The notes under the pieces are model-generated. The model had not been told where the DNA came from, searched no databases, and saw nothing but the letters and a program-made list of their open reading frames with translations. This document shows positions 1 to 64,000 of a stretch of DNA of 64,000 nucleotides, one piece after another. Source of the DNA: Candidatus Eisenbacteria bacterium (GTDB lineage Bacteria > Eisenbacteria > RBG-16-71-46 > CAIMUX01 > JAHJDP01). The stretch lies in the NCBI GenBank assembly GCA_018831195.1, contig JAHJDP010000002.1, positions 1 through 64,000 of the forward strand. Reading direction: 5' to 3'. The position numbers and the translations under genes are program-made. Positions within the stretch are counted from its first letter, which is position 1; each line of letters opens with the position of its first letter.

Positions 1-71
1 AGACAAGAGATAACATTTTGACGCTGGAGGCGAGATAAGGGTGAGGTATGTCCTTTTCAGGGACAGTCTGT

Positions 72-278
72 TCAAATGGATGTTGAACATAATGAAAGAG
101 TCCAATTCGGAAAAGATAAAGCATAATGCGCTTGTTTTGGGCCTAGATCCAGAACGGTCATCCCTGTTCTAACGTATGGTTTAAGCAATTTCTTCGGATT
201 TTGTAGCCATCTTCGGATCCGGTTGTCCAATCCTCCCGCTCTTTCAACCGGGCATACGTGATGGTTCTTTTCACTCAT
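72..278 (-). pseudogene. 5' fragment of a class I SAM methyltransferase
   Basis: The 68-residue frame opens like a small family of SAM methyltransferases (HHVCP near the N terminus, then PYVRTGMTVLDLGP, which is SAM motif I). The similarity stops right after LDLGP, where a glycine-rich loop should continue, and the remaining 20 or so residues look like read-through. I checked the other minus frames down to base 1 and did not find the missing Rossmann core. I therefore read it as a gene truncated by a rearrangement, not a simple frameshift. It lies just downstream of rsgA on the same strand. It is unlikely to give an active enzyme. Confidence 0.6.
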
Positions 279-364
279 TCTCGATCTCTCTTTCCGCTTC
301 GATGCCGTGAATAAAGAGGCGTTCGCAGCCGCTTGGTCAAAATAAAATCGCCGCCGAGTAATGG

Positions 365-1432
365 TTATTTATTCTTCCTGTGCTTCATTGCGTTTTTGCA
401 AAACGCTCCAAACTGCTTGTCCTTTCTCCGCCGTTCCATATAAGACATCTTATGGTAATTCGATTCCTTCAATAGTTTCAGATAACTTCGGTGGCGCTCT
501 TCGCTGATATCTCCATTCTCAACAGCTTTAAGAATCGCGCATCCCGCCTCGATCGTATGTGTGCAGTCTCTAAATCGGCAGCCGTCCGACAATTCCCGAA
601 TGTCCGAGAAACTCTCATCGACTCCGTCTCCGGCGTCCATTATGGCGAGCTCTCTCATTCCGGGATTATCAATTATCATGGCGCCGTTATCGAGCATGAT
701 CAGTTGGCGCCGTACTGTCGTGTGTCTTCCCCTGCCATCCTTTTCGCGAACCGGGTAGGTCTCAAACTGTTCGCCGCCCAGCAGATGATTCAACAGCGTT
801 GTCTTGCCAACGCCGGAGGATCCCAAGAGGCAATAGGTTTTCCCTTTTTCCAGCGTTTGGCGGATTAGATTCAATCCGGCGCCTGTCGTATTGCTGAATG
901 TTATGACTCTATTTTGAATACCAGAATCCCGAATCTCTTCAATCTTCCGCTCCAACTCCTGAGGATTATTTAAATCACTCTTACTCAGAAGAATGACCGG
1001 CTCAATCCGCTCCTGATTCGCTATCACCAAATAGCGATCGAGTCTCCGTAAATTGAAATTGGTGTCACAAGATTGAACGATAAAGGCCACATCGAGATTA
1101 GAGGCTATGATCTGAAAAGAGATATCCCTACCGGCGGCTTTCCTTTTTAGAGTGGATTTTCGAGGGAGCAGATTTTGAATAATGGCCATCGTGCCGTCAT
1201 TATGATACTGAACCAAAACCCAGTCTCCCACACACGGCCATTCCAAACTCGATTCGGTTGAAAACATAAGCTTGCCGGCCAGTTGAGCTGGGATCTCATT
1301 CATTTCATCCCGCACCAGATATCGTTCCCGGTCGACCGTCGTGACACGGGCAAGCTTAAACTCCGTGGTTTTCAGCTCTTCCCAGCGCTCCTGAAACCAG
1401 CTGTCGAAACCAAGCTTCCCAAGATCCATCAT
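365..1432 (-). CDS. rsgA: Ribosome small-subunit-dependent GTPase RsgA (YjeQ)
   Basis: This is the circularly permuted GTPase that acts late in 30S subunit maturation and is stimulated by the small subunit. The order seen is an N-terminal OB-fold (about residues 25-95), a G4-type motif LLSKSDL (148-154), then the Walker A motif GSSGVGKT (204-211) and G3 DNPG (255-258), which is the permuted order of the family. A C-terminal zinc knuckle has C285, C290, H292 and C298. The length of 355 is normal. It is monocistronic or leads a stub methyltransferase. The G4 motif reads SKSD rather than NKxD, which is common in the longer YjeQ-like paralogues. Confidence 0.95.
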   Translation of the reverse strand: MMDLGKLGFDSWFQERWEELKTTEFKLARVTTVDRERYLVRDEMNEIPAQLAGKLMFSTESSLEWPCVGDWVLVQYHNDGTMAIIQNLLPRKSTLKRKAAGRDISFQIIASNLDVAFIVQSCDTNFNLRRLDRYLVIANQERIEPVILLSKSDLNNPQELERKIEEIRDSGIQNRVITFSNTTGAGLNLIRQTLEKGKTYCLLGSSGVGKTTLLNHLLGGEQFETYPVREKDGRGRHTTVRRQLIMLDNGAMIIDNPGMRELAIMDAGDGVDESFSDIRELSDGCRFRDCTHTIEAGCAILKAVENGDISEERHRSYLKLLKESNYHKMSYMERRRKDKQFGAFCKNAMKHRKNK

Positions 1433-1586
1433 CCACTCCCCAGTTTAAGGCAAAGATTCCTTCTTATTATAGTATTTGACGGCAAAAAATTTCAGGAAAA
1501 GCGAAGTGACCCGGAAAAATTATCGGGGGGTATTTGAATTCGCATTTAATCCCCGCTCAACAAAATGCCGTTCCAGTGTCGTTTTT

Positions 1587-2129
1587 CTACTGGTTCGGAT
1601 TCCCCGTCTCAGCAAATCTCTTCAGTCGTATTAGTTGCCCATTGAGAACGGTATCGACTATAGGGGCGATATTTTGCAGGCCTCCATCAATGTATCCACC
1701 GACACTGTACGTAAATCCCAGCCTGGTTGAATCGCCTATCGCCTCGAACATCCATGTCATACTCCCCGCAAGGCCAAAACCCTGGAGCGGGCCAAGAGCG
1801 CCTGACATGCGAAGCGTCTTGCCTGGGGAATTATAAACAACTTCGAGGTGGCGAACGCCGCCGCCATCGGGTAGCGCCTCGCAGAAACAACCACCCGGCC
1901 TTGCGTCAATAGACAGGTTTTTGGAATCGCCGGAAAAGGTATGTGCCGGATCCCACCATTCGGAGACATCCTGCACCAGATTATTATAGACACTGAGAGG
2001 AGTCCCATAGATGGGGATTTCGATTTTCAGAAAGAAGCCTGAATCCGTGCAGCTCGATACTTCCGCCACCGCCGGCGCGCAGACTGACAGAACAACGAGA
2101 ATTACGAATTGGCTGAAAAGTTGCTTCAT
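1587..2129 (-). CDS. Secreted SRPBCC/START-like protein
   Basis: The protein begins with a clear signal peptide (hydrophobic residues 5-20, cleavage near PAVAE). The rest, about residues 30-175, has the look of the SRPBCC ligand-binding fold: a YNNLVQDVSEWWDP segment near the start of the domain and alternating hydrophobic strands after it. Such proteins bind small hydrophobic molecules, and the ligand here cannot be read from sequence. It starts 17 bases after the stop of a TauE-like permease gene on the same strand, so the two may be cotranscribed. The family call is moderate and the function unknown. Confidence 0.65.
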   Translation of the reverse strand: MKQLFSQFVILVVLSVCAPAVAEVSSCTDSGFFLKIEIPIYGTPLSVYNNLVQDVSEWWDPAHTFSGDSKNLSIDARPGGCFCEALPDGGGVRHLEVVYNSPGKTLRMSGALGPLQGFGLAGSMTWMFEAIGDSTRLGFTYSVGGYIDGGLQNIAPIVDTVLNGQLIRLKRFAETGNPNQ

Positions 2130-2145
2130 GATTCACTCCTTCTTA

Positions 2146-2916
2146 TCATCCCCACACCCCATGAATCACCGCGGGAATGATAGAGGCAAGGCCGATGATC
2201 AACAAGATTATGTTAATGATTTTACGCAAGGCGGGCTTTGACATCCGGTTGCCGATCGGCATTCCGATACTGGCGCCCAGAAAGACAGCTGGCGTCAATA
2301 GCAGGGCAAGGAGCACGCTATGGAGGATATCCGGGCCAAAAGCTATATAGAGCAAAGCAAGCTGTACGGGGATTGAAGTGGCGAAAACAGCGAAAAGAAA
2401 TCCTCTCGTCTTTTCGGCTGACCAGTTATGGGCCAGTGACCATAGGACCAAGGGTGGGCCGCCCATTCCACTCACCCCGGCCAAGATCCCACTCGAGCTG
2501 AAAGCCAAACCACCCCAAATCCAGTGAACAGATTCTACTGGTGGTTTTCGGCCGATCATTTGGATCCCCACCAGGACACACAAGATGAAGCCGACGATCA
2601 TTTTAATCACCATCGGATCCCATGAAACGATACTTCTGAGAGCCAGCAAGCCTACCCCGACCATGACGGTTCGCGTCGCCGTCGCTACCAATGAGGATTT
2701 CCATGGCACCGAGGCGCGAAGCCGGCTGGCGCCCAAGACTGATTGAAGAAAGGAACAAACAGCCATCGTCGCAATCACATGGGGCAGCGGCATACCCATC
2801 CAGATAAGTAAAGGAGCCGCAAACAAAGCAAAGGCGAAGCCAACGGCGCTCTGAATGGCACTGGCCAGAAATATGACGACAGCAATGCCTAGGATATATA
2901 GAATGTTAAAATTCAT
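2146..2916 (-). CDS. TauE/SafE family permease
   Basis: This is a polytopic inner-membrane protein of the TauE/SafE family (sulfite, sulfoacetate or other organic-anion export). It shows about eight hydrophobic segments and the family's two-fold internal repeat, with GFAFALFAAPLLIWMG in the first half and GMGGPPLVLW in the second. An upstream in-frame start at 3006 would add a 30-residue hydrophilic leader atypical for the family. I prefer the ATG at 2916, directly before the first membrane segment, although no strong ribosome-binding site supports either. The substrate is unknown. Confidence 0.85.
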   Translation of the reverse strand: MNFNILYILGIAVVIFLASAIQSAVGFAFALFAAPLLIWMGMPLPHVIATMAVCSFLQSVLGASRLRASVPWKSSLVATATRTVMVGVGLLALRSIVSWDPMVIKMIVGFILCVLVGIQMIGRKPPVESVHWIWGGLAFSSSGILAGVSGMGGPPLVLWSLAHNWSAEKTRGFLFAVFATSIPVQLALLYIAFGPDILHSVLLALLLTPAVFLGASIGMPIGNRMSKPALRKIINIILLIIGLASIIPAVIHGVWG

Positions 2917-3058
2917 GGCACCCGGCTTCTGAGTAAAGAACAAGTCCGCTTTGGTTAGACGGCGAAAATGTTTTGGCTCTCCGCACTCCTCTGCAAATAA
3001 ATCCAAGCAGCCCTACTCAAGATATGCCAGGTGTCTTTCAAATGCGAAGGATTTCGCG

Positions 3059-5287
3059 TTATCTGATCACCAGGACCTTCTCTGATTGCGCCTGCTGGCC
3101 GACTTCAAGCCGGGCCAGATAGAGCCCCCCGGCGACAGGTCGATCATTGTCATCACGGCCATCCCAAATAATATTATGCGATCCCCGGTTCAGCTGTTGC
3201 TCTACCAAAGTTCGCACAATTCTCCCGTTGACATTATAAACTTTCAATGACACAACACTGCTATGCGGAAGAGCGAATGAATAGGCTGTTCCGGTGTGCA
3301 TTGGGTTGGGTCCCACATGCAACCCCAGAACCGGATCCACGGATACATTTCTTATATCGGATGTCGGACAATCAAAGGGGCCGAGAAAGTCACATACTTT
3401 CGGAGTCGTATTGTCGTAGGCAACCTGAAGCTCGTCCATCACCGTGGACATCGGTTTATCAGATTCACTGATGCTATACGCTTCAATTTGAATGGCCAGC
3501 TTTTTGGGGAGCCCACAGACTGATATGTCTTCTTCATTGTCCAAAAAGAGAAACTCATCCATTAGATCCGGATCACCATACATAGGCCTGCCGCTCACTA
3601 CTGTCAGCTTCACATCCGCAGCATCGATCTCGAGAAGGGCTTGATACGGATCCTCAGGATCACCGGGAATAACCATGAGATCGGCCTGATAACCCGTCGC
3701 CACTTGGCCTATTCGATCTTCAGCGCCCATGGCATAGGCGGCATTCCTTGTGGCAAAGAGGGCAAAATCCACGGGCTCAATCGTACTGCCCCAGAAAAGT
3801 GTGTTCAATTTGTTGCCATACTGGATTTCCTGCAGCATGTCCCGCGTGCCCGATTCGGTCCAATCCGGTGCAATTGCAACATTCACCCCGGCGAGCAGAG
3901 CGCCCGGAATGTCGGGCGATGCAGCATAAAGGAACATGTCGCTTTTGGGAGACCAGACCAGATTGGCCTCTGCTTCAGCCATGAGTTGCCATTCAGTTGG
4001 ACCGTACGGGATACCATGAAGGATGGTCGTCCGCCAATCCAACATGCCCCATTGCCGCCAGGTATAAAATTCCTGTAAAGCGGCCGCATTGATACCTTCA
4101 GACAAATGGATAACAAATCGATCCCAATACTCCTCTTTCATGTCCTGCCAGTAGTTCATGTCCTCGTCAAGTGGAAATGTCTTCGTATAAATACGACTTG
4201 GAAATCTTTCTGCATTATTTATAACCATTCCCTGCTGGCCGTAAAAATCATCGCTCTCGACGTTGCAGTTTCTTCCTTGCATCATCGTTGTACCGGCACA
4301 AAGCGCTCGCACTTCGGCGACTTTGAAGACATTGCCAATTTGAGCGTTGGTGCCGCCGTAATCTATAATGGCATCAAGCTGATCTCCAAAATCAGAGTAT
4401 ATTGGAGTGATCCGCCACTCATATCGATCCGCAAAGGTTTGCCCGAAAGGAATATGATCCAGAACATTATAAGCTGCGTGATTATGGCCATCGATTAAGC
4501 CGGGGAAAATCAAACCACCGGTCTCAACAAGCAGCAGCTCCCTCGGTGGAGATGATGTGATGCCGATAATTCTGTCGCCCTGGATCTCAATGTATGAATC
4601 CTCGAGAATCTCGAGGGCTGGATTCATCGTCACAATATCTCCCCCTATAACAAAATGCGGTATGATATCGCCCGTTAAGTCCATGGTGTTGCGCGGCTCG
4701 AGTTTATATTGACCGGCGCTATAGTACAAAAACCCGGTCACGGAGGCCAAAGAGTCACCGATTCTGGGAAAGTACATATAGTCGTTTAGGTCATCGCAGC
4801 GAATATCGCCGCTTCCATCGTTGGCTATCCACTCGCCGGCGCCCAAAAGAGATGTCACTGTGAGATCATTGATGCTGAGAAGCACAGATTCATACTGTTC
4901 TTGGGGTGCGTCTGCCGCCCAAACAACCAAGGATCCGATGGAATTGCCGGTCGAGAGAAGGGTATAGCTGGTAATCTCCCACAGTATTGTCATGCCGCTG
5001 ACCTCAATCACCGTACCGCTAATTTCCACCTCATCGCCAATCTGCGGGCCGTTGCTTTGGGAATAGACGTAGACCGCCTGCCAGGGACCGGTCCCTTCGG
5101 CGATCACATACCCGTAATAGGTAATGGCGGAGACGACACCTGAGGTTGTGATGAATTGCCCATTATAGGGGGATACCCCCGATGGATCAGTCGTGTATTG
5201 AATATCATAGACTGCAACCCCTGACACCGCTGTAACCGCAAACAAGATAAGAAGTAAGCTGATTACGGATGCTTGTGTAAATTTCAT
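3059..5287 (-). CDS. Secreted amidohydrolase with OB-like N-terminal and FlgD-like C-terminal domains
   Basis: The start at 5287 is chosen because GGAGG sits eight bases upstream. A signal peptide is followed by a DUF5689/OB-like domain (about residues 25-205), then an amidohydrolase barrel (about 210-600) with the metal motif DGHNH, the HLSEG segment, the ILHG segment and the AIAPDW aspartate motif, so all usual metal and catalytic positions appear present. The last 70 residues form an Ig-like FlgD/Por-type domain (VYNVNGRIVRTLV ... WDGRDDNDRPV) that usually serves in surface attachment or secretion sorting. The likely chemistry is hydrolytic deamination or dechlorination of a heterocycle as in the atrazine chlorohydrolase/cytosine deaminase group, but the substrate is unknown. 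Confidence 0.85.
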   Translation of the reverse strand: MKFTQASVISLLLILFAVTAVSGVAVYDIQYTTDPSGVSPYNGQFITTSGVVSAITYYGYVIAEGTGPWQAVYVYSQSNGPQIGDEVEISGTVIEVSGMTILWEITSYTLLSTGNSIGSLVVWAADAPQEQYESVLLSINDLTVTSLLGAGEWIANDGSGDIRCDDLNDYMYFPRIGDSLASVTGFLYYSAGQYKLEPRNTMDLTGDIIPHFVIGGDIVTMNPALEILEDSYIEIQGDRIIGITSSPPRELLLVETGGLIFPGLIDGHNHAAYNVLDHIPFGQTFADRYEWRITPIYSDFGDQLDAIIDYGGTNAQIGNVFKVAEVRALCAGTTMMQGRNCNVESDDFYGQQGMVINNAERFPSRIYTKTFPLDEDMNYWQDMKEEYWDRFVIHLSEGINAAALQEFYTWRQWGMLDWRTTILHGIPYGPTEWQLMAEAEANLVWSPKSDMFLYAASPDIPGALLAGVNVAIAPDWTESGTRDMLQEIQYGNKLNTLFWGSTIEPVDFALFATRNAAYAMGAEDRIGQVATGYQADLMVIPGDPEDPYQALLEIDAADVKLTVVSGRPMYGDPDLMDEFLFLDNEEDISVCGLPKKLAIQIEAYSISESDKPMSTVMDELQVAYDNTTPKVCDFLGPFDCPTSDIRNVSVDPVLGLHVGPNPMHTGTAYSFALPHSSVVSLKVYNVNGRIVRTLVEQQLNRGSHNIIWDGRDDNDRPVAGGLYLARLEVGQQAQSEKVLVIR

Positions 5288-5542
5288 CGGCGTGGCCTCC
5301 ATCTATGTGGTGTAAGAAGCAGCAATTATCTTTGTGCCTAGATCTATGACGAGAAAGCTGGTACATGCGAACCGATCAACTTCATGTACGCCCCTCAATT
5401 CCGAATTTTGATATCATAGACCCTCAGAAGAACACACCGGGATTCTACCTCAGAATATAGGCGCATGGCAAGCTCCCCGGGCGGCGGCGTCCGTCCAATA
5501 CTGATATTGCCTGCCTTGCCCCCCGCCTGCTACTCTACCGAC

Positions 5543-8098
5543 ATGAATAGGGAATCGGACCATCGTGGCAAATCCTTCAGTATTCATCTCGTTATATTCT
5601 TCACGGGTTTTACATTTTTGATCTATGAGGTCAGTTGGAATCGACTACTGTCCTTGACTCTTGGAACGACCGTCACGGCATCTACAATCGTTCTCTCGTC
5701 CTTCATGGCGGGATTCGGAATAGGCGCCTATTTTTGGGGCCGCATCGCCAACGACAGGATCCAGCTCGGAAAAATCCTGTCGGCGCTGCTCACTGGGATC
5801 GGAATCACCAGCGCGCTTAATTATTTCATTTTATCCCTCGGGCTCCCCCTTCTATATTCCGCTCTTTCCCGAGGAGGGACCCCTTCGCAAATCGTCGAAA
5901 TGGTAGCTTTTGCCATCGCCACGCTTTTACTTTTTGTCCCCGCCTTTTTCATGGGTGCCATCTTCCCGCTTGGCAGCAAGATTGCGGTGAAATCGGCCGT
6001 CTCGATCCCCGCCGCCTTAGGCCGATTGTACGCCTTCGAGACTCTAGGCAGCGCCCTCGGCGGATTGGTGGCGGGTTTTATCTTGTTGGGGACGCTGGGG
6101 CAAAGAAATACCTTTGTGTTTGCCATCATTATCAATCTTTCCTTGGCTATTTGGATTTTCATTACAAAAAGATTCAATCCATACGAAATGCCAACCCAAG
6201 AATCCGCCGATACCGGGCCGGCGTATTCTTCAAAAGCTAAATCCCGCGGCGTTCTCGGCCGCACGCCCATGGCCCTTAAAAGAACCGCCTTGATGGGAGC
6301 GTTTGTCTGCGGATTCGCCATACTGAGCCTTCAGATTTTGTGGTTGAGGGTCTTTCGGATCTATTTGACCAATACGAGTTACACCTTCGCCCTTGTGTCA
6401 TCGCTGGCTATTCTTGGATTGTATACCGGTAGCACAATATTCAAATACATCGGTCATAAAAACGACAATTATCAGAGATCCATGTATCGCATCATACTCT
6501 TGATGAGTGCCGTCGTTCTTTTGGGTCTCATGTTTCTGATCTATCTGCCCCAGGCTCTCATGTTTCCATTTCAAACGCTCTGGGTTCATCCGCTGCTGCG
6601 CGTGCTGTTGTTGCCCTTCGTCGCAGCCATTCTCATTGTCTTTCCTCCTTCAGTTTGTTCCGGCTATGCCTTTCCGCTGGCTTGCCGCATGTATACCGGA
6701 CGCGGGCAGAACATCAGCAAAGATGTTGGATTTGTGTTAATGATCAATACGATAGGGTCTGTCGTCGGACCAATTGTCGCCGCTTTTGTTCTTATCCCCG
6801 GGCTGGGCGCCGCAATATCGATCCTACTCGTCGTCTGGCTTCTGGCCGGCACGGCGCTTCTTATCTTGCACACGCAGAAATCGCCTCGCAAGCCTCGATT
6901 AGCTCTGGGTTGTCTCTATGCGGCCACCGCCCTTCTCCTTGCTGTGGTCATTGTTAAGCCGGATATTAAAATTCTTCCACCCTCCTTCTGCCGTTTTGAT
7001 CACGATATCTTGTACTACCGCGAGTCGGTTGAAGGAACACTCACCGTCGGACAAGACAAGGGAGCCGGCCAGGCAACTAAGTACACCTTTGTGAACAACA
7101 GCGCCGTTATTGGATCAACTTACGACGCCATCAAGGTCGTTAAGATGATCGGTCATACCCCCTTTTTTCTGGGACTCGATTGCAAAAATGCTTTGGTCAT
7201 CGGATTTGGCATTGGCGTAACCACCTCGGCGATCGCCTCCCATCCAGAAGTCGAATCGATTGAATGCGTAGAATTAGTGGCCGGATTGGGAGAAGCGGCC
7301 GTTTTTTATAACGACTTGAATCAAAATGTCATGGAAGACCCGAGGCTCAAGCTCGTCCACGGCGACGGCCGGCATTATCTTCAGATGACATCAAAGAAGT
7401 ATGATCTGATTTCCTGCGATCCCACCCACCCCATTCTGGGTTCGGGGAATCTCTATACAAAAGACTATTTTTTGCTGTGCCTGGAGCATCTGAATCCGGG
7501 AGGGATGGTTTCCCAATATCTTCCTCTTCACAAACTGCGATTGGTGGATTTTTTAGGCATCATCAGCACATTCCACTCCGTGTTTCCAAACAGCACGGTC
7601 TGGCTCGGGCATTATCACGCAATGCTCCTGGGATCTACAGACCCGATTGAAATCGATTTTGAGACCTGGTCGGCAAACATTGAAAAGATCGACATAGATG
7701 TTCATTTTTACTCAGATCCTTACCACCTTGCCGCCAATCTTATGCTGGATGGCGCCACGATCGGGAAGCTCCCCACCCAAAACAGAATCAATACTGATGA
7801 TCATTCCTATACCGAATTTTTTGCGCCCGCATGTCTTGATGCTGACAATATCAGTAGGAATTTGGCCTTCTTTATGGAGAGGCCGGCCGGACCGGTCTCC
7901 ATTTTCAAGAACATTGCGGATGCGGAGAGAATGGAGCATTTTGTCCTGGGGAATCAGCTGTTAACCAAGAGTCTCTATTATCAATTAAACGGAGACAATC
8001 AGCGCAGCCTGCAGTTCTTGCGCCAGGCCTGCCGGTCGAATCCAGAGGATCAGGAGTATCCCTTCCTTATGCAACTCTACTTCAATGTTTCACAATAA
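5543..8098 (+). CDS. Fused membrane transporter-like / spermidine synthase-like protein
   Basis: The N-terminal two thirds (about residues 15-490) hold roughly twelve hydrophobic segments in an MFS-like arrangement. The following 250 residues form a Rossmann methyltransferase-like domain of the polyamine synthase type, with VIGFGIGVTTSAIA (nucleotide-binding loop) and the ISCDPTHPILGSGNLYT segment matching the spermidine synthase catalytic strand. A short tetratricopeptide-like tail ends the protein. Such fusions are widespread, and their substrate is not established. I start at the second in-frame ATG (5543), because the upstream ATG at 5465 adds a low-complexity proline-rich leader. It is transcribed divergently from the amidohydrolase. 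Confidence 0.85.
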   Translation: MNRESDHRGKSFSIHLVIFFTGFTFLIYEVSWNRLLSLTLGTTVTASTIVLSSFMAGFGIGAYFWGRIANDRIQLGKILSALLTGIGITSALNYFILSLGLPLLYSALSRGGTPSQIVEMVAFAIATLLLFVPAFFMGAIFPLGSKIAVKSAVSIPAALGRLYAFETLGSALGGLVAGFILLGTLGQRNTFVFAIIINLSLAIWIFITKRFNPYEMPTQESADTGPAYSSKAKSRGVLGRTPMALKRTALMGAFVCGFAILSLQILWLRVFRIYLTNTSYTFALVSSLAILGLYTGSTIFKYIGHKNDNYQRSMYRIILLMSAVVLLGLMFLIYLPQALMFPFQTLWVHPLLRVLLLPFVAAILIVFPPSVCSGYAFPLACRMYTGRGQNISKDVGFVLMINTIGSVVGPIVAAFVLIPGLGAAISILLVVWLLAGTALLILHTQKSPRKPRLALGCLYAATALLLAVVIVKPDIKILPPSFCRFDHDILYYRESVEGTLTVGQDKGAGQATKYTFVNNSAVIGSTYDAIKVVKMIGHTPFFLGLDCKNALVIGFGIGVTTSAIASHPEVESIECVELVAGLGEAAVFYNDLNQNVMEDPRLKLVHGDGRHYLQMTSKKYDLISCDPTHPILGSGNLYTKDYFLLCLEHLNPGGMVSQYLPLHKLRLVDFLGIISTFHSVFPNSTVWLGHYHAMLLGSTDPIEIDFETWSANIEKIDIDVHFYSDPYHLAANLMLDGATIGKLPTQNRINTDDHSYTEFFAPACLDADNISRNLAFFMERPAGPVSIFKNIADAERMEHFVLGNQLLTKSLYYQLNGDNQRSLQFLRQACRSNPEDQEYPFLMQLYFNVSQ

Positions 8099-8112
8099 AG
8101 CCAGCGGGATAT

Positions 8113-8538
8113 CTAGTTGATCATATATCGAAGCACGTTCCATACCCCAACAGCCGCGAAAACCGTGCATAGAATAGAGAAGACGCCAAGATAACGATTT
8201 TTCAGCCAGCCACTGAGTCCGAGCATTGAAAAGAGGAAAAACAGACCCAGTATAAACGACCGCGACAAGGATATATGGGCGCCCAAGCGCCATGTTTCTG
8301 CAGACTCTTGCAGCGCTTCGGGCCCGCCCTTAACCAAAGTCTGCGCCGCAAAAGAACCCATCAATGACCACCCCAGAGCAGAAACCAGCAAACAGGCTGC
8401 CGCAGCCGTCGTCACAGCGATCGAGGCAGATAGAATGCGCCCTTTCTCTTTGTGGCCGAGAAGCAGCGCGAGAAACGTAATGGAAAATCCCGCAAGAATT
8501 GCGCTGACGTTGGCTAATTGTCCATAAAATGCATCCAT
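8113..8538 (-). CDS. Small four-helix membrane protein, unknown
   Basis: The protein has 141 residues and four predicted membrane helices (about residues 10-30, 38-62, 88-110 and 118-138). I do not recognise a family. It converges with the upstream plus-strand gene, leaving 14 bases between the stops. An AT-rich inverted repeat lies about 45 bases ahead of its start. Confidence 0.6.
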   Translation of the reverse strand: MDAFYGQLANVSAILAGFSITFLALLLGHKEKGRILSASIAVTTAAAACLLVSALGWSLMGSFAAQTLVKGGPEALQESAETWRLGAHISLSRSFILGLFFLFSMLGLSGWLKNRYLGVFSILCTVFAAVGVWNVLRYMIN

Positions 8539-8580
8539 CAGTTTCCCTCATCGCATCATTACGCGGCCCTTGCCCACACC

Positions 8581-8608
8581 TATTCTATTATTTATAGAAT
8601 ATAATAGA
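8581..8608. promoter_or_regulatory. AT-rich perfect inverted repeat upstream of the 8113-8538 gene
   Basis: Two overlapping palindromes are present: TATTCTA-N7-TAGAATA (8581-8601) and the eight-base arms TCTATTAT-N9-ATAATAGA (8584-8608). The segment is far more AT-rich than its surroundings. It could be an operator or part of a promoter for the minus-strand membrane-protein gene. No protein or family can be assigned. Confidence 0.4.
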
Positions 8609-8663
8609 CATCATTGATCTCAAGGCCTGCACGATATTTCTGTAGACGCCTTTCAAGTTTTTA

Positions 8664-9416
8664 TCACGCTCCCACCTTCCGAAACGCATAAACTGCAAAT
8701 CCCAACGTATCCCTCCCCCATTTCAGATAACTGTGTTTCTCGCGGGATATGCGTTCTTGAAGATAGGTGACATCCGGATCGTCGGCATGTTTCCGGCTAT
8801 ACTCATCGGCTGCATACCATTGCAGGCCCTCGTATTCATCCCAATCCTTTTCCTCGCTGACAATTGAATAGACAAGGCGCAGGCCCTTCTCCTCTGCAAC
8901 ACGTACATTTCCTTCGCATGTGCTGAATGTACCCGCACTGCAATCAATGGCCGCCAAATACTCTTTGGATGGATCTCGCCGCCAGTGCGGCTCCCCGATG
9001 ATAACCCAGCCGTTTTGTTTAACCATGGGAATCAATGCCTCAAGCGTTCCTGCATGCCCGCCATAAATCCAGCTGGCTCCGATACACGCGGCCAAATCGA
9101 GGCTATTCGGCATGTCGGGTGAAAATTCCGCCCCATCCATTTCCAAAAATTTAATCCCTACCCCTTGGATCCTTTCGGCCAGCCTCTGCTTGGCGTCAGC
9201 CACACAGAAGGGGGAAATATCGACGCCGATACCGGTCACGCCGTATTTTTCTGCCAGACGGATGATGAACTCACCCTTGCCGCAAGCTACTTCCGCGACC
9301 AGCGCTCCAGCGGGAAGCCGAAGAAGCTCGATGAAACGGCCAAGCCGCTCCACACTCATCGGATTACAGAAAACATGTTCGCGATGGGTAATGTCATAAA
9401 ACTTCCACTTTTCCAT
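8664..9416 (-). CDS. Class I SAM-dependent methyltransferase
   Basis: The enzyme has SAM motif I as VAEVACGKGEF (about residues 35-45), the acidic residue GVDISPF at the end of strand 2, and LAACIGASW as motif II/III. The family is the generic Methyltransf_25/11 group, so the substrate is open. The start at 9416 is preferred because GGAGGAAAT directly precedes it. A 53-residue upstream extension in frame has no family similarity. An aminoglycoside-phosphotransferase-like gene lies 115 bases upstream on the same strand. Confidence 0.85.
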   Translation of the reverse strand: MEKWKFYDITHREHVFCNPMSVERLGRFIELLRLPAGALVAEVACGKGEFIIRLAEKYGVTGIGVDISPFCVADAKQRLAERIQGVGIKFLEMDGAEFSPDMPNSLDLAACIGASWIYGGHAGTLEALIPMVKQNGWVIIGEPHWRRDPSKEYLAAIDCSAGTFSTCEGNVRVAEEKGLRLVYSIVSEEKDWDEYEGLQWYAADEYSRKHADDPDVTYLQERISREKHSYLKWGRDTLGFAVYAFRKVGA

Positions 9417-9531
9417 ATTTCCTCCATGGTTTTTCTTGGGCCATTCTATCGCCGCAGAGTTCAAGATGTGATGATTCGCTCGAGTGTCGCTCGGTGTCGA
9501 AGCATCCAAGAGGCGCCTCTCGTCCTCCAGG

Positions 9532-10125
9532 TTATCCCCACAATGGGGTGGGATCTGTCGTTTCTGGGACAACATCAGGATTCATCACCTGGTCAGCGGC
9601 ATCGTGCACTGCCAGTTCAATCATGATATCCAAAAATCCGCACCGCGCGGCGCGGGGAAGCTCAACCCGCGGGTCAACGGGGCCGGCATTCTCCCAGTCA
9701 ATAAGCGCATGCGGCAGCCTTCCCCTGGCAAGAAAATTCCACGGCCCTGTATCGCAATGACCAATGACAGAATCCGGCCCGCCAATAGACCGTCCATGCC
9801 AGGGTCTCCAAATAGCATCACTGGGGATAGCAAAGGATTGGGTTGCCGTATGAAAATCCCGCAGAAACCGGCCAATCAACGGAAAGGCATCTTCTCTCCA
9901 CGGTCCGGGATGGATGAACTCGCCTTCAATATAGGTGAGCGTTTCTCTACCGCGGTCATCAAACCCGGAGCCGACAACCCGCGGCGCACCCTGAAATCCC
10001 ACCACCTCCAGGTGTCTTAAGAGCTTGTGGACCGTTGGAGCCCAAGATCCGGTTTCCCGATAAACAATATCTCCCCGGCGTGAAACCGCCGTGCGCCTCC
10101 CGCCGGCCAGCGGGATTTCAATCAT
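9532..10125 (-). CDS. Phosphotransferase (APH) family protein, short C terminus
   Basis: This is an aminoglycoside phosphotransferase/kinase-like fold. The catalytic loop reads VIGHCDTGPWNFLA (H-x-D-x-x-x-x-N, here HCDTGPWN) and the metal-binding motif ALIDWENAGP (D in place of DFG). These proteins usually act on small alcohols and often do not confer resistance. At 197 residues it is about 50 shorter than typical relatives, and the last 35 residues after VDPRVEL no longer resemble the family. The 3' end may therefore have been replaced or shifted. It should be treated as possibly impaired. Confidence 0.7.
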   Translation of the reverse strand: MIEIPLAGGRRTAVSRRGDIVYRETGSWAPTVHKLLRHLEVVGFQGAPRVVGSGFDDRGRETLTYIEGEFIHPGPWREDAFPLIGRFLRDFHTATQSFAIPSDAIWRPWHGRSIGGPDSVIGHCDTGPWNFLARGRLPHALIDWENAGPVDPRVELPRAARCGFLDIMIELAVHDAADQVMNPDVVPETTDPTPLWG

Positions 10126-10167
10126 GCCAAGCCTCCCTCGGAACAGATGCCTCAGCGAGATGGGGTT

Positions 10168-10748
10168 TCACTTAGCGAGCCCGCCCTCAAATGTCCCATA
10201 GGGAACGGTCACTTGCCCATCCAGACGCTCTACCTGTCCCATATCCTCCGCCCGGCCCTTGTCGTATTCCTGCCGGTAGGGGACCCCGATCTCGGGGTTC
10301 CCCGGCATGATGATGCCGGGCTGCGCTCCGTCGAGGCCTGCTTCCCACGAACCGGCGCGGTTCTCGGTGCCGTCTTCCTTAATGGCGCGCGTGTTCTCGC
10401 CAAAGTACCTAATGGATCCATCCGCACCCTGGGCATACCAATCGAGGGTGATCTCCGCAAGCCGGCCTTGCTCGTCCTCACGGCTCTCCACCACAGCGCA
10501 GGAAACACCCATCAAATCACGTGTTTGATCGGTAACAACGACTTCGACACGCTCATCTCCATCCGGCGTACTATATATATGGTCCCTGGAGTGAGCGGGA
10601 AAAATGGGTTATCCACGGTCGATGAAAATCGATTCGGATCAATCTTGGGCGCATAACTCTCTAATTTTTGATCGGTTGTATCGGTGCAGGATGACAGGAA
10701 GCCGATCATAAGTATGATAAACCCTGCGGTCAAAAGGTGCGCTTTCAC
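10168..10748 (-). pseudogene. Lipoprotein gene split by a frameshift at a TA repeat
   Basis: Two overlapping frames form one protein. The first (10512-10748) has a lipoprotein signal ending FLSSC and the segment IDPNRFSSTVDNPFFPLTPGT. The second (10168-10515) continues with GVSCAVV, DWYAQGADGSIRYFGE, SWEAGLDGAQPGIIMP and YRQEY, the usual downstream order of this conserved but uncharacterised lipoprotein family. The break lies in the run ATATATATA at about 10570-10580 (minus strand). Skipping two bases of it restores TIYSTPDGDERVEVVVTDQT continuous with GVSC. Either the gene is a recent pseudogene, phase variation occurs at the repeat, or this is an assembly error. Confidence 0.75.
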
Positions 10749-11056
10749 AACCAGTTCCTCCTTATCAGGGCTTCACTTCCCTTAAAATCCCACCCGATCT
10801 CATTTTTATCTCATTTAGTTTCAGCGGACAACGGGCATTCTATCTATCCATTTCCTGAAATTCCAGGATTATAAAAATGTTCCGGATCCCTTTGGCGTCG
10901 CAAGGAAAACATTGCGATCATCATGTGGCGTATGCCACGCTGGGAGTGTATTAGATTGCAGGAGGCTCAACCAGAACCCCCTCGCGCCGCCTCCGATTGA
11001 TCGTGGCGGAGATATTCGCCCGTTACAGGTTCTTTGCTATATAGGGATACAAATTC
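10749..11056. other. Divergent intergenic region
   Basis: This 308-base stretch separates the broken lipoprotein gene (leftward) from the 11057 gene (rightward). I see no credible gene in it. It holds a short hairpin, GTGGC-GTAT-GCCAC, at 10925-10938, and presumably both promoters, but no clear -35/-10 pair or strong ribosome-binding site ahead of 11057. Confidence 0.5.
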
Positions 11057-12373
11057 ATGGCTCGAGAAGATGCAATTTTAAACACCCGCCATAAGGCGCT
11101 CCTCCTGAACAAGAATCCCCTGATCTACGGATCATTGGCGGAAATCGGCGCCGGCCAGGAGGTGGCGCGCCAGTTTTTTCAGGCCGGCGGCGCTTCGGGT
11201 ACGATCGCCAAGACCATGTCGGCCTATGACATGGGAATGAGTGATTCGATTTACGGCGTCGACCAGACGGGAAGATATGTCTCCCTGACGCGGCTGGAAA
11301 GCATGCTCGATACCGAGTTCACGGATCTCATTAAGCGCGTCTCCGAAAACCGCTCGCCCGAATCCACTTTTTTCGCCTTTGCCGACACCGTGGCGGCCAA
11401 AGCGTATAAGTCGGATAAGGATTGCCATGGATGGATGGGGATAAAGTTTCAGTGCACCCCAGGAGCCGAACCGAGCCAGATCGCCATGCATGTGCGCTTG
11501 CTCGATAAAACAAATCGCGAACAACAAGAAGCCTTGGGCATCCTCGGCGTCAGCCTTATTCATTCATCCTTTGTTCATTCAAGAAACCCTGAAGCGCTGG
11601 TCGATGCCCTGATTGAGGATATTGACTGGGGCCGCATTGAAGTCGATTTCATACGTCTTGAGGGTTCCTGTTTCAAGGATGTCGATAATATGCAAATGAA
11701 CCTACGGCTGGTCACGTCAAGTCTCGGGCCGGTCGTTATGTTCACTCCCGACAGGAAGGCCGTTGTGCCGGCTGATCTTATTTTTAGAAAAAACGTCCTC
11801 ATTCTCCGCGGGAACTTCCGCCCTTTTACGAATGTCCATGCCGACATGATTCAATGCGGTATGCACACATTCGCCCAAGATCTTTCCACATCAGAAAAGA
11901 ATATTGTTTGTTTCTGCGAAATGAACATGGCTCAATATTTATCAGACGGGGTTGATGAAGTTTCTGATCTTGAAGAACGCGTACTGATGCTCACCGGGAA
12001 GGGATACAATGTCATGGTCACTTCTCACTTCCGATATTTCCGTCTCAGTGAATATTTCTCTAACCATGGCAAGCGAAAGATCGGCTTCATTCTCTCGGTA
12101 GACAATATTTTATCGATTCTCGATGAAAAATATTATGAAGGCATGGAAGGCGGTCTTCTTGAGGCGATGGGTAAACTCTTCACGTCGGATTCCAAACTAC
12201 TCGTTTACCCGAACTTGACCCCTGATGGTGAATTAGTAACGGCAGAGAATATTCTCATTCCGGATAATCAGAAATACCTTTACCGGCACCTACATTACAA
12301 CAAGCGTTTGCTATCGCTGCGGCCGGACTCAAAAAACCTCGTGCCGTTCGCTGTACATCCTGAACCCCAATAA
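11057..12373 (+). CDS. Conserved cytoplasmic protein of unknown function
   Basis: The 438-residue protein belongs to a widely distributed family that I recognise by its opening (NKNPLIYGSLAEIGAGQEVARQFF, then SGTIAKTMSAYDM and DSIYG). Public entries often carry unrelated names such as TonB-dependent receptor or nucleotide adenylyltransferase, which the sequence does not support. There is no signal peptide, membrane segment or beta-barrel signature. The strongly conserved first 70 residues suggest an enzymatic site. It stands alone on the plus strand and converges with pepE. Confidence 0.7.
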   Translation: MAREDAILNTRHKALLLNKNPLIYGSLAEIGAGQEVARQFFQAGGASGTIAKTMSAYDMGMSDSIYGVDQTGRYVSLTRLESMLDTEFTDLIKRVSENRSPESTFFAFADTVAAKAYKSDKDCHGWMGIKFQCTPGAEPSQIAMHVRLLDKTNREQQEALGILGVSLIHSSFVHSRNPEALVDALIEDIDWGRIEVDFIRLEGSCFKDVDNMQMNLRLVTSSLGPVVMFTPDRKAVVPADLIFRKNVLILRGNFRPFTNVHADMIQCGMHTFAQDLSTSEKNIVCFCEMNMAQYLSDGVDEVSDLEERVLMLTGKGYNVMVTSHFRYFRLSEYFSNHGKRKIGFILSVDNILSILDEKYYEGMEGGLLEAMGKLFTSDSKLLVYPNLTPDGELVTAENILIPDNQKYLYRHLHYNKRLLSLRPDSKNLVPFAVHPEPQ

Positions 12374-12400
12374 TGTTTCCACCGCGGAATCGAGCCATTT

Positions 12401-13105
12401 CTATTTTTCCCCAAGATAGGTCGGCGGGAGTTTCTCTTCGTGCACCGTATCCCCGGTCTTCCTCACTCGGAACGCCGCGGCCCCCGGCCGGGAACTGACA
12501 ATGCGGGCAAGCTTCTTGCCTATAAAATGAAGAGCGACGCCATCCTCGGCTGCCAGGCCGTCTTTCATCCGGCCCCCCTTAACCAGCCGCTTGAATGCGG
12601 GACGTCTATTTTCTTCGCTGTCATAGTGAGGACAATGGCTCCCCGCAAGGAAACCCAGGCATGGGAGAACGGTCAAACGATCTGAAATGGAGTCGGTCAA
12701 TCCCTGCTCAAACCAGCAGATCGACCCGGCGCTGAGCCCGCCGAGAACCACTCCCTGGCGCCATGCCTTTCGGAGTATTTTGTCTAATCTCCATTCCTTC
12801 CACAACGCCAGCATACTTTTAGTGTTCCCCCCACCGACATAAATAGCATCCTGCGAAAGAACAAAGGACTCTATTCGCTCGGGGGGATAAAACAAGGATA
12901 GGTGGCTCGGTTGGCAGCGGTGCTTTGCAAAAGCATCATAGAATGTAACAATATAGGTGTCGGAATCACCTGATGCCGTCGGCAGAAAACAGACGCGCGG
13001 CGTGCGTTTACCCGTCTGCCGGAGGAAGTACTTATCCAAGAGTGGGTTTTCCGGCTCCATCGAGAAGCCCCCTCCGCCCATGGCTATGATTTGCGGCTTT
13101 TTCAT
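12401..13105 (-). CDS. Peptidase E-like serine peptidase (family S51)
   Basis: The protein has the S51 nucleophile elbow GGLSAGSICWF with the predicted catalytic Ser125, the preceding GGGNTKSML loop (91-99) and the GSHCPHY segment (155-161) that supplies the likely histidine. Family members cleave Asp-X dipeptides in the cytoplasm. At 234 residues it is the usual length. It overlaps the upstream methyltransferase gene by four bases (ATGA), so the pair is translationally coupled, which gives no clear functional hint. Confidence 0.88.
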   Translation of the reverse strand: MKKPQIIAMGGGGFSMEPENPLLDKYFLRQTGKRTPRVCFLPTASGDSDTYIVTFYDAFAKHRCQPSHLSLFYPPERIESFVLSQDAIYVGGGNTKSMLALWKEWRLDKILRKAWRQGVVLGGLSAGSICWFEQGLTDSISDRLTVLPCLGFLAGSHCPHYDSEENRRPAFKRLVKGGRMKDGLAAEDGVALHFIGKKLARIVSSRPGAAAFRVRKTGDTVHEEKLPPTYLGEK

Positions 13106-13857
13106 GACATGTTTCGTACCTTTTCATCCCCTTCGGTCGCCGCCGAATTGCGGCTCACTGCCGGCATGGGTTCGGCCACATAGACAACAAAATCCTGCCC
13201 CAAAAATGAGTACTCTGTTGTTTCAACCGCATCCAGCTCCTCTTCAATCACATCCCGGTGGACTGCGTTGCGGTAAATGATCCATGTTTTCCTGCCCTGT
13301 CTTTCAAGAGAAGCCATGAGATTCCGCATAACCTGTCTTAGAACATAAGCATCAAAGGGATTAAACATGTAGAGAACATCTTCGTCGTCTTCAATTTTGT
13401 AATCATAGGCATCGGATTCATAAATCGTGAATTTTGTGTCCACGTTGGCTCTGTCTTTGTAGATGGAACAATTTCTTCTGGCAATATCACATAATACCGG
13501 CGAGATCTCCACGCCTTTGGCCTCTGCAAATCCGAATTCAGATGCAATGAGAAGGACTTTCCCTTTGCCGCTTCCCAGGTCAACAAGGGTCTTCCCCGCA
13601 GGGATATTCATTCTTCTCAACAACCTCCTCAGAGCGGCCGCATGCGTCGGTTGATAGAGCTCGGCGTGTTTCTTTTTTTCATCGTCTATTCCCAGGTCAT
13701 CCAATTCCAACCAGGAATATGTCTCCGTTCCGCGTTTTCTATCAAAAAAGTAATCTATACAATGAGACAGAGAATTGACAAGGGTTCCCAAAAGCCCCCT
13801 TCTCTTCACCGATCGCAAAAATCTTTTAATATTTAATCGTTTCATTCTTGTATCCAT
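13102..13857 (-). CDS. Class I SAM-dependent methyltransferase
   Basis: SAM motif I is LVDLGSGKGKVLLIA, followed by AKGVEISPVLCDIARRN (strand 2 acidic residue) and DEDVLYMFNPFDAYV (motif II). The arrangement resembles the small bacterial group related to DOT1-like and KMT-type folds, where the substrate is unknown. The N-terminal 75 residues are basic. It is the first gene of a two-gene unit with the peptidase E gene and overlaps it by four bases. Confidence 0.82.
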   Translation of the reverse strand: MDTRMKRLNIKRFLRSVKRRGLLGTLVNSLSHCIDYFFDRKRGTETYSWLELDDLGIDDEKKKHAELYQPTHAAALRRLLRRMNIPAGKTLVDLGSGKGKVLLIASEFGFAEAKGVEISPVLCDIARRNCSIYKDRANVDTKFTIYESDAYDYKIEDDEDVLYMFNPFDAYVLRQVMRNLMASLERQGRKTWIIYRNAVHRDVIEEELDAVETTEYSFLGQDFVVYVAEPMPAVSRNSAATEGDEKVRNMS

Positions 13858-13884
13858 CTATTTCGCGATGGATTGAACCCGGCA

Positions 13885-13913
13885 GCAAAAGCAAAGGCCG
13901 CCTCCCTGCGGCC
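13885..13913 (-). terminator. Rho-independent terminator of mscL
   Basis: Read on the minus strand, a perfect six-base stem GGCCGC-AGGGAG-GCGGCC is followed by the T-rich run TTTGCTTTTGC. It lies about 75 bases after the mscL stop codon and ahead of the next minus-strand gene, as expected for a terminator. Confidence 0.7.
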
Positions 13914-13986
13914 CTCGCCTCTTGTGTACAACTTTACCTTGGCCAGCCCATTGCCCAATAACATCTGCTCGATGACTTCCGCTTGA

Positions 13987-14388
13987 TTACTTCTGCTTGA
14001 GCAGATCTCTGATCTCTGTTAGGAGGACCTCCTCCTTCGGGGGCGCCGGTGGCGCTTTGGGCGCTTCTTCTTCTTTTTTCTTCAGCGAGTTCATGGCCTT
14101 GATGACCATGAAAATCGCGAAAGCGACAATGATGAAGTCCACTATGGTTTGGATGAATTTGCCGTAGTTCAGTGTCACGGCAGCCGCTTCCGCTGTGGCC
14201 CCTTTCAGCGTTATCACCAGGGCAGTAAAGTTAACATTTCCGAGAAGCAAACCGATCGGCGGCATAATGAGATCCGCCACCAATGACGAGACAATCTTTC
14301 CAAAAGCCCCGCCGATGACAATGCCGACCGCCATGTCGATAACATTGCCGCGCATCGCAAATGTCTTGAATTCTTTCATCATACCCAT
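13987..14388 (-). CDS. mscL: Large-conductance mechanosensitive channel MscL
   Basis: MscL forms a pentameric inner-membrane pore that opens under membrane tension and protects against hypo-osmotic shock. The characteristic N-terminal amphipathic helix and pore helix read [20 protein letters not shown], with [18 protein letters not shown] after it. The second membrane helix lies near residues 75-100, and a charged C-terminal helix ([15 protein letters not shown] ... LLTEIRDLL) ends the protein. I start at 14388 because GGAGGA lies seven bases upstream. A longer frame from 14460 lacks support. Confidence 0.95.
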
Positions 14389-14577
14389 AGACACATCCTC
14401 CGTTGGTTTGGCTTTGGTCAAGCGACCCTGGGCCCATCCAAAACAGCCCCGGTCGATCAAAACTATAATAGGCTATCTTTCCAAGGGATGCCAGAATTGC
14501 TATAGGATGGACCGGCAGAACAAGTTAACGTTTGTTCTTCCAGCGGCTCTCCCTTCGTTCCGGCGACACGAATGGCC

Positions 14578-15495
14578 TCATTGCACCAAACCAAATCGAG
14601 GTCTGATGCCCAGATCCAGAACAACAACGCGATCAAAGAAGAGGGCATTCCCGATCAGCCCGTTCGCCGGGAAGGGCCAATTTGAAAAGAGATCAGGTTG
14701 TTCCTTTATGTAGAAGACGTTGGGATCCTCAATCCTGGCAGAACCTATGACCAAGGCTCCAAGAGCGGGGGCGCCCAAGATCGTCATCGCCCGGCCCCAC
14801 GAGCCGACAATCCACTCGGTTTCAGCCTGCTCGGGTCCGGCGCACTCCGTCAGCGTTTTCCATCGATCGAAATCGACAATCAGGCCGAAGGCGCTGGATC
14901 CGGTATCAAAGAGGAGTCCATCCAATCCCTTGCCATTCAGAGTAATATTTAGGAAGAGTTTCGCATCACGCAGCTCGGCGGGTGTCCAGGTTGTCCGTTG
15001 CCATAGCCAGACCGGGGCCTGACCATGTTTCATCAGGATTATCCTGTTCCCGGGAAAATCGATTATCACAAGCTGGCCGGCCAGCAGGTCCAACCCAATC
15101 GATCCGCCTAGTTTATCCGGATCGCCGTGATCTTCACGGGTGCGCACCCACACGGGGCCGAGGTCCATGCCACCGATCTCCATTCTTGGCACATGAACCA
15201 TTCCGTCGCACGTTTCCCATCCACGTTTCGCTGGAATGTTTCCATAGAGAAGGGTCACATCAAGACCGGTATCCACCTGAAACCTACAGGTGTCCCCATC
15301 AAGCTTCACAGGAACCTTCATGGCGGCGCGGTCGGAGACGCCTTCTTTTGCGACCCACTCGATGGGGCTGGATGGCGTCTGTCCGAATAACGAATCGAGT
15401 TGCGAGCGCAGATCCGGGGGCGGTTCGGCTTCAACCGGCCGCGGCAGGAACAGGGCGCAAACCAACAAACATTGAAGGTATCTTGAACGACGCAT
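14578..15495 (-). CDS. Secreted aspartyl-protease-like protein with two DTG motifs
   Basis: A signal peptide (RYLQCLLVCALFLPRPVEA) precedes two lobes. The first carries FQVDTGLDVTLL and the second LLFDTGSSAFGLIVD. Each has the Asp-Thr-Gly triad and flanking hydrophobics of aspartyl proteases, as well as a downstream hydrophobic strand (LAGQLVIIDF, RVVVLDLG). Most bacterial relatives are single-lobe retropepsin-like proteins that dimerise, so a chain with two DTG lobes resembles a pepsin layout. It starts two bases after the serine hydrolase stop, which indicates one operon. The substrate is unknown. Confidence 0.75.
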   Translation of the reverse strand: MRRSRYLQCLLVCALFLPRPVEAEPPPDLRSQLDSLFGQTPSSPIEWVAKEGVSDRAAMKVPVKLDGDTCRFQVDTGLDVTLLYGNIPAKRGWETCDGMVHVPRMEIGGMDLGPVWVRTREDHGDPDKLGGSIGLDLLAGQLVIIDFPGNRIILMKHGQAPVWLWQRTTWTPAELRDAKLFLNITLNGKGLDGLLFDTGSSAFGLIVDFDRWKTLTECAGPEQAETEWIVGSWGRAMTILGAPALGALVIGSARIEDPNVFYIKEQPDLFSNWPFPANGLIGNALFFDRVVVLDLGIRPRFGLVQ

Positions 15496-15497
15496 TT

Positions 15498-16529
15498 TTA
15501 TGCCTTCCGTATCATCTCGTCGATCTCTTTTAGTACCGGCCAGGCGCCCCTGGTTGTGTTGGATATCACGGTGACCTGCAAATCGTTGGCTCTCATTGTG
15601 CTCGATTTGAAAGAAACCCCTGCGTCGCAACCTTCGATATATTCCCTTGGCTCCTGTTCGTTCTCATGATAAATCCATATCCCGCGCCCATAGTATTTGT
15701 TTTGTCCTTCTGTCTCAGCCTTAACATTTGGTCTCACATAGAGTTCAACCATTTCTTTCGACAGGATTTTGCATCCCCAGAAGGCGTCCCACAGTTTCGC
15801 CAGATCGTACAACGTGGTGTAGGCTCCCCCGTCCGATGCGCCGACAATAGGAAGATTGAAAACGTTGGTCCGCCATCCGTCCTCTTCCTCAATATAGCCA
15901 AAAGCCGTGTTTTCAGGCAGCTTGTTCATGGCAAAATATCCGGAACGAGTCATTCCGATGGGTGTGAAGATCTCCTGCTCAACGAATTTTTGATATGTTT
16001 CCCCGCTTAACTCCTCAATAATGATCCCTAGGATTATATATCCGCCATTTGAATACGAGAATCGCCGTCCCGGCTCGAATTTCATCTCTCCCTTGGGGAA
16101 TACGGCCAGATAATCTCTCGGCCCTCTCAATTCATACCACGGAACCCCGACAGAAAAGTTATTATAATCCGTGATATTTTCCTCGTCGTAGTAGTCCGGA
16201 ATCCCAGATGTATGAGTTAATAAATGCTCTATGGTAATCTCGTCTGAGTACTGAGGAAAATCCAGATTGATGCACTCTTTCGCTCTAGTTGAAAAGGAAA
16301 GCTTGCCGTCTTCGATGAGCTTTCCAATGGCCAATGCGGTGAAGAATTTTGTTCCCGATGCAATGCCGAATCGGGTTTCCGGCGTATTCGCGATCCTGTT
16401 ACTGCGATCGGCATAACCCGCCGCCCGCTCATAAAGAACCTTCCCGTTTCGGCGAATACCAACGACGCCGGAAAAGGCGTGTTTTTCAATGGACCTGTCG
16501 ATTGCTGGTTTGAGTTCTCCCGGCTTCAC
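15498..16529 (-). CDS. Serine hydrolase of the beta-lactamase/DD-peptidase (class C) family
   Basis: The SxxK motif is SGTK (residues 56-59), and YSN (about 159-161) is the YxN motif. A DDxx/HxG-like third motif is less clear near the C terminus. No signal peptide is evident, so the protein is probably cytoplasmic and an esterase or peptidase rather than a beta-lactamase. It heads a two-gene unit with the aspartyl-protease-like gene. Confidence 0.85.
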   Translation of the reverse strand: MKPGELKPAIDRSIEKHAFSGVVGIRRNGKVLYERAAGYADRSNRIANTPETRFGIASGTKFFTALAIGKLIEDGKLSFSTRAKECINLDFPQYSDEITIEHLLTHTSGIPDYYDEENITDYNNFSVGVPWYELRGPRDYLAVFPKGEMKFEPGRRFSYSNGGYIILGIIIEELSGETYQKFVEQEIFTPIGMTRSGYFAMNKLPENTAFGYIEEEDGWRTNVFNLPIVGASDGGAYTTLYDLAKLWDAFWGCKILSKEMVELYVRPNVKAETEGQNKYYGRGIWIYHENEQEPREYIEGCDAGVSFKSSTMRANDLQVTVISNTTRGAWPVLKEIDEMIRKA

Positions 16530-16737
16530 GGATACCTCCTACGGCGGGAATCTTGGCATGATCCCCGTTCAATTGTCTCCAATTCCCGTCTGCTATTTTC
16601 CTATCAAACGAGGATCCCGGCAAGCTTCTTCATCGATCCCGCCGCCTGTTTTTATTTGGAACTGCCTGGAATAATGTTTACTCTACTGAATAATGCAAGA
16701 ATCAAAATATCAACAGATCGCCCAAGGATCAGGCTGA

Positions 16738-19700
16738 ATGAAGAAGCTCACCATCAGAAGCGCCCGGGAGCACAATCTCAAATCTGTGGATGTCGACATT
16801 CCGCACGATTCCCTTGTGGTCATCACGGGTGTCTCCGGTAGCGGCAAATCATCCCTTGCCTTCGATACGATATACCGCGAAGGGCAAAGGCGATATCTGA
16901 GTTCCCTCTCATCTTATGCGCGGCAATACCTAGGCAAGCTTGGCAAGCCCGATTTCGAAAGAATCGACGGATTATCGCCGGCGATTTCGCTGGATCAGAA
17001 AACCGTTGTCAGAAACCCGCGATCAACCGTCGGAACACTTTCGGGGATAACTGATATCTTAAGACTCCTCTTTTCGAGACTCGGCGATTGCGAACCCGGT
17101 ACCAGCTCGAGTTCCTTCTCTTTTAATTCCCCCAAAGGCGCTTGTCCGGTCTGCAAGGGCCTCGGCGTTGAAGATAGGATCATTCCCGATCTATTGGTCT
17201 TGGACAATACAAAGACCATCCGCGAGGGCGCGCTTGTCCTAACCACCCCAACCGGATACCTTGTCTACTCCCAGGTTACTCTCGACGTCTTAAACACAGT
17301 GTGCCGGGCGCATGGCTTTAGCATTGATATTCCATGGAAGGATCTGACCGACGATCAACTCCATGTCATCCTCAACGGCTCAGACAAGATAAAGATCCCC
17401 TATGGGAAGCATCCCCTGGAATCAAGACTGAAGTGGGCCGCTTTCACCGCCAAGCCCCGCGAAGAAGGATATTACAAGGGCATCCTCCCCGTCATGGAGG
17501 ATATCCTGAAGCGCGATCGGAATAATAATATCCTTCGCTTCGTTCGTTCCGTCAAATGCCGCGGCTGTGGCGGGCGGCGCCTTAATGTTGATGTCCTGAA
17601 GATCACTTGTTTCGGAAGAAATATCGCCGCCCTGTCGGCCCTGACAATTGATGAACTTCATTCCTATTTCGCACAGATAAAACTCAGCGAAAAGGAATCT
17701 CCCATCGGCCGGCCGCTCGTGGAACAGTTACTCGAAAGATCCGGCATGCTTCGCCGGCTGAGACTGGGTTACCTGACCGTCGACAGAGAATCCACGACAC
17801 TCTCTGCGGGAGAGGCGCAGAGAATACGCCTGACCAGCATTGTGGGAAGCCGCTTGCAGGGGATCCTTTACATTCTCGATGAACCCTCGGTCGGCTTGCA
17901 TCCGGTCGATCATCAGAGCCTACTCGAAATATTAAAGCAGTTGCGGGATAGCGGAAACACCGTCCTGGTGGTCGAACATGACGAAGAGACAATGCGCCAC
18001 GCCGACTGGCTTATTGATATCGGCCCCCGCGCAGGATCCCTCGGCGGGGAAATACTCTTTGAGGGAGCGCCGAAAAATATCCCGGCAAAGATCGCCGCGT
18101 CCAAAAGCGAGACGCTTCCATATCTGCTCGGCGCCAAGCAGATCACCATACCGGATAAGGTCCGCACCGGCGCCGGTGAGATCAAGATACTTGGGGCCGG
18201 CGAATTTAACCTGAAAAACATCGATGTCCGGTTCAAAACAGCTGCTTTTAACGTCGTTACAGGGGTTTCGGGCGCCGGCAAATCGACACTGGTCAATCGA
18301 ACGCTGGCCTTTAAATTAAAGGAATGCGCTGGAGAAGCGGCTGTTAAGTACCATCATATCGAAGGGCTTGAACAAATCGACAAGCTCATAGAGATCGACC
18401 AGGCGCCTATCGGCCGGACGCCCCGCAGCAATCCGGCAACCTACACAAAACTTTTCGATCTGATCCGGGATCTCTTTTCCAGGCAGAGCGCCGCGAAGGA
18501 ACTGGGTTTTGATAAGGGGCGCTTTTCATTCAATGTAAAAGGTGGACGGTGCGAGAGGTGCCAAGGCGCGGGCGTGCAGCAGATTGGGATGCACTTTTTA
18601 AATGATGTCTCGGTCACCTGCGAAGAGTGTGGTGGAAAGAGGTTTGACGAAAGCACGCTGAGCGTTCTATACCGCGGCAAAAACATTCATGATGTATTGG
18701 AAATGCCCGTCGAAGAGGCCGCACGATTCTTTGTTGACGCCGAAAGGATCATGCATTATCTAGACACGCTTCTGGACGTTGGACTCGGGTATATCAAACT
18801 GGGACAACCCTCCACAACCCTTTCCGGCGGCGAAGCGCAGCGCATCAAGCTGGCGGCTCAGCTGGCAAGGCCCGCCACGGGGAGAACCCTTTATATCCTC
18901 AACGAACCCACGACCGGTCTCCATAGTGCCGATATCGTCGTCTTGCTGAAGGCCATCAATAGACTGATCGACGCGGGGAACACTGTCATCGCCATCGAGC
19001 ACAACATCGATTTCATCAAGTCCGCCGATTGGGCCGTTGATCTTGGACCCGGCAGCGGCAAGGAGGGCGGGCGGGTTGTTTTCATGGGCCTGCCCATGGA
19101 AATGGCGGATTCGAAAGAGTCTCTGACCGGCAGGGCATTAAAGGAATCAGGCTCTAGGCGTCCGATTCAAGAAGGAACAGACGATGGAAAAACAGACGGC
19201 CGCGGCAGGACAGGAGCCGGCCCCAAAAAAAATATGGAGATACGGGGGGCTGCGGCTCACAACCTCCAATCGATCGATGTCGATATTCCGCATGAGAAGC
19301 TGACCGTTATAACGGGTGTTTCCGGCAGCGGCAAATCATCTCTCGCCTTTGATACGGTCTATGCTCAGTGCAGAAGAAAATTCTCGGAATCGCTCTCTAC
19401 CCAGGCCAGAAGATATTTAACAAAGCTTCCAACACCGCCTGTGGAGGAGACCTTGGGACTCAACGCGGCGATAGCGATTCAACAGCAGCGCGGCCGCGAC
19501 AACCCCCGTTCGATCATCGCAACGGTCACCGAGATCTATGATGTGTACCGGTTGTTGTTCTCCAGAGCGGGAATGGCCTGTGGAACCAGCACCGACTTCC
19601 CGGCCGGAGCCTTTTCGTTCAATCATCATCTGGGTTCCTGCATGGAGTGCAGAGGTCTGGGTGTGAAAATCGGCTGCTCCCCCGAAGCCCTTGTATCACA

Positions 19701-21687
19701 CCCCGGCCGATCTCTTCTCGATGGCGCTCTGGATGGAAGCAAGACAGGAAGGTTTTATGGCGAACGCGGCGGGCGGTATCTCGCCATTTTGGAAACGGTC
19801 GGAAAAGAAAGGGGCATTGACTATACGGCTCCGTTTAATGCCCTTTCTTCCGAGGCTCTGGAAATCGCTCTCTATGGAACCGGCGCGACGGTATGGAATG
19901 TCGTCTGGAAATTTAACAGGAAGGGCCGCATAGGTGAGCACGCTTGGGATACGCCCTGGCTCGGCTTCTGTACATACGTAGAGCAGGAATACGCGCGGGT
20001 GCACGCCGATCATCGCGGTGAACAGATGTTGCCCCTCATGAAGGATATTTTATGTCCAACCTGCCAAGGCAAAAGATTGTCCCCGGAAATTCTGAAAGTT
20101 GAATTTGCCGGGAGAAATATATCCGAGCTCTGCGCGATGACTGTGACCGGTACAATTTCCTTTTTGAAAGACCTCGCGGCAGAACCGGCGGCGCATTCTG
20201 TCACCAATAGACAGATGCTCATCACGGAAGAGATTCGTCGAGAGATCGCTGAGCGGCTCGAACCTATAAATCAGGTAGGTCTTGGATATCTGACCCTTGA
20301 TAGAAAAACCTCGTCCCTTTCCGGCGGGGAACTGCAGCGGCTGTTGCTGGCAACCCAGCTTCGGAGCGGCCTTTGCCGGGTCACCTATGTCCTGGATGAG
20401 CCGACGGTTGGGCTGCATGAACGCGACACACAAAAACTCCTTGGCGTATTGAAGCGTCTGCGCGATGAAGGGAACACGGTCCTGATCGTCGAGCATGACG
20501 AGCAGGTTATCCGGTCGGCTGATCACATTATAGATATGGGGCCGGGCGCCGGCTCGCTGGGAGGTCATATCGTCGCGGCGGGGGATCTCCCTTCGATCGA
20601 ATCACATCCAAATTCTTTGACGGGGAGATATCTTTCCGGGAAGAAAAAAATAGGCAGGCTTGCTAAAAAGCATGCGTTGGAAGAGGGGTTCGAGATTAAG
20701 GGCGCCCATGCCAACAATCTAAAAAATATCGATGTCAAGATTCCGAAAAGCTGTGTTATCGCAATTACCGGGGTCTCTGGAAGTGGAAAATCGAGTTTGG
20801 CCTTCGATGTGATCACCGAATCGTTTATCAGAAATCGGCCTGTTAAATGCCAGGGGTACGAAGGTTTTGATCAATTCGCCCGGATCATCGGCATCGATCA
20901 AACGCCTATCGGAATCTCCCCCCTCAGCAATCCGGCAACCTATTGCGGGCTCTTCGACAAAATTAGAGAACTCTTTGCTCAAACAGAGCCCTCAAGGAAT
21001 CTGGGTTATAAAAAGGGACATTTTTCATTCAATTCCAAGGGCGGTCGCTGCGAGATCTGTCGGGGCATGGGGCATCAGAAAATTGAGATGGGATTTTTAT
21101 CCGATATCTGGGTCCCGTGCGAGGACTGCGGCGGGCAGCGCTATAATAGAGAGACATTAGAAATCCGTTACAGGAACAGAAATATTTTCGAGGTATTACA
21201 AACAACGATCGATGAAGCGAAGGAAATATTCTTCGACTCCCCGGGCCTGAAATTGCCGCTCGACATTCTCGATTCGGTGGGGCTTGGATATCTCACCCTT
21301 GGCCAGCCTTCGAATACCCTTTCGGGTGGCGAAGCCCAACGGCTGAAACTGGCGACGGAATTGATAAAGTCCACGGTGAGCCGATCCGCAAATAATGGCG
21401 GGGATAACATCTACATTTTCGATGAGCCGACAACAGGACTTCATTTTCAGGATGTCGACCGCCTGGTCGGGATATTCAGCGAACTTGCCGCCAAAGGACA
21501 CACGGTCCTGATCGTCGAGCACAACATGGATATCATCAGAAACGCCGACTGGATTATCGACCTCGGCCCGGAAGGCGGCGATGGCGGCGGCGCGATCGTC
21601 GTTAGTGGAACTGTTGATGAAGTGATGTCGTGTGATGAATCGTGGACAGGGTGGGCCCTGAGAGAAGGATCGGTTAGACGCGGCTAA
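16738..21687 (+). CDS. uvrA: Tandem UvrA-like protein with four ABC ATPase domains
   Basis: UvrA normally has two nucleotide-binding domains in about 940 residues. This 1649-residue protein carries four. Walker A motifs lie at 31-38, 509-516, 860-867 and 1345-1352; signature motifs at 354-361 (LSAGEAQR), 695-702, 1194-1201 (LSGGELQR) and 1528-1535; and CxxC zinc pairs at 136/139, 275/278, 605/608, 628/631, 968/971, 1106/1109, 1438/1441 and 1461/1464. A charged linker (about 800-832) joins the halves. In both halves about 115 residues between Walker A and the zinc pair are missing, the place of the UvrB-binding module and the first CxxC pair, so each half is UvrA2-like. Walker B of domain 2 reads LNEP instead of LDEP. 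The gene overlaps the convergent 21674 gene by 14 bases. Confidence 0.9.
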   Translation: MKKLTIRSAREHNLKSVDVDIPHDSLVVITGVSGSGKSSLAFDTIYREGQRRYLSSLSSYARQYLGKLGKPDFERIDGLSPAISLDQKTVVRNPRSTVGTLSGITDILRLLFSRLGDCEPGTSSSSFSFNSPKGACPVCKGLGVEDRIIPDLLVLDNTKTIREGALVLTTPTGYLVYSQVTLDVLNTVCRAHGFSIDIPWKDLTDDQLHVILNGSDKIKIPYGKHPLESRLKWAAFTAKPREEGYYKGILPVMEDILKRDRNNNILRFVRSVKCRGCGGRRLNVDVLKITCFGRNIAALSALTIDELHSYFAQIKLSEKESPIGRPLVEQLLERSGMLRRLRLGYLTVDRESTTLSAGEAQRIRLTSIVGSRLQGILYILDEPSVGLHPVDHQSLLEILKQLRDSGNTVLVVEHDEETMRHADWLIDIGPRAGSLGGEILFEGAPKNIPAKIAASKSETLPYLLGAKQITIPDKVRTGAGEIKILGAGEFNLKNIDVRFKTAAFNVVTGVSGAGKSTLVNRTLAFKLKECAGEAAVKYHHIEGLEQIDKLIEIDQAPIGRTPRSNPATYTKLFDLIRDLFSRQSAAKELGFDKGRFSFNVKGGRCERCQGAGVQQIGMHFLNDVSVTCEECGGKRFDESTLSVLYRGKNIHDVLEMPVEEAARFFVDAERIMHYLDTLLDVGLGYIKLGQPSTTLSGGEAQRIKLAAQLARPATGRTLYILNEPTTGLHSADIVVLLKAINRLIDAGNTVIAIEHNIDFIKSADWAVDLGPGSGKEGGRVVFMGLPMEMADSKESLTGRALKESGSRRPIQEGTDDGKTDGRGRTGAGPKKNMEIRGAAAHNLQSIDVDIPHEKLTVITGVSGSGKSSLAFDTVYAQCRRKFSESLSTQARRYLTKLPTPPVEETLGLNAAIAIQQQRGRDNPRSIIATVTEIYDVYRLLFSRAGMACGTSTDFPAGAFSFNHHLGSCMECRGLGVKIGCSPEALVSHPGRSLLDGALDGSKTGRFYGERGGRYLAILETVGKERGIDYTAPFNALSSEALEIALYGTGATVWNVVWKFNRKGRIGEHAWDTPWLGFCTYVEQEYARVHADHRGEQMLPLMKDILCPTCQGKRLSPEILKVEFAGRNISELCAMTVTGTISFLKDLAAEPAAHSVTNRQMLITEEIRREIAERLEPINQVGLGYLTLDRKTSSLSGGELQRLLLATQLRSGLCRVTYVLDEPTVGLHERDTQKLLGVLKRLRDEGNTVLIVEHDEQVIRSADHIIDMGPGAGSLGGHIVAAGDLPSIESHPNSLTGRYLSGKKKIGRLAKKHALEEGFEIKGAHANNLKNIDVKIPKSCVIAITGVSGSGKSSLAFDVITESFIRNRPVKCQGYEGFDQFARIIGIDQTPIGISPLSNPATYCGLFDKIRELFAQTEPSRNLGYKKGHFSFNSKGGRCEICRGMGHQKIEMGFLSDIWVPCEDCGGQRYNRETLEIRYRNRNIFEVLQTTIDEAKEIFFDSPGLKLPLDILDSVGLGYLTLGQPSNTLSGGEAQRLKLATELIKSTVSRSANNGGDNIYIFDEPTTGLHFQDVDRLVGIFSELAAKGHTVLIVEHNMDIIRNADWIIDLGPEGGDGGGAIVVSGTVDEVMSCDESWTGWALREGSVRRG

Positions 21688-22087
21688 TCGATATGGGATT
21701 CCTCAGAAGCTCATCCAGCCGGCTCGGAACGGCAATCGCCCGAAGGATGTTGCCGTAACTTCTGTTCGTCGTGGGCGCCACCGACTTTGCCATAACGATC
21801 GGTATGTCGCGCGTTGCCCGGAGCATAAAGGCCATCCCAAAATCGAAGGTGCTCCCTCGGCTGGATGGATCCCAGATAACATGCACCTCTTTGCAAGCGA
21901 ACATTGCCTGCCGGTGTGTTGAATTCAGCGTGAGTCCGACGCCATCATCGGTCTGATCCACGTCACGCGGCGGATAGTGAACAGAAACCCCGCGCTTTTC
22001 CAACGCTTCGACATACAGATCCGCAAAACGTCGCTGTTCCTCGGTGACGTTGCGTACCGGACAGATCAAATAGATATCTTTCATCAC
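21674..22087 (-). CDS. Nucleoside 2-deoxyribosyltransferase-like small protein
   Basis: This 137-residue alpha/beta protein opens with IYLICPVRNVTEEQRRFADLYVEALEKRG and contains HVIWDPSSRGSTFDFGMAF. The pattern recalls the nucleoside deoxyribosyltransferase/TIR-like fold (hydrophobic strand, acidic helix, D-x-x-S-x-G-x-x-x-D-x-G loop). I cannot assign an activity. Its start overlaps the LysR stop by four bases (coupled translation), and its 3' end overlaps the convergent UvrA-like gene by 14 bases. Confidence 0.65.
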   Translation of the reverse strand: MMKDIYLICPVRNVTEEQRRFADLYVEALEKRGVSVHYPPRDVDQTDDGVGLTLNSTHRQAMFACKEVHVIWDPSSRGSTFDFGMAFMLRATRDIPIVMAKSVAPTTNRSYGNILRAIAVPSRLDELLRNPISISRV

Positions 22088-22971
22088 AGCTTCCCTTCTT
22101 TCCTCGCCAATTCCAAAAACCTCTCAAGCACAGGATCCGCCGTCCCTGGTACCCAGACCATACGAATCTCCATTGGCGGCCACCCGGCATCCATCGGCAG
22201 GGTCACAATGCCCGGCACCGGCGTTCCGAGATACGACGGACAGATCGGCGTTACACCCAATCCCTCGGCGACAAGCGACAAGGCCGCATGCTTGCCGTAA
22301 ACCGAATAATCCAGCAAGGGCTCGAAACCGGCCTGCCGGCAACTCCCGACGATGGCATCATAGACCCGTGGCTGCACCGGCCGCGGCGGGAGGATCAGGT
22401 TCACGTCCCTTAGGTCCTGAACGGTGATGCGCTTGCGCCGAGCCAGCGCATGATGCCGCGGCACCGCGAGGTGATAGGGCTCGGAAATCACCGGCAGGCT
22501 TTCGAGATCCGACAGATCCTGTCCGCATGTCTGAATAAAACCAACTTGAATGCCGCCCCTCTGCAGTTCCCTCAACTGTTCATTGGTGCCCATCTCATGC
22601 AGAGAGAGCCGGATATCGGGATGTCGCTCCCTGTATCCCCTTGCTAATCTTCCTATTAGGAGATCGAGCGCGATCGGGACCAATCCAATCGCCAACGTTC
22701 CCATCTCGCTCGTATCGGCCCGGCGGCACAGCGCCGCCGCCATCTCCACCCGATCCAGAATAGGCTGCGCCTCTTTGAGCAGAACCGCCCCGGCCGGTGT
22801 CAGCTTGACCGAGCGTTTCGTGCGCTCGAATAGCCGAACCTGCAGATCCTGCTCCAAGCGTTGAATCTGTAAACTCAAGGGAGGCTGGGTCATATGTAGA
22901 CGCTGGGCAGCCTTCGAGAAGTGAAGCTCCTCGGCGACAGCGATGAAGTATTGGAGTTGTCTGAAGTCCAT
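22084..22971 (-). CDS. LysR-family transcriptional regulator
   Basis: The N-terminal winged helix-turn-helix (residues 1-60, with FSKAAQRLHMTQPPLSLQIQRLE) is followed by a periplasmic-binding-like effector domain (about 90-290). Effector-responsive regulators of this type usually autoregulate and control a divergent gene. Here the divergent gene encodes a secreted esterase, with a LysR box in the shared region. A four-base overlap links it to the NDT-like gene downstream. The effector is unknown. Confidence 0.93.
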   Translation of the reverse strand: MDFRQLQYFIAVAEELHFSKAAQRLHMTQPPLSLQIQRLEQDLQVRLFERTKRSVKLTPAGAVLLKEAQPILDRVEMAAALCRRADTSEMGTLAIGLVPIALDLLIGRLARGYRERHPDIRLSLHEMGTNEQLRELQRGGIQVGFIQTCGQDLSDLESLPVISEPYHLAVPRHHALARRKRITVQDLRDVNLILPPRPVQPRVYDAIVGSCRQAGFEPLLDYSVYGKHAALSLVAEGLGVTPICPSYLGTPVPGIVTLPMDAGWPPMEIRMVWVPGTADPVLERFLELARKEGKL

Positions 22972-22976
22972 ACGAT

Positions 22977-22995
22977 TAATATGTTATCGCTATTA
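22977..22995. promoter_or_regulatory. LysR-type box TAAT-N11-ATTA
   Basis: TAAT (22977-22980), eleven bases, then ATTA (22992-22995) form the dyad of the T-N11-A recognition pattern of LysR regulators. It begins six bases upstream of the lysR-type start codon and about 80 bases from the divergent esterase start, fitting autoregulation with divergent control. Confidence 0.55.
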
Positions 22996-23077
22996 TTTGC
23001 GTGTCAAGTAATATGAGACAGATCTTATTTGGCGACGTACAATGAGTTCATAAGGTATCTGGAAACCGGAGATGTAT

Positions 23078-24103
23078 ATGGTCAGAACTCTTTTCGTCCT
23101 GCTTTTTCTATGCGCCTCGGCCAACCTCTCCCCGGCCCAGGCCGGCGACGCCGCTCCGGCTTTCGCCGATTACGCCTCTATGCGCGCCCACTTGACGACC
23201 CTTTTCGGTGCGGCGCGCTACGCCGAAGCGGCCGCCATGTTATCGGCCCACCTCGATCGCTTCCCCGATCACTTGGAGGCCAATGCTTTCAATCTGGCGA
23301 TTGTTGACATCTTGAGCGGCGATCACGACGCGGCTGTTGCCGCCCTGAATCGGGCCGCCGACGAGGGCATCTGGTTCGGCAAATACAGTATCGAAAGTGA
23401 GTATTTCGCGCCGGTGTTCGATCTACCCGCATTTAAGACCTTTCTCGCCCGCAATAACGCGATGCGGGAGTCAGCCGCACCGGGGACGATGCAATATGAA
23501 GTTGTTTTCCCCGAAAATTACGATCCCTCCAAACGTTGGCCCTTGTTTATGGCCTTTCACGGCGGTGACGGAAACATCGAAGAGTTCAGCGCCGCTTGGC
23601 ACTCCCCTCGCTTGCAGCGTGAGTTTGTGCTGGCTTATGTACAATCCTCGGTAGCGAGTAACATGAAAGGATTCAGTTGGTATATACCCGGTGAGATTCG
23701 CTCCGACATTCTATCCGCATATCACCAGATCCAAGCCGGCTGCCCGATCGACCCGGAGCAGATCTACATCGGGGGATTCTCTGCCGGAGCGACCGCCACC
23801 TTCTGTATGGCTTTCGACAGCGATCTGCCGGTCAGTGGATATATCTGCTTGGGCCCTCCATACCCGCCTCAGATTCTGACGCCGGAGAATATAAAAAGCA
23901 GTGCGGATAAAAAAATGCGGGGCTGTTTCATTGTCGGTGAGAACGATCGGTTTTTTAATGACGCCGCTTCCATGGCGGCAACCCTCGATTCCCTCGGGCA
24001 GGCGATCGATATGATCATCCTGCCCGGCGTTGATCACGGCTATCCGGAAGATCTACCGGCGCGGATCGATGAGGCCCTGGGTCGTATCCTGCTGAAGAAT
24101 TGA
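23078..24103 (+). CDS. Secreted alpha/beta-hydrolase (esterase/phospholipase-like)
   Basis: A signal peptide (VRTLFVLLFLCASANLSPAQA) is followed by a tetratricopeptide-like helical segment (about residues 30-120) and an alpha/beta-hydrolase domain. The nucleophile elbow is GGFSAGATATF, an acidic residue is in VGENDRFF, and the catalytic histidine is in GVDHGYPED. It is likely a periplasmic or surface esterase. I prefer the ATG at 23078 because GGAG is then six bases upstream. The ATG at 23072 abuts the same motif. It is divergent from the LysR gene and probably its target. Confidence 0.85.
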   Translation: MVRTLFVLLFLCASANLSPAQAGDAAPAFADYASMRAHLTTLFGAARYAEAAAMLSAHLDRFPDHLEANAFNLAIVDILSGDHDAAVAALNRAADEGIWFGKYSIESEYFAPVFDLPAFKTFLARNNAMRESAAPGTMQYEVVFPENYDPSKRWPLFMAFHGGDGNIEEFSAAWHSPRLQREFVLAYVQSSVASNMKGFSWYIPGEIRSDILSAYHQIQAGCPIDPEQIYIGGFSAGATATFCMAFDSDLPVSGYICLGPPYPPQILTPENIKSSADKKMRGCFIVGENDRFFNDAASMAATLDSLGQAIDMIILPGVDHGYPEDLPARIDEALGRILLKN

Positions 24104-24128
24104 TGAGCCGCTCCCTCACACCTGAACC

Positions 24129-24355
24129 CTATCTTCTCAAGGACACGAAGGATGCCTGGTGGTCGTTACAAACCGTTGCCTGCAGTCTGTGAGCATCCGC
24201 TTTAACATAGAGGAAACGAACGACCGCTCCCAGCACCTCGGTCATGATGCCCTTATTCCAGAAATCGACATCGAGGTGATATCCAATCATGCCCAATATT
24301 GTCGTATGTACGCATACTTGATATGCCCGATAAGGCGGTCTTGATTCCGCAAAAA
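24129..24355 (-). pseudogene. Remnant of a GNAT acetyltransferase
   Basis: A 53-residue minus-strand frame (24129-24290) reads IGYHLDVDFWNKGIMTEVLG followed by LYVKADAHRLQATVCNDHQASF, which matches the acetyl-CoA-binding and C-terminal strands of the RimJ/RimL-type GNAT family. A neighbouring frame just upstream (to about 24355) reads DRLIGHIKYAYIRQYW, also typical of the family, and is then stopped. The rest of the gene is absent, so I read it as decayed. The remaining bases up to 24464 hold nothing I can identify. Confidence 0.6.
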
Positions 24356-24464
24356 AAACCCCAGGGAATATCCTCCTTTGCCAAGAACCACTCGTGCCAC
24401 TAAAACAATCTGAGCAGCCGAAAACGGGCCAAAACTTTTTTGCTGGTTTATCGTTATACGTCTT

Positions 24465-25232
24465 CTAGAATTTCATGCAGGCTTCAACTGACAGCCAGAA
24501 CAACTGTTCAGGAAAAGACCTGCGCTCCTTCATCTGCCGGGGATCCCATTCACTACCGCTGACATCATCTCCGGCGGCCAGCAATTGCCCGAATCGGACC
24601 CCCCGGAAGGCTGCGACGGCCAGGAATGCGGCGCATTCCATCTCAACGGTCAGACACCCTTCCGATCTCCGCTTCATGATCCGCTTCTTCGTTTCCCGGA
24701 AGATGGCGTCAGTTGTCCATGTCTTACCAATCTGATACTTAACACCCCGGCTCTCCAGCACCGTTTGAAGTGATTTCACCACCTCCGGCTCCACCGCAAT
24801 TTCCCGGCCGGGTGTAAGATAGTGGTATGACGTGCCCTCATCTCGAACCGCACCACTTGGCACAACCACGGTGTCCTTGGCGAGGGCGGAATCCAAAACG
24901 CCGGCCGCGCCGCAGGCCATAAACTTCCGGCACCCGAAGGCAATGAGCGCCTCAAATACCGCGGCGGCCAACGGGGCGCCAAGGCCGGGGTGGGCCACCG
25001 CTACATCCTTGCCTTCATAGGTCATGCGATAGACCGGCATGGGCCCCATGGAGGTCCGAATGTCGTCTATATGTGTCAGAAGATCCGTTTTCTTTAAAGC
25101 CTTGATGACCTGGTCGTAAATGGGCATAACACAATGTTCCGGCATTCCGTCCACCGGTTTTAACATCTTGGATGGTTCAATGATCGCATCCCGGCTATCG
25201 TCAAACTCCAGAATCGGATACTCGGCGCTCAT
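24465..25232 (-). CDS. Nucleoside phosphorylase (uridine phosphorylase type)
   Basis: The protein belongs to the PNP/UDP phosphorylase fold that cleaves nucleosides with phosphate in salvage. Typical segments are VAVAHPGLGAPLAAAVFEALIAFG (phosphate and ribose site), FMACGAAGVL, and the C-terminal CLTVEMECAAFLAVAA (the ME-x-A ribose-binding motif). The start at 25232 follows GAGGGAAA. A longer frame from 25280 has no support. It is monocistronic or trails the beta-helix gene 166 bases upstream. Confidence 0.85.
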   Translation of the reverse strand: MSAEYPILEFDDSRDAIIEPSKMLKPVDGMPEHCVMPIYDQVIKALKKTDLLTHIDDIRTSMGPMPVYRMTYEGKDVAVAHPGLGAPLAAAVFEALIAFGCRKFMACGAAGVLDSALAKDTVVVPSGAVRDEGTSYHYLTPGREIAVEPEVVKSLQTVLESRGVKYQIGKTWTTDAIFRETKKRIMKRRSEGCLTVEMECAAFLAVAAFRGVRFGQLLAAGDDVSGSEWDPRQMKERRSFPEQLFWLSVEACMKF

Positions 25233-25262
25233 TTTCCCTCTCAAATTGGAATATGTAGAAGC

Positions 25263-25278
25263 GGGGGCCGAAGCCCCC
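25263..25278 (-). terminator. GC hairpin with TTCG loop, possible terminator
   Basis: On the minus strand a perfect stem GGGGGC-TTCG-GCCCCC lies 120 bases after the beta-helix gene stop and 30 bases before the phosphorylase start. It lacks a clear T-run, so it may instead be a 5' leader hairpin or processing site. Confidence 0.35.
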
Positions 25279-25398
25279 ACGTTGCGAGGTCATTATCATT
25301 CTTGCAGCGTCGCGTGTCGATCACAAAGGGACAACAACAGGCGTATGCGATCAGGCTCGCTTCATCACGGTCCATCAAACACGATCACGCAAGCAGGA

Positions 25399-28300
25399 TC
25401 ACTCGAGCAGGATCAACGGCCGCGTCTCGCTCCGTCCGAGTAGGTCCAGCCGGCAAAAATAGACGCCGGAAGTGACCCGGGCCCCCGCCAGATTCCGCCC
25501 ATCCCAAGCAACCGAGTGAATACCGGCGGATTGCTCGGTATCGACGAGCCGCCGCACGAGCCGTCCGCCGGCATCATAGATGCTTAGGCTGACCGGCTCC
25601 CGTCCGCCCGATCCCGGTACCTGATAGGTCAGGGTCGTGGAGGACCGGAACGGGCTCGGTTGACCGGGGCTGAGGAGATGCCCGCCCCGTAATATGCCGG
25701 GTTCCTGATCCGTCGGATTCTCTACTGTCGAACTCCCGCTGCAGCCTTCCGGCCAGGCGCCGATCTGCCCGCACACCTGATTGTTCCATTCAGTACAAGG
25801 AGAGGTTTGATGTAATGTATAAGGCTCTTCCGGGTTCTGCTGCCCGCAGAAGAGGGGATCCTCGCTGATGTTGTCATCCATGCCGAGGAAGTCGGCGATC
25901 GCCCCCACCCAGTCGCCGCCGATGTTGCCGTAGAGATCACAGCAGGCCATACTCGGGACGGCCATGCTATTGGCGCAGTAAATCGCACCGCCGCTGAAGT
26001 TCGAGGCGATGATCGTGTTATCAATAACCGGGGTCGCGTATTCATAGCAGGCCAAGCCGCCGCCGGCAGTCGCCGTGTTGCCGACAAGGGTGCATGCGCT
26101 GATCAGCGGCATTGATTCCCAAAAGGTCATGGCACCGCCGGCATCGGCATCATTCCCCTCAAATGTGCACCGCAGCATATACAAATGGCAGTTGTTTCCA
26201 AAGAGGCCTCCGCCGGATGGAGCCGTGTTGAATTGGAACAGGCACTGGCTGATATCGGGAGAGGCATAGTTGCAGTAGAAGGCTCCACCGGCTTGCGAGG
26301 CTTGATTATCGTTAAACACGCAGGTATTGAAGTTTCCCGGAAACTGCCGAAGATAGCAGGCGCCACCATAAACGGCCGTGTTGTGCGACATGGTTGTGAT
26401 GCCGAAATCGAAGTAGGACTGATCCCAGGCGCAGACGCCGCCGCCATATTCGGCGGCATTGCCGGTCAAGAAACACATAAACGTAGTGGCATCGGCATCC
26501 TCTGCATAGATCGCGCCGCCGCGGGCGTTCCCGGTCAGGGCGCTATTGTTCTCCAGGGTGCACCGATCGAGGGTCAGGTAGGTCGATTCCCCCGATATAA
26601 AGATCCCCCCGCCCATCGTCGCCTCATTCCCCGTGAATGTGCAGTCCGTCAGTAATATCTCGGCGCCGGTATCGCCGTACAAACCGCCCCCGCCGCTTTC
26701 GGCTTCGCCGGTGGCGCGATTGTCACGGAACTCGCAATTGGTGAGGGCGGCTGAGGCATCAAGCCCGACCCGCAGTCCCCCCCCATAACTGCAGACATTG
26801 GAGAGGAACTCGCAACCGGTGAAGGTTGGGTAAGCGTCCTCCGATTCAACGTACACAGCGCCGCCGGAACCGCCGCCGCATGTATTTGAAGAAAATTCGC
26901 AGTTCAAAAAAGTCGTCTGCCCGAAGGCGAGAACCGCGGCGCCCGCCATAATGGCGGTGTTCCCTTGGAAAGTGCAATTTGTATAGGTTGTCGGCCAATT
27001 CTGGCACAACAGGGCGCCCCCCATCATGGAACTATTCCCAACCAGCCGGCAGTCGCTGGCCCAGACGCCTGAGAACTGATCGCCCGCGATGGCGCCTCCC
27101 ATCTGATCGGCGTGGTTATTGGAGAGAATGCAGTTGGCCAGCGTGGGATTGGCGCCGCCGGTGCAGCGTATGGCGCCGCCGGCCGATAATGTATATCCAT
27201 TGGATATCGTCACACCCCGGATGACGCTGGTACTGTCTTCATACATTTGGAATTGAAACCCGCGGTGCGAGGAGCCATAGCTCCCTTCGCAATCGATAAT
27301 ACAGGCGTTGGGATTGTCCGAAGCCGAGCGCACGGTGAGCCGCTTGCCGTAAAAATCGAGATCGCGGTTCCCGTCGCCTGTATAAGTTCCGTCACCCAGT
27401 TCTACAATGCCGCCCCAGACCGCCGCATCGATCGCCGCCTGGATCGTCGCGTAATCGCCGCCGCCGCCCGCCTCTACGGAGTAGACCATCGGCCCGCAGG
27501 AGACCGGAAAGCGCCCTATCAAACCGCAGGCGCTCTGCTCAGGAGCGCACGGCGAATTTTCATGCAGGCCGAAGGGCACAACCGATCCGCAATAGAGGGG
27601 ATCGGCGCAGATATTTCCCCATTGACCCAAATAGGGGGCCAGACCACCCACCCAATCACCGCCGCCGTTGCCGAAAAAGTCACAGCACTCCATATCGGCG
27701 TTCCCGCCGGTCCGCCAATAGACCGGCTGGTGGTCGCCGAAGGAGATGATCGTATGCTCCAAAAAGGCGGTACCGCTGACATCGACCAGGACCGACACGT
27801 CACGCGAGGTGCCGTTGATCGTGCATTGATTCATCCAGGTATCGCTCGTGTGGAGATAGAGGCAGGCGCCGCCATACCCGCTGTTGCCGCTGAACAGACA
27901 TTCGTTCAGACTCACCCACGAGAGATTGACGGCGCAGATGACCCCGCCGCGGCCGTCATTCTGGTCGAGATTTTCGTTGCCGGCAAAGAGGCACCCCGAA
28001 AATTCCATGGCCGAGTAGTCATCCATAAAAACCGCTCCGCCGTCATATTCGGCGCGATTGTTCCAGAAGATACAGTTCTCGAAATGAGTGTAACTCATGG
28101 TCGCGGCAATCGCGCCCCCGGAGTTGGTCCCGGTTACATACCCGTTCTTGATTGTTAAACCACGGATATAGGAACCGTCGGACGCGCTGTCCAAGATAAA
28201 ACCGCGATGCGGCGCGCCGGCGCTCCCCTGGCAATCGATCACGCAGAAGGCCGGATCACCACTCTGCGATTCGATGGTGATGATGAGATCACCGAGAGTG

Positions 28301-28506
28301 ATGTCCCGGTTCCCCGCGCCGGTGAACGTACCGTCGGGGAGCTGGATGACATCCTCATTTTCCGCTCCATCCAGCGCTGCTTGAAGGGTCGGATAGTCTC
28401 CCGTCCCGTCGGGGCGCACGGTGATCACCACGGCCGCCGCCGGGGCGATCAGCCAGAGGGTGAGAGCGATGCTGAGCCAAGCAGCGACGATAGGTCCGCG
28501 GTACAT
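25399..28506 (-). CDS. Secreted right-handed beta-helix protein with FlgD-like C-terminal domain
   Basis: The 1035-residue protein begins with a signal peptide and then shows two tandem parallel beta-helix regions, each introduced by the same strand-turn pattern (ITVRPDGTGDYPTLQAALDGA and VEAGGGGDYATIQAAIDAA). Coils repeat motifs such as GGAI, NN and C(T/E)F with regularly spaced small and hydrophobic residues and many Cys. The last 70 residues are an Ig-like FlgD/Por-type domain (LSIYDAGGRLVRRLV ... WDGRNLAGA). This is probably a large surface or secreted protein that binds polysaccharide. Enzymatic activity cannot be claimed because no lyase motif is visible. It ends the minus-strand block of secreted genes. 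Confidence 0.85.
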   Translation of the reverse strand: MYRGPIVAAWLSIALTLWLIAPAAAVVITVRPDGTGDYPTLQAALDGAENEDVIQLPDGTFTGAGNRDITLGDLIITIESQSGDPAFCVIDCQGSAGAPHRGFILDSASDGSYIRGLTIKNGYVTGTNSGGAIAATMSYTHFENCIFWNNRAEYDGGAVFMDDYSAMEFSGCLFAGNENLDQNDGRGGVICAVNLSWVSLNECLFSGNSGYGGACLYLHTSDTWMNQCTINGTSRDVSVLVDVSGTAFLEHTIISFGDHQPVYWRTGGNADMECCDFFGNGGGDWVGGLAPYLGQWGNICADPLYCGSVVPFGLHENSPCAPEQSACGLIGRFPVSCGPMVYSVEAGGGGDYATIQAAIDAAVWGGIVELGDGTYTGDGNRDLDFYGKRLTVRSASDNPNACIIDCEGSYGSSHRGFQFQMYEDSTSVIRGVTISNGYTLSAGGAIRCTGGANPTLANCILSNNHADQMGGAIAGDQFSGVWASDCRLVGNSSMMGGALLCQNWPTTYTNCTFQGNTAIMAGAAVLAFGQTTFLNCEFSSNTCGGGSGGAVYVESEDAYPTFTGCEFLSNVCSYGGGLRVGLDASAALTNCEFRDNRATGEAESGGGGLYGDTGAEILLTDCTFTGNEATMGGGIFISGESTYLTLDRCTLENNSALTGNARGGAIYAEDADATTFMCFLTGNAAEYGGGVCAWDQSYFDFGITTMSHNTAVYGGACYLRQFPGNFNTCVFNDNQASQAGGAFYCNYASPDISQCLFQFNTAPSGGGLFGNNCHLYMLRCTFEGNDADAGGAMTFWESMPLISACTLVGNTATAGGGLACYEYATPVIDNTIIASNFSGGAIYCANSMAVPSMACCDLYGNIGGDWVGAIADFLGMDDNISEDPLFCGQQNPEEPYTLHQTSPCTEWNNQVCGQIGAWPEGCSGSSTVENPTDQEPGILRGGHLLSPGQPSPFRSSTTLTYQVPGSGGREPVSLSIYDAGGRLVRRLVDTEQSAGIHSVAWDGRNLAGARVTSGVYFCRLDLLGRSETRPLILLE

Positions 28507-28533
28507 AACAACCTCCTATACATTAAGACAGGA

Positions 28534-29625
28534 TCACGGGTTGACACTCTTCGCCGGCCGGAAACCGACCTCATAGGTCTTGCTGGTGGGGGTATAATCG
28601 AATCGTATAGAGCATCGCATCCGGTTCTGGTTGTAGTACCAGGAGCCGCCATGCAGCACCTTGTAAAGTGCACTCGCCGGTCCTATCGGGTCGGTATCCG
28701 GATTGTCTCCCAGGTCGCATACGTGCCAGTCGTTGCACCACTCCATGAGATTTCCACCCATGTCATAGAGACCCAACGATGACGGGGCCACTGGATACGT
28801 TTCCACCGGCGTTGTCCAACCGATACACATTTCATAAGCGCCCCAACGGTAATTGGCGATGCTGCAGTCGGGATCATCGTCCCCCCACGGATAAGCCCTA
28901 TCCCCCTCGATCTGCGTCGCATACTCCCACTCGGCATCGGTCGGTAAACGGTACCCCTGCGCTCCATACGGATCGCCCCCGTTGCATGACCAGTCCCCCG
29001 TGTGTTCATAGGCCCGCGGCAACCCCGCCTGCAGGCTCAACCAGTCGCAATAGCGGGCCGCCCCATACCAGGTCACCATCAGGACCGGGTGATCACCGGG
29101 ATCGTATCCGTTGGGGTAGGCGTTTTGGGCTTCCGTTGACGGGGATTCGCGCAGGTAAAACGTTCCCTCGCCGTCGAACTGGATTTCCGACCAATCCCAA
29201 CCCATCCCCAGCAGTTCCACCGTGCTTCCGTCCAGGTCGTCCCGCACCTCGTGTGAGAGGTTCACCGTGACATACCCGTTGTCATACGCCCATTGCAGCG
29301 CCTCCATGTACTCCTGGTTTGTCACCTCATGCTGCCCAAGGTAAAAGTCATGCGTCAGGGTCACCTCTCGTTCGTCAATACCGCACTGGGATTCCATATT
29401 CCCATCACCCATCCAGAAGACCCCGGCCGGCACCATGACCATCCCCGGCGGAACGACCATATCATCGTAAAAGGTCACGCTGTCGACATCCGATACCGCG
29501 TATTCATCGATCCCTGTATAGGTGTGGACCTGCATCTTCCACTCGCCGTTGACCGTTGAAATCGCAAGGACCAATACCAAGCCCAGCAGAGCCATCAATT
29601 GTATAACCATCATCCGTCGTCTCAT
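28534..29625 (-). CDS. Secreted FGE-sulfatase (SUMF1/EgtB-like) domain protein
   Basis: The start at 29625 follows GAGGAGG. A signal peptide is followed by a short VSDVDSVTF strand-turn shared with the 29709 protein, then a formylglycine-generating-enzyme-type domain (about residues 60-360) with MVMVPAGVFWMGD, EVTNQEYMEAL, RLPTDAEWEYAT, LYDMGGNLMEWCNDWH and HGGSWYYNQNRMRC. The fold is common in non-catalytic or EgtB-like proteins, and the active-site cysteine pair of true FGE is not convincing. A location outside the cytoplasm suggests a binding role. It lies between two other secreted-protein genes. Confidence 0.85.
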   Translation of the reverse strand: MRRRMMVIQLMALLGLVLVLAISTVNGEWKMQVHTYTGIDEYAVSDVDSVTFYDDMVVPPGMVMVPAGVFWMGDGNMESQCGIDEREVTLTHDFYLGQHEVTNQEYMEALQWAYDNGYVTVNLSHEVRDDLDGSTVELLGMGWDWSEIQFDGEGTFYLRESPSTEAQNAYPNGYDPGDHPVLMVTWYGAARYCDWLSLQAGLPRAYEHTGDWSCNGGDPYGAQGYRLPTDAEWEYATQIEGDRAYPWGDDDPDCSIANYRWGAYEMCIGWTTPVETYPVAPSSLGLYDMGGNLMEWCNDWHVCDLGDNPDTDPIGPASALYKVLHGGSWYYNQNRMRCSIRFDYTPTSKTYEVGFRPAKSVNP

Positions 29626-29708
29626 TACTCCATCCTCCTCCCGCTGCCTGTGAATCTGTTGAATCCAATATCGCGCATTCCTGCCTGCACTCTTCAGAAG
29701 AAGTAATC

Positions 29709-30293
29709 TCACGGCAGCAGGATCATCCGCCGGCTCTCTTCGATCCCGGGCGCTCTCAAATTGTAAAAGTAGACGCCGCTGGGGACCGCCCGCCCGGCGC
29801 CATCCAATCCGTCCCAAGCCACGGTGTAGCGGCCGGCCTTGCTTGTTTCGCTCACAAGAGCGCGGATCAGCCGCCCGCTCACGCTGTAGATCCCCAATTC
29901 CACCTCCCCGGCCCGCGGCAGCTCATAGCTGATGCGCGTGTCGGGCGAGAAGGGGTTCGGTTGGTTTTGGAAAAGGTGAATCACATCGACCAGCGCCGCG
30001 GCATTCATGGGATCTTCTACATTTGAGGCGTCCCAAAGAAATTCGATCCGCTCGATCAACGCGAGATCGTAGTAGTTCCAAATGTCGCCGGTCACGACGG
30101 CGAAGGTCTCCTCACCTTCAAAGCCGGCCCAGTCGATGTCGCTCAGGTTGTAGGTCGCCCCCTCTCCTCCGTTCAGATAAACGGCGAGCATCGGTTCATC
30201 CGCCCGGGCTCCCGTGAGAAGCAGCAGTATGGCGAGAAGGTGGAAGGCGGCCAAAGCGATGCCTGTACCTCGCCCTTGTTTTTGTCGTTGCAT
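29709..30293 (-). CDS. Secreted protein with FlgD-like C-terminal domain
   Basis: The start at 30293 follows AGGAGG. A signal peptide leads into about 80 residues of unknown fold, including LSDIDWAGFEG, which resembles the SDVDSVTF element of the neighbouring FGE-like protein. The last 70 residues are the FlgD/Por-type Ig domain (LGIYSVSGRLIRALV ... WDGLDGAGRAV). It is probably a small surface-anchored partner of the next two secreted proteins. Confidence 0.7.
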   Translation of the reverse strand: MQRQKQGRGTGIALAAFHLLAILLLLTGARADEPMLAVYLNGGEGATYNLSDIDWAGFEGEETFAVVTGDIWNYYDLALIERIEFLWDASNVEDPMNAAALVDVIHLFQNQPNPFSPDTRISYELPRAGEVELGIYSVSGRLIRALVSETSKAGRYTVAWDGLDGAGRAVPSGVYFYNLRAPGIEESRRMILLP

Positions 30294-30382
30294 GAGCACC
30301 TCCTGTACAAAAGGTTGGGATTCCTTCAGATGGGGAGAAAGGCCGGATGGGCGCCAAAAGACCCGCCGTTTCAATACCCCGC

Positions 30383-30407
30383 TCCCTGTCGTTTGAATAG
30401 ACAGGGA
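30383..30407. promoter_or_regulatory. Perfect 8-bp stem-loop between anti-sigma and secreted-protein genes
   Basis: The arms TCCCTGTC and GACAGGGA are exact reverse complements separated by GTTTGAATA. They lie in the 207-base gap downstream of the anti-sigma gene and upstream of the first secreted-protein gene. No T-run follows on the minus strand, so an operator or RNA-processing role is as likely as termination. Confidence 0.4.
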
Positions 30408-30500
30408 CGGGTGAGCGGAATCACAGAAATTGGAAAATATTTAGGCGGAATTAGAGCTGGCGGCGGTAAGGGACCGCGCTGATGCCGAAGGGGGCGCTTC

Positions 30501-31214
30501 CTAGGGAATCCGCAGCCGCTCCGGCGTTGAGTGCTGAAGTTCCTCTCCGCGCTGCAGGGCTCTGACCTGCCAGAGGATCGGCTCACGGCCAAAGGTCTCG
30601 CTCAACCGGGCGCCCTCCACGCTCGCGGCCGGATCGCTTCCCACCGGCAGGCGAAGTTGCACATTAAGATCAGCGTCCAGAAGAAGAACCTCATATCCGT
30701 CGGCCCCCTCCACAGGCTCCCAGCTCAGAAGAAATTGATCTTCAGAAAGCGCCCGCGGCGGATGAAGGCTCAAGGCCGCCACCCTGTCCGTCGCCGCTTC
30801 GCGGGTCACGATGGGACCGGAGATCTCGCCCAGGTGGTGATAGATCATTAGAAAACCGACGGCCACGACACAGATCGCCGCCAGACCCCAGGCCGGTCTG
30901 AAACCGGGCCGCCATAGCCGGCTTAGAAAGAGATGGAACGGTCCGGGCGCGCTCCTCCGGCGCGGGAGTTCGCCCTCACCACCCGCCGGAAGATCTCCCA
31001 ACCCAAGTTTCTGATCCAAAATTTGTTGGAGCTTTGCGGCCGCAACCTGCGGCTGCGCCCCCTTGGGCACAACGCTCGGATTCTTAAAGGCCAGGACAGA
31101 GGCCAACAGGGCCTGGCAATGCGCGCATCCGGCCAGATGCGCTCGCCGCGGATCGTCATCGGGCAGATCCGCGATCTCTCCCAACTCCTCAATGCGATAG
31201 CAGTCCCGGCTCAT
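30501..31214 (-). CDS. Membrane anti-sigma factor (zinc-finger type)
   Basis: The N terminus has a zinc-coordinating H-x3-C-x2-C motif (AHLAGCAHCQALL, about residues 25-37) that is typical of anti-sigma domains binding an ECF sigma factor. One membrane segment (WGLAAICVVAVGFLMIYHHL, near 115-135) divides the cytoplasmic part from a C-terminal periplasmic domain of about 95 residues that looks like a beta-sandwich (YEVLLLDADLNVQLRLPVG, WQVRALQRG). It overlaps the sigma-factor gene by four bases, so the pair is coupled. A membrane anti-sigma factor of this shape could be released by proteolysis of its outer domain. Confidence 0.82.
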   Translation of the reverse strand: MSRDCYRIEELGEIADLPDDDPRRAHLAGCAHCQALLASVLAFKNPSVVPKGAQPQVAAAKLQQILDQKLGLGDLPAGGEGELPRRRSAPGPFHLFLSRLWRPGFRPAWGLAAICVVAVGFLMIYHHLGEISGPIVTREAATDRVAALSLHPPRALSEDQFLLSWEPVEGADGYEVLLLDADLNVQLRLPVGSDPAASVEGARLSETFGREPILWQVRALQRGEELQHSTPERLRIP

Positions 31215-31882
31215 GACTCTCTGTCTCCCTCCATGGTGCCGCGGCCCTCCGGCCGGCCGTTGCGGTTTCTGCGATCGGCCAAGGCCGCACGGAGCTTGCG
31301 GCGGGCGCGCTGGAGCACCCCGCGCGCGCCCGACACCTCTTCAATCCGCAAGATCACCGTGATCTCATCCACCGGCATGCGCTCGGTGCAGCGCAGACGG
31401 ATGGCCCGTTGTTCGAGCGGATCCAATCGCTCCCGGACAAGATCCAGCAAAACCAGCTCATCGGCTTGCTCTTCGCGGAGCTGCTCGGGACCGGCATGCG
31501 GCGCCGGTAAATCCTCCAGCTCAACCTCCTCATCGCGGAGGAGGGACGGGCTTTGCACCGCATTGATACAACGGTTGCGCGTAATGGCAAAGATCCACGA
31601 AAAGAACCGTCCTTGTCCGCCGAAACTTTCCAGATGGGTATAGGCGCTCATCAAGACATCTTGGGAGAGATCCAACGCCCGTTCATGTTCATGCACGAAG
31701 CGGAAGCACCAGATGTAGACACGTTCGGCGTAGCGCCCCAGGAGTTCCGAGGCCGCCTGGCGGGACCGGACCGACTCCGGATCCTCGCGGGCGATCTGGA
31801 CCAGCGCCTCATCGCTCGGCGTATCGGTTCTCTCTATCGGCATAGACAATCCTGCCAGGGTGGAATCACAGGCGATCCTCAT
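31211..31882 (-). CDS. ECF-type RNA polymerase sigma factor
   Basis: The 223-residue protein has region 2 (RFVHEHERALDLSQDVLMSAYTHLE, then SWIFAITRNRCIN) and region 4 (LDPLEQRAIRLRCTERMPVDEITVIL, then RARRKLRAAL), with no region 1 or 3, as in ECF sigma factors. The start could be the ATG at 31882, six bases after the CHAT stop, or 31843 with an AGGA upstream. It directly follows the TPR-CHAT gene and overlaps the anti-sigma gene by four bases. Confidence 0.9.
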   Translation of the reverse strand: MRIACDSTLAGLSMPIERTDTPSDEALVQIAREDPESVRSRQAASELLGRYAERVYIWCFRFVHEHERALDLSQDVLMSAYTHLESFGGQGRFFSWIFAITRNRCINAVQSPSLLRDEEVELEDLPAPHAGPEQLREEQADELVLLDLVRERLDPLEQRAIRLRCTERMPVDEITVILRIEEVSGARGVLQRARRKLRAALADRRNRNGRPEGRGTMEGDRES

Positions 31883-31888
31883 TTGAGA

Positions 31889-34723
31889 TCAACCTGGGGG
31901 GTGGCGGCGCGATCGGCGCCGTATCCCTATAATAATGAGGGATGCGGCCGCTATCATCAAGAGCGAAACGCCTAATAGAAAGTAAAATAACACGTTAGAA
32001 CGCCGTTCCAGCTTCGCGCGCACGTCGCCGTCCCCCACCACGGTGAAGCCGGCCCAGAAAAACGGAGCGCTCCAGCGCCGATCCCGGCGCATGGCGGATT
32101 GGGCCTGCTGCAGCGCGGCGGCCACCGTTTCCCCATCCGCCAGATGCGCATAGAGATGTTGCATGAGCCGGGCGGTGGCGCGATCCCCCACCGGCCACAG
32201 CGAAGCGATCACGGCGGGAACGCCCGCGCTGAGGAAGGCGCTCGACAACCCCTGCACCCCTTCAAGGGAGAGGATCCGCCCGCCGGCGGTTTGACAGCTG
32301 GAGAGAACCGCCAGCCGCGCCGGCAGTTCCAGATTTGCAATCTGATCGGCGTGCAGATTCTCCGCTCCTTCTTCGGGATAAAACTGAATCGTGGATCGCC
32401 ATGGATACTGATCATCCACCCAGGCATGCGCCGCCAGATGCAGCACCTCATCGTGGGCGATGAGATCGGCCAGGGAGACCGCAGGGGTGTCGCCGGGCAG
32501 AACGAGCGCTTTAACATGGCGGTAGCGGCGCGCCAGCTGCCGCACCTCTTGCACGCCGCCGGGAAGCGCTTCACCTTGGGCCGTTCTCGCGGCCGCAATC
32601 GCCAGGAGCGTCACCGTCTGCGGGGTTTCTTGCGGGGCTTCTTCGGCGGATGGGTGTCCGCGCTGCCGCGTGAGAAAGGTCGCCGATGGGATCCGCACGA
32701 ACGCCTTTCCCGCCGCGATCCGCGGTGAGGAGATAAGCGGCGGCAAGGCCCAGAGCGGAAGGAGGTTCAGGGCGGCGTCGGGGGCGAAGAGGATGCGCGA
32801 GCTGCCGCTGACGAGATCCTCAATGCCGCATAGGATCTGCGCGCCGAGGCGGGCGCCGATATCCTCGAGAAGTTCCCTATCGGCCGGGACCCCCGAGCGC
32901 GGCGGCGCGCTGACCATTTCGTAGTAACGCCGGAGTTTCTCTTCCAACTCCGTTTCGGGCGGAAGTTGTACAACCCGGCACTCGGTACGGGTCACGGCGA
33001 AGAGATACGACCCCTCCGGACCGAGGAAGGCGTCGAGGAGCAGCTCTCCGGGCCGCAGGGTTTCATGCTGCAGCCGCTCCACCGTCGCGAGCGGCGCCGC
33101 TTCGTTTTGGTAGGTTTCCGCCAGGGCCTCTCCCGGCCCCAGCATCCGCTCCAGCAGCGTCCGCGTCTTGAACCCTTGCAGCGCATCAAAGGCGCCGCGG
33201 ATGCGCTGCGCCGCCGGGGTATCGGCCGGATATTCCAGCAGCAGGGCGGCGGTCTGGTTGGAGAGCATGGCGCCATAGGAACCGCGTTGCTCGCGCCACT
33301 CCGGGTTGAGCGGCACCGCGCGATCCGCTTCCCAGAGGCCTTGCGCTGCTTGTACAAGCGCCCAAGCGCTGTCGGGGAGGCCCAGAACACGATAGATCAG
33401 CGCGGATCTGGCCAATGCGCCGACCCGGAAACGTCGCAAACCCAGGCGCTCCTCTTCCCGGTTGACCGCCAGCAGACAGTCCAAGGCCTCGTCGTATCGG
33501 CCAAGCTTGTACAATATGGCACCCATGTGGCTGTGCAAGCCGAGACTCAGTTGTATATTAGAGGCCCCTTCCACCCGCCGGGCGCCCTCTTCCAAAACAG
33601 CCAGGGCCGCCGCGCTGCTGTCCATCGCCGCGAGAGACCGGGCCAGGCCGATCCGGGCGTCGACGCTGTTCTTGGCCGGCAGAGCCTCTTCCAGCGCCAG
33701 AGAACGCCGGTAGAGTTCCGCGGCGTCGCGCTGCCGGCCCTGCAGATGACGCACCAAGGCCATCTGGTTGGTCACTTTACCCGAGAGATCTGAAAATCCC
33801 TGCTCCCGGCACTCTTGTACAAGCACCTCAAGACCGTTGAAGGCCTCTTCATAGCGACCGAGTTGGGTTTGACAGATGGCCAGATTGAGGGCCGGCGTGA
33901 TCGCCGCGCGGTTGTTGCCGCTGCGGCGGTGCAGCGCTTGGGCCTGGCGGAAGTGCGTCTCGGCCGCGCCCGGATCCCCCCGCGAAAACTCCAGCGTGGC
34001 CAAATTGTTAAGGATGGCGTTCAGCATGTAGCTTTGTTCGCCCTCTTGTTCAATCTTCTCGGCGAACGCGGCCGCCTGCCGGCCGATTGTCATCGCCTCT
34101 TCGTAGGATCCCAATCGCGTGAGCGCGACAGCGAGGCCGTTGAGCGCCAAAGCGCGGCTGCCGGGGTTCCCTAATTGTACAAAGAGTTCCGACGCCGACC
34201 GGAATTCCGAGACGGCCTCCTGTGTCCGCCCTTTGTCCAAGTCCTGCCATCCCAGGCCGACGCGCGCCATACCTTGATAAAACTCATCACCGGCGGCGAT
34301 GGAAAGGGCCAGCAAGCGCTCCGCGAGTTCGCGCGCTTCATTACCACGCCCCTGTGAAGCGACGGCGACGCCGAGCCAGCGCAGGATATAACAGGTGGAG
34401 GGCGTGTCGGCCGCCGCCTCGGATAGGGTCAAGGCCTCGCGCAGAAGTTCTTCCCCGCGGCGGGCCCGCCCCTTTCCGGCGCAGATTCCTCCCTCCCGCC
34501 ATAACAGTTGAAGCAGAAGCAGGGAGTCGGATTCCGCCCGCGCCGATGCGATCAGAGGATCGATGGCCGCCATGACCGCATCCGAAGTGGTGACAAGGCG
34601 CAACGAGTCGACGCGGGCCAAAACCGCGGCGCGTTCAGGCGCTGTCAGGGGTAGGGCCAAAACGGCCGGGAAAAACAGGCCGATGAGTCCAACCAGCATG
34701 AGCAGCCGTCGCCCACCCCTCAT
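31889..34723 (-). CDS. Membrane-anchored TPR-CHAT protease-like protein
   Basis: A signal peptide (RLLMLVGLIGLFFPAVLALP) is followed by about ten tetratricopeptide repeats (residues 60-500), then a CHAT domain (about 640-905), the caspase-like peptidase fold. The predicted catalytic dyad is H766 in HLAAHA and C810 in LSSCQTAGG. The segment SLEGVQGLSSAFLSAGVPAVIASLW is typical of the domain. A C-terminal membrane helix (about 912-933) ends in a basic tail (RRRSRRHPPG), placing the repeats and protease outside the inner membrane. It starts three bases after cydB and ends six bases before the ECF sigma factor. The substrate is unknown; the anti-sigma factor is a candidate by inference. Confidence 0.88.
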   Translation of the reverse strand: MRGGRRLLMLVGLIGLFFPAVLALPLTAPERAAVLARVDSLRLVTTSDAVMAAIDPLIASARAESDSLLLLQLLWREGGICAGKGRARRGEELLREALTLSEAAADTPSTCYILRWLGVAVASQGRGNEARELAERLLALSIAAGDEFYQGMARVGLGWQDLDKGRTQEAVSEFRSASELFVQLGNPGSRALALNGLAVALTRLGSYEEAMTIGRQAAAFAEKIEQEGEQSYMLNAILNNLATLEFSRGDPGAAETHFRQAQALHRRSGNNRAAITPALNLAICQTQLGRYEEAFNGLEVLVQECREQGFSDLSGKVTNQMALVRHLQGRQRDAAELYRRSLALEEALPAKNSVDARIGLARSLAAMDSSAAALAVLEEGARRVEGASNIQLSLGLHSHMGAILYKLGRYDEALDCLLAVNREEERLGLRRFRVGALARSALIYRVLGLPDSAWALVQAAQGLWEADRAVPLNPEWREQRGSYGAMLSNQTAALLLEYPADTPAAQRIRGAFDALQGFKTRTLLERMLGPGEALAETYQNEAAPLATVERLQHETLRPGELLLDAFLGPEGSYLFAVTRTECRVVQLPPETELEEKLRRYYEMVSAPPRSGVPADRELLEDIGARLGAQILCGIEDLVSGSSRILFAPDAALNLLPLWALPPLISSPRIAAGKAFVRIPSATFLTRQRGHPSAEEAPQETPQTVTLLAIAAARTAQGEALPGGVQEVRQLARRYRHVKALVLPGDTPAVSLADLIAHDEVLHLAAHAWVDDQYPWRSTIQFYPEEGAENLHADQIANLELPARLAVLSSCQTAGGRILSLEGVQGLSSAFLSAGVPAVIASLWPVGDRATARLMQHLYAHLADGETVAAALQQAQSAMRRDRRWSAPFFWAGFTVVGDGDVRAKLERRSNVLFYFLLGVSLLMIAAASLIIIGIRRRSRRHPPG

Positions 34724-34726
34724 CGA

Positions 34727-35770
34727 TTAATAACCTTCGCTATCCGTCGCCTGGACCCGGCCGCGGTGTAAGCGGAACAGCACAACAACGTAAAATATCG
34801 CCAGGACAAATCCAACCGGCCACCAGCGCAGCCCGGCCAGGAGGGACTCATGGCTGGCCGCGGCGTTCCCTGCGGTCAGAGATTGCGATGGAGTATCGAT
34901 CGACCGGATCATGACCGGATAAATCGAAGCCGCTGTCGCGCCGAGGTGGCCGAGCAGGAAACCGCCCGAGCTCACAAAGGCAAGCAGATCGCGCCCGGCG
35001 CGGCGGGCGAAGAAAGCGCCCGCGAGACCGGCAACGAAGAGGATCGTCGCCAACCAGGCGAGGGGCCGCGCCGCAAGCGCCGCGTAGAGATCCGGAACAA
35101 GCGCGGCGGTCGCCGCCGTTGCGGCTATCAAGAGAACGATAACCGCCGGAAAGAGGCGGCTCGCCGCCTTCAAGCTCCGCTCGCGCACAAGACCATCCGT
35201 CTTCCATGCGAGGAAGAGCGCGCCGTGATGCAGCAGGGCCGCAAGCGCCAGCACCCCGGCGAGCACGGTATACCAATCGAGGAGACCGAGTTCGCCCCGC
35301 GGTGAGAATGATTCGAAGAGGGAGAGGGCAAACCAGCCGTCCTCCTGGAACGGTACGCCTCGGATCAGGTTGCCCAGCGCGGCGCCGAAGAGGACTGGGG
35401 CGAGCGTCGACGCCGTGGCAAACGTCGCATCCCAGAAGGCGTGCCACATTCCGTCTTTAATATGCGAACGAAACTCGATCGAGATGCCGCGCAGAATCAG
35501 CACCCAGAGAATCAACATGATCGCGAGGTAAAAGCCCGATAGGCCCGAGGCAAGCACCTTGGGGAAGGCAAGCAAGAGCACGCCCCCTCCTGCCAGGAGC
35601 CAGACCTCGTTGCCATCCCAGAACGGACCGATGGCGGCGAGCACCTGGCGGCGCTCCCGGTCGTTTTTTGCGACCCAGAGATGCAGCGCGCCGGCGCCGA
35701 AATCAAATCCGTCCATCACGACATAGATCGCAACCATCACCGCGGCAAGCATGAACCAGAGCATCTCCAT
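34727..35770 (-). CDS. cydB: Cytochrome bd-type quinol oxidase subunit II
   Basis: This is the second core subunit of the bd-type terminal oxidase, which reduces oxygen with quinol without pumping protons. It starts MLWFMLAAVMVAIYVVMDGFDFGAGALH, with the conserved GFDFGAG at the quinol/haem side, and has about eight membrane helices in 347 residues. It follows cydA by 12 bases and precedes the TPR-CHAT gene by three, so one transcript is likely. Confidence 0.95.
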   Translation of the reverse strand: MEMLWFMLAAVMVAIYVVMDGFDFGAGALHLWVAKNDRERRQVLAAIGPFWDGNEVWLLAGGGVLLLAFPKVLASGLSGFYLAIMLILWVLILRGISIEFRSHIKDGMWHAFWDATFATASTLAPVLFGAALGNLIRGVPFQEDGWFALSLFESFSPRGELGLLDWYTVLAGVLALAALLHHGALFLAWKTDGLVRERSLKAASRLFPAVIVLLIAATAATAALVPDLYAALAARPLAWLATILFVAGLAGAFFARRAGRDLLAFVSSGGFLLGHLGATAASIYPVMIRSIDTPSQSLTAGNAAASHESLLAGLRWWPVGFVLAIFYVVVLFRLHRGRVQATDSEGY

Positions 35771-35782
35771 GATTCGATCTCC

Positions 35783-37147
35783 TTAGTCGTGGTGCGCCGC
35801 CGCCGATTCCGGTGCAGGGGCGCTGGTTGACAATTTCGGACCATGCCCGACTTCCCTTGCGATGAGCGAGAGGAAGAGGACACCGAGCACAAAGTAAAGC
35901 CCGGCGAAGCCGAGCGTCGTAAACAGCGTGGCGCCGGAATGGACGGTCGGCGAACCGCCTTCCGCCGTGCGCATTAGACCGTAGATCAGCCAGGGCTGGC
36001 GGCCGACCTCGGCCGTCATCCAGCCGGCGGTGTTGGCAATGAAAGGAAACGGGAAGGCCAGCGCGAGAATCCACAGCATCCACCGGGCCAAAGCCAGACG
36101 GCCGCGCCAAAGCATGAGCGTGGCAAAGCCCATGAGCGCGGCAAACAGCGTTCCCAATCCGACCATAATGTGAAAGGAGTAATAGAGGAGCTCAATGTTA
36201 TCCGGCCAGTCACTTTCAGGATAGGCGGCGAGACCGTTGACATTCGCTGAAAATTTACCATAGGCGATCCAGGAGAGGACGGACGGCAGCATGATCGGGT
36301 TGTCGAGCTTGCGCTCCTCGACGTTGGGCTGGCCGATCATTGAGAGCGGCGCATGCGGACCGCTCTCGAAGCGCCCTTCCATCGCCGCCAGCGTCACCGG
36401 TTGGTACTTGGCCACCCCGCGGCCCTGCTCGTGGCCGGTTGGGAAGGCGACGAGCATAGAAGCGATGAGCCCCGCGATCACGCCCGTGCGCAAGGATATC
36501 TTCGCCGTTTCATGCGTCTCGCCCTTCAGCGTCCAATATGCCCCCACCGCGGCGACCACAAAGGCCCCCGACACAACAGAGGCGGTCTGATTGTGCAGGA
36601 ATTGCAAAATCGCCCAGGGATTAAAGACAAACTGGGCGAGACTGGCGATTTGAAAAGTGCCGTCCGCTCCGATGCTGTGTCCGACGGGATGCTGCATAAA
36701 GGCGTTCGTCGCAATGATGAAATATCCCGAGAGCCAACTGCCGGCAAACAACGCGATGCTGGCCAGGTAATGAATCCTTGGACCAAAACGCCGTTCGCCC
36801 CACACAAGCACGGCGAGAAAGCTCGATTCGAGGAAGAAGGCGAAAATCCCCTCCATCGCCAATGTTTGGCCGATGACGCCCCCGGCTCTATGCGAGAAGG
36901 CCGCCCAGTTCGTGCCGAACTGAAACTCCATCGGAATGCCCGTCACAACGCCCATGGCGAAGGTAAGTCCGAAGATGCGGATCCAGAATCGCGCCGCATC
37001 GTTCCAGGCCTCACTGCCGCGGCGCAAGGCGATGCTCTTCATCACGACGATAAGGAGCGCCAATCCCATAGTTAACTGCGGAAAGATATAGTGGAACGTC
37101 AGTGTGAATCCGAACTGCAGGCGGTGCCAGAACATAGGATCACTCAT
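35783..37147 (-). CDS. cydA: Cytochrome bd-type quinol oxidase subunit I (short Q-loop)
   Basis: Subunit I carries the haems. Conserved segments are RLQFGFTLTFHYIFPQLTMG (helix 1 histidine), GIPMEFQFGTNWAAFS, and GRGVAKYQPVTLAAMEG in the periplasmic Q-loop. At 454 residues it is shorter than the long-Q-loop Escherichia coli form and matches the short-loop, often cyanide-insensitive CioA type. It is the first gene of a minus-strand block. Confidence 0.95.
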   Translation of the reverse strand: MSDPMFWHRLQFGFTLTFHYIFPQLTMGLALLIVVMKSIALRRGSEAWNDAARFWIRIFGLTFAMGVVTGIPMEFQFGTNWAAFSHRAGGVIGQTLAMEGIFAFFLESSFLAVLVWGERRFGPRIHYLASIALFAGSWLSGYFIIATNAFMQHPVGHSIGADGTFQIASLAQFVFNPWAILQFLHNQTASVVSGAFVVAAVGAYWTLKGETHETAKISLRTGVIAGLIASMLVAFPTGHEQGRGVAKYQPVTLAAMEGRFESGPHAPLSMIGQPNVEERKLDNPIMLPSVLSWIAYGKFSANVNGLAAYPESDWPDNIELLYYSFHIMVGLGTLFAALMGFATLMLWRGRLALARWMLWILALAFPFPFIANTAGWMTAEVGRQPWLIYGLMRTAEGGSPTVHSGATLFTTLGFAGLYFVLGVLFLSLIAREVGHGPKLSTSAPAPESAAAHHD

Positions 37148-37339
37148 AATTTACTCCTTCGGCTTCGTAAATGACCTTCCATTGGTGGAACGCCCCACCC
37201 AACAGAGCGCCGGCTGTCGCCCCGCTGTCATTGCCACTGGTCATACGAAAATTGTGCAGCCGATACTATCCGGCTCTTTATCTTTGTCTGTTTTTAAATC
37301 GGGATACCGGCGCATCGGCCACAGACCTCCCTTTTGATT

Positions 37340-39445
37340 TCAGTTTTCCTCCGCCCCATCATCAATCCAATCTCCCATCTCGGAGAGAAGCTCGTTATCG
37401 GGCGGCCCGCCCTTGGGCATACGTTCCCCGGATCCTCCGGCCGATGCTTGTGTTCCCAATAGTTTGTTAACAATATAGCTGCTGTCTGAACGCCCCGGTT
37501 CGACTCTGTTGAGACCGGGAACTTGCGTGCTTGGTACGCCAACGATATTCCCATAGCTCGATCCCGCGCTGAGGTTCAGGTCGGCGGCAGCGCTCTCGGC
37601 GGAATGGCATCCGGCGAGGGCGCAGCTCTGGTCCAGCTTGGGTTCAATGTCGTTGGCAAACGACCGTGCGGGTGGGGGTGGAGGATCGCAGACGGTTGAG
37701 TTTGACGATTGGGAGCAAGCTAGCGGCACGAGGAAGAGCCCCAGAGCCGGGACGGCGGCGGCGATACGGCCCAGAAGTCTGGGAACCCGATTGACAGAGG
37801 GCAGTCGAGAGAGCTTGGACCTGGCAAGGAGGGCGCGACCCTCAAGCTCCAAAGAAAGCGATGCCCACCGAACCGTATCAAGCCGGGTTCTGGCGTTAAC
37901 GGCTTGCCGCAAAGCCCCCATCGCCTCTTGATCAATACGGCGCCCGGCGATAGCCAGATCGGTGATGCGCTGCATATTTTCGACGGTGGCGGAATTGACA
38001 CTCTCGATCAGTGACCTGATCCGGCCCTTGAGATCTGGTGATGTCATCTCGGGGTGAAACCGCGACAGAAGACTGTGGCGAAATCCTAGATCCTGAACGC
38101 GCTGGAGTATGGAGGAACCACCGAAGTGACGATCCCAAAGAACGCTATTGAATAATTGAAAGGCCGTCTCGACCTTGTCATCCAGAATGCGATAGTCAAA
38201 TCCGCGATAGTCTCCGATCGCCCGTCCCTCCTGAATCATCCTGTCTTCCAAGGTCGAACGAGCATAAAGTTCCGTGCGCGCAATGTCAAACGGACAGCGA
38301 AGCTGCCGGCGGAGAAACATCAGATTCTCCTGCAACTCCGGGATCGTCGTCCCAGGATGGAAGATGAGCAGGTTAAAGCAGGCATAAACACCAACCCGCC
38401 GCAGGATGTCCAGCGCTTCCAAGTTAACTTGGGGAGAGACCCGGCGGTTCAGAGCGGCCAACCCACTGGCGGCGTGGGCCTCAATGCCGACATAGGCGCG
38501 GACAAGTCCCTTGTTGCGTAAATAGCGAAAGAGTTCTTCTTCAACATCATCCGGGCGGCACTTGATGACGAAAGCCAGCGGCTGTCCTATCCCGCGCTCA
38601 GCCTGCTCGAGTATCTCCTCGCATCGTTTTTTTGCCTTACGCCGATCCGGATGGATAAAATCGTCGTCGTGAAATACAAAGACGCGGACCCCATGCTCGC
38701 GATGGAGTAACACCATTTCCTCGGCAACATTTCGCGGGGACCGGAAACGAAGCCGGTCTGATGGGACTTGTTTGTGCCAAGCGTGGATGGAGCAGAACGA
38801 ACAAGAACCTGAACACCCACGGCTCGAAACAATCGGGGCTCGGGCATACCCAAGGGCTTTATCCGGACGGCGGCGGGCTGGAAACGGTAATGAATCCAAA
38901 GAAGCGACCTTGGTTGCGGGCAGATGCCGGATGGTGCCGTCGGAACCACGCCACGATACGCCATCCAAAGGTCCCGTGGTTGATTCATCAACCGGGCCAT
39001 CAGGCGCTCTCTCCACCGATCCGCCCATCAATTCGTCTATTGATCCGGACGATAGAGTGTGGAATTCCAGTTTGTTCAGAAGGTTGACAATCCGGAGCTC
39101 CCCATCGTGATGAATGATGGAGTCGATTTCGGGAGTATCTCTGAGAACTTCCTGCGCCCGAAGGGCTGCAAAGTGGCCCCCGGCGGTGATGTGTCCACTG
39201 AAACCCCTCCGTCGTATTTCCGCGACAAGTTTTTGGAAATCGGAGTACCGGCGCTGGGCCACCAGCGAGAGACCAATAAGCGCTGGGCCGCACCGGAGGA
39301 GTTTCCCAGCCACCTTCGGAATCTCCCGGTCATGATTAAACGGAATGAGCAAACACTCATGTCCCGAACGCTCAATCGCGCTGCACAGATAGGAGATCGA
39401 CAAATTCTCTTCGAGGTTGGGGCCGATCAGAATGGCTTTCATCAT
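37340..39445 (-). CDS. B12-binding radical SAM protein fused to a lipoprotein-like haem-binding tail
   Basis: The N-terminal part is a B12-binding domain (about residues 1-130) and a radical SAM domain with C222, C226 and C229 (numbered from an upstream frame start at 39478) in RGCSGSCSFC. At about residue 590 a hydrophobic stretch ends in a lipobox-like LVPLAC. The last 120 residues resemble the PSCyt1-type cytochrome domain: IEPKLDQSCALAGCH (CX4CH haem motif), LNRVEPGRSDSSYIV and ERMPKGGPP. A cytoplasmic radical enzyme joined to a periplasmic-type haem domain is unusual. It could be a gene fusion, or two proteins whose stop was lost. The start at 39445 or 39442 follows GGGGAGG. Confidence 0.78.
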   Translation of the reverse strand: MMKAILIGPNLEENLSISYLCSAIERSGHECLLIPFNHDREIPKVAGKLLRCGPALIGLSLVAQRRYSDFQKLVAEIRRRGFSGHITAGGHFAALRAQEVLRDTPEIDSIIHHDGELRIVNLLNKLEFHTLSSGSIDELMGGSVERAPDGPVDESTTGPLDGVSWRGSDGTIRHLPATKVASLDSLPFPARRRPDKALGYARAPIVSSRGCSGSCSFCSIHAWHKQVPSDRLRFRSPRNVAEEMVLLHREHGVRVFVFHDDDFIHPDRRKAKKRCEEILEQAERGIGQPLAFVIKCRPDDVEEELFRYLRNKGLVRAYVGIEAHAASGLAALNRRVSPQVNLEALDILRRVGVYACFNLLIFHPGTTIPELQENLMFLRRQLRCPFDIARTELYARSTLEDRMIQEGRAIGDYRGFDYRILDDKVETAFQLFNSVLWDRHFGGSSILQRVQDLGFRHSLLSRFHPEMTSPDLKGRIRSLIESVNSATVENMQRITDLAIAGRRIDQEAMGALRQAVNARTRLDTVRWASLSLELEGRALLARSKLSRLPSVNRVPRLLGRIAAAVPALGLFLVPLACSQSSNSTVCDPPPPPARSFANDIEPKLDQSCALAGCHSAESAAADLNLSAGSSYGNIVGVPSTQVPGLNRVEPGRSDSSYIVNKLLGTQASAGGSGERMPKGGPPDNELLSEMGDWIDDGAEEN

Positions 39446-39499
39446 CCGCCTCCCCTGGGCTTCGAAATTCTTTGGCACCCCCGCCCGACAAGCCCGGTG

Positions 39500-40474
39500 T
39501 CATGGCTTGCCATAGACTCCGAAAACATAATCACTCTTCCGGCTCTGCTTTACAAAGTCATCTTCGGCTGAAAACAGGACATTTAGCCATTCTCTAACTT
39601 CGGCCGTGTCCTCCACAAAATTGTGTGAAATATCCTTAAAAATCAATTGCAGCAGGTTTCCGCCATAGGGCCTTTCTTCGAGCTTTTTGAATGTCATTCT
39701 TAATTCCGGCATAATTTCTTCTGATGCAACCGCCTCAGAAGGATCAGATAAAATCATGCGCAAATACCCCGGCCGGTAGATTTTCTTTTTCTCGCGTTTG
39801 GATTTCCATCGCCGCCTGTAGGAAGCCGGAATTTTATTTAAGTAATAATTGGAAAGGGACAGCTGTTCATCCGTCCATTGAAACCGCTTGGGCCCAACAT
39901 ACTCATCAATAATTAATATTCCGTCGGATTTCAATGAATTGCGCAGTTTCTCAAATAGACTCCTTAGATTCCTGACATGATGGAGGATTGAATGAAGAAA
40001 TATGACATCATACCGATTGTCCCCAAAATCATATTTGTATATGTCGCCTACAAAATAGAACAGGTTGCCGCAATTTGATTTTTCGGCCTCTGCGTTGGCG
40101 CCTTTGATCCGCCTTGACGATAAATCAAACCCCTCAACCCGTGAAAACTGATCGTGTTTCGCAAACCTGAACTCCAAAGCGCCATAGCCACAGCCGGGGG
40201 AAATCATCCGCAGATTTTTCTTTTGTTTCAGATATTTGTTAACGACGTATGCCGGAAATTCCACATTGGATTCGCCGGTAATCAGACTATTCCACCTTTC
40301 TCGCACTCTGGGAATGGCCCACCAATGCACAGGAGGACTGGCGCTTTGTTCCCAGGTATTTCTTACTCTGGATAAATTTGAAACGGCCAGCCTGCTGAAC
40401 ACATATCCCGGCCCCCTAAGAAGCATCTTGTGATAGATGTCAACAAAATCTCCGATAGACAGAATTGTCTTCAT
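39500..40474 (-). CDS. Class I SAM-dependent methyltransferase
   Basis: SAM motif I is MISPGCGYGALEFRFA, followed by VEGFDLSSRRIKGAN and a typical motif III region HSILHHVRNL. The last 120 residues are less conserved and may bind the substrate. It is 55 bases upstream of the radical SAM gene on the same strand and could serve the same pathway, but the substrate is not visible. Confidence 0.85.
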   Translation of the reverse strand: MKTILSIGDFVDIYHKMLLRGPGYVFSRLAVSNLSRVRNTWEQSASPPVHWWAIPRVRERWNSLITGESNVEFPAYVVNKYLKQKKNLRMISPGCGYGALEFRFAKHDQFSRVEGFDLSSRRIKGANAEAEKSNCGNLFYFVGDIYKYDFGDNRYDVIFLHSILHHVRNLRSLFEKLRNSLKSDGILIIDEYVGPKRFQWTDEQLSLSNYYLNKIPASYRRRWKSKREKKKIYRPGYLRMILSDPSEAVASEEIMPELRMTFKKLEERPYGGNLLQLIFKDISHNFVEDTAEVREWLNVLFSAEDDFVKQSRKSDYVFGVYGKP

Positions 40475-40486
40475 ATCCGGTTCTTT

Positions 40487-41086
40487 TTACGGCGCGAGCG
40501 CCTTGTTTGATAGCGGAGAGTGCTTCGTCATTTCAAAATCATCAGGATTGTACCCTTGTTTGCGAAGCAATGAAAATATTCGATCCAGCTGTTCTTCAGA
40601 GAGCGTCCTGGTTCTGCTTAAAATCCAACCATATTTCCGATCAGGCGTCCCAACCACAGCGTATGTATAATCTTTATCAAGACCGATTATCCAATAGTCG
40701 CCCCAGAAGAGCGATATGCCGAATAGTTTGACAAAACTAACTTTCAGTTTGGCGTTGGATTTCTTATCCACGACCTTGGCGACGCCCTTGGCTTCAGATT
40801 GTTCATTGTCCCTGCCGATACAGCGATTCACGACATCAATCCGCCCATCCTTTCTCAAGGAATAGAAAGCGGAGGTGTTGCCGGCGCACTTTTTCTGAAA
40901 TCGATTCGGTATTTTGGCAATCTCGTACCAGAGACCCGTGTACTTCTTAAGCTCCACACGTTCTACGGGTATCGGTTGCTCTGTTTCGTTGCTTGCCATT
41001 AATAACCTCGATGTTGGAATTATCACGGAAAAAACAAGAATCAATCCAACCAAGAGCAAAGGGCTTTTGTAATATCGATACTTCAT
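40487..41086 (-). CDS. Lipocalin (Blc-type)
   Basis: A membrane-anchor or signal segment (PLLLVGLILVFSVIIPTS) precedes the lipocalin barrel. The GxW motif reads YTGLWYEIAKIPNRFQKKC, and the family's DYWIIGLDKDYTYAVVG and WILSRTRTLSEEQL segments are present. Bacterial lipocalins of this type sit in the outer membrane and bind lipids under stress. No lipobox cysteine is clear, so its attachment is uncertain. Confidence 0.85.
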   Translation of the reverse strand: MKYRYYKSPLLLVGLILVFSVIIPTSRLLMASNETEQPIPVERVELKKYTGLWYEIAKIPNRFQKKCAGNTSAFYSLRKDGRIDVVNRCIGRDNEQSEAKGVAKVVDKKSNAKLKVSFVKLFGISLFWGDYWIIGLDKDYTYAVVGTPDRKYGWILSRTRTLSEEQLDRIFSLLRKQGYNPDDFEMTKHSPLSNKALAP

Positions 41087-41111
41087 GAACCACCCTTATT
41101 ATCCGCCCGCC

Positions 41112-41780
41112 TTAATATCCGCCGACATCCATGGGGGATTCCTCGCCGATGTGCTTCAGGCGGGAGGCGTACCCGGCCAATTGGCGCGCTCTTTCATCGT
41201 CGGTCATGCGGGCGGGGCCGTAGACAATCTGCGGCGCCAGCACATCAAATCCGACAAACTGCAATATGCCCCGCTGAATCGGGCGCAGGATCCCGCCGAT
41301 ATCGCCGTTAAAGCCATCCTTAAGATAGGCCTTTTCGGGGCCGCCCGTTGTCAGTGACAAGAGCGCCCGCTTGCCACGACAGGTCCCGGTCTCGTAAATT
41401 TGACCGCCGCCGTACAAGCGCCCCATGGCAAACACCCGATCAACCCACCCTTTGAGAGCCGCCGGCAACCCAAACCACCAGAAGGGAAATTGCCAGATCA
41501 TGAGATCGCACCACTCGATCTTTTTAATTTCAGAATCAATCTCCGCTGAAAAGCCGTTCGCTTCAGCGGCATGCAATTCTTCGAATTGCAGCTTCAGATA
41601 ATCTGGATCCTTGATGGTTTTGAAGTTTTCCCGCCCGGAGACCGGATCAAAACGCATATCGTGCAGGTCCGACGTCCGCACCTCGTTCCCGGCGCCTTTC
41701 AGCGCCTCACAAGCCGCATGAAACATTGCATGGTTAAAACTTCGGGGTTCCGGATGCCAATAGACAATAAAGGCTTTCAT
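41112..41780 (-). CDS. NAD(P)H-dependent quinone oxidoreductase (flavodoxin-like fold)
   Basis: Residues 1-30 hold the flavin-binding start MKAFIVYWHPEPRSFNHAMF, then WCDLMIWQFPFWWFGLPAALKGWVDRVF (motif of the MdaB/KefF/NQO family) and the GGGQIYETG loop. It reduces quinones with NAD(P)H and FMN or FAD. The start at 41780 follows AAGGAG. No clear operon partner is visible. Confidence 0.88.
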   Translation of the reverse strand: MKAFIVYWHPEPRSFNHAMFHAACEALKGAGNEVRTSDLHDMRFDPVSGRENFKTIKDPDYLKLQFEELHAAEANGFSAEIDSEIKKIEWCDLMIWQFPFWWFGLPAALKGWVDRVFAMGRLYGGGQIYETGTCRGKRALLSLTTGGPEKAYLKDGFNGDIGGILRPIQRGILQFVGFDVLAPQIVYGPARMTDDERARQLAGYASRLKHIGEESPMDVGGY

Positions 41781-41852
41781 AGCGATTCTCCTTTTGCCCC
41801 CCACTTTTGCAGCCGGCCGCGGCGATTTCCCTTATCTCTTCGAAGAGCCCAT

Positions 41853-43037
41853 TCAACAAAAGAGTCCTTTCCCCCAGCCGGCGGAAACAGCAAAGTCCAT
41901 GCACCTCTTGAAAATCTCATAATTGAAATCCGGCGGGAGGGCGCCGCCGGTTGCTCTATCGGTATTATCTCTCGCGAATATCCTTTTATCAGAAATATAT
42001 GGCCGGTAGGCCTTAATAAAATGGTCAAAGAGCTCCTCGGGCGGATTTCTCATCTCGTTCTCGCCCGGCGCGCCGATAACAATCTCGATCCCGGTTATAT
42101 TGAGAAAGCGTTCGGCATATGCAGCCAATCTAAACATGCTTTCCGGAGAATTGCTTGTGATGTGATAGATTGTTTCATTAACAGGCGTCTCAATTATCGT
42201 GAGAACTGTCTCTGCAAAATAATCCACGGGAATCAGGTTAATTTTGCCCTCATTCGGAATGAATATCCTGATAGGAAGATGCAGCCCGCCTTCATCGTTC
42301 ATATAAATGCCGAATTCCGTCGATTTCATTCCGTGGTTGAATTTTATATCATCGAGATAAATATCCCTGATTTGCTGCAAAGACCTGATCGGATAATAGA
42401 GCGCCTTGAATTTGAGGGCCCTTCCCGTAACTGAATCACCATATACAATAGAGGGGCGCATTATTGTATATGGAATCCCGCCCTCCCGGCACTTTTCGGA
42501 TACTATATGCTCGGCATGCGCTTTGCTCTCTTCATAAACATTGGTGAAACGGCCTGATTTCACCACCGCTTCCGGGCACTTTATACTGCCGGTCCCCGCC
42601 GCATAAGCCGTGCTGATAAAATGAAAGCTGCGCGCCCTGCTCTCTATCGCAAATTTCATGATCTCATTGAGGCTCTCCACATTGGATTTCATCACACTAT
42701 CACGATTCTTCTCGGAAAAGCTGGTATCCGAGGCGCAGTGAATCATGTTTAAGTGTAAGCCGCATAGACGCTCATACTCATTCTCGCCCAGGCCCAGCCT
42801 CGATTCCAGAAAATCAATTTCATATGTTTCGAGCAATCCCCGCGGGTGCTGCATGCCGAACCAATTCAGCAGTTTCCTGATTCTCTCCTTCAGCGGTTCA
42901 CCATCCGCGGGCCGCCCCGCGATGACAACACTTTTGCCCTTCGATAGAAGCCCCGCCATGATGTGGCTCCCCAAAAAGCCGGTGGCGCCTGTGAGCAGAT
43001 ACCTCGCTTCCTCCCCCGTTTCTATTGCGGTCATCAA
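41853..43037 (-). CDS. Thioester reductase-like short-chain dehydrogenase
   Basis: The NAD(P)-binding motif GATGFLGSHI sits at residues 18-27, and YAAGTGSIKCPEAVVKSG and YEESKAHAE (a YxxxK-type site, here Y-x-x-S-K) follow. The layout matches the NAD_binding_4 domain of thioester or fatty-acyl reductases, which release or reduce thioester-bound acyl chains. It overlaps the upstream FAD/Fe-S protein gene by four bases, so the two probably form one redox pair. The acyl substrate is unknown. Confidence 0.8.
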   Translation of the reverse strand: MMTAIETGEEARYLLTGATGFLGSHIMAGLLSKGKSVVIAGRPADGEPLKERIRKLLNWFGMQHPRGLLETYEIDFLESRLGLGENEYERLCGLHLNMIHCASDTSFSEKNRDSVMKSNVESLNEIMKFAIESRARSFHFISTAYAAGTGSIKCPEAVVKSGRFTNVYEESKAHAEHIVSEKCREGGIPYTIMRPSIVYGDSVTGRALKFKALYYPIRSLQQIRDIYLDDIKFNHGMKSTEFGIYMNDEGGLHLPIRIFIPNEGKINLIPVDYFAETVLTIIETPVNETIYHITSNSPESMFRLAAYAERFLNITGIEIVIGAPGENEMRNPPEELFDHFIKAYRPYISDKRIFARDNTDRATGGALPPDFNYEIFKRCMDFAVSAGWGKGLFC

Positions 43038-44896
43038 TCAGCGCCAACGGTGGAATAGAGAAAACTCTCCTTCCGGCTGAATCCCTGGCGGAATACATCC
43101 CTTATCCAGGTCACGGTCCCTGTTTCGGCGGAATATCTTTCTATCATCACTCCGGCTTCCATCATGGCCTGCTGCGTTTTCATGCGCTCAACCGGATCGT
43201 TATGGTCGAGGTAGTAGTCATACTCAAACACACAGCGTTTGCCGTCATCCAGAGGAGTGATGAAACCAAAGTCGTTCTTCAGCCCGTGGCCGCGGGCGAT
43301 GCGCCTGAACTCCCTGTCAATCTCCGCAATGAGTTTATTGTCTATGGGGAGATATACAACCATTGCCAGGACATGTTTCTCGCGCCCCATGCGCGAACTG
43401 ATAATTCTGAACATGCTAAGCCATACGGGGTCGGTCATCTCGGGCCTTGAATAGAGTTTCTCATAGAAAGGACGAAGCTCAGGGTCAACATCGCGCACAA
43501 GTTGTGCGGGTGATGGCGCCAGCGCCGCTTCAGCAAGGTCATGAAAATGCCTAAGTCCCAGGTATGAAAACCGCTCTTCGCCGGAAAGCTCATCTATGAG
43601 ATCCAGCCATTGAGCCGAGGCGAGTGAGGGGAGCCCCAGGTTCAGGGTTCTGATCAGGCGGTTGTCAAAGTATTTGTATCCCATCGCTTTTATCGAATGA
43701 AGCGCGTATTTATCCCCGATCACGAGAACTACGTATTCAATTTTCAGTTTATCTTTGAATGCATTTCTCACTTCCACCGCAAGCTTTTTCGTGGGCGAGA
43801 GAAAAGCCGATATATACTCTCCGCCCAGCACGCCGATGGCCAGGCCTATACGCCGCATGGCGCACTCTTTTGCAAAATGAAGCGCCCGCTCAAGGGACTC
43901 AAAGGGAACAAGCGCGGCGCCTTCGTCGGAAGTGACGGGGTGAAGCCTGATATATGCGGCTGTGCATATCCCCGGTATGACTGAATCCTCCTTCTTGAAT
44001 GCAAAGAGGTTCGGGGCGGATGTATCGCTCAGCCTGAACACGCCGCCGTCGTGTCCGACGAATTCAGCATCAATGTAATTGTCAGCCGCCGTGCCGTAGC
44101 TCGCTGAAAATGTAGAGAATATTCCTGAACACATGATGTTGGCGCAAACCAATGCCGCCGGCTCTGCGGCATTGACCCTGAAGCCGCGCTTCACCGCCGC
44201 TTTCTGAAGATCGAAAGCGGAAACACCCGGGCCGACCTTAACCAGCCAGTTCTTCTCGTCAAAGTCGATTGTCTTCATTCTGCCGAGGTCGATAACGGCG
44301 CCCTCGCTCATGACAAAACCCATGACGCTCGACCCGTTCCCTCTCACGGCGTAAGGCACATTGCGCTTCATCAGCAGTTTAACCACGGCCGAAATTTCAA
44401 CGGTCGAACCCGGCATAATAATATATTCCGGCATGCGGGGCTCAGCGACGGGGCAGGGGTCATGAGCATAGGTAAGCGCCACCGCGCGATCACTTGTTGC
44501 CCAGGCGTCACCAACGATTTCCTTCAGGCCATCAAGGATCCCGTTCTTCTCTTCAGTCACCACCGCGCCGCCGTTATTCAGGTGATGGCTTACATGCTCC
44601 TTGAGGGCCTGCATGACAATGGATGGCTTCATCTCTGTTACAAAATAGCATTGGTAGTCGCAGAGTCCGCAAAGGTCACAGCTCTCGGCAATCTCTACAC
44701 ACTTTTCAGTAACCGGGATCCTGTTCTCCGCCAGGGCTGCATAGAGATCCATCCTTCCCTGAGGATAGAAGGAAACATAATGTTTCTCTGCTCCCGATTT
44801 GCACAATCCCGCGCCCAAGAAATCTATCTTGCACATGGCATAATGCCTGCAGCTCCTGGCTGTTTTCAGCGCATCGTCCAACGCGTGTTCCTTCAC
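43034..44896 (-). CDS. FAD-linked oxidase with N-terminal Fe-S motif
   Basis: The N-terminal 100 residues contain cysteines that look like a ferredoxin-type cluster (SCDLCGLCDYQCY). A PCMH/FAD_binding_4 domain follows (about 140-340) with IIMPGSTVEISAVVKLLMKR and AVRGNGSSVMGF. The C-terminal part resembles the cap domain of glycolate-oxidase- and VAO-type enzymes. It probably oxidises a hydroxy acid or alcohol and passes electrons through its Fe-S cluster. The four-base overlap with the reductase-like gene downstream suggests a shared substrate cycle. Confidence 0.82.
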   Translation of the reverse strand: MKEHALDDALKTARSCRHYAMCKIDFLGAGLCKSGAEKHYVSFYPQGRMDLYAALAENRIPVTEKCVEIAESCDLCGLCDYQCYFVTEMKPSIVMQALKEHVSHHLNNGGAVVTEEKNGILDGLKEIVGDAWATSDRAVALTYAHDPCPVAEPRMPEYIIMPGSTVEISAVVKLLMKRNVPYAVRGNGSSVMGFVMSEGAVIDLGRMKTIDFDEKNWLVKVGPGVSAFDLQKAAVKRGFRVNAAEPAALVCANIMCSGIFSTFSASYGTAADNYIDAEFVGHDGGVFRLSDTSAPNLFAFKKEDSVIPGICTAAYIRLHPVTSDEGAALVPFESLERALHFAKECAMRRIGLAIGVLGGEYISAFLSPTKKLAVEVRNAFKDKLKIEYVVLVIGDKYALHSIKAMGYKYFDNRLIRTLNLGLPSLASAQWLDLIDELSGEERFSYLGLRHFHDLAEAALAPSPAQLVRDVDPELRPFYEKLYSRPEMTDPVWLSMFRIISSRMGREKHVLAMVVYLPIDNKLIAEIDREFRRIARGHGLKNDFGFITPLDDGKRCVFEYDYYLDHNDPVERMKTQQAMMEAGVMIERYSAETGTVTWIRDVFRQGFSRKESFLYSTVGAD

Positions 44897-44917
44897 ACAA
44901 GTTTGAAGCTGTCGCGC

Positions 44918-46390
44918 TCAGCGCTTCTTCTTTTTTGTCGCATTGCCGAGCGTGATGCCAAGAGCTTCAGCCACACCCTTGCCGTACGCCGGGTCCGCTT
45001 TCATACAATTGCCGATGTGGCGGATCTTGATCTCCTTGGGCGCATCGCCCATCGCGCGGGCGGTGTTGCCGAAGAGCGCCTGCCGCTGCTCATGGCTCAT
45101 CAGGCGAAACAGCTGGCCGGGCTGGGAGTAGTAGTCGTCGTCCTCGCGATGATTCCAGTGATCGGCGGCCCCTTCCAGGCTCAGCGGCGGCTCTGCGACA
45201 TCCGGCTGCTCTTGCCACTCGCCGTAGCTGTTCGGCTCATAGCCCAGCGTGCTGCCATAATTCCCATCGACCCGCATGGAGCCGTCGCGGTGGTAACTAT
45301 GAAAGGGACAGCGGGAAGCATTCACCGGGATCAAGTGGTGATTGACACCCAGCCGGTAGCGTTGCGCATCCCCGTAGGAGAACAAACGGCCCTGCAGCAT
45401 CTTGTCGGGCGAAAAACCGATGCCGGGCACGATGTTGGCCGGGTTGAAAGCCGCTTGTTCAACCTCGGCGAAATAATTCTCAGGATTGCGGTTGAGCTCG
45501 AAGACACCCACCTTGATGAGCGGGTAGTCTTTGTGAAACCAGACCTTGGTTAGATCAAACGGATTATAGGGGGATTGGGCCGCTTCTTTCTCCGTCATCA
45601 CTTGGATGAACATCGTCCAGCGCGGGAAATCCCCCTTCTCAATACTTTCGTATAAGTCGCGCTGATGGCTTTCCCGGCACTTGCCGACGACCGCCGCCGC
45701 TTCTTCATCCGTCAGATTCTTGATGCCCTGCTGGGACTCAAAGTGAAACTTGACCCAGAACCGCTTATTCTTGGCGTTGATCAGGCTGAAGGTGTGGCTG
45801 CCGAAGCCATGCATGTGGCGGTAGGAATAGGGAATGCCGCGGTCACTCATGGTGATGGTGACCTGGTGCAGCGCTTCCGGCAGCGAGGTCCAAAAATCCC
45901 AGTTGTTGCGGGCGCTGCGAAGATTGGTGCGGGGGTCGCGCTTCACCGCGTGATTCAGGTCGGGGAACTTCAGTGGATCGCGCAGAAAGAATACCGGTGT
46001 GTTGTTGCCCACCAGATCCCAGTTTCCCTCGTCAGTATAATATTTCATGGCGAAGCCCCGGATGTCGCGCTCGGCGTCAGCGGCGCCGCGCTCACCGGCC
46101 ACCGTGGAGAAACGGGCGAACAGCTCGGTCTTCTTGCCCACCTTGGAGAAAATTTTGGCCTTGGTGTAGCGTGTGATGTCGTGGGTGACGGTGAAGGTGC
46201 CATAGGCACCGGAGCCCTTGGCGTGCATCCGCCTCTCGGGGATGACCTCCCGGTCGAAATGGGCAAGTTTCTCCAAAAACCAGACATCTTGCAGCAGCAT
46301 CGGGCCGCGCGGCCCGGCGGTCATCGCATTCTGATTATCGGCGACCGGCGCGCCGCCGTTGGTGGTCAGTTTTTTCTTTTTATTTTTCAT
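44918..46390 (-). CDS. katA: Small-subunit haem catalase
   Basis: This is a clade-3-type monofunctional catalase that converts hydrogen peroxide to water and oxygen. The distal histidine lies in TVTHDITRY, the distal asparagine in VGNNTPVFF, and the proximal haem ligand tyrosine in [15 protein letters not shown] start at 46390, preceded by GGAGGG, with an N-terminal lysine-rich tail ([14 protein letters not shown]) and a length of 490. The frame from 46483 is unsupported. It converges with nothing close and precedes the plus-strand two-component system divergently. Confidence 0.95.
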
Positions 46391-46552
46391 GGGTCCCTCC
46401 ATTGGTTCTTTGTGGTCGAAGTATACATGGGGGTCGCCCGAGGCGCCAGCATCGCGATCGGCGTGGTGACGGCGCTTCGCCAAAGGCCCCGGCCTGCGTT
46501 ATCATGACGGGGTCGCCGCGGGGATGCCGCGGTGCGACCGGAGGACGCCGCG

Positions 46553-47665
46553 ATGAAGGACGACATTCTGCACAGGCTGACCGAGCGGGTGAAAGAGCTG
46601 ACCGCCCTCCACCGCACCTCCCGCCTCCTCCAAAATTACGAACGCCCGACCGGCGAACTCATGAACCAGATCGCGGCCCTGCTGCCCGGCGCCTGGCAAT
46701 ATCCTGATGTGGCCGCTGCGCGGATCCGCTTCCGCGGCAACGAGTTTCTGACCAAAGGCTTTCACGAATCGGCCTGGACCCAGCGCGCCGATTTCGCCAC
46801 TCCCTCGGGAGAGGGAGGCAGCATCACGATCGCCTACCTCGAGGCGCGGCCCGTGGCGGATGAAGGGCCTTTCCTGGCGGAGGAGCGCGATCTCATCGAA
46901 TCTCTAGCCGAAATGCTGCGATCCCACCTGGAACATCTTCTGGCGGATGAAGCTCTGCGCGAAACCCGTGACGCCCTCGAAGCCCAGGTGCTGGCGCGGA
47001 CGGCGGACCTGCGGCGCCTGGCATCCCGGCTGACTCTGGCGGAAGAAAAGGAGCGGCGGCGCATCGCCTCCGACCTGCACGATCACATTGGCCAGGCATT
47101 GGCCTTTATTAAAATGCGCATGCGGGAATTCCAGGGTAACGCCGTTTTTAGCGGCTTTGAGGAGGCCCTCGATGAGATTCTCCGCCTGCTCGACCAGACC
47201 ATCCGATATACTCGCGCACTGACCGGAGAGATCAGCCCCCCGGTCCTCTACGAACTGGGTTTGGGGCCGGCTCTGGACTGGCTCGCCGACTATTTCACAA
47301 CCAAAGGACATTTCCGCGTCCGTCTGCGCACGCGGGGCCAGGCGCGGGAGCTGCCCGAAGAGATGGCCATCATGTTGTTCAAGTCAGCCCGGGAGCTACT
47401 GAACAACAGTCTCAAGCACTCCGGTGAGCGAGAAGCCAGCCTGGATCTGACGTGGGAAGCGGACGCGCTCACACTCTGCGTCGGCGATCGCGGATGCGGC
47501 TTCGATCCCGCCCTGTCGGCGGCCGCAGGGGGCGACGGCTTCGGCCTGTTCAGTATTCGCGAGCGCTTCAGCGACTTGGGCGGCGGCGTCACCATCGCGT
47601 CCGCCCCCGGCGCCGGTTGCCGTGTAACCTTGAATGTGCCGCTGCGGCGGCGGGAGAGGCCATGA
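46553..47665 (+). CDS. NarL-type sensor histidine kinase
   Basis: The N terminus is a soluble GAF-like sensing region (about 1-130). A coiled coil leads to a HisKA_3 dimerisation segment with the phospho-acceptor in RIASDLHDHIGQAL and an HATPase domain with ELLNNSLKHSGE (N box) and VGDRGCGFDP (G1). No membrane segment is visible, so it senses a cytoplasmic signal. The start at 46553 follows GGAGG. The next gene, a response regulator, overlaps its stop by four bases. Confidence 0.92.
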   Translation: MKDDILHRLTERVKELTALHRTSRLLQNYERPTGELMNQIAALLPGAWQYPDVAAARIRFRGNEFLTKGFHESAWTQRADFATPSGEGGSITIAYLEARPVADEGPFLAEERDLIESLAEMLRSHLEHLLADEALRETRDALEAQVLARTADLRRLASRLTLAEEKERRRIASDLHDHIGQALAFIKMRMREFQGNAVFSGFEEALDEILRLLDQTIRYTRALTGEISPPVLYELGLGPALDWLADYFTTKGHFRVRLRTRGQARELPEEMAIMLFKSARELLNNSLKHSGEREASLDLTWEADALTLCVGDRGCGFDPALSAAAGGDGFGLFSIRERFSDLGGGVTIASAPGAGCRVTLNVPLRRRERP

Positions 47666-48312
47666 AAATCCGCCTGATACTCGCCGATGACCATAAAATG
47701 TTCCGCGACGGCCTGCGCCCGCTCCTGGAGCGGCGCCCGGACCTCAGCGTCGTGGGCGAGGCCGCCGACGGCCGCGAGTTGCTGGTCCTGGTCGAGTCCC
47801 TGCGGCCCCATCTCGTTGTGCTCGATGTCAGTATGCCCGGTCTCAACGGCATTGAAGCCGCCCGCCGTATCCGGGATATCGATCCGTCGATCCGCATCGC
47901 CATGCTCTCCATGCACGCGGACCGGCGCTTCGTGCTGGAAGCCCTTAAAGCGGGAGCCACCGCCTACCTGCTCAAAGACGACGCCTTCGAGGAGCTGGTG
48001 CGGGCGATCCCGCGGATCATGGCCGGACAAGTAGTCCTGGCCGAGAGCATCGGCGAGCAGGTGGTGCAAGAATATATCACCATGGTTCGCCGTGAGGAGA
48101 GTTCCGCCTTCGGCCATTTGACCCCCCGCGAGCGGGAAGTCCTGCAGCTCATCGCCGAGGGGCTCAGTACCAAGGAAATCGCCGCGCTACAGAAAGTCAG
48201 CGTCAAGACTATCGAGACGCAGCGCAAGCAGGTCATGGACAAGCTGAACCTGCACAGTGTGGCCGAGTTGACCAAGTACGCTATTCGCGAGGGCCTGACC
48301 TCCTTGGATTAG
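47662..48312 (+). CDS. NarL/LuxR-type response regulator
   Basis: A receiver domain has the acidic pair in ILADDHKMFRDG, the phospho-aspartate in LVVLDVSMPG and the conserved lysine in YLLKDDAFEE. A C-terminal LuxR helix-turn-helix reads LTPREREVLQLIAEGLSTKEIAALQKVSVKTIETQRKQVMDKL in the normal order (shown in parts, not as one motif). It starts inside the kinase stop (ATGA). With the downstream ammonium transporter and porin, it may control nitrogen uptake, by inference from position only. Confidence 0.93.
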   Translation: MKIRLILADDHKMFRDGLRPLLERRPDLSVVGEAADGRELLVLVESLRPHLVVLDVSMPGLNGIEAARRIRDIDPSIRIAMLSMHADRRFVLEALKAGATAYLLKDDAFEELVRAIPRIMAGQVVLAESIGEQVVQEYITMVRREESSAFGHLTPREREVLQLIAEGLSTKEIAALQKVSVKTIETQRKQVMDKLNLHSVAELTKYAIREGLTSLD

Positions 48313-48476
48313 GCGCTCGCAACACGGCCTCCTCGGGTATTTCGAAGCCCCCTCTGAGGGATCCCCTGATTGTCCCATTTCCCGGCCACTCCTATTCTTC
48401 TTCCCGTCCCCCTGTGGCGCCCTGCGGCATGCCTTATCCGCCGCAGCGTTCCACACTTATACGAAAGGAGCGCACC

Positions 48477-49679
48477 ATGTTCGATACAGGCAATACCGGA
48501 TTCATGCTCGTGGCGACGAGTCTGGTTATGTTGATGACACCCGGTCTCGCCTTCTTTTACGGCGGATTGGTGGGGCGTCGAAACGTTTTGTCTATTATGA
48601 TTCAGAGCTTCGTCTCAATGGGCATCACCACCATCCTCTGGTTCGCCGTCGGATACTCCCTTTGCTTCAGCGGAGGTGAAGGAGGCATCATCGGCAACCT
48701 GGATCTAGCCTTCCTCAGGGGCGTCGATCCGTCGACACCCTTCGGCGACGGCCAGATCCCACTCTACGTCTTCATCGCCTACCAAATGATGTTCGCCATT
48801 ATCACGCCGGCATTGATCACGGGTGCCTTCTCGAACCGGGTCCGCTTCCCGGCCTACTTGATCTTCTTGGTGTTCTGGCTGCTGCTCGTTTACTTCCCCT
48901 TTGTTCACATGCTCTGGGGCGGTGGCTTCCTGGCCAAGCACGGCATCCAGGATTTCGCCGGCGGTATTGCGGTACACAACATCGCGGGCATGGCGGCCCT
49001 GGCATCCATCCTTTTCGTGGGCCGGCGCCGCGTGGAAGACAGCAAACCCCACAGCATTCCGCTTGTCGCCCTGGGAACCGGCTTGCTCTGGTTCGGATGG
49101 TACGGCTTCAACGCCGGCAGCCAGCTGCAGGTGGACCAGATCACCGCCCTGGCTTTCCTCAATACGGATATCGCCGCCTCCTTCGCGGCCATCACCTGGT
49201 TGATCATTGAGTGGTCGAGATCCCGCAAGCCCCGCTTTGTCGGATTGCTCACCGGCGCGGTGGCCGGCCTGGCGACGATCACGCCGGCGGCGGCCTTTGT
49301 TTCCACCTCGAGCGCGGCGATCATTGGTTGCTCGGCGGGCCTGATTTGCTACTTGGCCGTCGAGCTGAAAAATAAACTGCGTTGGGATGACGCTCTGGAT
49401 GTCTGGGGTGTTCACGGCGTGGGCGGCGCCCTGGGCATCATCCTCCTGGGCGTTCTCGGCTCTACCGCCATCAATAGCGCAGGGGCCAACGGATTGATTT
49501 ACGGCGGCGGCACCTTCTTCATCCGCCAGGTGTTGGTGGTGGTCGTTTCATCGATTTACGCCTTCGTGTTTACCTGGGTGATGCTTTGGATCATTAATAA
49601 AATAACCCATGTGAAGACAAGCGAGACCGAAGAAAGCACTCTCGATGAATCCCTTCACGGCGAGAGGGCTTACGAGTAG
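48477..49679 (+). CDS. amt: Ammonium transporter (Amt)
   Basis: This inner-membrane transporter takes up ammonium or ammonia through a hydrophobic pore. Eleven membrane segments, MLMTPGLAFFYGGLVGRRNVLS near the start, and the twin-histidine pore residues in FVHMLWGGGFL and WGVHGVGGALGII are present. The start at 48477 follows AAAGGAG. An outer-membrane porin gene follows 34 bases later. No GlnK/PII gene is present next to it, unlike many amt loci. Confidence 0.93.
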   Translation: MFDTGNTGFMLVATSLVMLMTPGLAFFYGGLVGRRNVLSIMIQSFVSMGITTILWFAVGYSLCFSGGEGGIIGNLDLAFLRGVDPSTPFGDGQIPLYVFIAYQMMFAIITPALITGAFSNRVRFPAYLIFLVFWLLLVYFPFVHMLWGGGFLAKHGIQDFAGGIAVHNIAGMAALASILFVGRRRVEDSKPHSIPLVALGTGLLWFGWYGFNAGSQLQVDQITALAFLNTDIAASFAAITWLIIEWSRSRKPRFVGLLTGAVAGLATITPAAAFVSTSSAAIIGCSAGLICYLAVELKNKLRWDDALDVWGVHGVGGALGIILLGVLGSTAINSAGANGLIYGGGTFFIRQVLVVVVSSIYAFVFTWVMLWIINKITHVKTSETEESTLDESLHGERAYE

Positions 49680-49712
49680 GCTCGATGGATCCAACTTCAA
49701 GGAGGAGAACAA

Positions 49713-50744
49713 ATGCCGTATCGAATCCTTATCGTCGTCATCGCGGCCGTGATCGCGGCGGCCGCCCCGCCGGCCGCGGTTGGCGATGACGGCGGCGTCT
49801 GCATGACGGTTTGCATGAGCGGATTTGTGGACGCCAGCTACAGCGGCAACCTGGACCTCGGCACCGACACCTTCGGCTTGGATCAAGCCGAGATGGATCT
49901 GTCCCGCTGCTTCGGCGAGCGCGGCGGCCTGCGGGCGGATTTTGAGTGGGCCAAAGACGGTGATGATTGGGCTCTGGATGTTGAGCAGGGTTATCTAAGT
50001 TATCGGCCGGCTTTCACCGACAAGCTGAACTTTACCTTTGGAAAGTTCAACGCCCCGATCGGGTTCGAGCTGCCGGACGCGCCGGATATGTACCAATTCT
50101 CCCATGCCTTGGTTTTTGATTATGGCCTGCCGACCAATCTGACCGGCGCCATGCTTTCGGTCAATGTAACGAAGGATGCGGATATCGGGGTGTACCTGGT
50201 CAACGGCTGGGATGATAACGACTTGGGCCGGGCCGGCCCCAAGACCTTCGGCGGGCGGGCCGGCTACCGGCTCGGGGACCTCGGCGCCGTGGGTCTCGCG
50301 GCCATTATGGGCTCAGAGCAGGATGAGATCCGCAAGGCCGTCATGACGCTCGACCGCACCGTTGTCGACGTGGATCTCACCCTCACACCAATACCCGCCC
50401 TCGAGATCGGCGGCGAATTCAACATGGGATTTGTTGAAGTCAACGACGTGGAGTCCGAGTGGATGGGTATGCTGGCCATGGTCCACTATGACTTTAACAA
50501 ATGGTTTGGATTGACCGGCCGTTTTGATTGGTTCGACGATCCGGATGACTTTGTCTTTGAATCCGGCCTTGAGGAAACGCGCACCGCCATCACCTTGGCG
50601 CCGACTTTTGTTCTCGGGGACGGCATGGGCGCCCTGTTGGAGTTGCGCATTGACGGTTCCAGCGAGGATGTCTTTATCAATTCCGACGGGGAGCCTAAAG
50701 CCTCAACAACCGGCCTGGCCTTTGAGATGACGTACAGCTTCTGA
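49713..50744 (+). CDS. Outer-membrane porin-like beta-barrel protein
   Basis: A signal peptide (PYRILIVVIAAVIAAAAPPAAVG) is followed by alternating amphipathic strands and the FGKFNAPIGFELPDAPDMYQ element of the BBP2/porin family, and the protein ends in an aromatic residue (ALEMTYSF-like, TYSF). AAGGAGGA precedes the start. It may carry ammonium or small nitrogen compounds across the outer membrane together with the inner-membrane Amt, by position. Confidence 0.8.
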   Translation: MPYRILIVVIAAVIAAAAPPAAVGDDGGVCMTVCMSGFVDASYSGNLDLGTDTFGLDQAEMDLSRCFGERGGLRADFEWAKDGDDWALDVEQGYLSYRPAFTDKLNFTFGKFNAPIGFELPDAPDMYQFSHALVFDYGLPTNLTGAMLSVNVTKDADIGVYLVNGWDDNDLGRAGPKTFGGRAGYRLGDLGAVGLAAIMGSEQDEIRKAVMTLDRTVVDVDLTLTPIPALEIGGEFNMGFVEVNDVESEWMGMLAMVHYDFNKWFGLTGRFDWFDDPDDFVFESGLEETRTAITLAPTFVLGDGMGALLELRIDGSSEDVFINSDGEPKASTTGLAFEMTYSF

Positions 50745-50795
50745 GCGCCGGTCTTGTGGTGGGTTGAACATTATCCCTGCGCTGCGCCGCATATA

Positions 50796-52328
50796 TTATC
50801 GGACGAGGACGACCTTGCCGGCATTGCCGGCCCTGCCGTTAGAGCCAGATTGGAGGCGCACAAAGTAGGGCCCTGGGGAGACTTTTTCTCCCGACGAATT
50901 CATCCCATCCCATGTCAGCGAATTCGGCCCCGGGTTCTGTGGGTCCGAGAGCACCCTGGCGATGCGCCGGCCCAGCACATCATAGACGGTCAAGCTCGTC
51001 GCCGCGGGCTCCTCAAGGAGGTAAAGGAAGGTCACCGCGTCATGGAAAGGATTAGGCATCGGGGGGCCAATGATGATGGCGGGCGGAGGAACAGGAGGTG
51101 TATCCAAGCGCCCCTCGCCCCAATGTGCAATGTTATAAGCGCGCTTGCCATCCACAGAGCCGAAACCTCCCGCTGCAATGAGGTGGCCGCGGTACTCTTT
51201 TACGGCGAAAACCCCCTCGGGGATGCTGAGAGGAACGTGTAACTCCATTTCATCGCCCATCAAAGGTTCAGGTGGAAGGAGTCCTGATCCCATGGGATAC
51301 CAGGCCACCCCATCCCACTGGGTGATGCACCCACAACGGAGGCCGCCGGCATGTGTATAAGAACCGGCGACAATCAGCTTGCCGTCAAAGACCTCAAAAT
51401 CGTGGACCCTTGGATCGAAATCATCGAAGGATCCGCTGATACCGCTGCGCAAGGAATCCCAAACAGTTCCATTCCAACGGGCGATCCCGTTCACCGGGAG
51501 GTCACCGATGTGGCGAAATTTACCTCCTGCATAAAGTTCGCCTTCAAAGGAAGCGAGTGCGTAAGCGTGGTCATCAAGACCTTCCCCCAAGGGATTCCAT
51601 CCTTCTCCATCCCATGCCCCGATATGGTTCAGCGGTATATCTCCGGAGCGGCTAAAGCTTCCGCTGGCGATGAGCTCTCCATTGTGAACGGATAGAGCGA
51701 AAACACTGCCATTAAGGCCATCACCAAGGGATTCCCATTCCTCGCCGTCCCAGCTTGCGATTCCCCCGCGCGTCTCCGTTCCACCCGCCGTCCGAAAGCG
51801 CCCCGCTGCAATAAGATCACCCTGAAAGACGGTGAGGGAGTAGACATAGTTATTCATTCCCGTGCCGAGAGACTTCCACTCCAGTCCGTCCCAGGAAGCG
51901 ATGTAGTTCACCGTGTCTGCGCCGACGACTTGGAACAGCCCGCCGGCAAACAGTTTTTCTTCGTGGACGGCCAGACAAAAAGCCGGGCCTCTGATGATCT
52001 CGCCCAGGCCGTGCCAATAGTCGCCGTTCCATGCGGCCACATAAGAAGCCGGCGTACCGCCCGCCCCATAGAATTCGCCGGCGACAATCAGCATTTGCCC
52101 GAAGAGACGATGGTAGTAGACGTCTAGGTCGTAGACTTCACCGCCAACGCCCGTGCCCTCAAACAGATCGCCCCACCGGGCATCGGAATCAGCGCGCGCC
52201 GGGTGATATATCAAAGGTTGGCATGAAAGGACAAGAAGGATAACAAGTACGGAATAAAAGAGGAGTCTTTTATGTTTTCCCCAAGCAGATACAAGGCCGC
52301 TTATATTTCCATTATACATAATGTTCAT
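50796..52328 (-). CDS. Secreted kelch-like repeat protein with FlgD-like C-terminal domain
   Basis: An N-terminal hydrophobic segment (LLFYSVLVILLVLSCQP) is followed by about seven repeats of a beta-propeller-like unit, with pattern V-x-A-x-x-x-x-x-G-x-L-x-A-G-G-x-F and then NxIAxWDGxxWxxLGxG (for example ALASFEGELYAGGKF). The C-terminal 70 residues are the FlgD/Por-type Ig domain. It starts directly after the radical SAM stop codon (tga-ATG), so it is translationally coupled to it. It is probably a surface protein that the cell displays, and the link to the radical enzyme is unexplained. Confidence 0.8.
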   Translation of the reverse strand: MNIMYNGNISGLVSAWGKHKRLLFYSVLVILLVLSCQPLIYHPARADSDARWGDLFEGTGVGGEVYDLDVYYHRLFGQMLIVAGEFYGAGGTPASYVAAWNGDYWHGLGEIIRGPAFCLAVHEEKLFAGGLFQVVGADTVNYIASWDGLEWKSLGTGMNNYVYSLTVFQGDLIAAGRFRTAGGTETRGGIASWDGEEWESLGDGLNGSVFALSVHNGELIASGSFSRSGDIPLNHIGAWDGEGWNPLGEGLDDHAYALASFEGELYAGGKFRHIGDLPVNGIARWNGTVWDSLRSGISGSFDDFDPRVHDFEVFDGKLIVAGSYTHAGGLRCGCITQWDGVAWYPMGSGLLPPEPLMGDEMELHVPLSIPEGVFAVKEYRGHLIAAGGFGSVDGKRAYNIAHWGEGRLDTPPVPPPAIIIGPPMPNPFHDAVTFLYLLEEPAATSLTVYDVLGRRIARVLSDPQNPGPNSLTWDGMNSSGEKVSPGPYFVRLQSGSNGRAGNAGKVVLVR

Positions 52329-53831
52329 TCACTTTCCCGCCATCAAGTCAAGCCCTCTCTTGAGGCTCGCCCCGATCCCCAATTCCTGTATTCTTTTAAA
52401 AACGCTCAAAGAACAGAGTCTTCTCAGCCTATGCGCACGGAATTTTCTGTCGACTGATTTCTCAACGTCGGACACCAGCTCCCTAAATCGACCCTGGGTG
52501 ATGTTTAGGCAGAAATGATTAGCCGGGCTTTGATGGTTGTACAATGCAACATCATAATCGTCGCCGATCAGGCCATTCATCATGCAATATTCAAACGCCT
52601 CCGTCCCCGGGTAGGGCGTAAAGATGCTATAGGTCAAGACGTCGCACTTTACATTCTTCATCGCCGTGATGGTGTCCTGTAGCGTCTCTTCTGTTTCCTG
52701 TGGGTAGCCGACGATGAAAAACGCCTGCAGTTCAAGACCCTGCCGCTTGACGATTTTGCAGGCCTCAAGCGCTTCCTCGATTGTGATATTCTTTCTCATT
52801 GCCGACAAGATTTCATTGTTGCCCGACTCAACACCGATCTGGATATGAAAACAGCCGGCCGCCTTCATAAGAGCTACGACTTGGTCGTCCATCAATTTGG
52901 GGTGCGCTTCGCAGCCCCATTTTAATCCCGGGGAATACCGCATCAGGGCGCGGCACAGGTCTGCAATATACTGCTTGTTGACGCCGAAGGTGTCATCATC
53001 AAAATGGATAAATTTCAACCCCAACTTTAGAAGGCCGCCGATTTCCCTTGCCACATTTTCCGGGGAACGAAATCTTACCTTACGGCCCCAAACATTCCGG
53101 GATCCGCAAAAGAAACAATTATATGGACATCCCCGTGTCGCAAAAACCGAACGAAAAGCCGTTTTCGGATATTGTTCGTAATCTTTCAATACCTCCGGCG
53201 CGTGTTCGTGGGGAAAACACAACGTATCAAGATTCTCAATGAATTCCCTTGGCGGGGTTTCTACAACCTCTCCCTCTTCTCTACAGACGATGCCATTTAC
53301 ATTATGAAGCGCGGTTTGATTATCAATGGCGCCAAGAAGTTCGACAATCGTTTTTTCTCCTTCGTTCTTTACACAAATGTCTATCTCTGGATAATCAAGC
53401 AAGTCTTCGCCAACCAAGGAAGGATGCGGCCCACCCATTATGACAAGGGTGTCTTTATTGTTTTTCTTCACAAGTTCCGCCACTCTTCGTGCTGATTTAA
53501 AGTTTTGTGACTTGGCGGAAATTCCAACAATCGAGGGATTATATTCTGCTATCGTTTGTTCAATTTCTTTCCATATCTCCCCTGACAAATCCGTTAGATT
53601 TTCCAGGTACTTATTGAATCCGATGCCCGACAAATAGCTGACTTTGATGCTTTCATTTCGTGGATGGAAATCGGCATTATACACCATGACATTCCAGATT
53701 GTATTTCGCTTTATCTCTCCGGCCAGATAACCCAGAGCTAAGGGATACCTTGCCAGAGAGTAAGTATTCTTAAACAATCTATAAAAAGGAGGTTCCACCA
53801 GAAGGATTTTGCGCGGGTTCGGCTTCATCAT
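52329..53831 (-). CDS. B12-binding radical SAM protein
   Basis: A B12-binding domain (GISAKSQNFKSARRVAELV and IMGGPHPSLVGEDLL) is followed by a radical SAM core with RGCPYNCFFCG (the CxxxCxxC cluster motif), GLKFIHFDDDTFG and IQIGVESGNNEILSAMR. Such enzymes perform methyl or other radical transfers on unknown substrates. The frame begins at 53831 or a few codons downstream, because an upstream extension to 53915 adds a non-conserved leader. It is coupled to the kelch-like surface protein gene. Confidence 0.88.
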   Translation of the reverse strand: MMKPNPRKILLVEPPFYRLFKNTYSLARYPLALGYLAGEIKRNTIWNVMVYNADFHPRNESIKVSYLSGIGFNKYLENLTDLSGEIWKEIEQTIAEYNPSIVGISAKSQNFKSARRVAELVKKNNKDTLVIMGGPHPSLVGEDLLDYPEIDICVKNEGEKTIVELLGAIDNQTALHNVNGIVCREEGEVVETPPREFIENLDTLCFPHEHAPEVLKDYEQYPKTAFRSVFATRGCPYNCFFCGSRNVWGRKVRFRSPENVAREIGGLLKLGLKFIHFDDDTFGVNKQYIADLCRALMRYSPGLKWGCEAHPKLMDDQVVALMKAAGCFHIQIGVESGNNEILSAMRKNITIEEALEACKIVKRQGLELQAFFIVGYPQETEETLQDTITAMKNVKCDVLTYSIFTPYPGTEAFEYCMMNGLIGDDYDVALYNHQSPANHFCLNITQGRFRELVSDVEKSVDRKFRAHRLRRLCSLSVFKRIQELGIGASLKRGLDLMAGK

Positions 53832-53943
53832 GAATCCAATACAGCCACATAAAGAACTCTCCGGCCCCGGCAAGAAATACCGAGCGGTCCCGGGGGAATC
53901 CTTGTCGTTGCCCAACGCCGGCTTCAGTTCCTGCGGCCTGTTG

Positions 53944-54537
53944 TTATCCGAGATTAGAGTTGACGAACGCCCAGTTGATCAAGTTCGCCATGAAAACCTC
54001 AAGATAGTCTGCGCGCTTGTTCTGATAATCCAGATAATAGGCATGCTCCCAAACATCCACCGTCATCAGGGGTTTTAAGCCATGGGCTATGGGAGTATCG
54101 GCGTTGGCGGTTTTGATAATCTCCAACTTATCCTTTTTCAACACAAGCCACGCCCAACCGCTGCCGAACTGAGTGAGGCCGGCATTCTTCAGCTCTTTAA
54201 TGAAGCTGTCAAAACCCCCAAAATCGGCATCGATCTTCTTCGCGATCTTTCCCGTGGGTTTCCCTCCGCCGCCCGGCTTCATGGATTTCCAGTAAAAGGT
54301 ATGGTTCCAAACTTGGGCCGCATTGTTGAAGATTCCCATTTTATCAGCTTTGTCTGCCGTCTTTTTGATGATATTTTCCAGCGTCTCGGCGGCCAAATCC
54401 GTCCCCTCAATAAGCTTGTTGAGGTTCGTCACATACCCCTGATGATGCTTTTCATGATGAAATTCCAATGTCCTCGCGCTGATATGCGGGGCCAGGGCGT
54501 CTTTTTTGTAGGGAAGGTCGGGTAGTGTAATCGTCAT
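53944..54537 (-). CDS. sodB: Iron superoxide dismutase
   Basis: It converts superoxide to hydrogen peroxide and oxygen. Metal ligands lie in FHHEKHHQGYV, in NHTFYW and in DVWEHAYYLDYQN. The glutamine in FNNAAQVWNHTFYW (the E. coli SodB-like position) points to the iron form. The start at 54537 follows AAGGAG. A longer frame from 54585 is unsupported. Together with catalase and the bd oxidase it fits an oxygen-exposed lifestyle. Confidence 0.93.
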   Translation of the reverse strand: MTITLPDLPYKKDALAPHISARTLEFHHEKHHQGYVTNLNKLIEGTDLAAETLENIIKKTADKADKMGIFNNAAQVWNHTFYWKSMKPGGGGKPTGKIAKKIDADFGGFDSFIKELKNAGLTQFGSGWAWLVLKKDKLEIIKTANADTPIAHGLKPLMTVDVWEHAYYLDYQNKRADYLEVFMANLINWAFVNSNLG

Positions 54538-54694
54538 TATTATTCTCCTTATATTGCGTTTTAGCTCTATCGCCGCTCCTCGCAAGGTGGGCCGCCATTA
54601 GCCCTAACCCAAAACTCCTGCTGTCGCAAGAAGCAGTAGTAGTATACCCAGCATCTCCTCACTTGGCCAGAAGAATCGCCGCTTGGATGCCGGA

Positions 54695-55999
54695 CTATCG
54701 AAGCGCCAATGCCAGGCCAATCAATAGTATTGGCGAGGCATCCAAATTATATCCTTCAAGAAAACCAATGGATTTATACCCTATTTCCAATGCTGCTGAA
54801 AGTGGATGCTTGGAATCAGATAAATTATAATGTCCTCTTACAGAAAATGCGCCTCCCATTCCGCCGCCTCTATGGGCCGTTGGATTGCTCCTTAATTGAA
54901 TTTCAGGTTGATTCCAAATATCGACATGCATATCAAATGAAAATGGTTTGGGCTCATAAATGTTTTGAATAAAAACGCCCAATCCTCCCCATGAATCGTG
55001 AAACGTTTGATCGCCGATCCTGAAATCGATAAGCGAAACCGTATTTCTGTGGCGCAAATAATTCTCCAAGTGGTATTCGATCCCGAAGGGGGTCAGCCCG
55101 GCGCGCAAACTCGGCAAATAATCAATCCCTCCAAGCTTTAATGTGGATATGCCGCCCGAGCTATTTCCATCCCACATATACACTTTCAGAATTGAAAACA
55201 GAGAGTAGTAAAGAAAAGGATTGGCTACATTAATCTTGGTTTTTGATTTTAGATCTTTAACAGTCATAATTATAGTATCAGGATCTGTATAAACAGCCCC
55301 GGCATTGATGATACGAGTATACGCTCTCAAATCGTTATCTCGTGTTCCATCAAATAGGTCTTCTTCGGTATCTTGAATGTAAGTAAACATTATCTGCCAA
55401 GACCAAAAATACAGAGAGGCTTCACGATAGTTGATCTCATCCGTCAGCATCCAGCGCATGCTCAAATTCCGGCCTATAAGGGATTGTACCTCCAAGCCGC
55501 CCGCCCAAATGACGAGATCTTCGTGGAGGCTGATGGGAAGGGCTCCATCTATTGAAGCCTCGCCGCCCCCCAATCCGTATGGCGGCGGCATACTAAAACC
55601 GTAATGAATACCGTCAATATTTAATTCCCGATAACGCGCCCCGTGTCCATAATATTCGTGGCCAAGAACGATTGAGAAATAGTCCAAAGGCAGATCAAGG
55701 AGAAGATATTTTGCCGTTCGCCCGGATATACCCCCGATTTTCCCCGCCATATTTGATTCCGAAAACCAGTGAATGCCTAATAGTGCATCTTCAGACAGCG
55801 CAATCCCCCTGTGAATTGTTGTAATGTTCTCCACGCCGCTCCTCATCGTTAATCCGGGATCAATCAATAATGGAGAGTAGGCCTGAGGAACAATTCGTAA
55901 ATCTGTTGCAGCCGTTAAGCCCGCGAAACCGCCGTTTTGAGCACCACTCTTAGTTGAAAGCAGCAGCAAAACAGAAAGAATATAAATTGTAGTTTTCAT
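54695..55999 (-). CDS. Secreted or outer-membrane protein of unknown function with HExxxH
   Basis: The 434-residue protein has a short signal peptide (TTIYILSVLLLLSTKSGAQ) and largely beta-rich sequence, ending GLALALR. The segment GHEYYGHGAR has HExxxH spacing, not the standard zinc HExxH. It is an interesting cluster of metal-binding residues but I cannot place it in a family. There is a low-hydrophobicity repeat-free body. It is flanked by the superoxide dismutase and TauE genes with no evident link. Confidence 0.6.
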   Translation of the reverse strand: MKTTIYILSVLLLLSTKSGAQNGGFAGLTAATDLRIVPQAYSPLLIDPGLTMRSGVENITTIHRGIALSEDALLGIHWFSESNMAGKIGGISGRTAKYLLLDLPLDYFSIVLGHEYYGHGARYRELNIDGIHYGFSMPPPYGLGGGEASIDGALPISLHEDLVIWAGGLEVQSLIGRNLSMRWMLTDEINYREASLYFWSWQIMFTYIQDTEEDLFDGTRDNDLRAYTRIINAGAVYTDPDTIIMTVKDLKSKTKINVANPFLYYSLFSILKVYMWDGNSSGGISTLKLGGIDYLPSLRAGLTPFGIEYHLENYLRHRNTVSLIDFRIGDQTFHDSWGGLGVFIQNIYEPKPFSFDMHVDIWNQPEIQLRSNPTAHRGGGMGGAFSVRGHYNLSDSKHPLSAALEIGYKSIGFLEGYNLDASPILLIGLALALR

Positions 56000-56170
56000 T
56001 ATCTAAAATTAACGCCCATGAATTCCTCCATTGCAACGAGTTATTTTTGACCCCATCGTATGAATGCGCGGCGAAACCTCGCGGCCGGCCATGGGACGCT
56101 TGACCCGCCGCGGGATCTCATGACAGGCTGCGGCCGCCACTTTAAATGGATCCTCGCATCTCAAGATCTT

Positions 56171-56962
56171 ATGGAGAGTCCTGTGGTTGAACTCGCACTT
56201 CTTATCGTGGGTGGTCTGGCCGCAGGGGCGCTGGGTGGCCTCCTTGGGATCGGCGGCGGCATTATCCTCATGCCAATTTTGCGCTTTGCCATCGGGCTTC
56301 CGGCCCCCCAGGCCGCGGGCGCCTGCATTGTTGCGGTGTTCTTCACAACGCTTGGAGGGGGTTACCGGCACTACCGCCTTGGGCACATTGTTGTGCGTTC
56401 CGTCATGCCGGTCATGCTGGCGGGCCTTGTCGCCTGCGCCGGATGCTCGCTGCTCTTCCCGCTCCTCGCGCGGCGCGGGGGGTGGCTCGACCTCGGTATT
56501 GGTTTGGTCTTTCTCTCTATCTCAGTTCGAATGCTTGTCGAGAGTATTCCCGGCCTTGTGTCTTGGTCCCGGGAGGCCCCGCAGCATGCCCGCGTAGAGG
56601 GAGGGCTTCCACAAAAGTTATCGATCGGCGCTGTATCAGGCGCCCTGCCAGGCCTCCTTGGCATCGGAACGGGAGGAATCCTTGTCCCGGCATTCGCCTT
56701 CTTGCTGAAAACACCCATCAAGACGGCGATGGCCGCCTCCTTGGTCTGCTTCTGCTGCAATGCCGGGGTGAGTGCCGCTTTCAAGTACACCCAGGGTTAT
56801 GTCGATCTTCATGTCGCCTTGCCGCTCAGCCTGGGAACACTTGTCGGCGCAAACCTGGGCGCCATCATCAACCGCCGCTTCCCGTCCCCCGCGCTAAAAC
56901 TCCTGTTTGGGTTTGTTTTTGTATGCGTCTCGCTTCGATTCATCCTCTCCTCTGTCAAATAG
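56171..56962 (+). CDS. TauE/SafE family permease
   Basis: About eight membrane segments and the family's GGLLGIGGGIILMPILRFAIGLP and second-half GLLGIGTGGILVPAFAFLL repeats are visible. I start at 56171, just before the first membrane segment. The frame from 56060 adds 37 residues that do not match the family. The substrate is unknown. This is the second TauE-like gene in the window; the first lies at 2146-2916. Confidence 0.87.
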   Translation: MESPVVELALLIVGGLAAGALGGLLGIGGGIILMPILRFAIGLPAPQAAGACIVAVFFTTLGGGYRHYRLGHIVVRSVMPVMLAGLVACAGCSLLFPLLARRGGWLDLGIGLVFLSISVRMLVESIPGLVSWSREAPQHARVEGGLPQKLSIGAVSGALPGLLGIGTGGILVPAFAFLLKTPIKTAMAASLVCFCCNAGVSAAFKYTQGYVDLHVALPLSLGTLVGANLGAIINRRFPSPALKLLFGFVFVCVSLRFILSSVK

Positions 56963-57005
56963 CCTGGCTGCTTCATTCGAGGGGAAAACCGCTGGATGGT
57001 TCATG

Positions 57006-57461
57006 TCACGGATGATTTCGCCGGATCGATTGAATCACGTTATCGAGCTGTTGGAGAAAAAGCGATCGGTCGCGCTTCTGGAGCGGCGGGGGTCCGCCCG
57101 TTATTTGTCCGGCGTCACGGAGTTCTGACAACAGGCCTCGTGTCGCGACGGCCAAGCCAATGTTGTCTTCCGTGAACGGCTTTCCCGTTGGACCAATGAC
57201 ATGCGCGCCTTCCTGCAGGCAGCGGTTCGCCAGTGGGATGTCTGCAGTGATCACGATATCGTGAGGCTTCACATGTTCAACAATCCAATCATCGGCCGCG
57301 TCGAATCCGTCTTCTACAACTTCGAGTGTAACGCTTCCTTCACTCGGAACCTGCATCCAAGAGTTAGCGACCAATGTGACGCCAAGGCCATACCGGTTTG
57401 CGACACGGTACACTTCCTGTTTGACCGGACACGCGTCGGCATCTACAAAAATATGCAGCAA
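57006..57461 (-). CDS. yaiI: YaiI/YqxD (DUF188) family protein
   Basis: The protein has the family's conserved start IFVDADACPVKQEVYRVA, with DIVITADIPLANRCLQEGAHV in the middle. A PIN-like nuclease fold has been proposed for the family, but activity is not established. The start codon is TTG at 57461, directly after the stop of the upstream truncated NTF2-like frame. A ribosome-binding site is therefore not obvious, and translation may be coupled. Confidence 0.88.
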   Translation of the reverse strand: MLHIFVDADACPVKQEVYRVANRYGLGVTLVANSWMQVPSEGSVTLEVVEDGFDAADDWIVEHVKPHDIVITADIPLANRCLQEGAHVIGPTGKPFTEDNIGLAVATRGLLSELRDAGQITGGPPPLQKRDRSLFLQQLDNVIQSIRRNHP

Positions 57462-57749
57462 TTAAGTATCTCCCGTGAAGGACCAATGCGTCTGCACGAT
57501 CTCCCACCGGGAGGCCGACACCTTGCCGCGAAGGGACTCGTAATACGCGGTGAGGGCTTCAAGCCCGTCAATACGTTCACCCTGATAGGGATCGAAATAG
57601 ACGACATCCGGTGCGGATATCTCCAAAAATCCTGACGGATCACCCTTACACCAGCGATCAAGTGCATGACGCTCCATTGCCAGGATAGTGGCCGTCGGGT
57701 CGCCGCCCTCCGTTTCCATCGCCGCCGCCATGCGTTCCTCCTTCCCCAC
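57462..57749 (-). pseudogene. NTF2/SnoaL-like protein with an internal deletion
   Basis: The first 80 residues match the SnoaL-like DUF4440 group (ILAMERHALDRWCKGDPSGF, PDVVYFDPYQGERIDGLEAL). After ASRWEI the sequence jumps to VQTHWSFTGDT, the usual C-terminal end of the family, so about 45-50 residues of the central beta-sheet appear deleted in frame. The start codon is GTG. The remaining protein of 95 residues probably cannot form the cone-shaped fold. It is immediately followed by yaiI. Confidence 0.65.
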
Positions 57750-57767
57750 GGATCCTTCGTGGGAGGC

Positions 57768-58553
57768 TTAAATATCCAACCAGTTGACGAACATGTGCAA
57801 GAGCCCAGGGGCGACAATATTCTGAGTGCGCAACATTACAAAACCCAAAAATAAACTGATGGGAATCAGGGCCGCGGCGCTCAGCAGGGCCTCCCCCGCG
57901 GCCATCCCCTCTATGCCTACACGATGGCCTACATGCGCCATCGCCATAAGAACGGATGCAAGAATCCAACCCTGATAAGAACCGAGCCAGCCGATGAGAC
58001 GCGTCTGAAGGTACCCCCGATAGGCGAACTCTTCAGTAAAGCCGACAATGGCCAATTGCATCAAGGCCCAGAGTCCGGATGCATGACAAGAGGCGCCCGC
58101 GCCAGATCGCCGGTTCACGAAGCAATACCAGACACCCGCGGCTGAAATGATAAGTGCGCTGACGGCCAATGATCGCCAGAGATTTTGAGCAGATATTCCC
58201 GCAGATGCAGGATATTCCCGCCGGCGGTGCATGACAAAGAGAATCGGCCCAACTGAGATGATCGCAAGAATCAATTGGGCCGCCACATCTCCTGGGCCGA
58301 CAAGCGGCCATTGGGCGGCACCCTGAGAGTTTGTGGGGGCATGGCCGGTCAAAGCAAGCAGAAGAACGATGACAAGAATCCACCCCATGCCTATCGCGAA
58401 AAGCGCCCACATGGCGCTGACGCGGGGTGTGGAAATGACCTGTTCGTTATGTCGAAAGCAAAACAGGCGAATGAGCAGGGCGAGTAGGGCGCCAAGGACA
58501 ATCAACTCCGCACACTGGACAAGAATGCTTGCAAGAGAATTAGCCTCGATCAT
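57768..58553 (-). CDS. CPBP family intramembrane protease (CAAX-like)
   Basis: This is a membrane glutamic-type protease or self-immunity protein. The motif EEFAYR has E174, E175 and R179, followed by H207/H210 in AMAHVGH and a late LLHMFVNW with H253. About eight hydrophobic segments are seen. The start at 58553 is chosen because it precedes the first membrane segment. It lies in a run of small minus-strand genes (57.0-61.1 kb), and its substrate is unknown. Confidence 0.87.
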   Translation of the reverse strand: MIEANSLASILVQCAELIVLGALLALLIRLFCFRHNEQVISTPRVSAMWALFAIGMGWILVIVLLLALTGHAPTNSQGAAQWPLVGPGDVAAQLILAIISVGPILFVMHRRREYPASAGISAQNLWRSLAVSALIISAAGVWYCFVNRRSGAGASCHASGLWALMQLAIVGFTEEFAYRGYLQTRLIGWLGSYQGWILASVLMAMAHVGHRVGIEGMAAGEALLSAAALIPISLFLGFVMLRTQNIVAPGLLHMFVNWLDI

Positions 58554-58668
58554 CAAACGGCCCCCGGTTAGGCAATGCAGTCTGGCGTGCAATGGCAACT
58601 TCGAGACCGCACAAGAAAAGGTTGGCGAATCTGAGTCTCGATGCTCATTTATACTATTTTGCTATAGA

Positions 58669-59340
58669 TTAATCGATCATCTCAAAGGTCACGGACACCA
58701 TGGCCGTCACGGAAATCTGCCCCGGCGGTGTTGGGCCATCCATACCGGTTGACGTTCCACTTGACCCATCTTCTCTGATCTTGAGGGGGCGTCCTATTGA
58801 CTGGCCCAGTGTGGCTGCCATCGCATCCGCCTTTTCTCGGGCGGCTTCCAGGGCAATTTTGCGAGCCTCGTCCTTATGCTCGCGAAGTTTGGATGTGCGG
58901 AATTCAATATCGTGAACTTTATTGATTCCCGCCCCCAGCGCCGCTGTCATGAGTTCCTCAAAACCCGAAAGGTCTTTAAGAGTGATCGCCACAGTGCGGC
59001 GGACCAGATATTCGCGTGAGCCCCGCCTGGGTGTCCGTACATCAGATTGCGGCCTGATATAAAGATGCCCAGTTACGATTTCTTCCTCAGGAATTCCCTT
59101 CTCTGCAGTGATTTGAAGAAATGACTCCATGGACTCATCGTTCGCTTTTTTTGCGGCTGCCAAATCTGGGTCCCGGGTATCTATACCGAGAGTAAGCACC
59201 GCCTCGTCGGGAACGACCAAAACCTTGGCGTAGCCACTGACAGTGATCACGCGCGGCTCCTGTGCCCATCCATTATTCAGGACAGCGGAACACAGCGCCA
59301 AGCAGAGGCTCACTAGTAGAGCTCGCGATACGAGTTTCAC
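58669..59340 (-). CDS. SIMPL domain (DUF541) periplasmic protein
   Basis: The SIMPL fold appears as VITVSGYAKVLVVPDEAVLTLGI and the C-terminal RPLKIREDGS, VTAMVSVTFEM. The start is GTG at 59340, with AGGAGG nine bases upstream, followed by a signal peptide (LVSRALLVSLCLALCSAVLNNGWAQ). The upstream ATG at 59379 is unsupported. Such proteins form periplasmic rings with loosely defined roles in oxidative stress. Confidence 0.88.
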   Translation of the reverse strand: MKLVSRALLVSLCLALCSAVLNNGWAQEPRVITVSGYAKVLVVPDEAVLTLGIDTRDPDLAAAKKANDESMESFLQITAEKGIPEEEIVTGHLYIRPQSDVRTPRRGSREYLVRRTVAITLKDLSGFEELMTAALGAGINKVHDIEFRTSKLREHKDEARKIALEAAREKADAMAATLGQSIGRPLKIREDGSSGTSTGMDGPTPPGQISVTAMVSVTFEMID

Positions 59341-59434
59341 TGTGTGTATCCTCCTTTTCGTAGAGGGGTTGTCAGGCAATCTATTTAAACAACAATAGGC
59401 TGCATGTGTAAGGGTAATCCACTATCTCGAGACC

Positions 59435-60247
59435 TCAATCAGGCACCCTACCCCGGAACATCGAATAAGTGAAAAAGGCATAGTAATCAGAGAGATTTAG
59501 AATGAACTCCGGCGACTGTGGCCGGCACAAACGCTGATATTCCGCCCAATCCTCCGGTGATACCTCTGGTTGCCTCTCTCCCCAGAGCATCTCAAAGACA
59601 GTAACTAGCGCGCCTCGAAGATCGGCGCTCATTGGAGCCTGGACATCGCCAACAAAGGTTTTGCCTTCTGCTTCCTTCAAACCCGCCTCGTTAAACGATC
59701 GCAATGCACGCAAGAAGTGCGCCTCGGGCCGCTTCCCCGTGACGAACGGGGCCAGCCCTGAACACGTCGCATTCAGACGAGCCTCAAGTAATGGATACCC
59801 CGGGAGCAGGCATTGAGAAGACCATGCCAGAATGATCACCGCGCCACCGGGTTTAACCACTCGCGCCAGCTCTCGCAGCAAAGGCAGAAGGTCGCCGACA
59901 GGATACCCTGCGCAATCAACGCTCCATGCCCAATCGAAGGAATCGTTGGGGAAGGAGAGTTTGCTCACATCTCCTTCTTGAAAGAAAATTTGGTTCGAGA
60001 AGCCGGACGCCATTACCATCTTCTCTGCGTAACGCAGAAAAGCCGTCGACAAATCAAGGCCGGTTACATGGCCGGTGGGTCCAATCGCCTCCGCCAGCAA
60101 CAAGGCGGGCAAACCAATTCCACACCCTGCATCCAGGCCATGGCTCCCTTTGCGGAGCCGTAACGCCTTAATCATTGAACGGAGAAGCGGCTCCCTCAAC
60201 GGATTGGAGTCCAATAGCTGTTTTATATATGTGTCTGTGTCTATCAT
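59435..60247 (-). CDS. UbiE/Coq5-like SAM methyltransferase
   Basis: SAM motif I is GLDAGCGIGLPALLLAEAIG, followed by GLDLSTAFLRYAEKM, WAWSVDCAGYPVGDLLPLLREL and VVKPGGAVIILAW. The layout is that of the Methyltransf_11/25 group with unknown substrate. A conserved quinone-pathway signature is not present, so a UbiE role is not claimed. It stands in a minus-strand run with the SIMPL gene downstream. Confidence 0.85.
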   Translation of the reverse strand: MIDTDTYIKQLLDSNPLREPLLRSMIKALRLRKGSHGLDAGCGIGLPALLLAEAIGPTGHVTGLDLSTAFLRYAEKMVMASGFSNQIFFQEGDVSKLSFPNDSFDWAWSVDCAGYPVGDLLPLLRELARVVKPGGAVIILAWSSQCLLPGYPLLEARLNATCSGLAPFVTGKRPEAHFLRALRSFNEAGLKEAEGKTFVGDVQAPMSADLRGALVTVFEMLWGERQPEVSPEDWAEYQRLCRPQSPEFILNLSDYYAFFTYSMFRGRVPD

Positions 60248-60351
60248 TTTCTAATTCAATTTATATGAAGTCTGCCCAATGCTCTTTTACCCTGCGAGTC
60301 CGCGTAAACACGATTTCTCTTTTGGCCCGTTACTTCCTTTAGAATGCCCGC

Positions 60352-60642
60352 TTACTCTCCGTAGACCTTTAACGCCGCCCACCCGGCAAATCCCAGATAA
60401 CCTATGGTAACAACACCAGCCCCTAAGATCACCCAACCAATCCAGGATTTACCGGATTTTTCCGTTGTGTTTGAGATTGCCAGACTGTCAGCCATCGCTG
60501 CAAGGCTGTCATTTTGTGCGGGGATCGTTCTATTTGTATGGCTTCTTGCCGGCCAGGAACAGGGGACTCCGGTATTGGCACATACGCTGAAAAGTAGAAT
60601 GGCGCAGAGGAGCAATGATAGTTGCGGCCGAATAAATTTCAT
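60352..60642 (-). CDS. Small protein with signal segment and one membrane helix
   Basis: The 96-residue protein starts at 60642 after GGGAGG and has a signal-like N terminus (FIRPQLSLLLCAILLFSVC) and one C-terminal membrane segment (WIGWVILGAGVVTIGYLGF). No family is recognised. An earlier in-frame ATG at 60741 gives an unrelated leader. Confidence 0.55.
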   Translation of the reverse strand: MKFIRPQLSLLLCAILLFSVCANTGVPCSWPARSHTNRTIPAQNDSLAAMADSLAISNTTEKSGKSWIGWVILGAGVVTIGYLGFAGWAALKVYGE

Positions 60643-60777
60643 TAGAGGCCTCCCGCTATACCCAAACGGGATATTACAAGCTAGCCAATCCCGCCTCATT
60701 CTTAATATGCAACGCTCGACCCTAGCGGGCGACGACGGCATGGCGCCAGGCTATTGGCGCTCCGCTTGAGCGAGGGC

Positions 60778-61140
60778 TTAGGCCGCAATCCACTTCTCGG
60801 CTTCGGCTTGCTCGCTATTCGAGAAGACTTTGACTAAGCACGGCATCATAAATGCGAACATTCGTGTGGCATGAGCGACCCACTTAACATCCGTGACAAC
60901 TGTGATTCTTTCCCATGCCTTCCAGTGTGCAAGTCCAAGCTTGGCGTCATCCCACATGGCCCCGGAAGTGAATCCCGTGAATTCCGGCGTGAGCTGATAA
61001 AGCACTCTAATTCGCTTGTGCCTCAGAAGCGCGGATTCAATCGCTGGGATAAGAACCGTTTCATAGTCCTTCGCATCGATTTCACCTGAGGCGCTGATGC
61101 CAACCACGTCATCAGGAAGATTGGCAAGAAGCTTTATCAT
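60778..61140 (-). CDS. SpoIIAA-like (STAS-fold) protein
   Basis: The 120-residue protein has the SpoIIAA-like pattern of the DUF3478/STAS group: LANLPDDVVGISASGEI at the start and WDDAKLGLAHWKAWERITVVTDV in the middle. Relatives are cytoplasmic, may bind lipids or partners, and lack the phospho-serine of true anti-anti-sigma factors. No sigma system is adjacent. Confidence 0.85.
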   Translation of the reverse strand: MIKLLANLPDDVVGISASGEIDAKDYETVLIPAIESALLRHKRIRVLYQLTPEFTGFTSGAMWDDAKLGLAHWKAWERITVVTDVKWVAHATRMFAFMMPCLVKVFSNSEQAEAEKWIAA

Positions 61141-61234
61141 GACGATTCTCCTGTTTGTGAGAACCCAAACTAAACGCGGTGTGGGCGCATACCTAAATCA
61201 GCCATTCTTGAGTTCGTCCTATCAGATTATATGC

Positions 61235-61684
61235 TTACAACCACTTTCTTACATTAGCTTTATACTGCCTGTATTCCTCTCCGAATTGCTCTTCCATGTG
61301 GCGCTCCTCGGGAATCACGAAGGAAACGGAAAACAACCAAAACATTGCCCCGACCAGCACAAGCGGCAGTAGTGTGCCGGCTGCGACTGCAGCTCCGAGA
61401 ACAATCCCCATGAACCCCAGATACATTGGATGCCGGCTAAACCGGAAAGGACCCTCGGCCACAACTAGACTCGACTTCCGGAATGGCTTGACCTCTGTTC
61501 CCAATTTCTTGAACAATGCGTCGGCCCAGACCGTCAGCGCCGCACCGATCAATGCGATAGCGACGCCAACAAGCCGCCACATTCCGAAAATCAACCGAGG
61601 CCCTGACAGCAGAAAGTGTAGCAAACCCATCAAAATAAGCCCAATGAACAGATATGTTGGGGGAAGAATTCGACCGCCGCTCAC
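61235..61684 (-). CDS. Isoprenylcysteine carboxyl methyltransferase-like membrane protein
   Basis: This 149-residue membrane protein has the ICMT/PEMT motif FRFSRHPMYLGF with PEERHMEEQFGEEYRQY at the C terminus, and four membrane segments. It methylates an unknown membrane substrate. I start at GTG 61684, five bases after GGAGG. A longer frame through 61984 crosses an attC-like site and is not credible. The start lies 22 bases after attC-A, so the gene is likely the last cassette of the array or the first gene after it. Confidence 0.82.
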   Translation of the reverse strand: MSGGRILPPTYLFIGLILMGLLHFLLSGPRLIFGMWRLVGVAIALIGAALTVWADALFKKLGTEVKPFRKSSLVVAEGPFRFSRHPMYLGFMGIVLGAAVAAGTLLPLVLVGAMFWLFSVSFVIPEERHMEEQFGEEYRQYKANVRKWL

Positions 61685-61705
61685 TACTTCCTCCTCTCTC
61701 ACGGA

Positions 61706-61836
61706 ACCTAGCGTTCTTCTAACCGGCGAGGTGCGCTTGGCGCGGCCCTCGCCCACTCCACTCGTCGCGCCTATATTATCTCTCACAGGGGGAGGCCGTG
61801 ACAAGGGCCCTCGACGGGTTAATGCGGTCGTTAAAC
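61706..61836 (-). repeat. attC-like recombination site A (integron cassette)
   Basis: The segment is imperfectly palindromic. On the minus strand it opens with GTTTAAC (a match to the RYYYAAC core), and 131 bases later it ends with GCTAGGT (GTTRRRY expected, one mismatch at the second base). Inner arms (TAACCCG at one end, CGGTTAG at the other) are also inverted repeats. It is about 75 percent identical to site B in the same orientation and follows the stop of the 62579 gene by 11 bases. This is the arrangement of an attC site after a cassette gene. Confidence 0.7.
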
Positions 61837-61847
61837 GTTGTGAACAA

Positions 61848-62579
61848 CTAATATAGACTTTTAATCTTACCCCATGATGTGGTTTTTGTTGGCCATGGAG
61901 AACAACGATCTCTAGCCATTTCTCTAATTCCCAAATTCTTACAATTCGGGAAAATTTCATTAATAGGAACCCAGCCTGAACCATAACCTAATCCTGGAAA
62001 GACCTTTGTTGCCGAGCGCGCGTTGGTCGTATCGCTGGCTTCGTCGGCCGCAACATACCAACCTTCTTGTTGATTAAATGGCCAGTTTCCCCAGTATCCC
62101 GCAAAGTGAGCGCCGTCAACGCAACAGTTCATTGAAAGTTGATGTACAGAGATCTCTGGCCATGTCGCAATTGGGCCTGGTTCGATCATTATTCTTGAAC
62201 AGATTATATTACCCGGAATCGGGTTGGGACCGTCCTCCAAAACCGATTGCCAGAGATATAGATCAAGGGTCTGGTTGTCAAATTGACTCCCATCGCTTGT
62301 AAGATACAACTGGATTCCGCAAACGTACGTCGCATCATACCGCTCAGCAAAACAACTATAATCTGGTGGGACGACGCCCTCAAGTCTCCACATATACGCA
62401 TTTTCAAATTGCCCGTCATCATTTTGGAGCAATGTATCTCTTGGGCAAAATTCATCGTTTGGAGGCGGCAAAATCTGAGTATTTTCATGAAAGCCTATAC
62501 TAATGATTGGCTCATCGTCGGCCGCCAAAGGCAAAGCAGAGAAGACTAAAGGCATTAGGAACGCTGCAAATATGTACAT
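61848..62579 (-). CDS. Secreted cysteine-rich protein, unknown function
   Basis: I start at ATG 62579, followed by a signal peptide (YIFAAFLMPLVFSALPLAA). The frame extends to TTG 62621. The protein has paired cysteines (NCCVDG, CFAERYDATYVCG) and the segment FAGYWGNWPFNQQEGWYVAADE, which suggests a beta-sandwich. It ends in TTSWGKIKSLY, matching the tail of the cassette gene at the right edge (TWGRLKSLYDH). It follows the TIR-ATPase gene in one cassette, with the stop 11 bases ahead of attC-A. Confidence 0.65.
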   Translation of the reverse strand: MYIFAAFLMPLVFSALPLAADDEPIISIGFHENTQILPPPNDEFCPRDTLLQNDDGQFENAYMWRLEGVVPPDYSCFAERYDATYVCGIQLYLTSDGSQFDNQTLDLYLWQSVLEDGPNPIPGNIICSRIMIEPGPIATWPEISVHQLSMNCCVDGAHFAGYWGNWPFNQQEGWYVAADEASDTTNARSATKVFPGLGYGSGWVPINEIFPNCKNLGIREMARDRCSPWPTKTTSWGKIKSLY

Positions 62580-62613
62580 AATTCGTTTATCGCCATGATG
62601 GCTCCGCGGGATC

Positions 62614-63630
62614 TCATTCAATTTTCTCGGCCGGATATATCAACCTAACCGTCGTGACATAGGGAGGCCTGGGATCTCCTTCGCCAATCATCCATCTAAC
62701 AGGTTTGCTCTCAACAACAATATCGCCTTTGTATTTCCTACTGATTTCTCTTGCCAACCATAAACCCATTCCCATCCCGCCTGCTGTGTGCTCTTTGGCG
62801 TCTGGCGTTCTAAAGCCCCGCTCGAATATCACTCCACTCTCAATATCTTGCTTTGGGATCCCAACGCCCCAATTCTCGATCTGAATTATGGCTTTGGATC
62901 TTGCCTGCGATGTCGATAACATGACTTTTGATTCCAAATTGCGTCCAGAATAACTGTATTTTATGGCATTATTCAAAACGTTGGCTATGGCCGTAATAAT
63001 TTCTGGCCGCGAGGCTATAACGTGAGCGTTGGGGGCAGTATCCGTAAAGTCTATTATAACATTTCGACGCCGCGCATACTTCCCAAATATCTCAATGGTT
63101 TCACGCACCATCTCCGAGAGATGAACCAGGGTTTTGAGGCGTTTAGGTTTCGCGTTTTCATCTCTTTCTATGACGATATCATCAAGCGGTGTTGGGGTTT
63201 TACTCAGGTCGGCGTGGCCCTGTTCGCCGTCTATAGATCGTATAATTTGATTAACACCGTCTTCCCACCTTGGGAACAGGTCGATCCAATGTAACTCATT
63301 GAGTTTTCGGTACTTTGGTTTGCATTCCATTAGCCTGACCGGAATAAGATAAATTTCGTCGCCTGGAGTTTCCTCCAATACCTCAATCGCCTTTTTAATC
63401 TCTGCTTGCACAACTCCGCGCTTACCAACAGAGGATTTTGATAACAATGCAATAAAATAGTCGGCCCTGCTTATTTCTCTATGAATAACCTCTCGCCAAT
63501 TCTCTCCGCCCCGGAGGTCTTTCTTGTCAAACCAAACACTTATCCCATGCACCCGTAAATCTTTTCGCAAACGATCGGCAGCGGAAGAATCTTCTCGTGC
63601 GTAGCTCAAAAATACTTTCTTTTTTGGCAT
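62614..63630 (-). CDS. TIR domain fused to a histidine-kinase-type ATPase domain
   Basis: Residues 1-135 form a TIR domain (VFLSYAREDSSAADRLRKDL, SVWFDKKDL, WREVIHREISRADYFIALLS) with the predicted catalytic Glu77 in VVQAE. Residues 155-335 form a GHKL/HATPase domain: N box NVLNNAIKYS (217-226), G1-like IENWGVGIP (251-259, N in place of the usual D) and G2 GGMGMGLW (284-291). A histidine near 170 sits where a HisKA phospho-acceptor would be but the surrounding sequence is weak. There is no membrane segment. The gene starts 18 bases after attC-B. A role in NAD-consuming defence or signalling is inferred, not shown. Confidence 0.85.
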   Translation of the reverse strand: MPKKKVFLSYAREDSSAADRLRKDLRVHGISVWFDKKDLRGGENWREVIHREISRADYFIALLSKSSVGKRGVVQAEIKKAIEVLEETPGDEIYLIPVRLMECKPKYRKLNELHWIDLFPRWEDGVNQIIRSIDGEQGHADLSKTPTPLDDIVIERDENAKPKRLKTLVHLSEMVRETIEIFGKYARRRNVIIDFTDTAPNAHVIASRPEIITAIANVLNNAIKYSYSGRNLESKVMLSTSQARSKAIIQIENWGVGIPKQDIESGVIFERGFRTPDAKEHTAGGMGMGLWLAREISRKYKGDIVVESKPVRWMIGEGDPRPPYVTTVRLIYPAEKIE

Positions 63631-63647
63631 TATCTTAATTCCAGTAT

Positions 63648-63777
63648 GTCTAACGTTCTGCTAACCTGCTAGGTGCGCTGGGCGCGGACCTCGCCATCTC
63701 AACTCGTCACGCCAATATAATAGCATTTTGCGGGAGGCGTGACAAGGGCCCTCGTCGGGTTACTGTGGTCGTTAGGT
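63648..63777 (-). repeat. attC-like recombination site B (integron cassette)
   Basis: On the minus strand the site opens ACCTAAC (fits RYYYAAC) and ends GTTAGAC (fits GTTRRRY), 130 bases apart. The inner arms GTAACCCG and AGGTTAGC are also complementary, giving the two-box stem expected for attC. The central segment differs from site A, but the ends and many inner bases agree. The neighbouring gene to the right ends 20 bases before the site and the TIR-ATPase gene starts 18 bases after it, as in a cassette array. Confidence 0.75.
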
Positions 63778-63797
63778 ACAAGGAATTACATGGACAT

Positions 63798-64000
63798 TTA
63801 GTGATCATAAAGACTCTTGAGTCGTCCCCAGGTTATATTGTCTAGACTTGTAAGGCTGTCATTGCAGCTCGAAAAAGTTAAAACGTGGAGACCTCTTAAA
63901 CCCGGATGGCAAGCTGAGTATCCCTGCGCCATTGTTGCATAAACATGTAACGTATCCGGATCAGGAAACGCCTCAGGATTACCAACAACCCAAAACTCAT
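63798..64000 (-). CDS. C-terminal part of a cassette-encoded protein (runs off the window)
   Basis: A minus-strand frame of 66 codons reaches the window edge and has no start in it. It ends with FSSCNDSL, then DNITWGRLKSLYDH and a stop codon 20 bases ahead of attC-B. The tail matches the end of the 61848 protein (TTSWGKIKSLY). The sequence otherwise gives no recognised family, and it may be secreted. Confidence 0.6.
   Translation of the reverse strand, partial: EFWVVGNPEAFPDPDTLHVYATMAQGYSACHPGLRGLHVLTFSSCNDSLTSLDNITWGRLKSLYDH

Follow-up and report, generated by a model that had tools for sequence, protein, structure and literature searches.

To our knowledge, CHAT proteins are common and their substrates are mostly unknown, except in the CRISPR and gasdermin cases. 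Their association with ECF sigma factors has so far been known mainly from DdvA of Myxococcus and from a CRISPR system. DdvA/DdvS consists of an ECF sigma factor and a transmembrane anti-sigma factor, DdvA, which combines an anti-sigma domain, a transmembrane (TM) helix, and a periplasmic TPR-CHAT part in one chain; what the PDB entries resolve is a TPR-CHAT protein. The 2024 paper on DdvA reportedly describes the active site as incomplete and suggests autoproteolysis followed by the action of RseP. The system was described in Myxococcus xanthus (PDB 8ROT and 8RW5; Bernal-Bernal et al. 2024, as cited in PMC12288465) and controls a CBASS-CRISPR island (PMC12288465).

In the type III-E Craspase system (Csx29/Csx30/CASP-sigma), the sigma inhibitor, Csx30, has been shown to be cleaved by Csx29 (PMC10028731). 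Csx29 is a cytoplasmic TPR-CHAT protease activated by RNA-bound Cas7-11 (a fused RAMP effector), and Csx30 is a large, soluble inhibitor. Sigma factors of the ECF54 group have CHAT and subtilase neighbours and are proposed to be regulated by proteolysis, with the sigma factor itself being degraded and without an anti-sigma factor (PMC8999054). Finally, in regulated intramembrane proteolysis of the RseA/DegS/RseP type, the anti-sigma factor is a single-pass protein with its N-terminus inside and its C-terminus outside, and the DegS-type enzyme is a serine protease.

Here, we describe a unit encoding a TPR-CHAT protease, an ECF sigma factor, and a transmembrane anti-sigma factor in a window of 64,000 nt (i.e. 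the whole stretch of DNA that was analysed). As enzyme, sigma factor, and anti-sigma factor belong to one conserved unit, the enzyme probably activates the sigma factor by cutting the anti-sigma factor outside the inner membrane.

Comparison with described systems

DdvA/DdvS is the closest known system, and Csx29/Csx30/CASP-sigma provides a second parallel. Like DdvA/DdvS, the unit in the window combines an ECF sigma factor with a transmembrane anti-sigma factor and a TPR-CHAT of separase/craspase-like fold that is predicted to lie outside the inner membrane. Unlike DdvA, CHAT and anti-sigma factor are two proteins (a split also seen in the mapped relatives), a signal peptide and an anchor being part of the CHAT protein itself and the anti-sigma factor bearing a fibronectin-III (FN3) domain instead. 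Type III-E Craspase likewise links a TPR-CHAT protease, which has the fold of the one described here and a His-Cys dyad, to a protein that inhibits an ECF sigma factor (PMC10028731, PMC9729208). In contrast to Csx29 and Csx30, however, the CHAT protein is exported and the anti-sigma factor is membrane-bound, and Cas7-11 has no counterpart here. The preliminary description of the locus had drawn the Csx29 parallel but had missed DdvA/DdvS, the nearest system; its statement that there is no CRISPR here agrees with our searches, which revealed neither CRISPR-like repeats nor an array in the window and no RAMP-family Cas protein (PF03787) in the genome from which the window derives (hereafter, the home genome; 5.24 Mb).

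The ECF54 group is similar in that an ECF sigma factor has CHAT neighbours, but an anti-sigma factor adjoins the sigma factor in 47 of 50 loci of the family described here. The unit—not being one chain, lacking a RAMP-family Cas protein, and including an anti-sigma factor—falls outside DdvA and Craspase and probably also outside ECF54. The RseA/DegS/RseP type resembles it in anti-sigma topology and in the presence of M50 candidates, whereas a caspase-like cysteine protease, rather than a serine protease, is proposed to act at site 1 here. Taken as a whole, the unit differs from known systems in being split, exported, equipped with an intact dyad, often present in several copies per genome, and free of CRISPR, and it represents a widespread, CRISPR-independent, two-protein form.

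Organization of the unit and its proteins

The three genes lie nearly end to end on the minus strand in the order CHAT–sigma–anti-sigma: the TPR-CHAT protease gene (P0001, 31889..34723; 944 residues), the ECF sigma factor gene (P0002, 31211..31882; 223 residues), and the transmembrane anti-sigma factor gene (P0003, 30501..31214; 237 residues). Six bases (31883–31888) separate the CHAT and sigma genes, and the sigma and anti-sigma genes overlap by four, as had been claimed from the letters and open reading frames.

The CHAT protein was assigned by PF12770 and TPR-family matches, an AF2 model (pLDDT 85, pTM 0.80), and Foldseek/VIA matches. It begins with a predicted Sec signal peptide (residues 1–24, 34652..34723; hydrophobic segment 7–25, KD 2.45), which is followed by a TPR superhelix (residues ~29–530, 33134..34639) recognized through Pfam TPR matches and the helices of the model, and by the CHAT protease domain (residues ~556–904, 32012..33058), in which PF12770 matches residues 639–898 (E 1.2e-50; 173.1 bits versus a gathering cut-off of 24). 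The protein ends with a TM anchor (residues ~912–937, 31913..31990; KD 2.66; model helix 911–940) and the residues RRRSRR. The catalytic residues, His766 (codon 32426..32428) and Cys810 (codon 32294..32296), are intact in 78 of 78 sigma-linked CHATs; the dyad is broken in 1 of 116 CHATs, that of locus L046, in which His is replaced by Arg and which has no sigma neighbour. Thus, the signal peptide, C-terminal anchor, and His/Cys dyad reported in the preliminary description are all present, at residues 7–25, 916–934, and H766/C810, respectively.

Structurally, the model matches the Craspase TPR-CHAT/Csx29 (Z 25), separase (Z 24), and DdvA (Z 20.6 over 610 residues). A search of PDB sequences with the single CHAT domain gave no match, and one with a profile of the full-length protein returned mainly TPR proteins; a CHAT-only profile, which was used instead, matched DdvA, separase, and Csx29, with DdvA as the best match (E 3.7e-9).

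The sigma factor matches Sigma70_r2 (PF04542; E 2.3e-11) and, over the whole length of the model, TIGR02937 sigma70-ECF (E 8e-20; 71.1 bits versus a cut-off of 42.9), and has regions 2 and 4 only.

The anti-sigma factor, which was assigned from a family alignment (A1), has no match in Pfam or NCBIfam, 18 of its relatives have nothing in Pfam above chance level, and zf-HC2 (Pfam) matches none of 19 family members. Its N-terminal part nevertheless carries a ZAS-type H-x3-C-x2-C motif (HLAGCAHC, residues 26–33, 31116..31139), with H26 conserved in 82% and C30 and C33 in 88% of a 66-row alignment and the motif lost in several relatives. The AF2 model has an N-terminal helical domain, a single TM helix at residues 106–129 (30828..30899; KD 2.05), a stretch of pLDDT<50 at residues 134–142, and a C-terminal FN3-like domain (residues ~150–237, 30504..30767) for which the best Foldseek matches are all FN3. 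With an N-in/C-out topology, the protein consists of the zinc-motif domain, the single helix, the disordered linker, and the FN3 domain.

Conservation of the gene neighbourhood

A survey of other loci was seeded on the sigma factor, and hence not selected for CHAT, and yielded 50 family members. A broad sigma HMM blurred the distinction between family and control sigma factors; a stricter family HMM was used for the counts. A CHAT gene lies within 5 kb of 36 of the 50 family sigma genes versus 1 of 28 other sigma genes of the same scan; among loci with both flanks of at least 5 kb, the figures are 19 of 25 and 0 of 12. Six family sigma/anti-sigma pairs with full flanks (L083, L089, L092, L097, L098, and L114) have no CHAT gene within 5 kb.

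The home genome has five CHAT genes, each of which adjoins a pair of ECF sigma and anti-sigma genes, and one paralogous locus on another contig (L036) has the same CHAT–sigma–anti-sigma layout; no CHAT gene lies beside the 17 other sigma loci examined there. In other genomes, most full-length CHAT relatives are found in contiguous CHAT–sigma–anti-sigma or sigma–anti-sigma–CHAT arrangements, and when the set is widened to 68 CHAT genes, most of them distant, a sigma gene lies within 2 kb of 36. Distances between copies also covary from protein to protein (Mantel): r is 0.52 for sigma–CHAT and 0.39 for sigma–anti-sigma (each 0 of 999 permutations), and 0.27 for anti-sigma–CHAT (3 of 999 permutations).

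The adjacency of sigma, anti-sigma, and CHAT genes is thus far above chance and conserved. Their order, which the preliminary description had expected to be kept in relatives, is not fixed, about half of the units starting with CHAT and others having it after sigma–anti-sigma.

Compartment agreement of CHAT and anti-sigma factor

From its signal peptide and its C-terminal TM segment with RRRSRR behind it, the CHAT protein of the window is expected to have its catalytic domain outside the inner membrane, on the side of the FN3 domain. This extracytoplasmic location, which the earlier account had also proposed and had put forward as a point of possible refutation, is a prediction from the two hydrophobic segments, and the membrane or soluble states of CHATs and anti-sigma factors in other units agree with each other. 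CHATs with a clear signal peptide are paired with a TM anti-sigma factor in 37 of 38 cases, the exception (L045) being just below the threshold, and anti-sigma factors without a TM helix go with CHATs without a signal peptide (Fisher p 0.004; seven TM-less cases, one of which, L184, is a likely spurious ORF). The score for signal peptides is crude; it rates 17 CHATs beside a TM anti-sigma factor as signal-less, but on inspection several of these show a signal peptide.

Cytoplasmic pairs were checked by eye at six loci (L063, L226, L228, L236, L237, and L242); they are partly related, fall into two or three groups, and hence represent few independent switches. As CHATs without an export signal pair with anti-sigma factors without a TM helix, both proteins appear to keep to the same side.

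Proposed mechanism and alternatives

We favour, with a fair degree of confidence, an interpretation of the unit as a signal transduction system in which CHAT is a caspase-like site-1 protease that cuts the anti-sigma factor and an M50 site-2 protease acts thereafter. Through its zinc-motif N-terminal domain, the anti-sigma factor would keep the ECF sigma factor at the membrane; its FN3 domain would project outside the inner membrane, with the exported, anchored TPR-CHAT protein on the same side. The TPR superhelix may sense or bind a partner, be it another protein or the FN3 domain, whereupon the separase-like His-Cys site of CHAT would be activated and would cut the anti-sigma factor in the disordered linker beside the membrane, near Arg138. 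An M50 site-2 protease would then cut inside the membrane and release the sigma factor; candidates are four PF02163 (M50) matches in the home genome (best E 1.7e-64). A minority of the units would have CHAT and anti-sigma factor both in the cytoplasm. Computation shows gene coupling, conservation, the intact dyad, the fold, the anti-sigma architecture, and the compartment agreement, whereas the binding of sigma to anti-sigma factor, the cleavage and its position, the signal, and the action of a site-2 protease are inferred. The site-1 protease interpretation of the preliminary description is partly supported, having withstood two of the refuting conditions named there: the neighbourhood is conserved, and the CHAT domain is predicted to be extracytoplasmic.

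Alternatively, CHAT could be the output of the system, with some other site-1 protease freeing the sigma factor, the sigma factor inducing the CHAT gene, and CHAT cutting other envelope proteins as an effector. CHAT heads about half of the units, a usual spot for a sigma target, and CHAT proteases serve as effectors elsewhere (e.g. in gasdermin cleavage, as cited in PMC9729208). Yet CHAT lies downstream of sigma–anti-sigma in other loci, an effector would not need to share a compartment with the anti-sigma factor, and the CHATs of DdvA and Csx29 act on, or belong to, an anti-sigma factor, so we regard this explanation as unlikely. Slightly less probable still is a role in which CHAT would not cut the anti-sigma factor but, as a sensor or scaffold, would hold the FN3 domain and control the access of another site-1 protease: the large TPR superhelix and the FN3 domain are binding modules, and the active site of DdvA is reportedly incomplete (2024 structure paper), but a pure scaffold would not require a His-Cys dyad that is invariant in all sigma-linked copies.

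That the grouping might have no functional meaning and reflect random adjacency or a local cydAB operon is very improbable. It is true that cydB, preceded by cydA on the same strand, ends 3 bases upstream of the CHAT start, so transcription from cydAB may extend into the three genes; this linkage is absent from the other mapped loci of CHAT relatives, however, and the survey refutes this explanation, the adjacency of sigma, anti-sigma, and CHAT genes recurring with changing outer neighbours far above the control.

Cleavage of the adjoining anti-sigma factor by CHAT would provide a likely substrate, a compartment, and a candidate site for a CHAT protein in a CRISPR-free setting. If true, the site-1 proteases known to free sigma factors would include a caspase/separase-type enzyme, with hints at the origin of the Craspase and DdvA sigma wiring. 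More tentatively, and perhaps somewhat short of an even chance, separase-like CHATs might be in-trans site-1 proteases of a general class of bacterial stress switches that is not confined to Eisenbacteria and Krumholzibacteriota; they would be exported or cytoplasmic, depending on the side of their anti-sigma factors, and would use the conserved Arg linker as a recognition site, with DdvA and Craspase being specialized fused and RNA-guided offshoots.

The conserved arginine of the linker

Arg138 (codon 30801..30803), in the disordered juxtamembrane linker, is a candidate protease recognition site: Arg occupies this position in 65 of 66 alignment rows (consensus V-L-R-G), while adjoining positions vary. 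It is absent from TM-linker-Fn3 homologues without CHAT or sigma neighbours (L154 and L156–L159), and the equivalent Arg is also missing in the other anti-sigma factors of the home genome. The CHAT-less anti-sigma factors of the family keep it, among those that could be aligned; as these orphan sigma/anti-sigma pairs retain the residue, it is not strictly tied to CHAT adjacency and may have a role other than CHAT recognition.

An assignment of Arg138 as a separase-like P1 residue was considered and rejected. In separase, Arg at P1 is read by D2151 (PMC9729208), which by spacing corresponds to Ala851 here; the equivalent position is Ala in 50 of 116 CHATs and rarely acidic. Since this S1 residue is not conserved and the cut sites of Craspases are not conserved either (PMC11106740), we propose Arg138 as a recognition element, without a P1 claim. 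An R-G linker motif as a general feature of CHAT-linked anti-sigma factors was likewise discarded, the motif occurring in 7 of 15 of those outside the FN3 family versus 5 of 14 controls (not significant).

Genomic setting

PADLOC returned weak partial TPR/BovA matches and otherwise called no defence system. A sigma-70 promoter scan, which is unsuited to ECF promoters, remained at chance level, and the outer neighbours, considered as hints to a regulon, were a mixture (FlgD_ig, FG-GAP, aminotransferase, ATP synthase, and zincin) with nothing consistent. The sigma relatives that bear names are from Candidatus Eisenbacteria and Krumholzibacteriota MAGs.

Variants of the unit at other loci

Among the 116 CHAT proteins (CHATs) compared, the His-Cys dyad is broken in one only, that of locus L046 (4739-7612, minus strand), in which the catalytic His is replaced by Arg; a sigma neighbour is absent from this locus, and its CHAT is possibly a decayed or regulatory copy. 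Orphan sigma/anti-sigma pairs of the window family, with no CHAT nearby, are found at L083, L089, L092, and L097, and some genomes with such pairs may use a CHAT encoded elsewhere.

Soluble anti-sigma factors adjoin cytoplasmic CHATs at L063 (1371-2090), L228 (2953-3651), L230 (8363-9388), L237 (3707-4441), and L242 (1001-1669). These have in common a C-terminal domain with a VRG...LLFE-like pattern at its start; the one of the five that was searched, from L063, is matched by no Pfam or NCBIfam model.

Other genes in the window

Upstream of the unit, on the minus strand, cydA precedes cydB (34727-37147 together), which ends 3 bases ahead of the CHAT gene. Read-through from this respiratory operon into the proposed protease-sigma switch is possible; adjacency to cydAB was not seen in the relatives mapped. 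The genes 3' of the unit (25399-30374, minus strand) encode secreted proteins: a SUMF1-like protein and two that each carry a C-terminal FlgD_ig domain, one of these being small and the other a beta-helix/PMP-repeat protein.

The reading frame of a Radical SAM/B12-binding protein (37340-39478, minus strand) extends to include both a lipobox-like stretch and a SCALAGCH tail similar to a small c-type cytochrome domain; either the two are fused in an unusual way or a gene boundary was missed. Lastly, a 1649-aa protein (16738-21684, plus strand), in which the UvrA DNA-binding domain is matched twice and the P-loop several times, looks from its sequence like a tandem-fused double UvrA.

Follow-up and report, generated by a model that had tools for sequence, protein, structure and literature searches.

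Lineage-specific attC sites and a probable chromosomal integron array in a Candidatus Eisenbacteria genome

The window analysed here, the whole 64,000-nucleotide stretch covering positions 1 to 64000 of contig C2 (which runs to 67142) in a 5.24 Mb Candidatus Eisenbacteria genome of 123 contigs, very probably contains the integrase-distal end of a sedentary chromosomal integron array that was fragmented by the assembly. A chromosomal integron array is a known kind of element, encountered here in an unusual host, and the case documents one in a poorly studied lineage together with one broken integrase, one intact integrase and insertion sequences (IS) that target attC sites. Read in this way, each cassette would consist of an open reading frame (ORF), sometimes two, followed by a lineage-specific attC site of 130 nt; the integron integrase (IntI) would take the folded bottom strand of attC, here the plus strand of the window, as its substrate, and cassettes would be excised and reinserted at attI or at other attC sites.

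Two attC sites in the window

The initial annotation had described two attC-like sites in shared orientation near the right edge of the window, a reading that is supported by a covariance model (R1) based on an alignment of 19 full-length copies, all from the same genome (Table 1). The E-values in the window are 9e-35 for site 1 and 2e-33 for site 2, and although both sites are themselves among the 19 on which R1 was trained, plain BLAST also links them to other sites. The same annotation had put their identity at about 75 percent: the resemblance stands, and it measures 81% over 125 bases (BLAST, E ~1e-26 in the genome). The site bounds in Table 1 are those of the covariance model, while the cores from R'' to R' occupy 61706-61836 and 63648-63777. 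The resulting length of 130-131 bp falls inside the 57-141 bp range of attC sites, which carry an RYYYAAC inverse core and a GTTRRRY core at their ends (PMC3053210). The proposed consensus-like ends are present at the 5' side of both sites and at the 3' side of site 2, but the R' box of site 1 departs from GTTRRRY by one mismatch, which we count against the array reading.

The distances to the flanking genes, all of which lie on the minus strand, are as the initial annotation had given them. At site 2, a stop at 63798 is followed by 20 nt, the site, 17 nt and a start at 63630; at site 1, the corresponding series is a stop at 61848, 11 nt, the site, ~21 nt and a start at 61684. Site 1 is the final site of the array on that side within the 64-kb window as scanned with R1, and beyond the two sites the only R1 score above 17 bits in the window is that of site 1 read in antisense (27 bits). 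Following the attC rule G|TTRRRY, site 2 is predicted to be cut at G|TTAGAC, between 63654 and 63653.

Folding of the single strand gave energy z-scores from -0.2 to -2.8, which by themselves are weak evidence; for site 1, the plus strand of the window, which would be the recombined one, folds better than its complement (-30.2 vs -22.3 kcal/mol). A scan of the window at the Rfam gathering thresholds returned no match, and we know of no attC family in Rfam. A permissive search for R and L boxes by regular expression was dropped because its matches were mostly due to chance.

Table 1 Coordinates of the features discussed (positions without a contig name refer to the window)
Feature	Coordinates	Strand	Basis or remark
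attC site 1	61704..61840	-	R1 covariance model, 118.2 bits
attC site 1 boxes	R'' GTTTAAC 61836-61830; R' GCTAGGT 61712-61706	-	Alignment, structure counts
attC site 2	63646..63781	-	R1 covariance model, 113.9 bits
attC site 2 boxes	R'' ACCTAAC 63777-63771; R' GTTAGAC 63654-63648	-	Alignment, structure counts
Predicted complete two-gene cassette, ~1.94 kb	61712..63653	-	Predicted cleavage points, attC rule G|TTRRRY
Cassette gene 1, 338 aa, N-terminal TIR_2 + HATPase_c	62614..63630	-	Pfam, PADLOC, PDB
Cassette gene 2, 243 aa, signal peptide, no known family	61848..62579	-	Tail TTSWGKIKSLY at 61851-61877
Gene of the next cassette, 3' part	63798..64000 (whole gene C2:63798-64373)	-	Signal peptide; tag NITWGRLKSLYDH at 63807-63833
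PEMT/ICMT-like membrane methyltransferase gene after the last attC	61235..61684	-	Pfam
IS at attC R'' end	C2 right end 67016-67142; C21 6730-7239 (~7.1 kb; L034)		86% identical over the available stretch
IS inside variable terminal part of attC	C21 ~3216-4757 (L034); C106 ~3440-4613 (L037)		Copies 74% identical

Genes of the cassette and its continuation beyond the window

The first gene of the cassette joins a histidine-kinase-like HATPase_c domain directly to a TIR domain, with no HisKA or other phosphoacceptor domain recognised by Pfam. Among solved structures, its closest relatives are histidine kinases over the ATPase part and TIR proteins over the N-terminus, and it is matched by the TIR-effector models of PADLOC; the glutamate in SKSSVGKRGVVQAEI presumably corresponds in position to the catalytic glutamate of TIR NADases. 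For a gene of this composition, a role in phage defence would be plausible, if unproven. The second gene has homologues outside cassettes in the same genome, 37-48% identical and ending in the same class-specific tail (see below). On the far side of site 1, the methyltransferase gene is followed by no further R1 match, so that it may represent a former cassette or belong to the chromosomal flank.

As anticipated, the array extends beyond the right edge of the window. In the 3.1 kb that remain to the end of the contig, attC sites are found at C2:65045, 66034 and 66884, with a degenerate one at C2:64458, bringing C2 to a total of 5-6 sites. Among the ORFs that lie between them are a toxin-antitoxin pair of the ParE/YefM type (65181-65749) and one for a DUF2293 protein. 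Both this pair and the TIR effector in the window are typical cassette cargo and therefore support the attC reading. The other possibility raised by the initial annotation, an intI gene to the right, is not borne out within this contig: no intI was found on C2, the last 3.1 kb included, and the contig breaks inside an IS110-type element. The missing integrase on the same contig likewise counts against the array reading.

We also considered that the two sites in the window might be an attC pair produced by rearrangement, the TIR-HATPase and secreted-protein genes between them being an ordinary chromosomal insertion. Such an origin would accommodate a two-gene cassette, which is unusual, and a segment of 1.94 kb, but it is made very unlikely by the sites lying 11 and 17 nt from the genes, by the common strand, and by the four further sites that follow to the right at similar distances. 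A cassette bounded by two attC sites of one array is thus the reading that we retain.

With at least two attC sites and no neighbouring integrase, C2 classes as a CALIN, the category defined in IntegronFinder by two or more attC sites on a contig that lacks an integrase; integrons are known to be split by draft assemblies into CALIN and In0 elements (PMC9024848). The integrase pseudogene with an attC of the same family on another contig, described below, makes the CALIN status here partly an effect of the assembly. Elsewhere in the genome, type I restriction-modification genes (L041, G000:C51, 6501-11018) and a weakly SIR2-like protein (L166, G000:C115, 8741-9793) directly adjoin attC sites, so the arrays gather defence genes too.

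A family of attC sites across the genome

A DNA search recovered more than 20 relatives of the two window sites in their own genome. Four helices were counted on the 19-site alignment, namely R''/R', L''/L' and two in the variable terminal part, which confirms the inner inverted arms that had been noted for the window pair. RNAalifold on its own recovers the hairpin incompletely, without the R stem, and the structure was therefore assigned manually before counting: over all 19 sites, 88.4% of cells are paired, vs 29-43% after shifting one arm by 1-3 columns (R stem, 82%; L stem, 91%). Changes on both sides were found in six pairs, two of them in R and one in L. Column 28 of L'' is unpaired in all 19 sites with any of the four bases (A, T, C, G), and is the one such column that could be resolved; its position opposite L' would be as expected for an extrahelical base.

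Searching the whole genome with R1 yielded 36 sense-strand matches on 15 contigs at E-values up to 0.01 (the count excludes 14 matches to these sites in antisense, and one site interrupted by an IS contributes its two halves separately to the 36). The sites are arrayed with ORFs between them, head to tail and mostly in cassette orientation, and they include one internal array at C87:68-78 kb. The pairing and double changes in the R and L stems, these arrayed matches and an integrase gene scoring 441 bits (see below) together argue for attC.

One broken and one intact integrase

The initial annotation described an array without visible integrase, which holds for contig C2 and fails for the organism: the search for intI that it had proposed found two genes in the genome, one on C69 and one on C65. 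The former (L032, G000:C69, 1105-2091) encodes a full-length IntI of 328 aa that scores 441 bits with TIGR02249, whose cut-off is 265, and aligns end to end with PDB 2A3V, including the IntI-specific extra region. With all catalytic segments in its ORF, it is apparently intact. No R1-type attC was found near this gene, and a short attC candidate beside it (C69:99-150) is not claimed, as its core pattern arises in 2.7% of shuffles.

The second intI (L033, G000:C65, 3310-4370) is a pseudogene. Compared with the protein of a relative (G003:C8, 62% identical), its frame skips from FVFPSS to SVETTMIYTHV, a loss of ~66 residues plus a frameshift. The missing stretch includes HTLRHSF and LLGHR, which hold the catalytic HxxR and H, and these catalytic positions are therefore absent. 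The layout on C65 is canonical, with intI divergent from the array and an attC of the family alongside (2226-2360) whose R1 score is the best in the genome; a candidate attI core, GTTAGAT, lies at ~3074, just before the first cassette gene. That a broken intI stands beside the best-scoring site, in the canonical divergent layout, is a further argument for the attC reading.

The C65 integron, with its intI, candidate attI and cassettes in the same orientation, appears to be the head of the array whose far end is in the window. As C2 ends in an IS, this link is an inference, which also counts against the array reading, and the contig ends of C2 and C65 have no k-mers in common. The C65 integron itself would be dead: without the segment carrying HxxR and H, it has probably ceased to move cassettes, barring action of the C69 IntI in trans.

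The latter scenario deserves consideration. In it, C2 would be a dynamic CALIN, in which the C69 IntI, of another lineage than that of C65, moves cassettes in trans and the arrays are scattered and alive. The complete C69 ORF with all its catalytic segments speaks for it, as do the R1-type attC sites that accompany C69-type integrases in relatives (G009:C20, G004:C285 and L061) and the spread of sites over 15 contigs, including the internal array on C87. Set against this are the lack of an R1-type site near C69 intI and the identity of only ~42% between the two integrases, each of whose lineages has relatives in the same class. We regard trans mobilization as a possibility to be taken seriously, if a somewhat doubtful one, and continue to favour a sedentary array headed by C65.

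Among the relatives, G009:C20 and G004:C285 and, weakly, G007:C394 have C69-type intI genes that share their strand with R1-type attC sites, the array being 3' of intI. The same-strand layout recurs in L061, a Candidatus Krumholzibacteriia contig and the only one with R1-type sites out of 80 named intI loci that span many phyla. This restricted occurrence suggests a host related to Krumholzibacteriia. Genomes of the same order carry R1-type sites beside intI as well; together with L061, they support the attC reading. In our literature search, Krumholzibacteriota and integron were not named together in any paper. The arrangement in G009, G004, G007 and L061 resembles that of Treponema, whose atypical integron has intI facing its array (PMC3607928), in contrast to the canonical divergent layout of C65.

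With the sedentary chromosomal integrons of Vibrio (the superintegron with its VCR sites), Xanthomonas and Treponema, the present system shares a homogeneous family of long attC sites, ORF-attC arrays in one orientation, a toxin-antitoxin pair, defence-like cargo and an intI gene in the genome. It differs from them in that its own intI, next to an attC of the same family, is broken while one of another lineage is intact, in the distribution of sites over 15 contigs, and in the many cassettes with tagged exported proteins.

A C-terminal tail on exported proteins

The tag that ends both cassette gene 2 and the gene of the next cassette belongs to a large set: ~60 exported proteins of the genome end in TWGxIKSxY. 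At the DNA level, the pattern [TS]WGx[ILV]KxxY occurs at 61 places in the genome and at none when read backwards. A stop codon follows the motif within 0-5 residues in 62 of the 63 ORFs collected, nearly all of which, where long enough to judge, begin with a hydrophobic, signal-peptide-like segment. Sixty tails give the consensus P-T-P-[TAV]-[KR]-E-T-T-W-G-S-I-K-S-[LI]-Y, in looser form PTPxxxT[TS]WGx[ILV]KSxY, and the 54 longer tagged proteins fall into 22 groups by similarity of their bodies. The pattern was present in 37 of the 39 genomes searched (this one and relatives of the same class). None of its six literal forms tried occurred in the literature searched, and no NCBIfam model reported the tail among the proteins scanned. 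It has the look of a class-wide C-terminal signal for sorting or processing, apparently undescribed.

The tags are concentrated in the integron, with 11 of the 61 in ~49 kb of array (bounds set by us) where 0.57 were expected, a ~20-fold enrichment (Poisson P ~3e-11). On this basis we tentatively propose that the integron of this lineage is preferentially stocked with genes of exported proteins bearing a class-wide, undescribed C-terminal sorting tag (P-T-P-x-x-x-T-W-G-x-I-K-S-x-Y-end), an idea to which we give somewhat less than even weight. If true, the cassettes would be drawn from, and serve, the secretome of the host lineage itself, and the array would be an exchangeable library of surface or secreted proteins, phage defence forming its second cargo. 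The origin of cassette genes is a long-standing question; as cassette gene 2 has homologues outside cassettes with the same tail, recruitment from the host lineage is testable by phylogeny. In our view, of all these results the tail most deserves to be pursued.

Mobile elements at attC sites

IS110-family transposases (Pfam DEDD_Tnp_IS110 and Transposase_20) are found at two fixed points of attC, with two copies at each (Table 1), and one of them, at C21 ~3.2-4.76 kb, splits a single attC into two halves. IS1111/IS110 elements with one end of attC as their target have been described before (PMC11187229, citing Post and Hall 2009 and Tetu and Holmes 2008). The copies at the R'' end on C2 and C21 are alike in this respect, whereas the second type, inside the variable terminal part on C21 and C106, differs from these elements. 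Insertion at two fixed attC points, as in known attC-targeting IS1111 elements, supports the attC reading.

The insertions also bear on whether the sites are simply a dispersed palindromic repeat (REP- or terminator-like) or a repeat derived from an IS, bare of any relation to integrons. Imperfectly palindromic copies, several of which carry IS110 elements, might suggest as much, but the IS interrupt attC sites, which must therefore be older than the insertions, and the head-to-tail order, intervening ORFs, prevailing cassette orientation, R/L box architecture and adjacency to intI, here and again in relatives, render such a repeat exceedingly improbable. The contrary outcome named in the initial annotation (no covariance match, no cassettes or integrase nearby, copies dispersed at random) is accordingly not the one observed, its covariance check having been run with a model from the same genome that matches both window sites and more to the right.

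Group II introns were the subject of two minor observations. An apparent reverse-transcriptase end at C65:1-241, noticed by eye, was set aside, as Pfam gave no confirmation and Rfam no intron there. On C37 (L036, G000:C37, 7-173), Rfam RF02001 matches a group II intron with 136 bits at the start of the contig, 0.8 kb from an attC site, and this intron possibly targets attC.

Follow-up and report, generated by a model that had tools for sequence, protein, structure and literature searches.

A TIR domain joined to a histidine-kinase-type ATP-binding domain in a predicted integron cassette of Candidatus Eisenbacteria, a candidate single-gene defence effector

Results

Gene, protein and domain layout

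The stretch of DNA analysed here (the window, 64,000 nucleotides from Candidatus Eisenbacteria) carries on its minus strand, at 62614-63630, an open reading frame with an ATG start that encodes a protein of 338 amino acids, exactly where the initial annotation had placed it. That annotation had described the product as a TIR domain and a GHKL-type domain in one protein, lacking membrane segments and a convincing HisKA domain, and the profile searches agree on each point. Pfam finds TIR_2 at residues 6-130 (E 7.8e-29) and HATPase_c at residues 210-316 (E 4e-16), both far above chance, and detects no HisKA; the NCBIfam histidine-kinase models cover the protein only from about residue 150 on, that is, over the post-HisKA, catalytic part. 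No membrane segment is seen in the sequence or in the structural model. We refer to the protein as TIR-GHKL.

An AlphaFold2 model built on an alignment of 21 sequences (mean pLDDT 82.5, pTM 0.57) shows two separate confident domains, residues 1-134 and approximately 165-335. The first, encoded at 63229-63630 (minus strand, as for all parts of the gene), has the alternating strand/helix arrangement of a TIR-like fold, with pLDDT mostly 80-96. It is followed by a flexible linker (residues 135-164; 63139-63228), of which the stretch 137-158 is disordered, with pLDDT below 50, so that, together with the pTM value, the placement of the domains relative to each other is not fixed by the model. Alignment with relatives of the ATPase half puts this linker at the site of a histidine-bearing helical region in those proteins. 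The remainder of the protein (residues 165-338; 62614-63138) is the HATPase_c domain.

Integron cassette and its surroundings

An attC site is found on either side of the gene, each on the minus strand. Immediately upstream, at 63648-63777, is the attC that belongs to the preceding cassette; read on the strand of the gene, its ends are ACCTAAC and GTTAGAC, which conform to RYYYAAC/GTTRRRY and are intact, and it shows strong self-complementarity and strong predicted folding. The site closing the cassette (61706-61836) is 81% identical to it, and its R' box reads GCTAGGT, not GTTRRRY, so that this site has possibly decayed. Similar attC repeats are present on eight or more of the genome's contigs, including C2, C21, C37, C65, C80, C87 and C106, and a full-length, intact integron integrase is encoded on contig C69 (TIGR02249, 441 bits against a curated cut-off of 265). 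The assembled contig that carries the TIR-GHKL array stops at 67142 and does not link the array to the integrase. The flanking attC sites, the full-length integrase and the many similar repeats elsewhere in the genome lead us to assign the gene to an integron cassette, which the initial annotation had considered probable. The gene is AT-rich (GC 0.453, compared with 0.545 for positions 1-56000 of the window).

The same cassette contains a second gene on the minus strand (61848-62579, within an open reading frame at 61848-62621, with its ATG at 62579), which begins 34 bp past the TIR-GHKL stop with no attC in between. Its small product has a signal-peptide-like N-terminus and the C-terminal tail TSWGKIKSLY, and gave no Pfam family above cut-off; it is a secreted cassette partner with no evident defence role. 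Among the neighbouring cassette genes are one for a DUF2293 protein and a pair encoding Phd/ParE, and the open reading frames around the gene include secreted-type proteins, toxin-antitoxin genes, PEMT and a SpoIIAA-like protein. Toxin-antitoxin and other likely conflict genes in the cassette regions of this genome comprise Phd/ParE on C2, a Zeta toxin and PIN/MazE. Integron cassettes have been reported as reservoirs of defence systems and phage-defence genes (PMC12409362; Kieffer et al. and Darracq et al., as cited in PMC13092281). These reports raise the prior for a defence role, though they are not a test of it.

Several other features of this genome's cassette regions were observed. Eleven small proteins, mostly bearing signal peptides and many adjoining attC sites, have a common C-terminal tail, [TS]WG.[ILV][KR]...[YF] (for example TWGSIKSLY). 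They are encoded at 61848-62579 of the window, L045 7798-8373, L047 2377-3069, L048 4945-5478, 5707-6813 and 7523-8299, L049 7050-8219, 9003-9662 and 9777-10865, L050 376-969 and L051 5654-6490, all loci of this genome (G000), and the tail resembles a signal for secretion or sorting, as yet undescribed, that the integron cassettes of this genome carry. On contig C65 (L047), a second integron integrase gene (3310-4367) is broken by a stop or frame break and has an attC-like repeat nearby (2232-2354); this is a decayed integron platform. A second TIR_2 gene, also matching ThsB_TIR, is found on contig C37 (L050 4922-6010, 362 amino acids). It closely follows a short attC-like site (4794-4855) and possibly encodes another cassette-borne TIR protein. 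The SpoIIAA-like (STAS) gene is located two genes downstream of the cassette, at 60778-61140 of the window. SpoIIAA-like proteins are acted on by GHKL kinases of a different type, and the proximity may be a coincidence.

The TIR domain

The initial annotation had predicted Glu77 (codon at 63400-63402) as the catalytic residue, and had named the lack of an NADase glutamate as an outcome that would speak against its reading. The alignment gives the opposite outcome: Glu77 is invariant in 38/38 aligned TIR sequences, as are D14, W33, D35, G42, W45 and P97, and in phmmer alignments it pairs with the glutamates of 8qlo (a SPARTA TIR-APAZ protein) and 7uxr (a TIR protein). Glu77 is thus, as judged from these alignments, the putative NADase-type glutamate, and the protein has one of the marks of a TIR NADase effector, a TIR fold with this residue in place. 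TIR enzyme domains are typical of antiviral systems by which bacteria commit suicide upon infection. Residue 73 is a valine where 35 of the 38 relatives have Phe or Tyr, so that the activity of the domain may be altered.

The closest TIR relatives found come from searches whose central loci are assigned to Bacteroidota (L179, 50% identity), Chloroflexota (L146, 45%; L147, 47%) and KSB1 (L184, 40%), the phylum names being those of the central loci. These N-terminal TIR_2 proteins share with TIR-GHKL the type of TIR domain, its position in the protein and the invariant glutamate at the start of the '[FY]VQ.E' helix, but they have other partner domains or none recognised, and among those fetched no GHKL domain is present. 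The partners of the nearest relatives are Lcl_C, FGE-sulfatase, LRR, CarboxypepD_reg, DUF4062 and a Cytochrom_C_asm membrane domain. This variety indicates that the TIR is a mobile module whose partners can be exchanged, the pattern that an effector with swappable sensors would show.

The ATP-binding domain

The label 'GHKL ATPase' in the initial annotation needs correction in one detail: the domain is, by Pfam, Foldseek and alignment, more exactly a predicted catalytic (CA) domain of the histidine-kinase type, belonging to an atypical 'ENWGV' subfamily. Foldseek matches it to histidine-kinase CA domains, with MprB (6blk_D) at a TM-score of 0.90 by target length. A clamp of the gyrase, Hsp90 or MORC type was considered and ruled out by the N-box and by this structural match. 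All four boxes are present in the alignment: the N-box NVLNNAIKYS (residues 217-226; 62953-62982), the G1 box ENWGVGIP (252-259; 62854-62877), the F-box FERGFR (269-274; 62809-62826) and the G2 box GGMGMGL (284-290; 62761-62781). The subfamily is marked by an Asn in place of the Asp of canonical kinases in the G1 box, by an F-box of the form IF..G[YF]R and by an extended C-terminal segment, PF[IV]T.V.L.LP, in contrast to the short G.GSTF..LP form of canonical kinases; in TIR-GHKL this segment ends in PYVTTVRLIYP (residues 311-335; 62626-62700). Across eight members, 23 columns are invariant, among them the E, N, G and V of the G1 box (8/8). Hydrolysing GHKL ATPases have a Glu at the N-box position that is Asn217 here, the residue of the kinase type, so that a strong ATPase cycle is unlikely, and fast ATP hydrolysis is a less likely role for this CA domain than that of an ATP-binding sensor or of a kinase.

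The other members of the subfamily (L022, L166, L169, L190, L191, L193, L194 and, on a viral contig, L195) are PAS proteins or fragments. Those seen at full length show a conserved histidine in a helical region, in most of them within '[IV]LHAN[TS][TS]TL'. Where the flanking sequence is long enough, a receiver protein that keeps D10, D55 and K133 comes next, in most cases with a membrane protein after it. TIR-GHKL shares with this set the CA subfamily, including the ENWGV-type G1 box, the IF..GYR F-box and the PF[IV]T.V.L.LP tail, but it has a TIR in place of the PAS domain, and the helical histidine region is gone, the alignment with the relatives beginning in the stretch that immediately precedes the CA domain. 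The receivers are likewise missing here, since no open reading frame of the cassette encodes one, and a profile of the receiver family gave no match at E <= 1e-4 in this genome (G000, 99.3% complete), whereas the same profile does detect the family in another genome of the phylum (G014). Of the components of a histidine kinase, then, the HATPase_c domain is found, and the phosphoacceptor DHp/HisKA region with its histidine and a cognate receiver, nearby or in the genome, are not.

With these parts not found, the CA domain is not equipped for phosphorelay, which argues against ordinary two-component signalling; the protein has kept the ATP-binding CA domain and lost the parts that phosphorelay needs. 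The initial annotation had named a consistent occurrence of homologues in chromosomal two-component pathways as a point against its reading. This came true in part: relatives of the GHKL half do adjoin receivers, but those relatives have the PAS domain and histidine-bearing helical region that are absent here.

The three-gene arrangement of the relatives is itself kept across several phyla and one viral contig (L166, L169, L190, L191, L193, L194, L195 and L022). It consists of a PAS protein with an ENWGV-type kinase, a receiver-like protein of about 165 amino acids with a divergent C-terminal part and, mostly, a membrane protein whose cytosolic part is helical. The set gave no match to any PADLOC system beyond HATPase.

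Search for other copies of the fusion

No second example of a TIR paired with a CA domain was found in the plasmids, phages, viral contigs and genomes searched, within the limited reach described here. A single-protein search of genome contigs and viral contigs returned no full-length homologue; plasmids and phages gave half-matches only; about 1,770 sampled whole genomes contained no such fusion; and the sampled genomes of the same phylum and of six further groups, reached through other loci and labelled Magnetococcales, cyanobacteria, Anaerolineae, Pyrinomonadaceae, Sphingobacterium and KSB1, gave only TIR-only or kinase-only matches, as checked by script. In 84,980 species genomes, neither exact peptide patterns nor a gapped DNA pattern, in which the TIR WxD..G motif is joined to the N-box at the spacing of this protein, revealed a fusion. 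The gapped pattern produced 24 viral hits in a looser version and 58 genomic hits, none of them a TIR-GHKL; those in frame are kinases with no TIR match and the others are out of frame. With a sensitivity on real relatives of about 18% (9/37 x 12/16), a narrow linker range and a sample that is a small share of existing genomes, this is a weak negative, and at that sensitivity we do not claim that the fusion is unique in nature. With a single copy at hand, conservation of the fusion as a unit cannot be shown.

Comparison with known defence systems

As the initial annotation had stated, no named system fits: PADLOC models match either the TIR or the ATPase part and none spans the entire protein, and our literature searches found no TIR-HATPase system. 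The match to the PADLOC candidate PDC-M43B is confined to the HATPase part (residues 211-309, E 1.2e-7). In SPARTA (TIR-APAZ), TIR-SAVED and TIR-STING the TIR is gated by a fused sensor domain, as proposed here for TIR-GHKL, and has its catalytic Glu at the equivalent place, but the sensors are APAZ, SAVED and STING, where TIR-GHKL has an ATP-binding kinase domain and no Argonaute or cyclase gene in its cassette. Neither an APAZ domain nor a short Argonaute partner was found in the protein or in neighbouring genes; no SAVED or STING domain of Pfam and no CD-NTase gene, as in CBASS TIR effectors, was found, and the PADLOC SAVED matches span the TIR only. A ThsA effector, as in Thoeris, was not found beside the gene, and the ThsB models of PADLOC give weak, partial matches to short stretches, far worse than TIR_2. 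Detocs is a phosphorelay-based phage defence. Compared by description only, it resembles TIR-GHKL in using kinase-family domains in defence, and differs in that it needs a kinase with a phosphoacceptor and receiver-bearing partners, none of which is present at this locus.

Discussion

We have described a cassette-borne protein in which a TIR of a known effector type is paired with a putative regulatory partner, the CA domain, that is new for such effectors. Our preferred reading, to which we give a probability of roughly 45%, is that TIR-GHKL is a one-gene TIR NADase effector controlled by its ATP-binding module, and probably serves in phage defence. What points to an effector, at the level of the sequence, is the combination of two domains, the invariant Glu77, intact ATP-pocket motifs, the missing DHp region, the lack of a detected cognate receiver and the cassette setting; from these we infer NADase activity, ATP gating, oligomerisation and phage defence. 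The TIR would be an enzyme consuming NAD+ or making an NAD+-derived signal, held off in healthy cells, and the CA domain would act as its nucleotide-sensing regulator. The Bergerat pocket would bind ATP; upon infection or stress, the ATP would be lost or the partner would change, which would alter self-association and thereby switch the TIR on. The resulting loss of NAD+ would stop growth, as in phage defence of the abortive-infection type.

Other explanations have to be weighed against this model. The protein might be part of a split two-component system, in which the CA domain phosphorylates a separate DHp or HPt protein and the TIR is merely a recruiting interaction module. The N-box is of the kinase type, the CA relatives sit in the conserved gene set with its receiver and membrane protein, and this genome has many histidine kinases. 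We nevertheless consider a split kinase unlikely: the receiver of that family was not found in the genome, the protein has no DHp, the cassette encodes no kinase partner, and a pure adaptor would not need the Glu77 that is fully conserved in the TIR family. It is about as improbable that a TIR gene and a kinase fragment were joined once by chance in a cassette, with no selected function and with decay yet to come. Such an accident would account for the failure to find another copy in plasmids, phages, about 1,770 genomes and the scan of 84,980 species genomes, and the two halves differ somewhat in composition (GC 0.43 and 0.46, GC3 0.42 and 0.48). However, each domain is whole and has clear boundaries, the reading frame is unbroken and neither half has lost any of its motifs, and the absence elsewhere is weak evidence given the low sensitivity and narrow linker range of the scan.

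A third reading keeps ATP as the gate and has the TIR make a nucleotide signal, in the manner of Thoeris ThsB, for an effector encoded elsewhere. The conserved TIR glutamate, the partial matches to ThsB models and the ThsB_TIR match of the other TIR gene, on C37, are in line with it, but a ThsA-type effector is neither in the cassette nor adjoining, and the ThsB models fit short stretches only, far worse than TIR_2; this reading seems to us quite unlikely.

The preferred reading of an ATP-controlled TIR effector can be taken one step further, to a new class of TIR immune effectors in which a CA domain devoid of its DHp, drawn from a receiver-partnered family, serves as a direct ATP or nucleotide switch for NAD+ destruction and has spread as a single integron cassette. 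In this extended form we regard the proposal as rather doubtful. TIR-GHKL is easy to test, being a soluble protein of 338 amino acids that probably needs no partner. The known gates of TIR effectors are cyclic-nucleotide, nucleic-acid, STAND NTPase and protein-ligand sensors. If our model holds, a CA domain that lacks a phosphoacceptor would be a new kind of switch for TIR effectors, NAD+ destruction would be coupled directly to the ATP state of the cell, and the loss of a domain together with a fusion would be a way to turn a phosphorelay kinase into an immune sensor.
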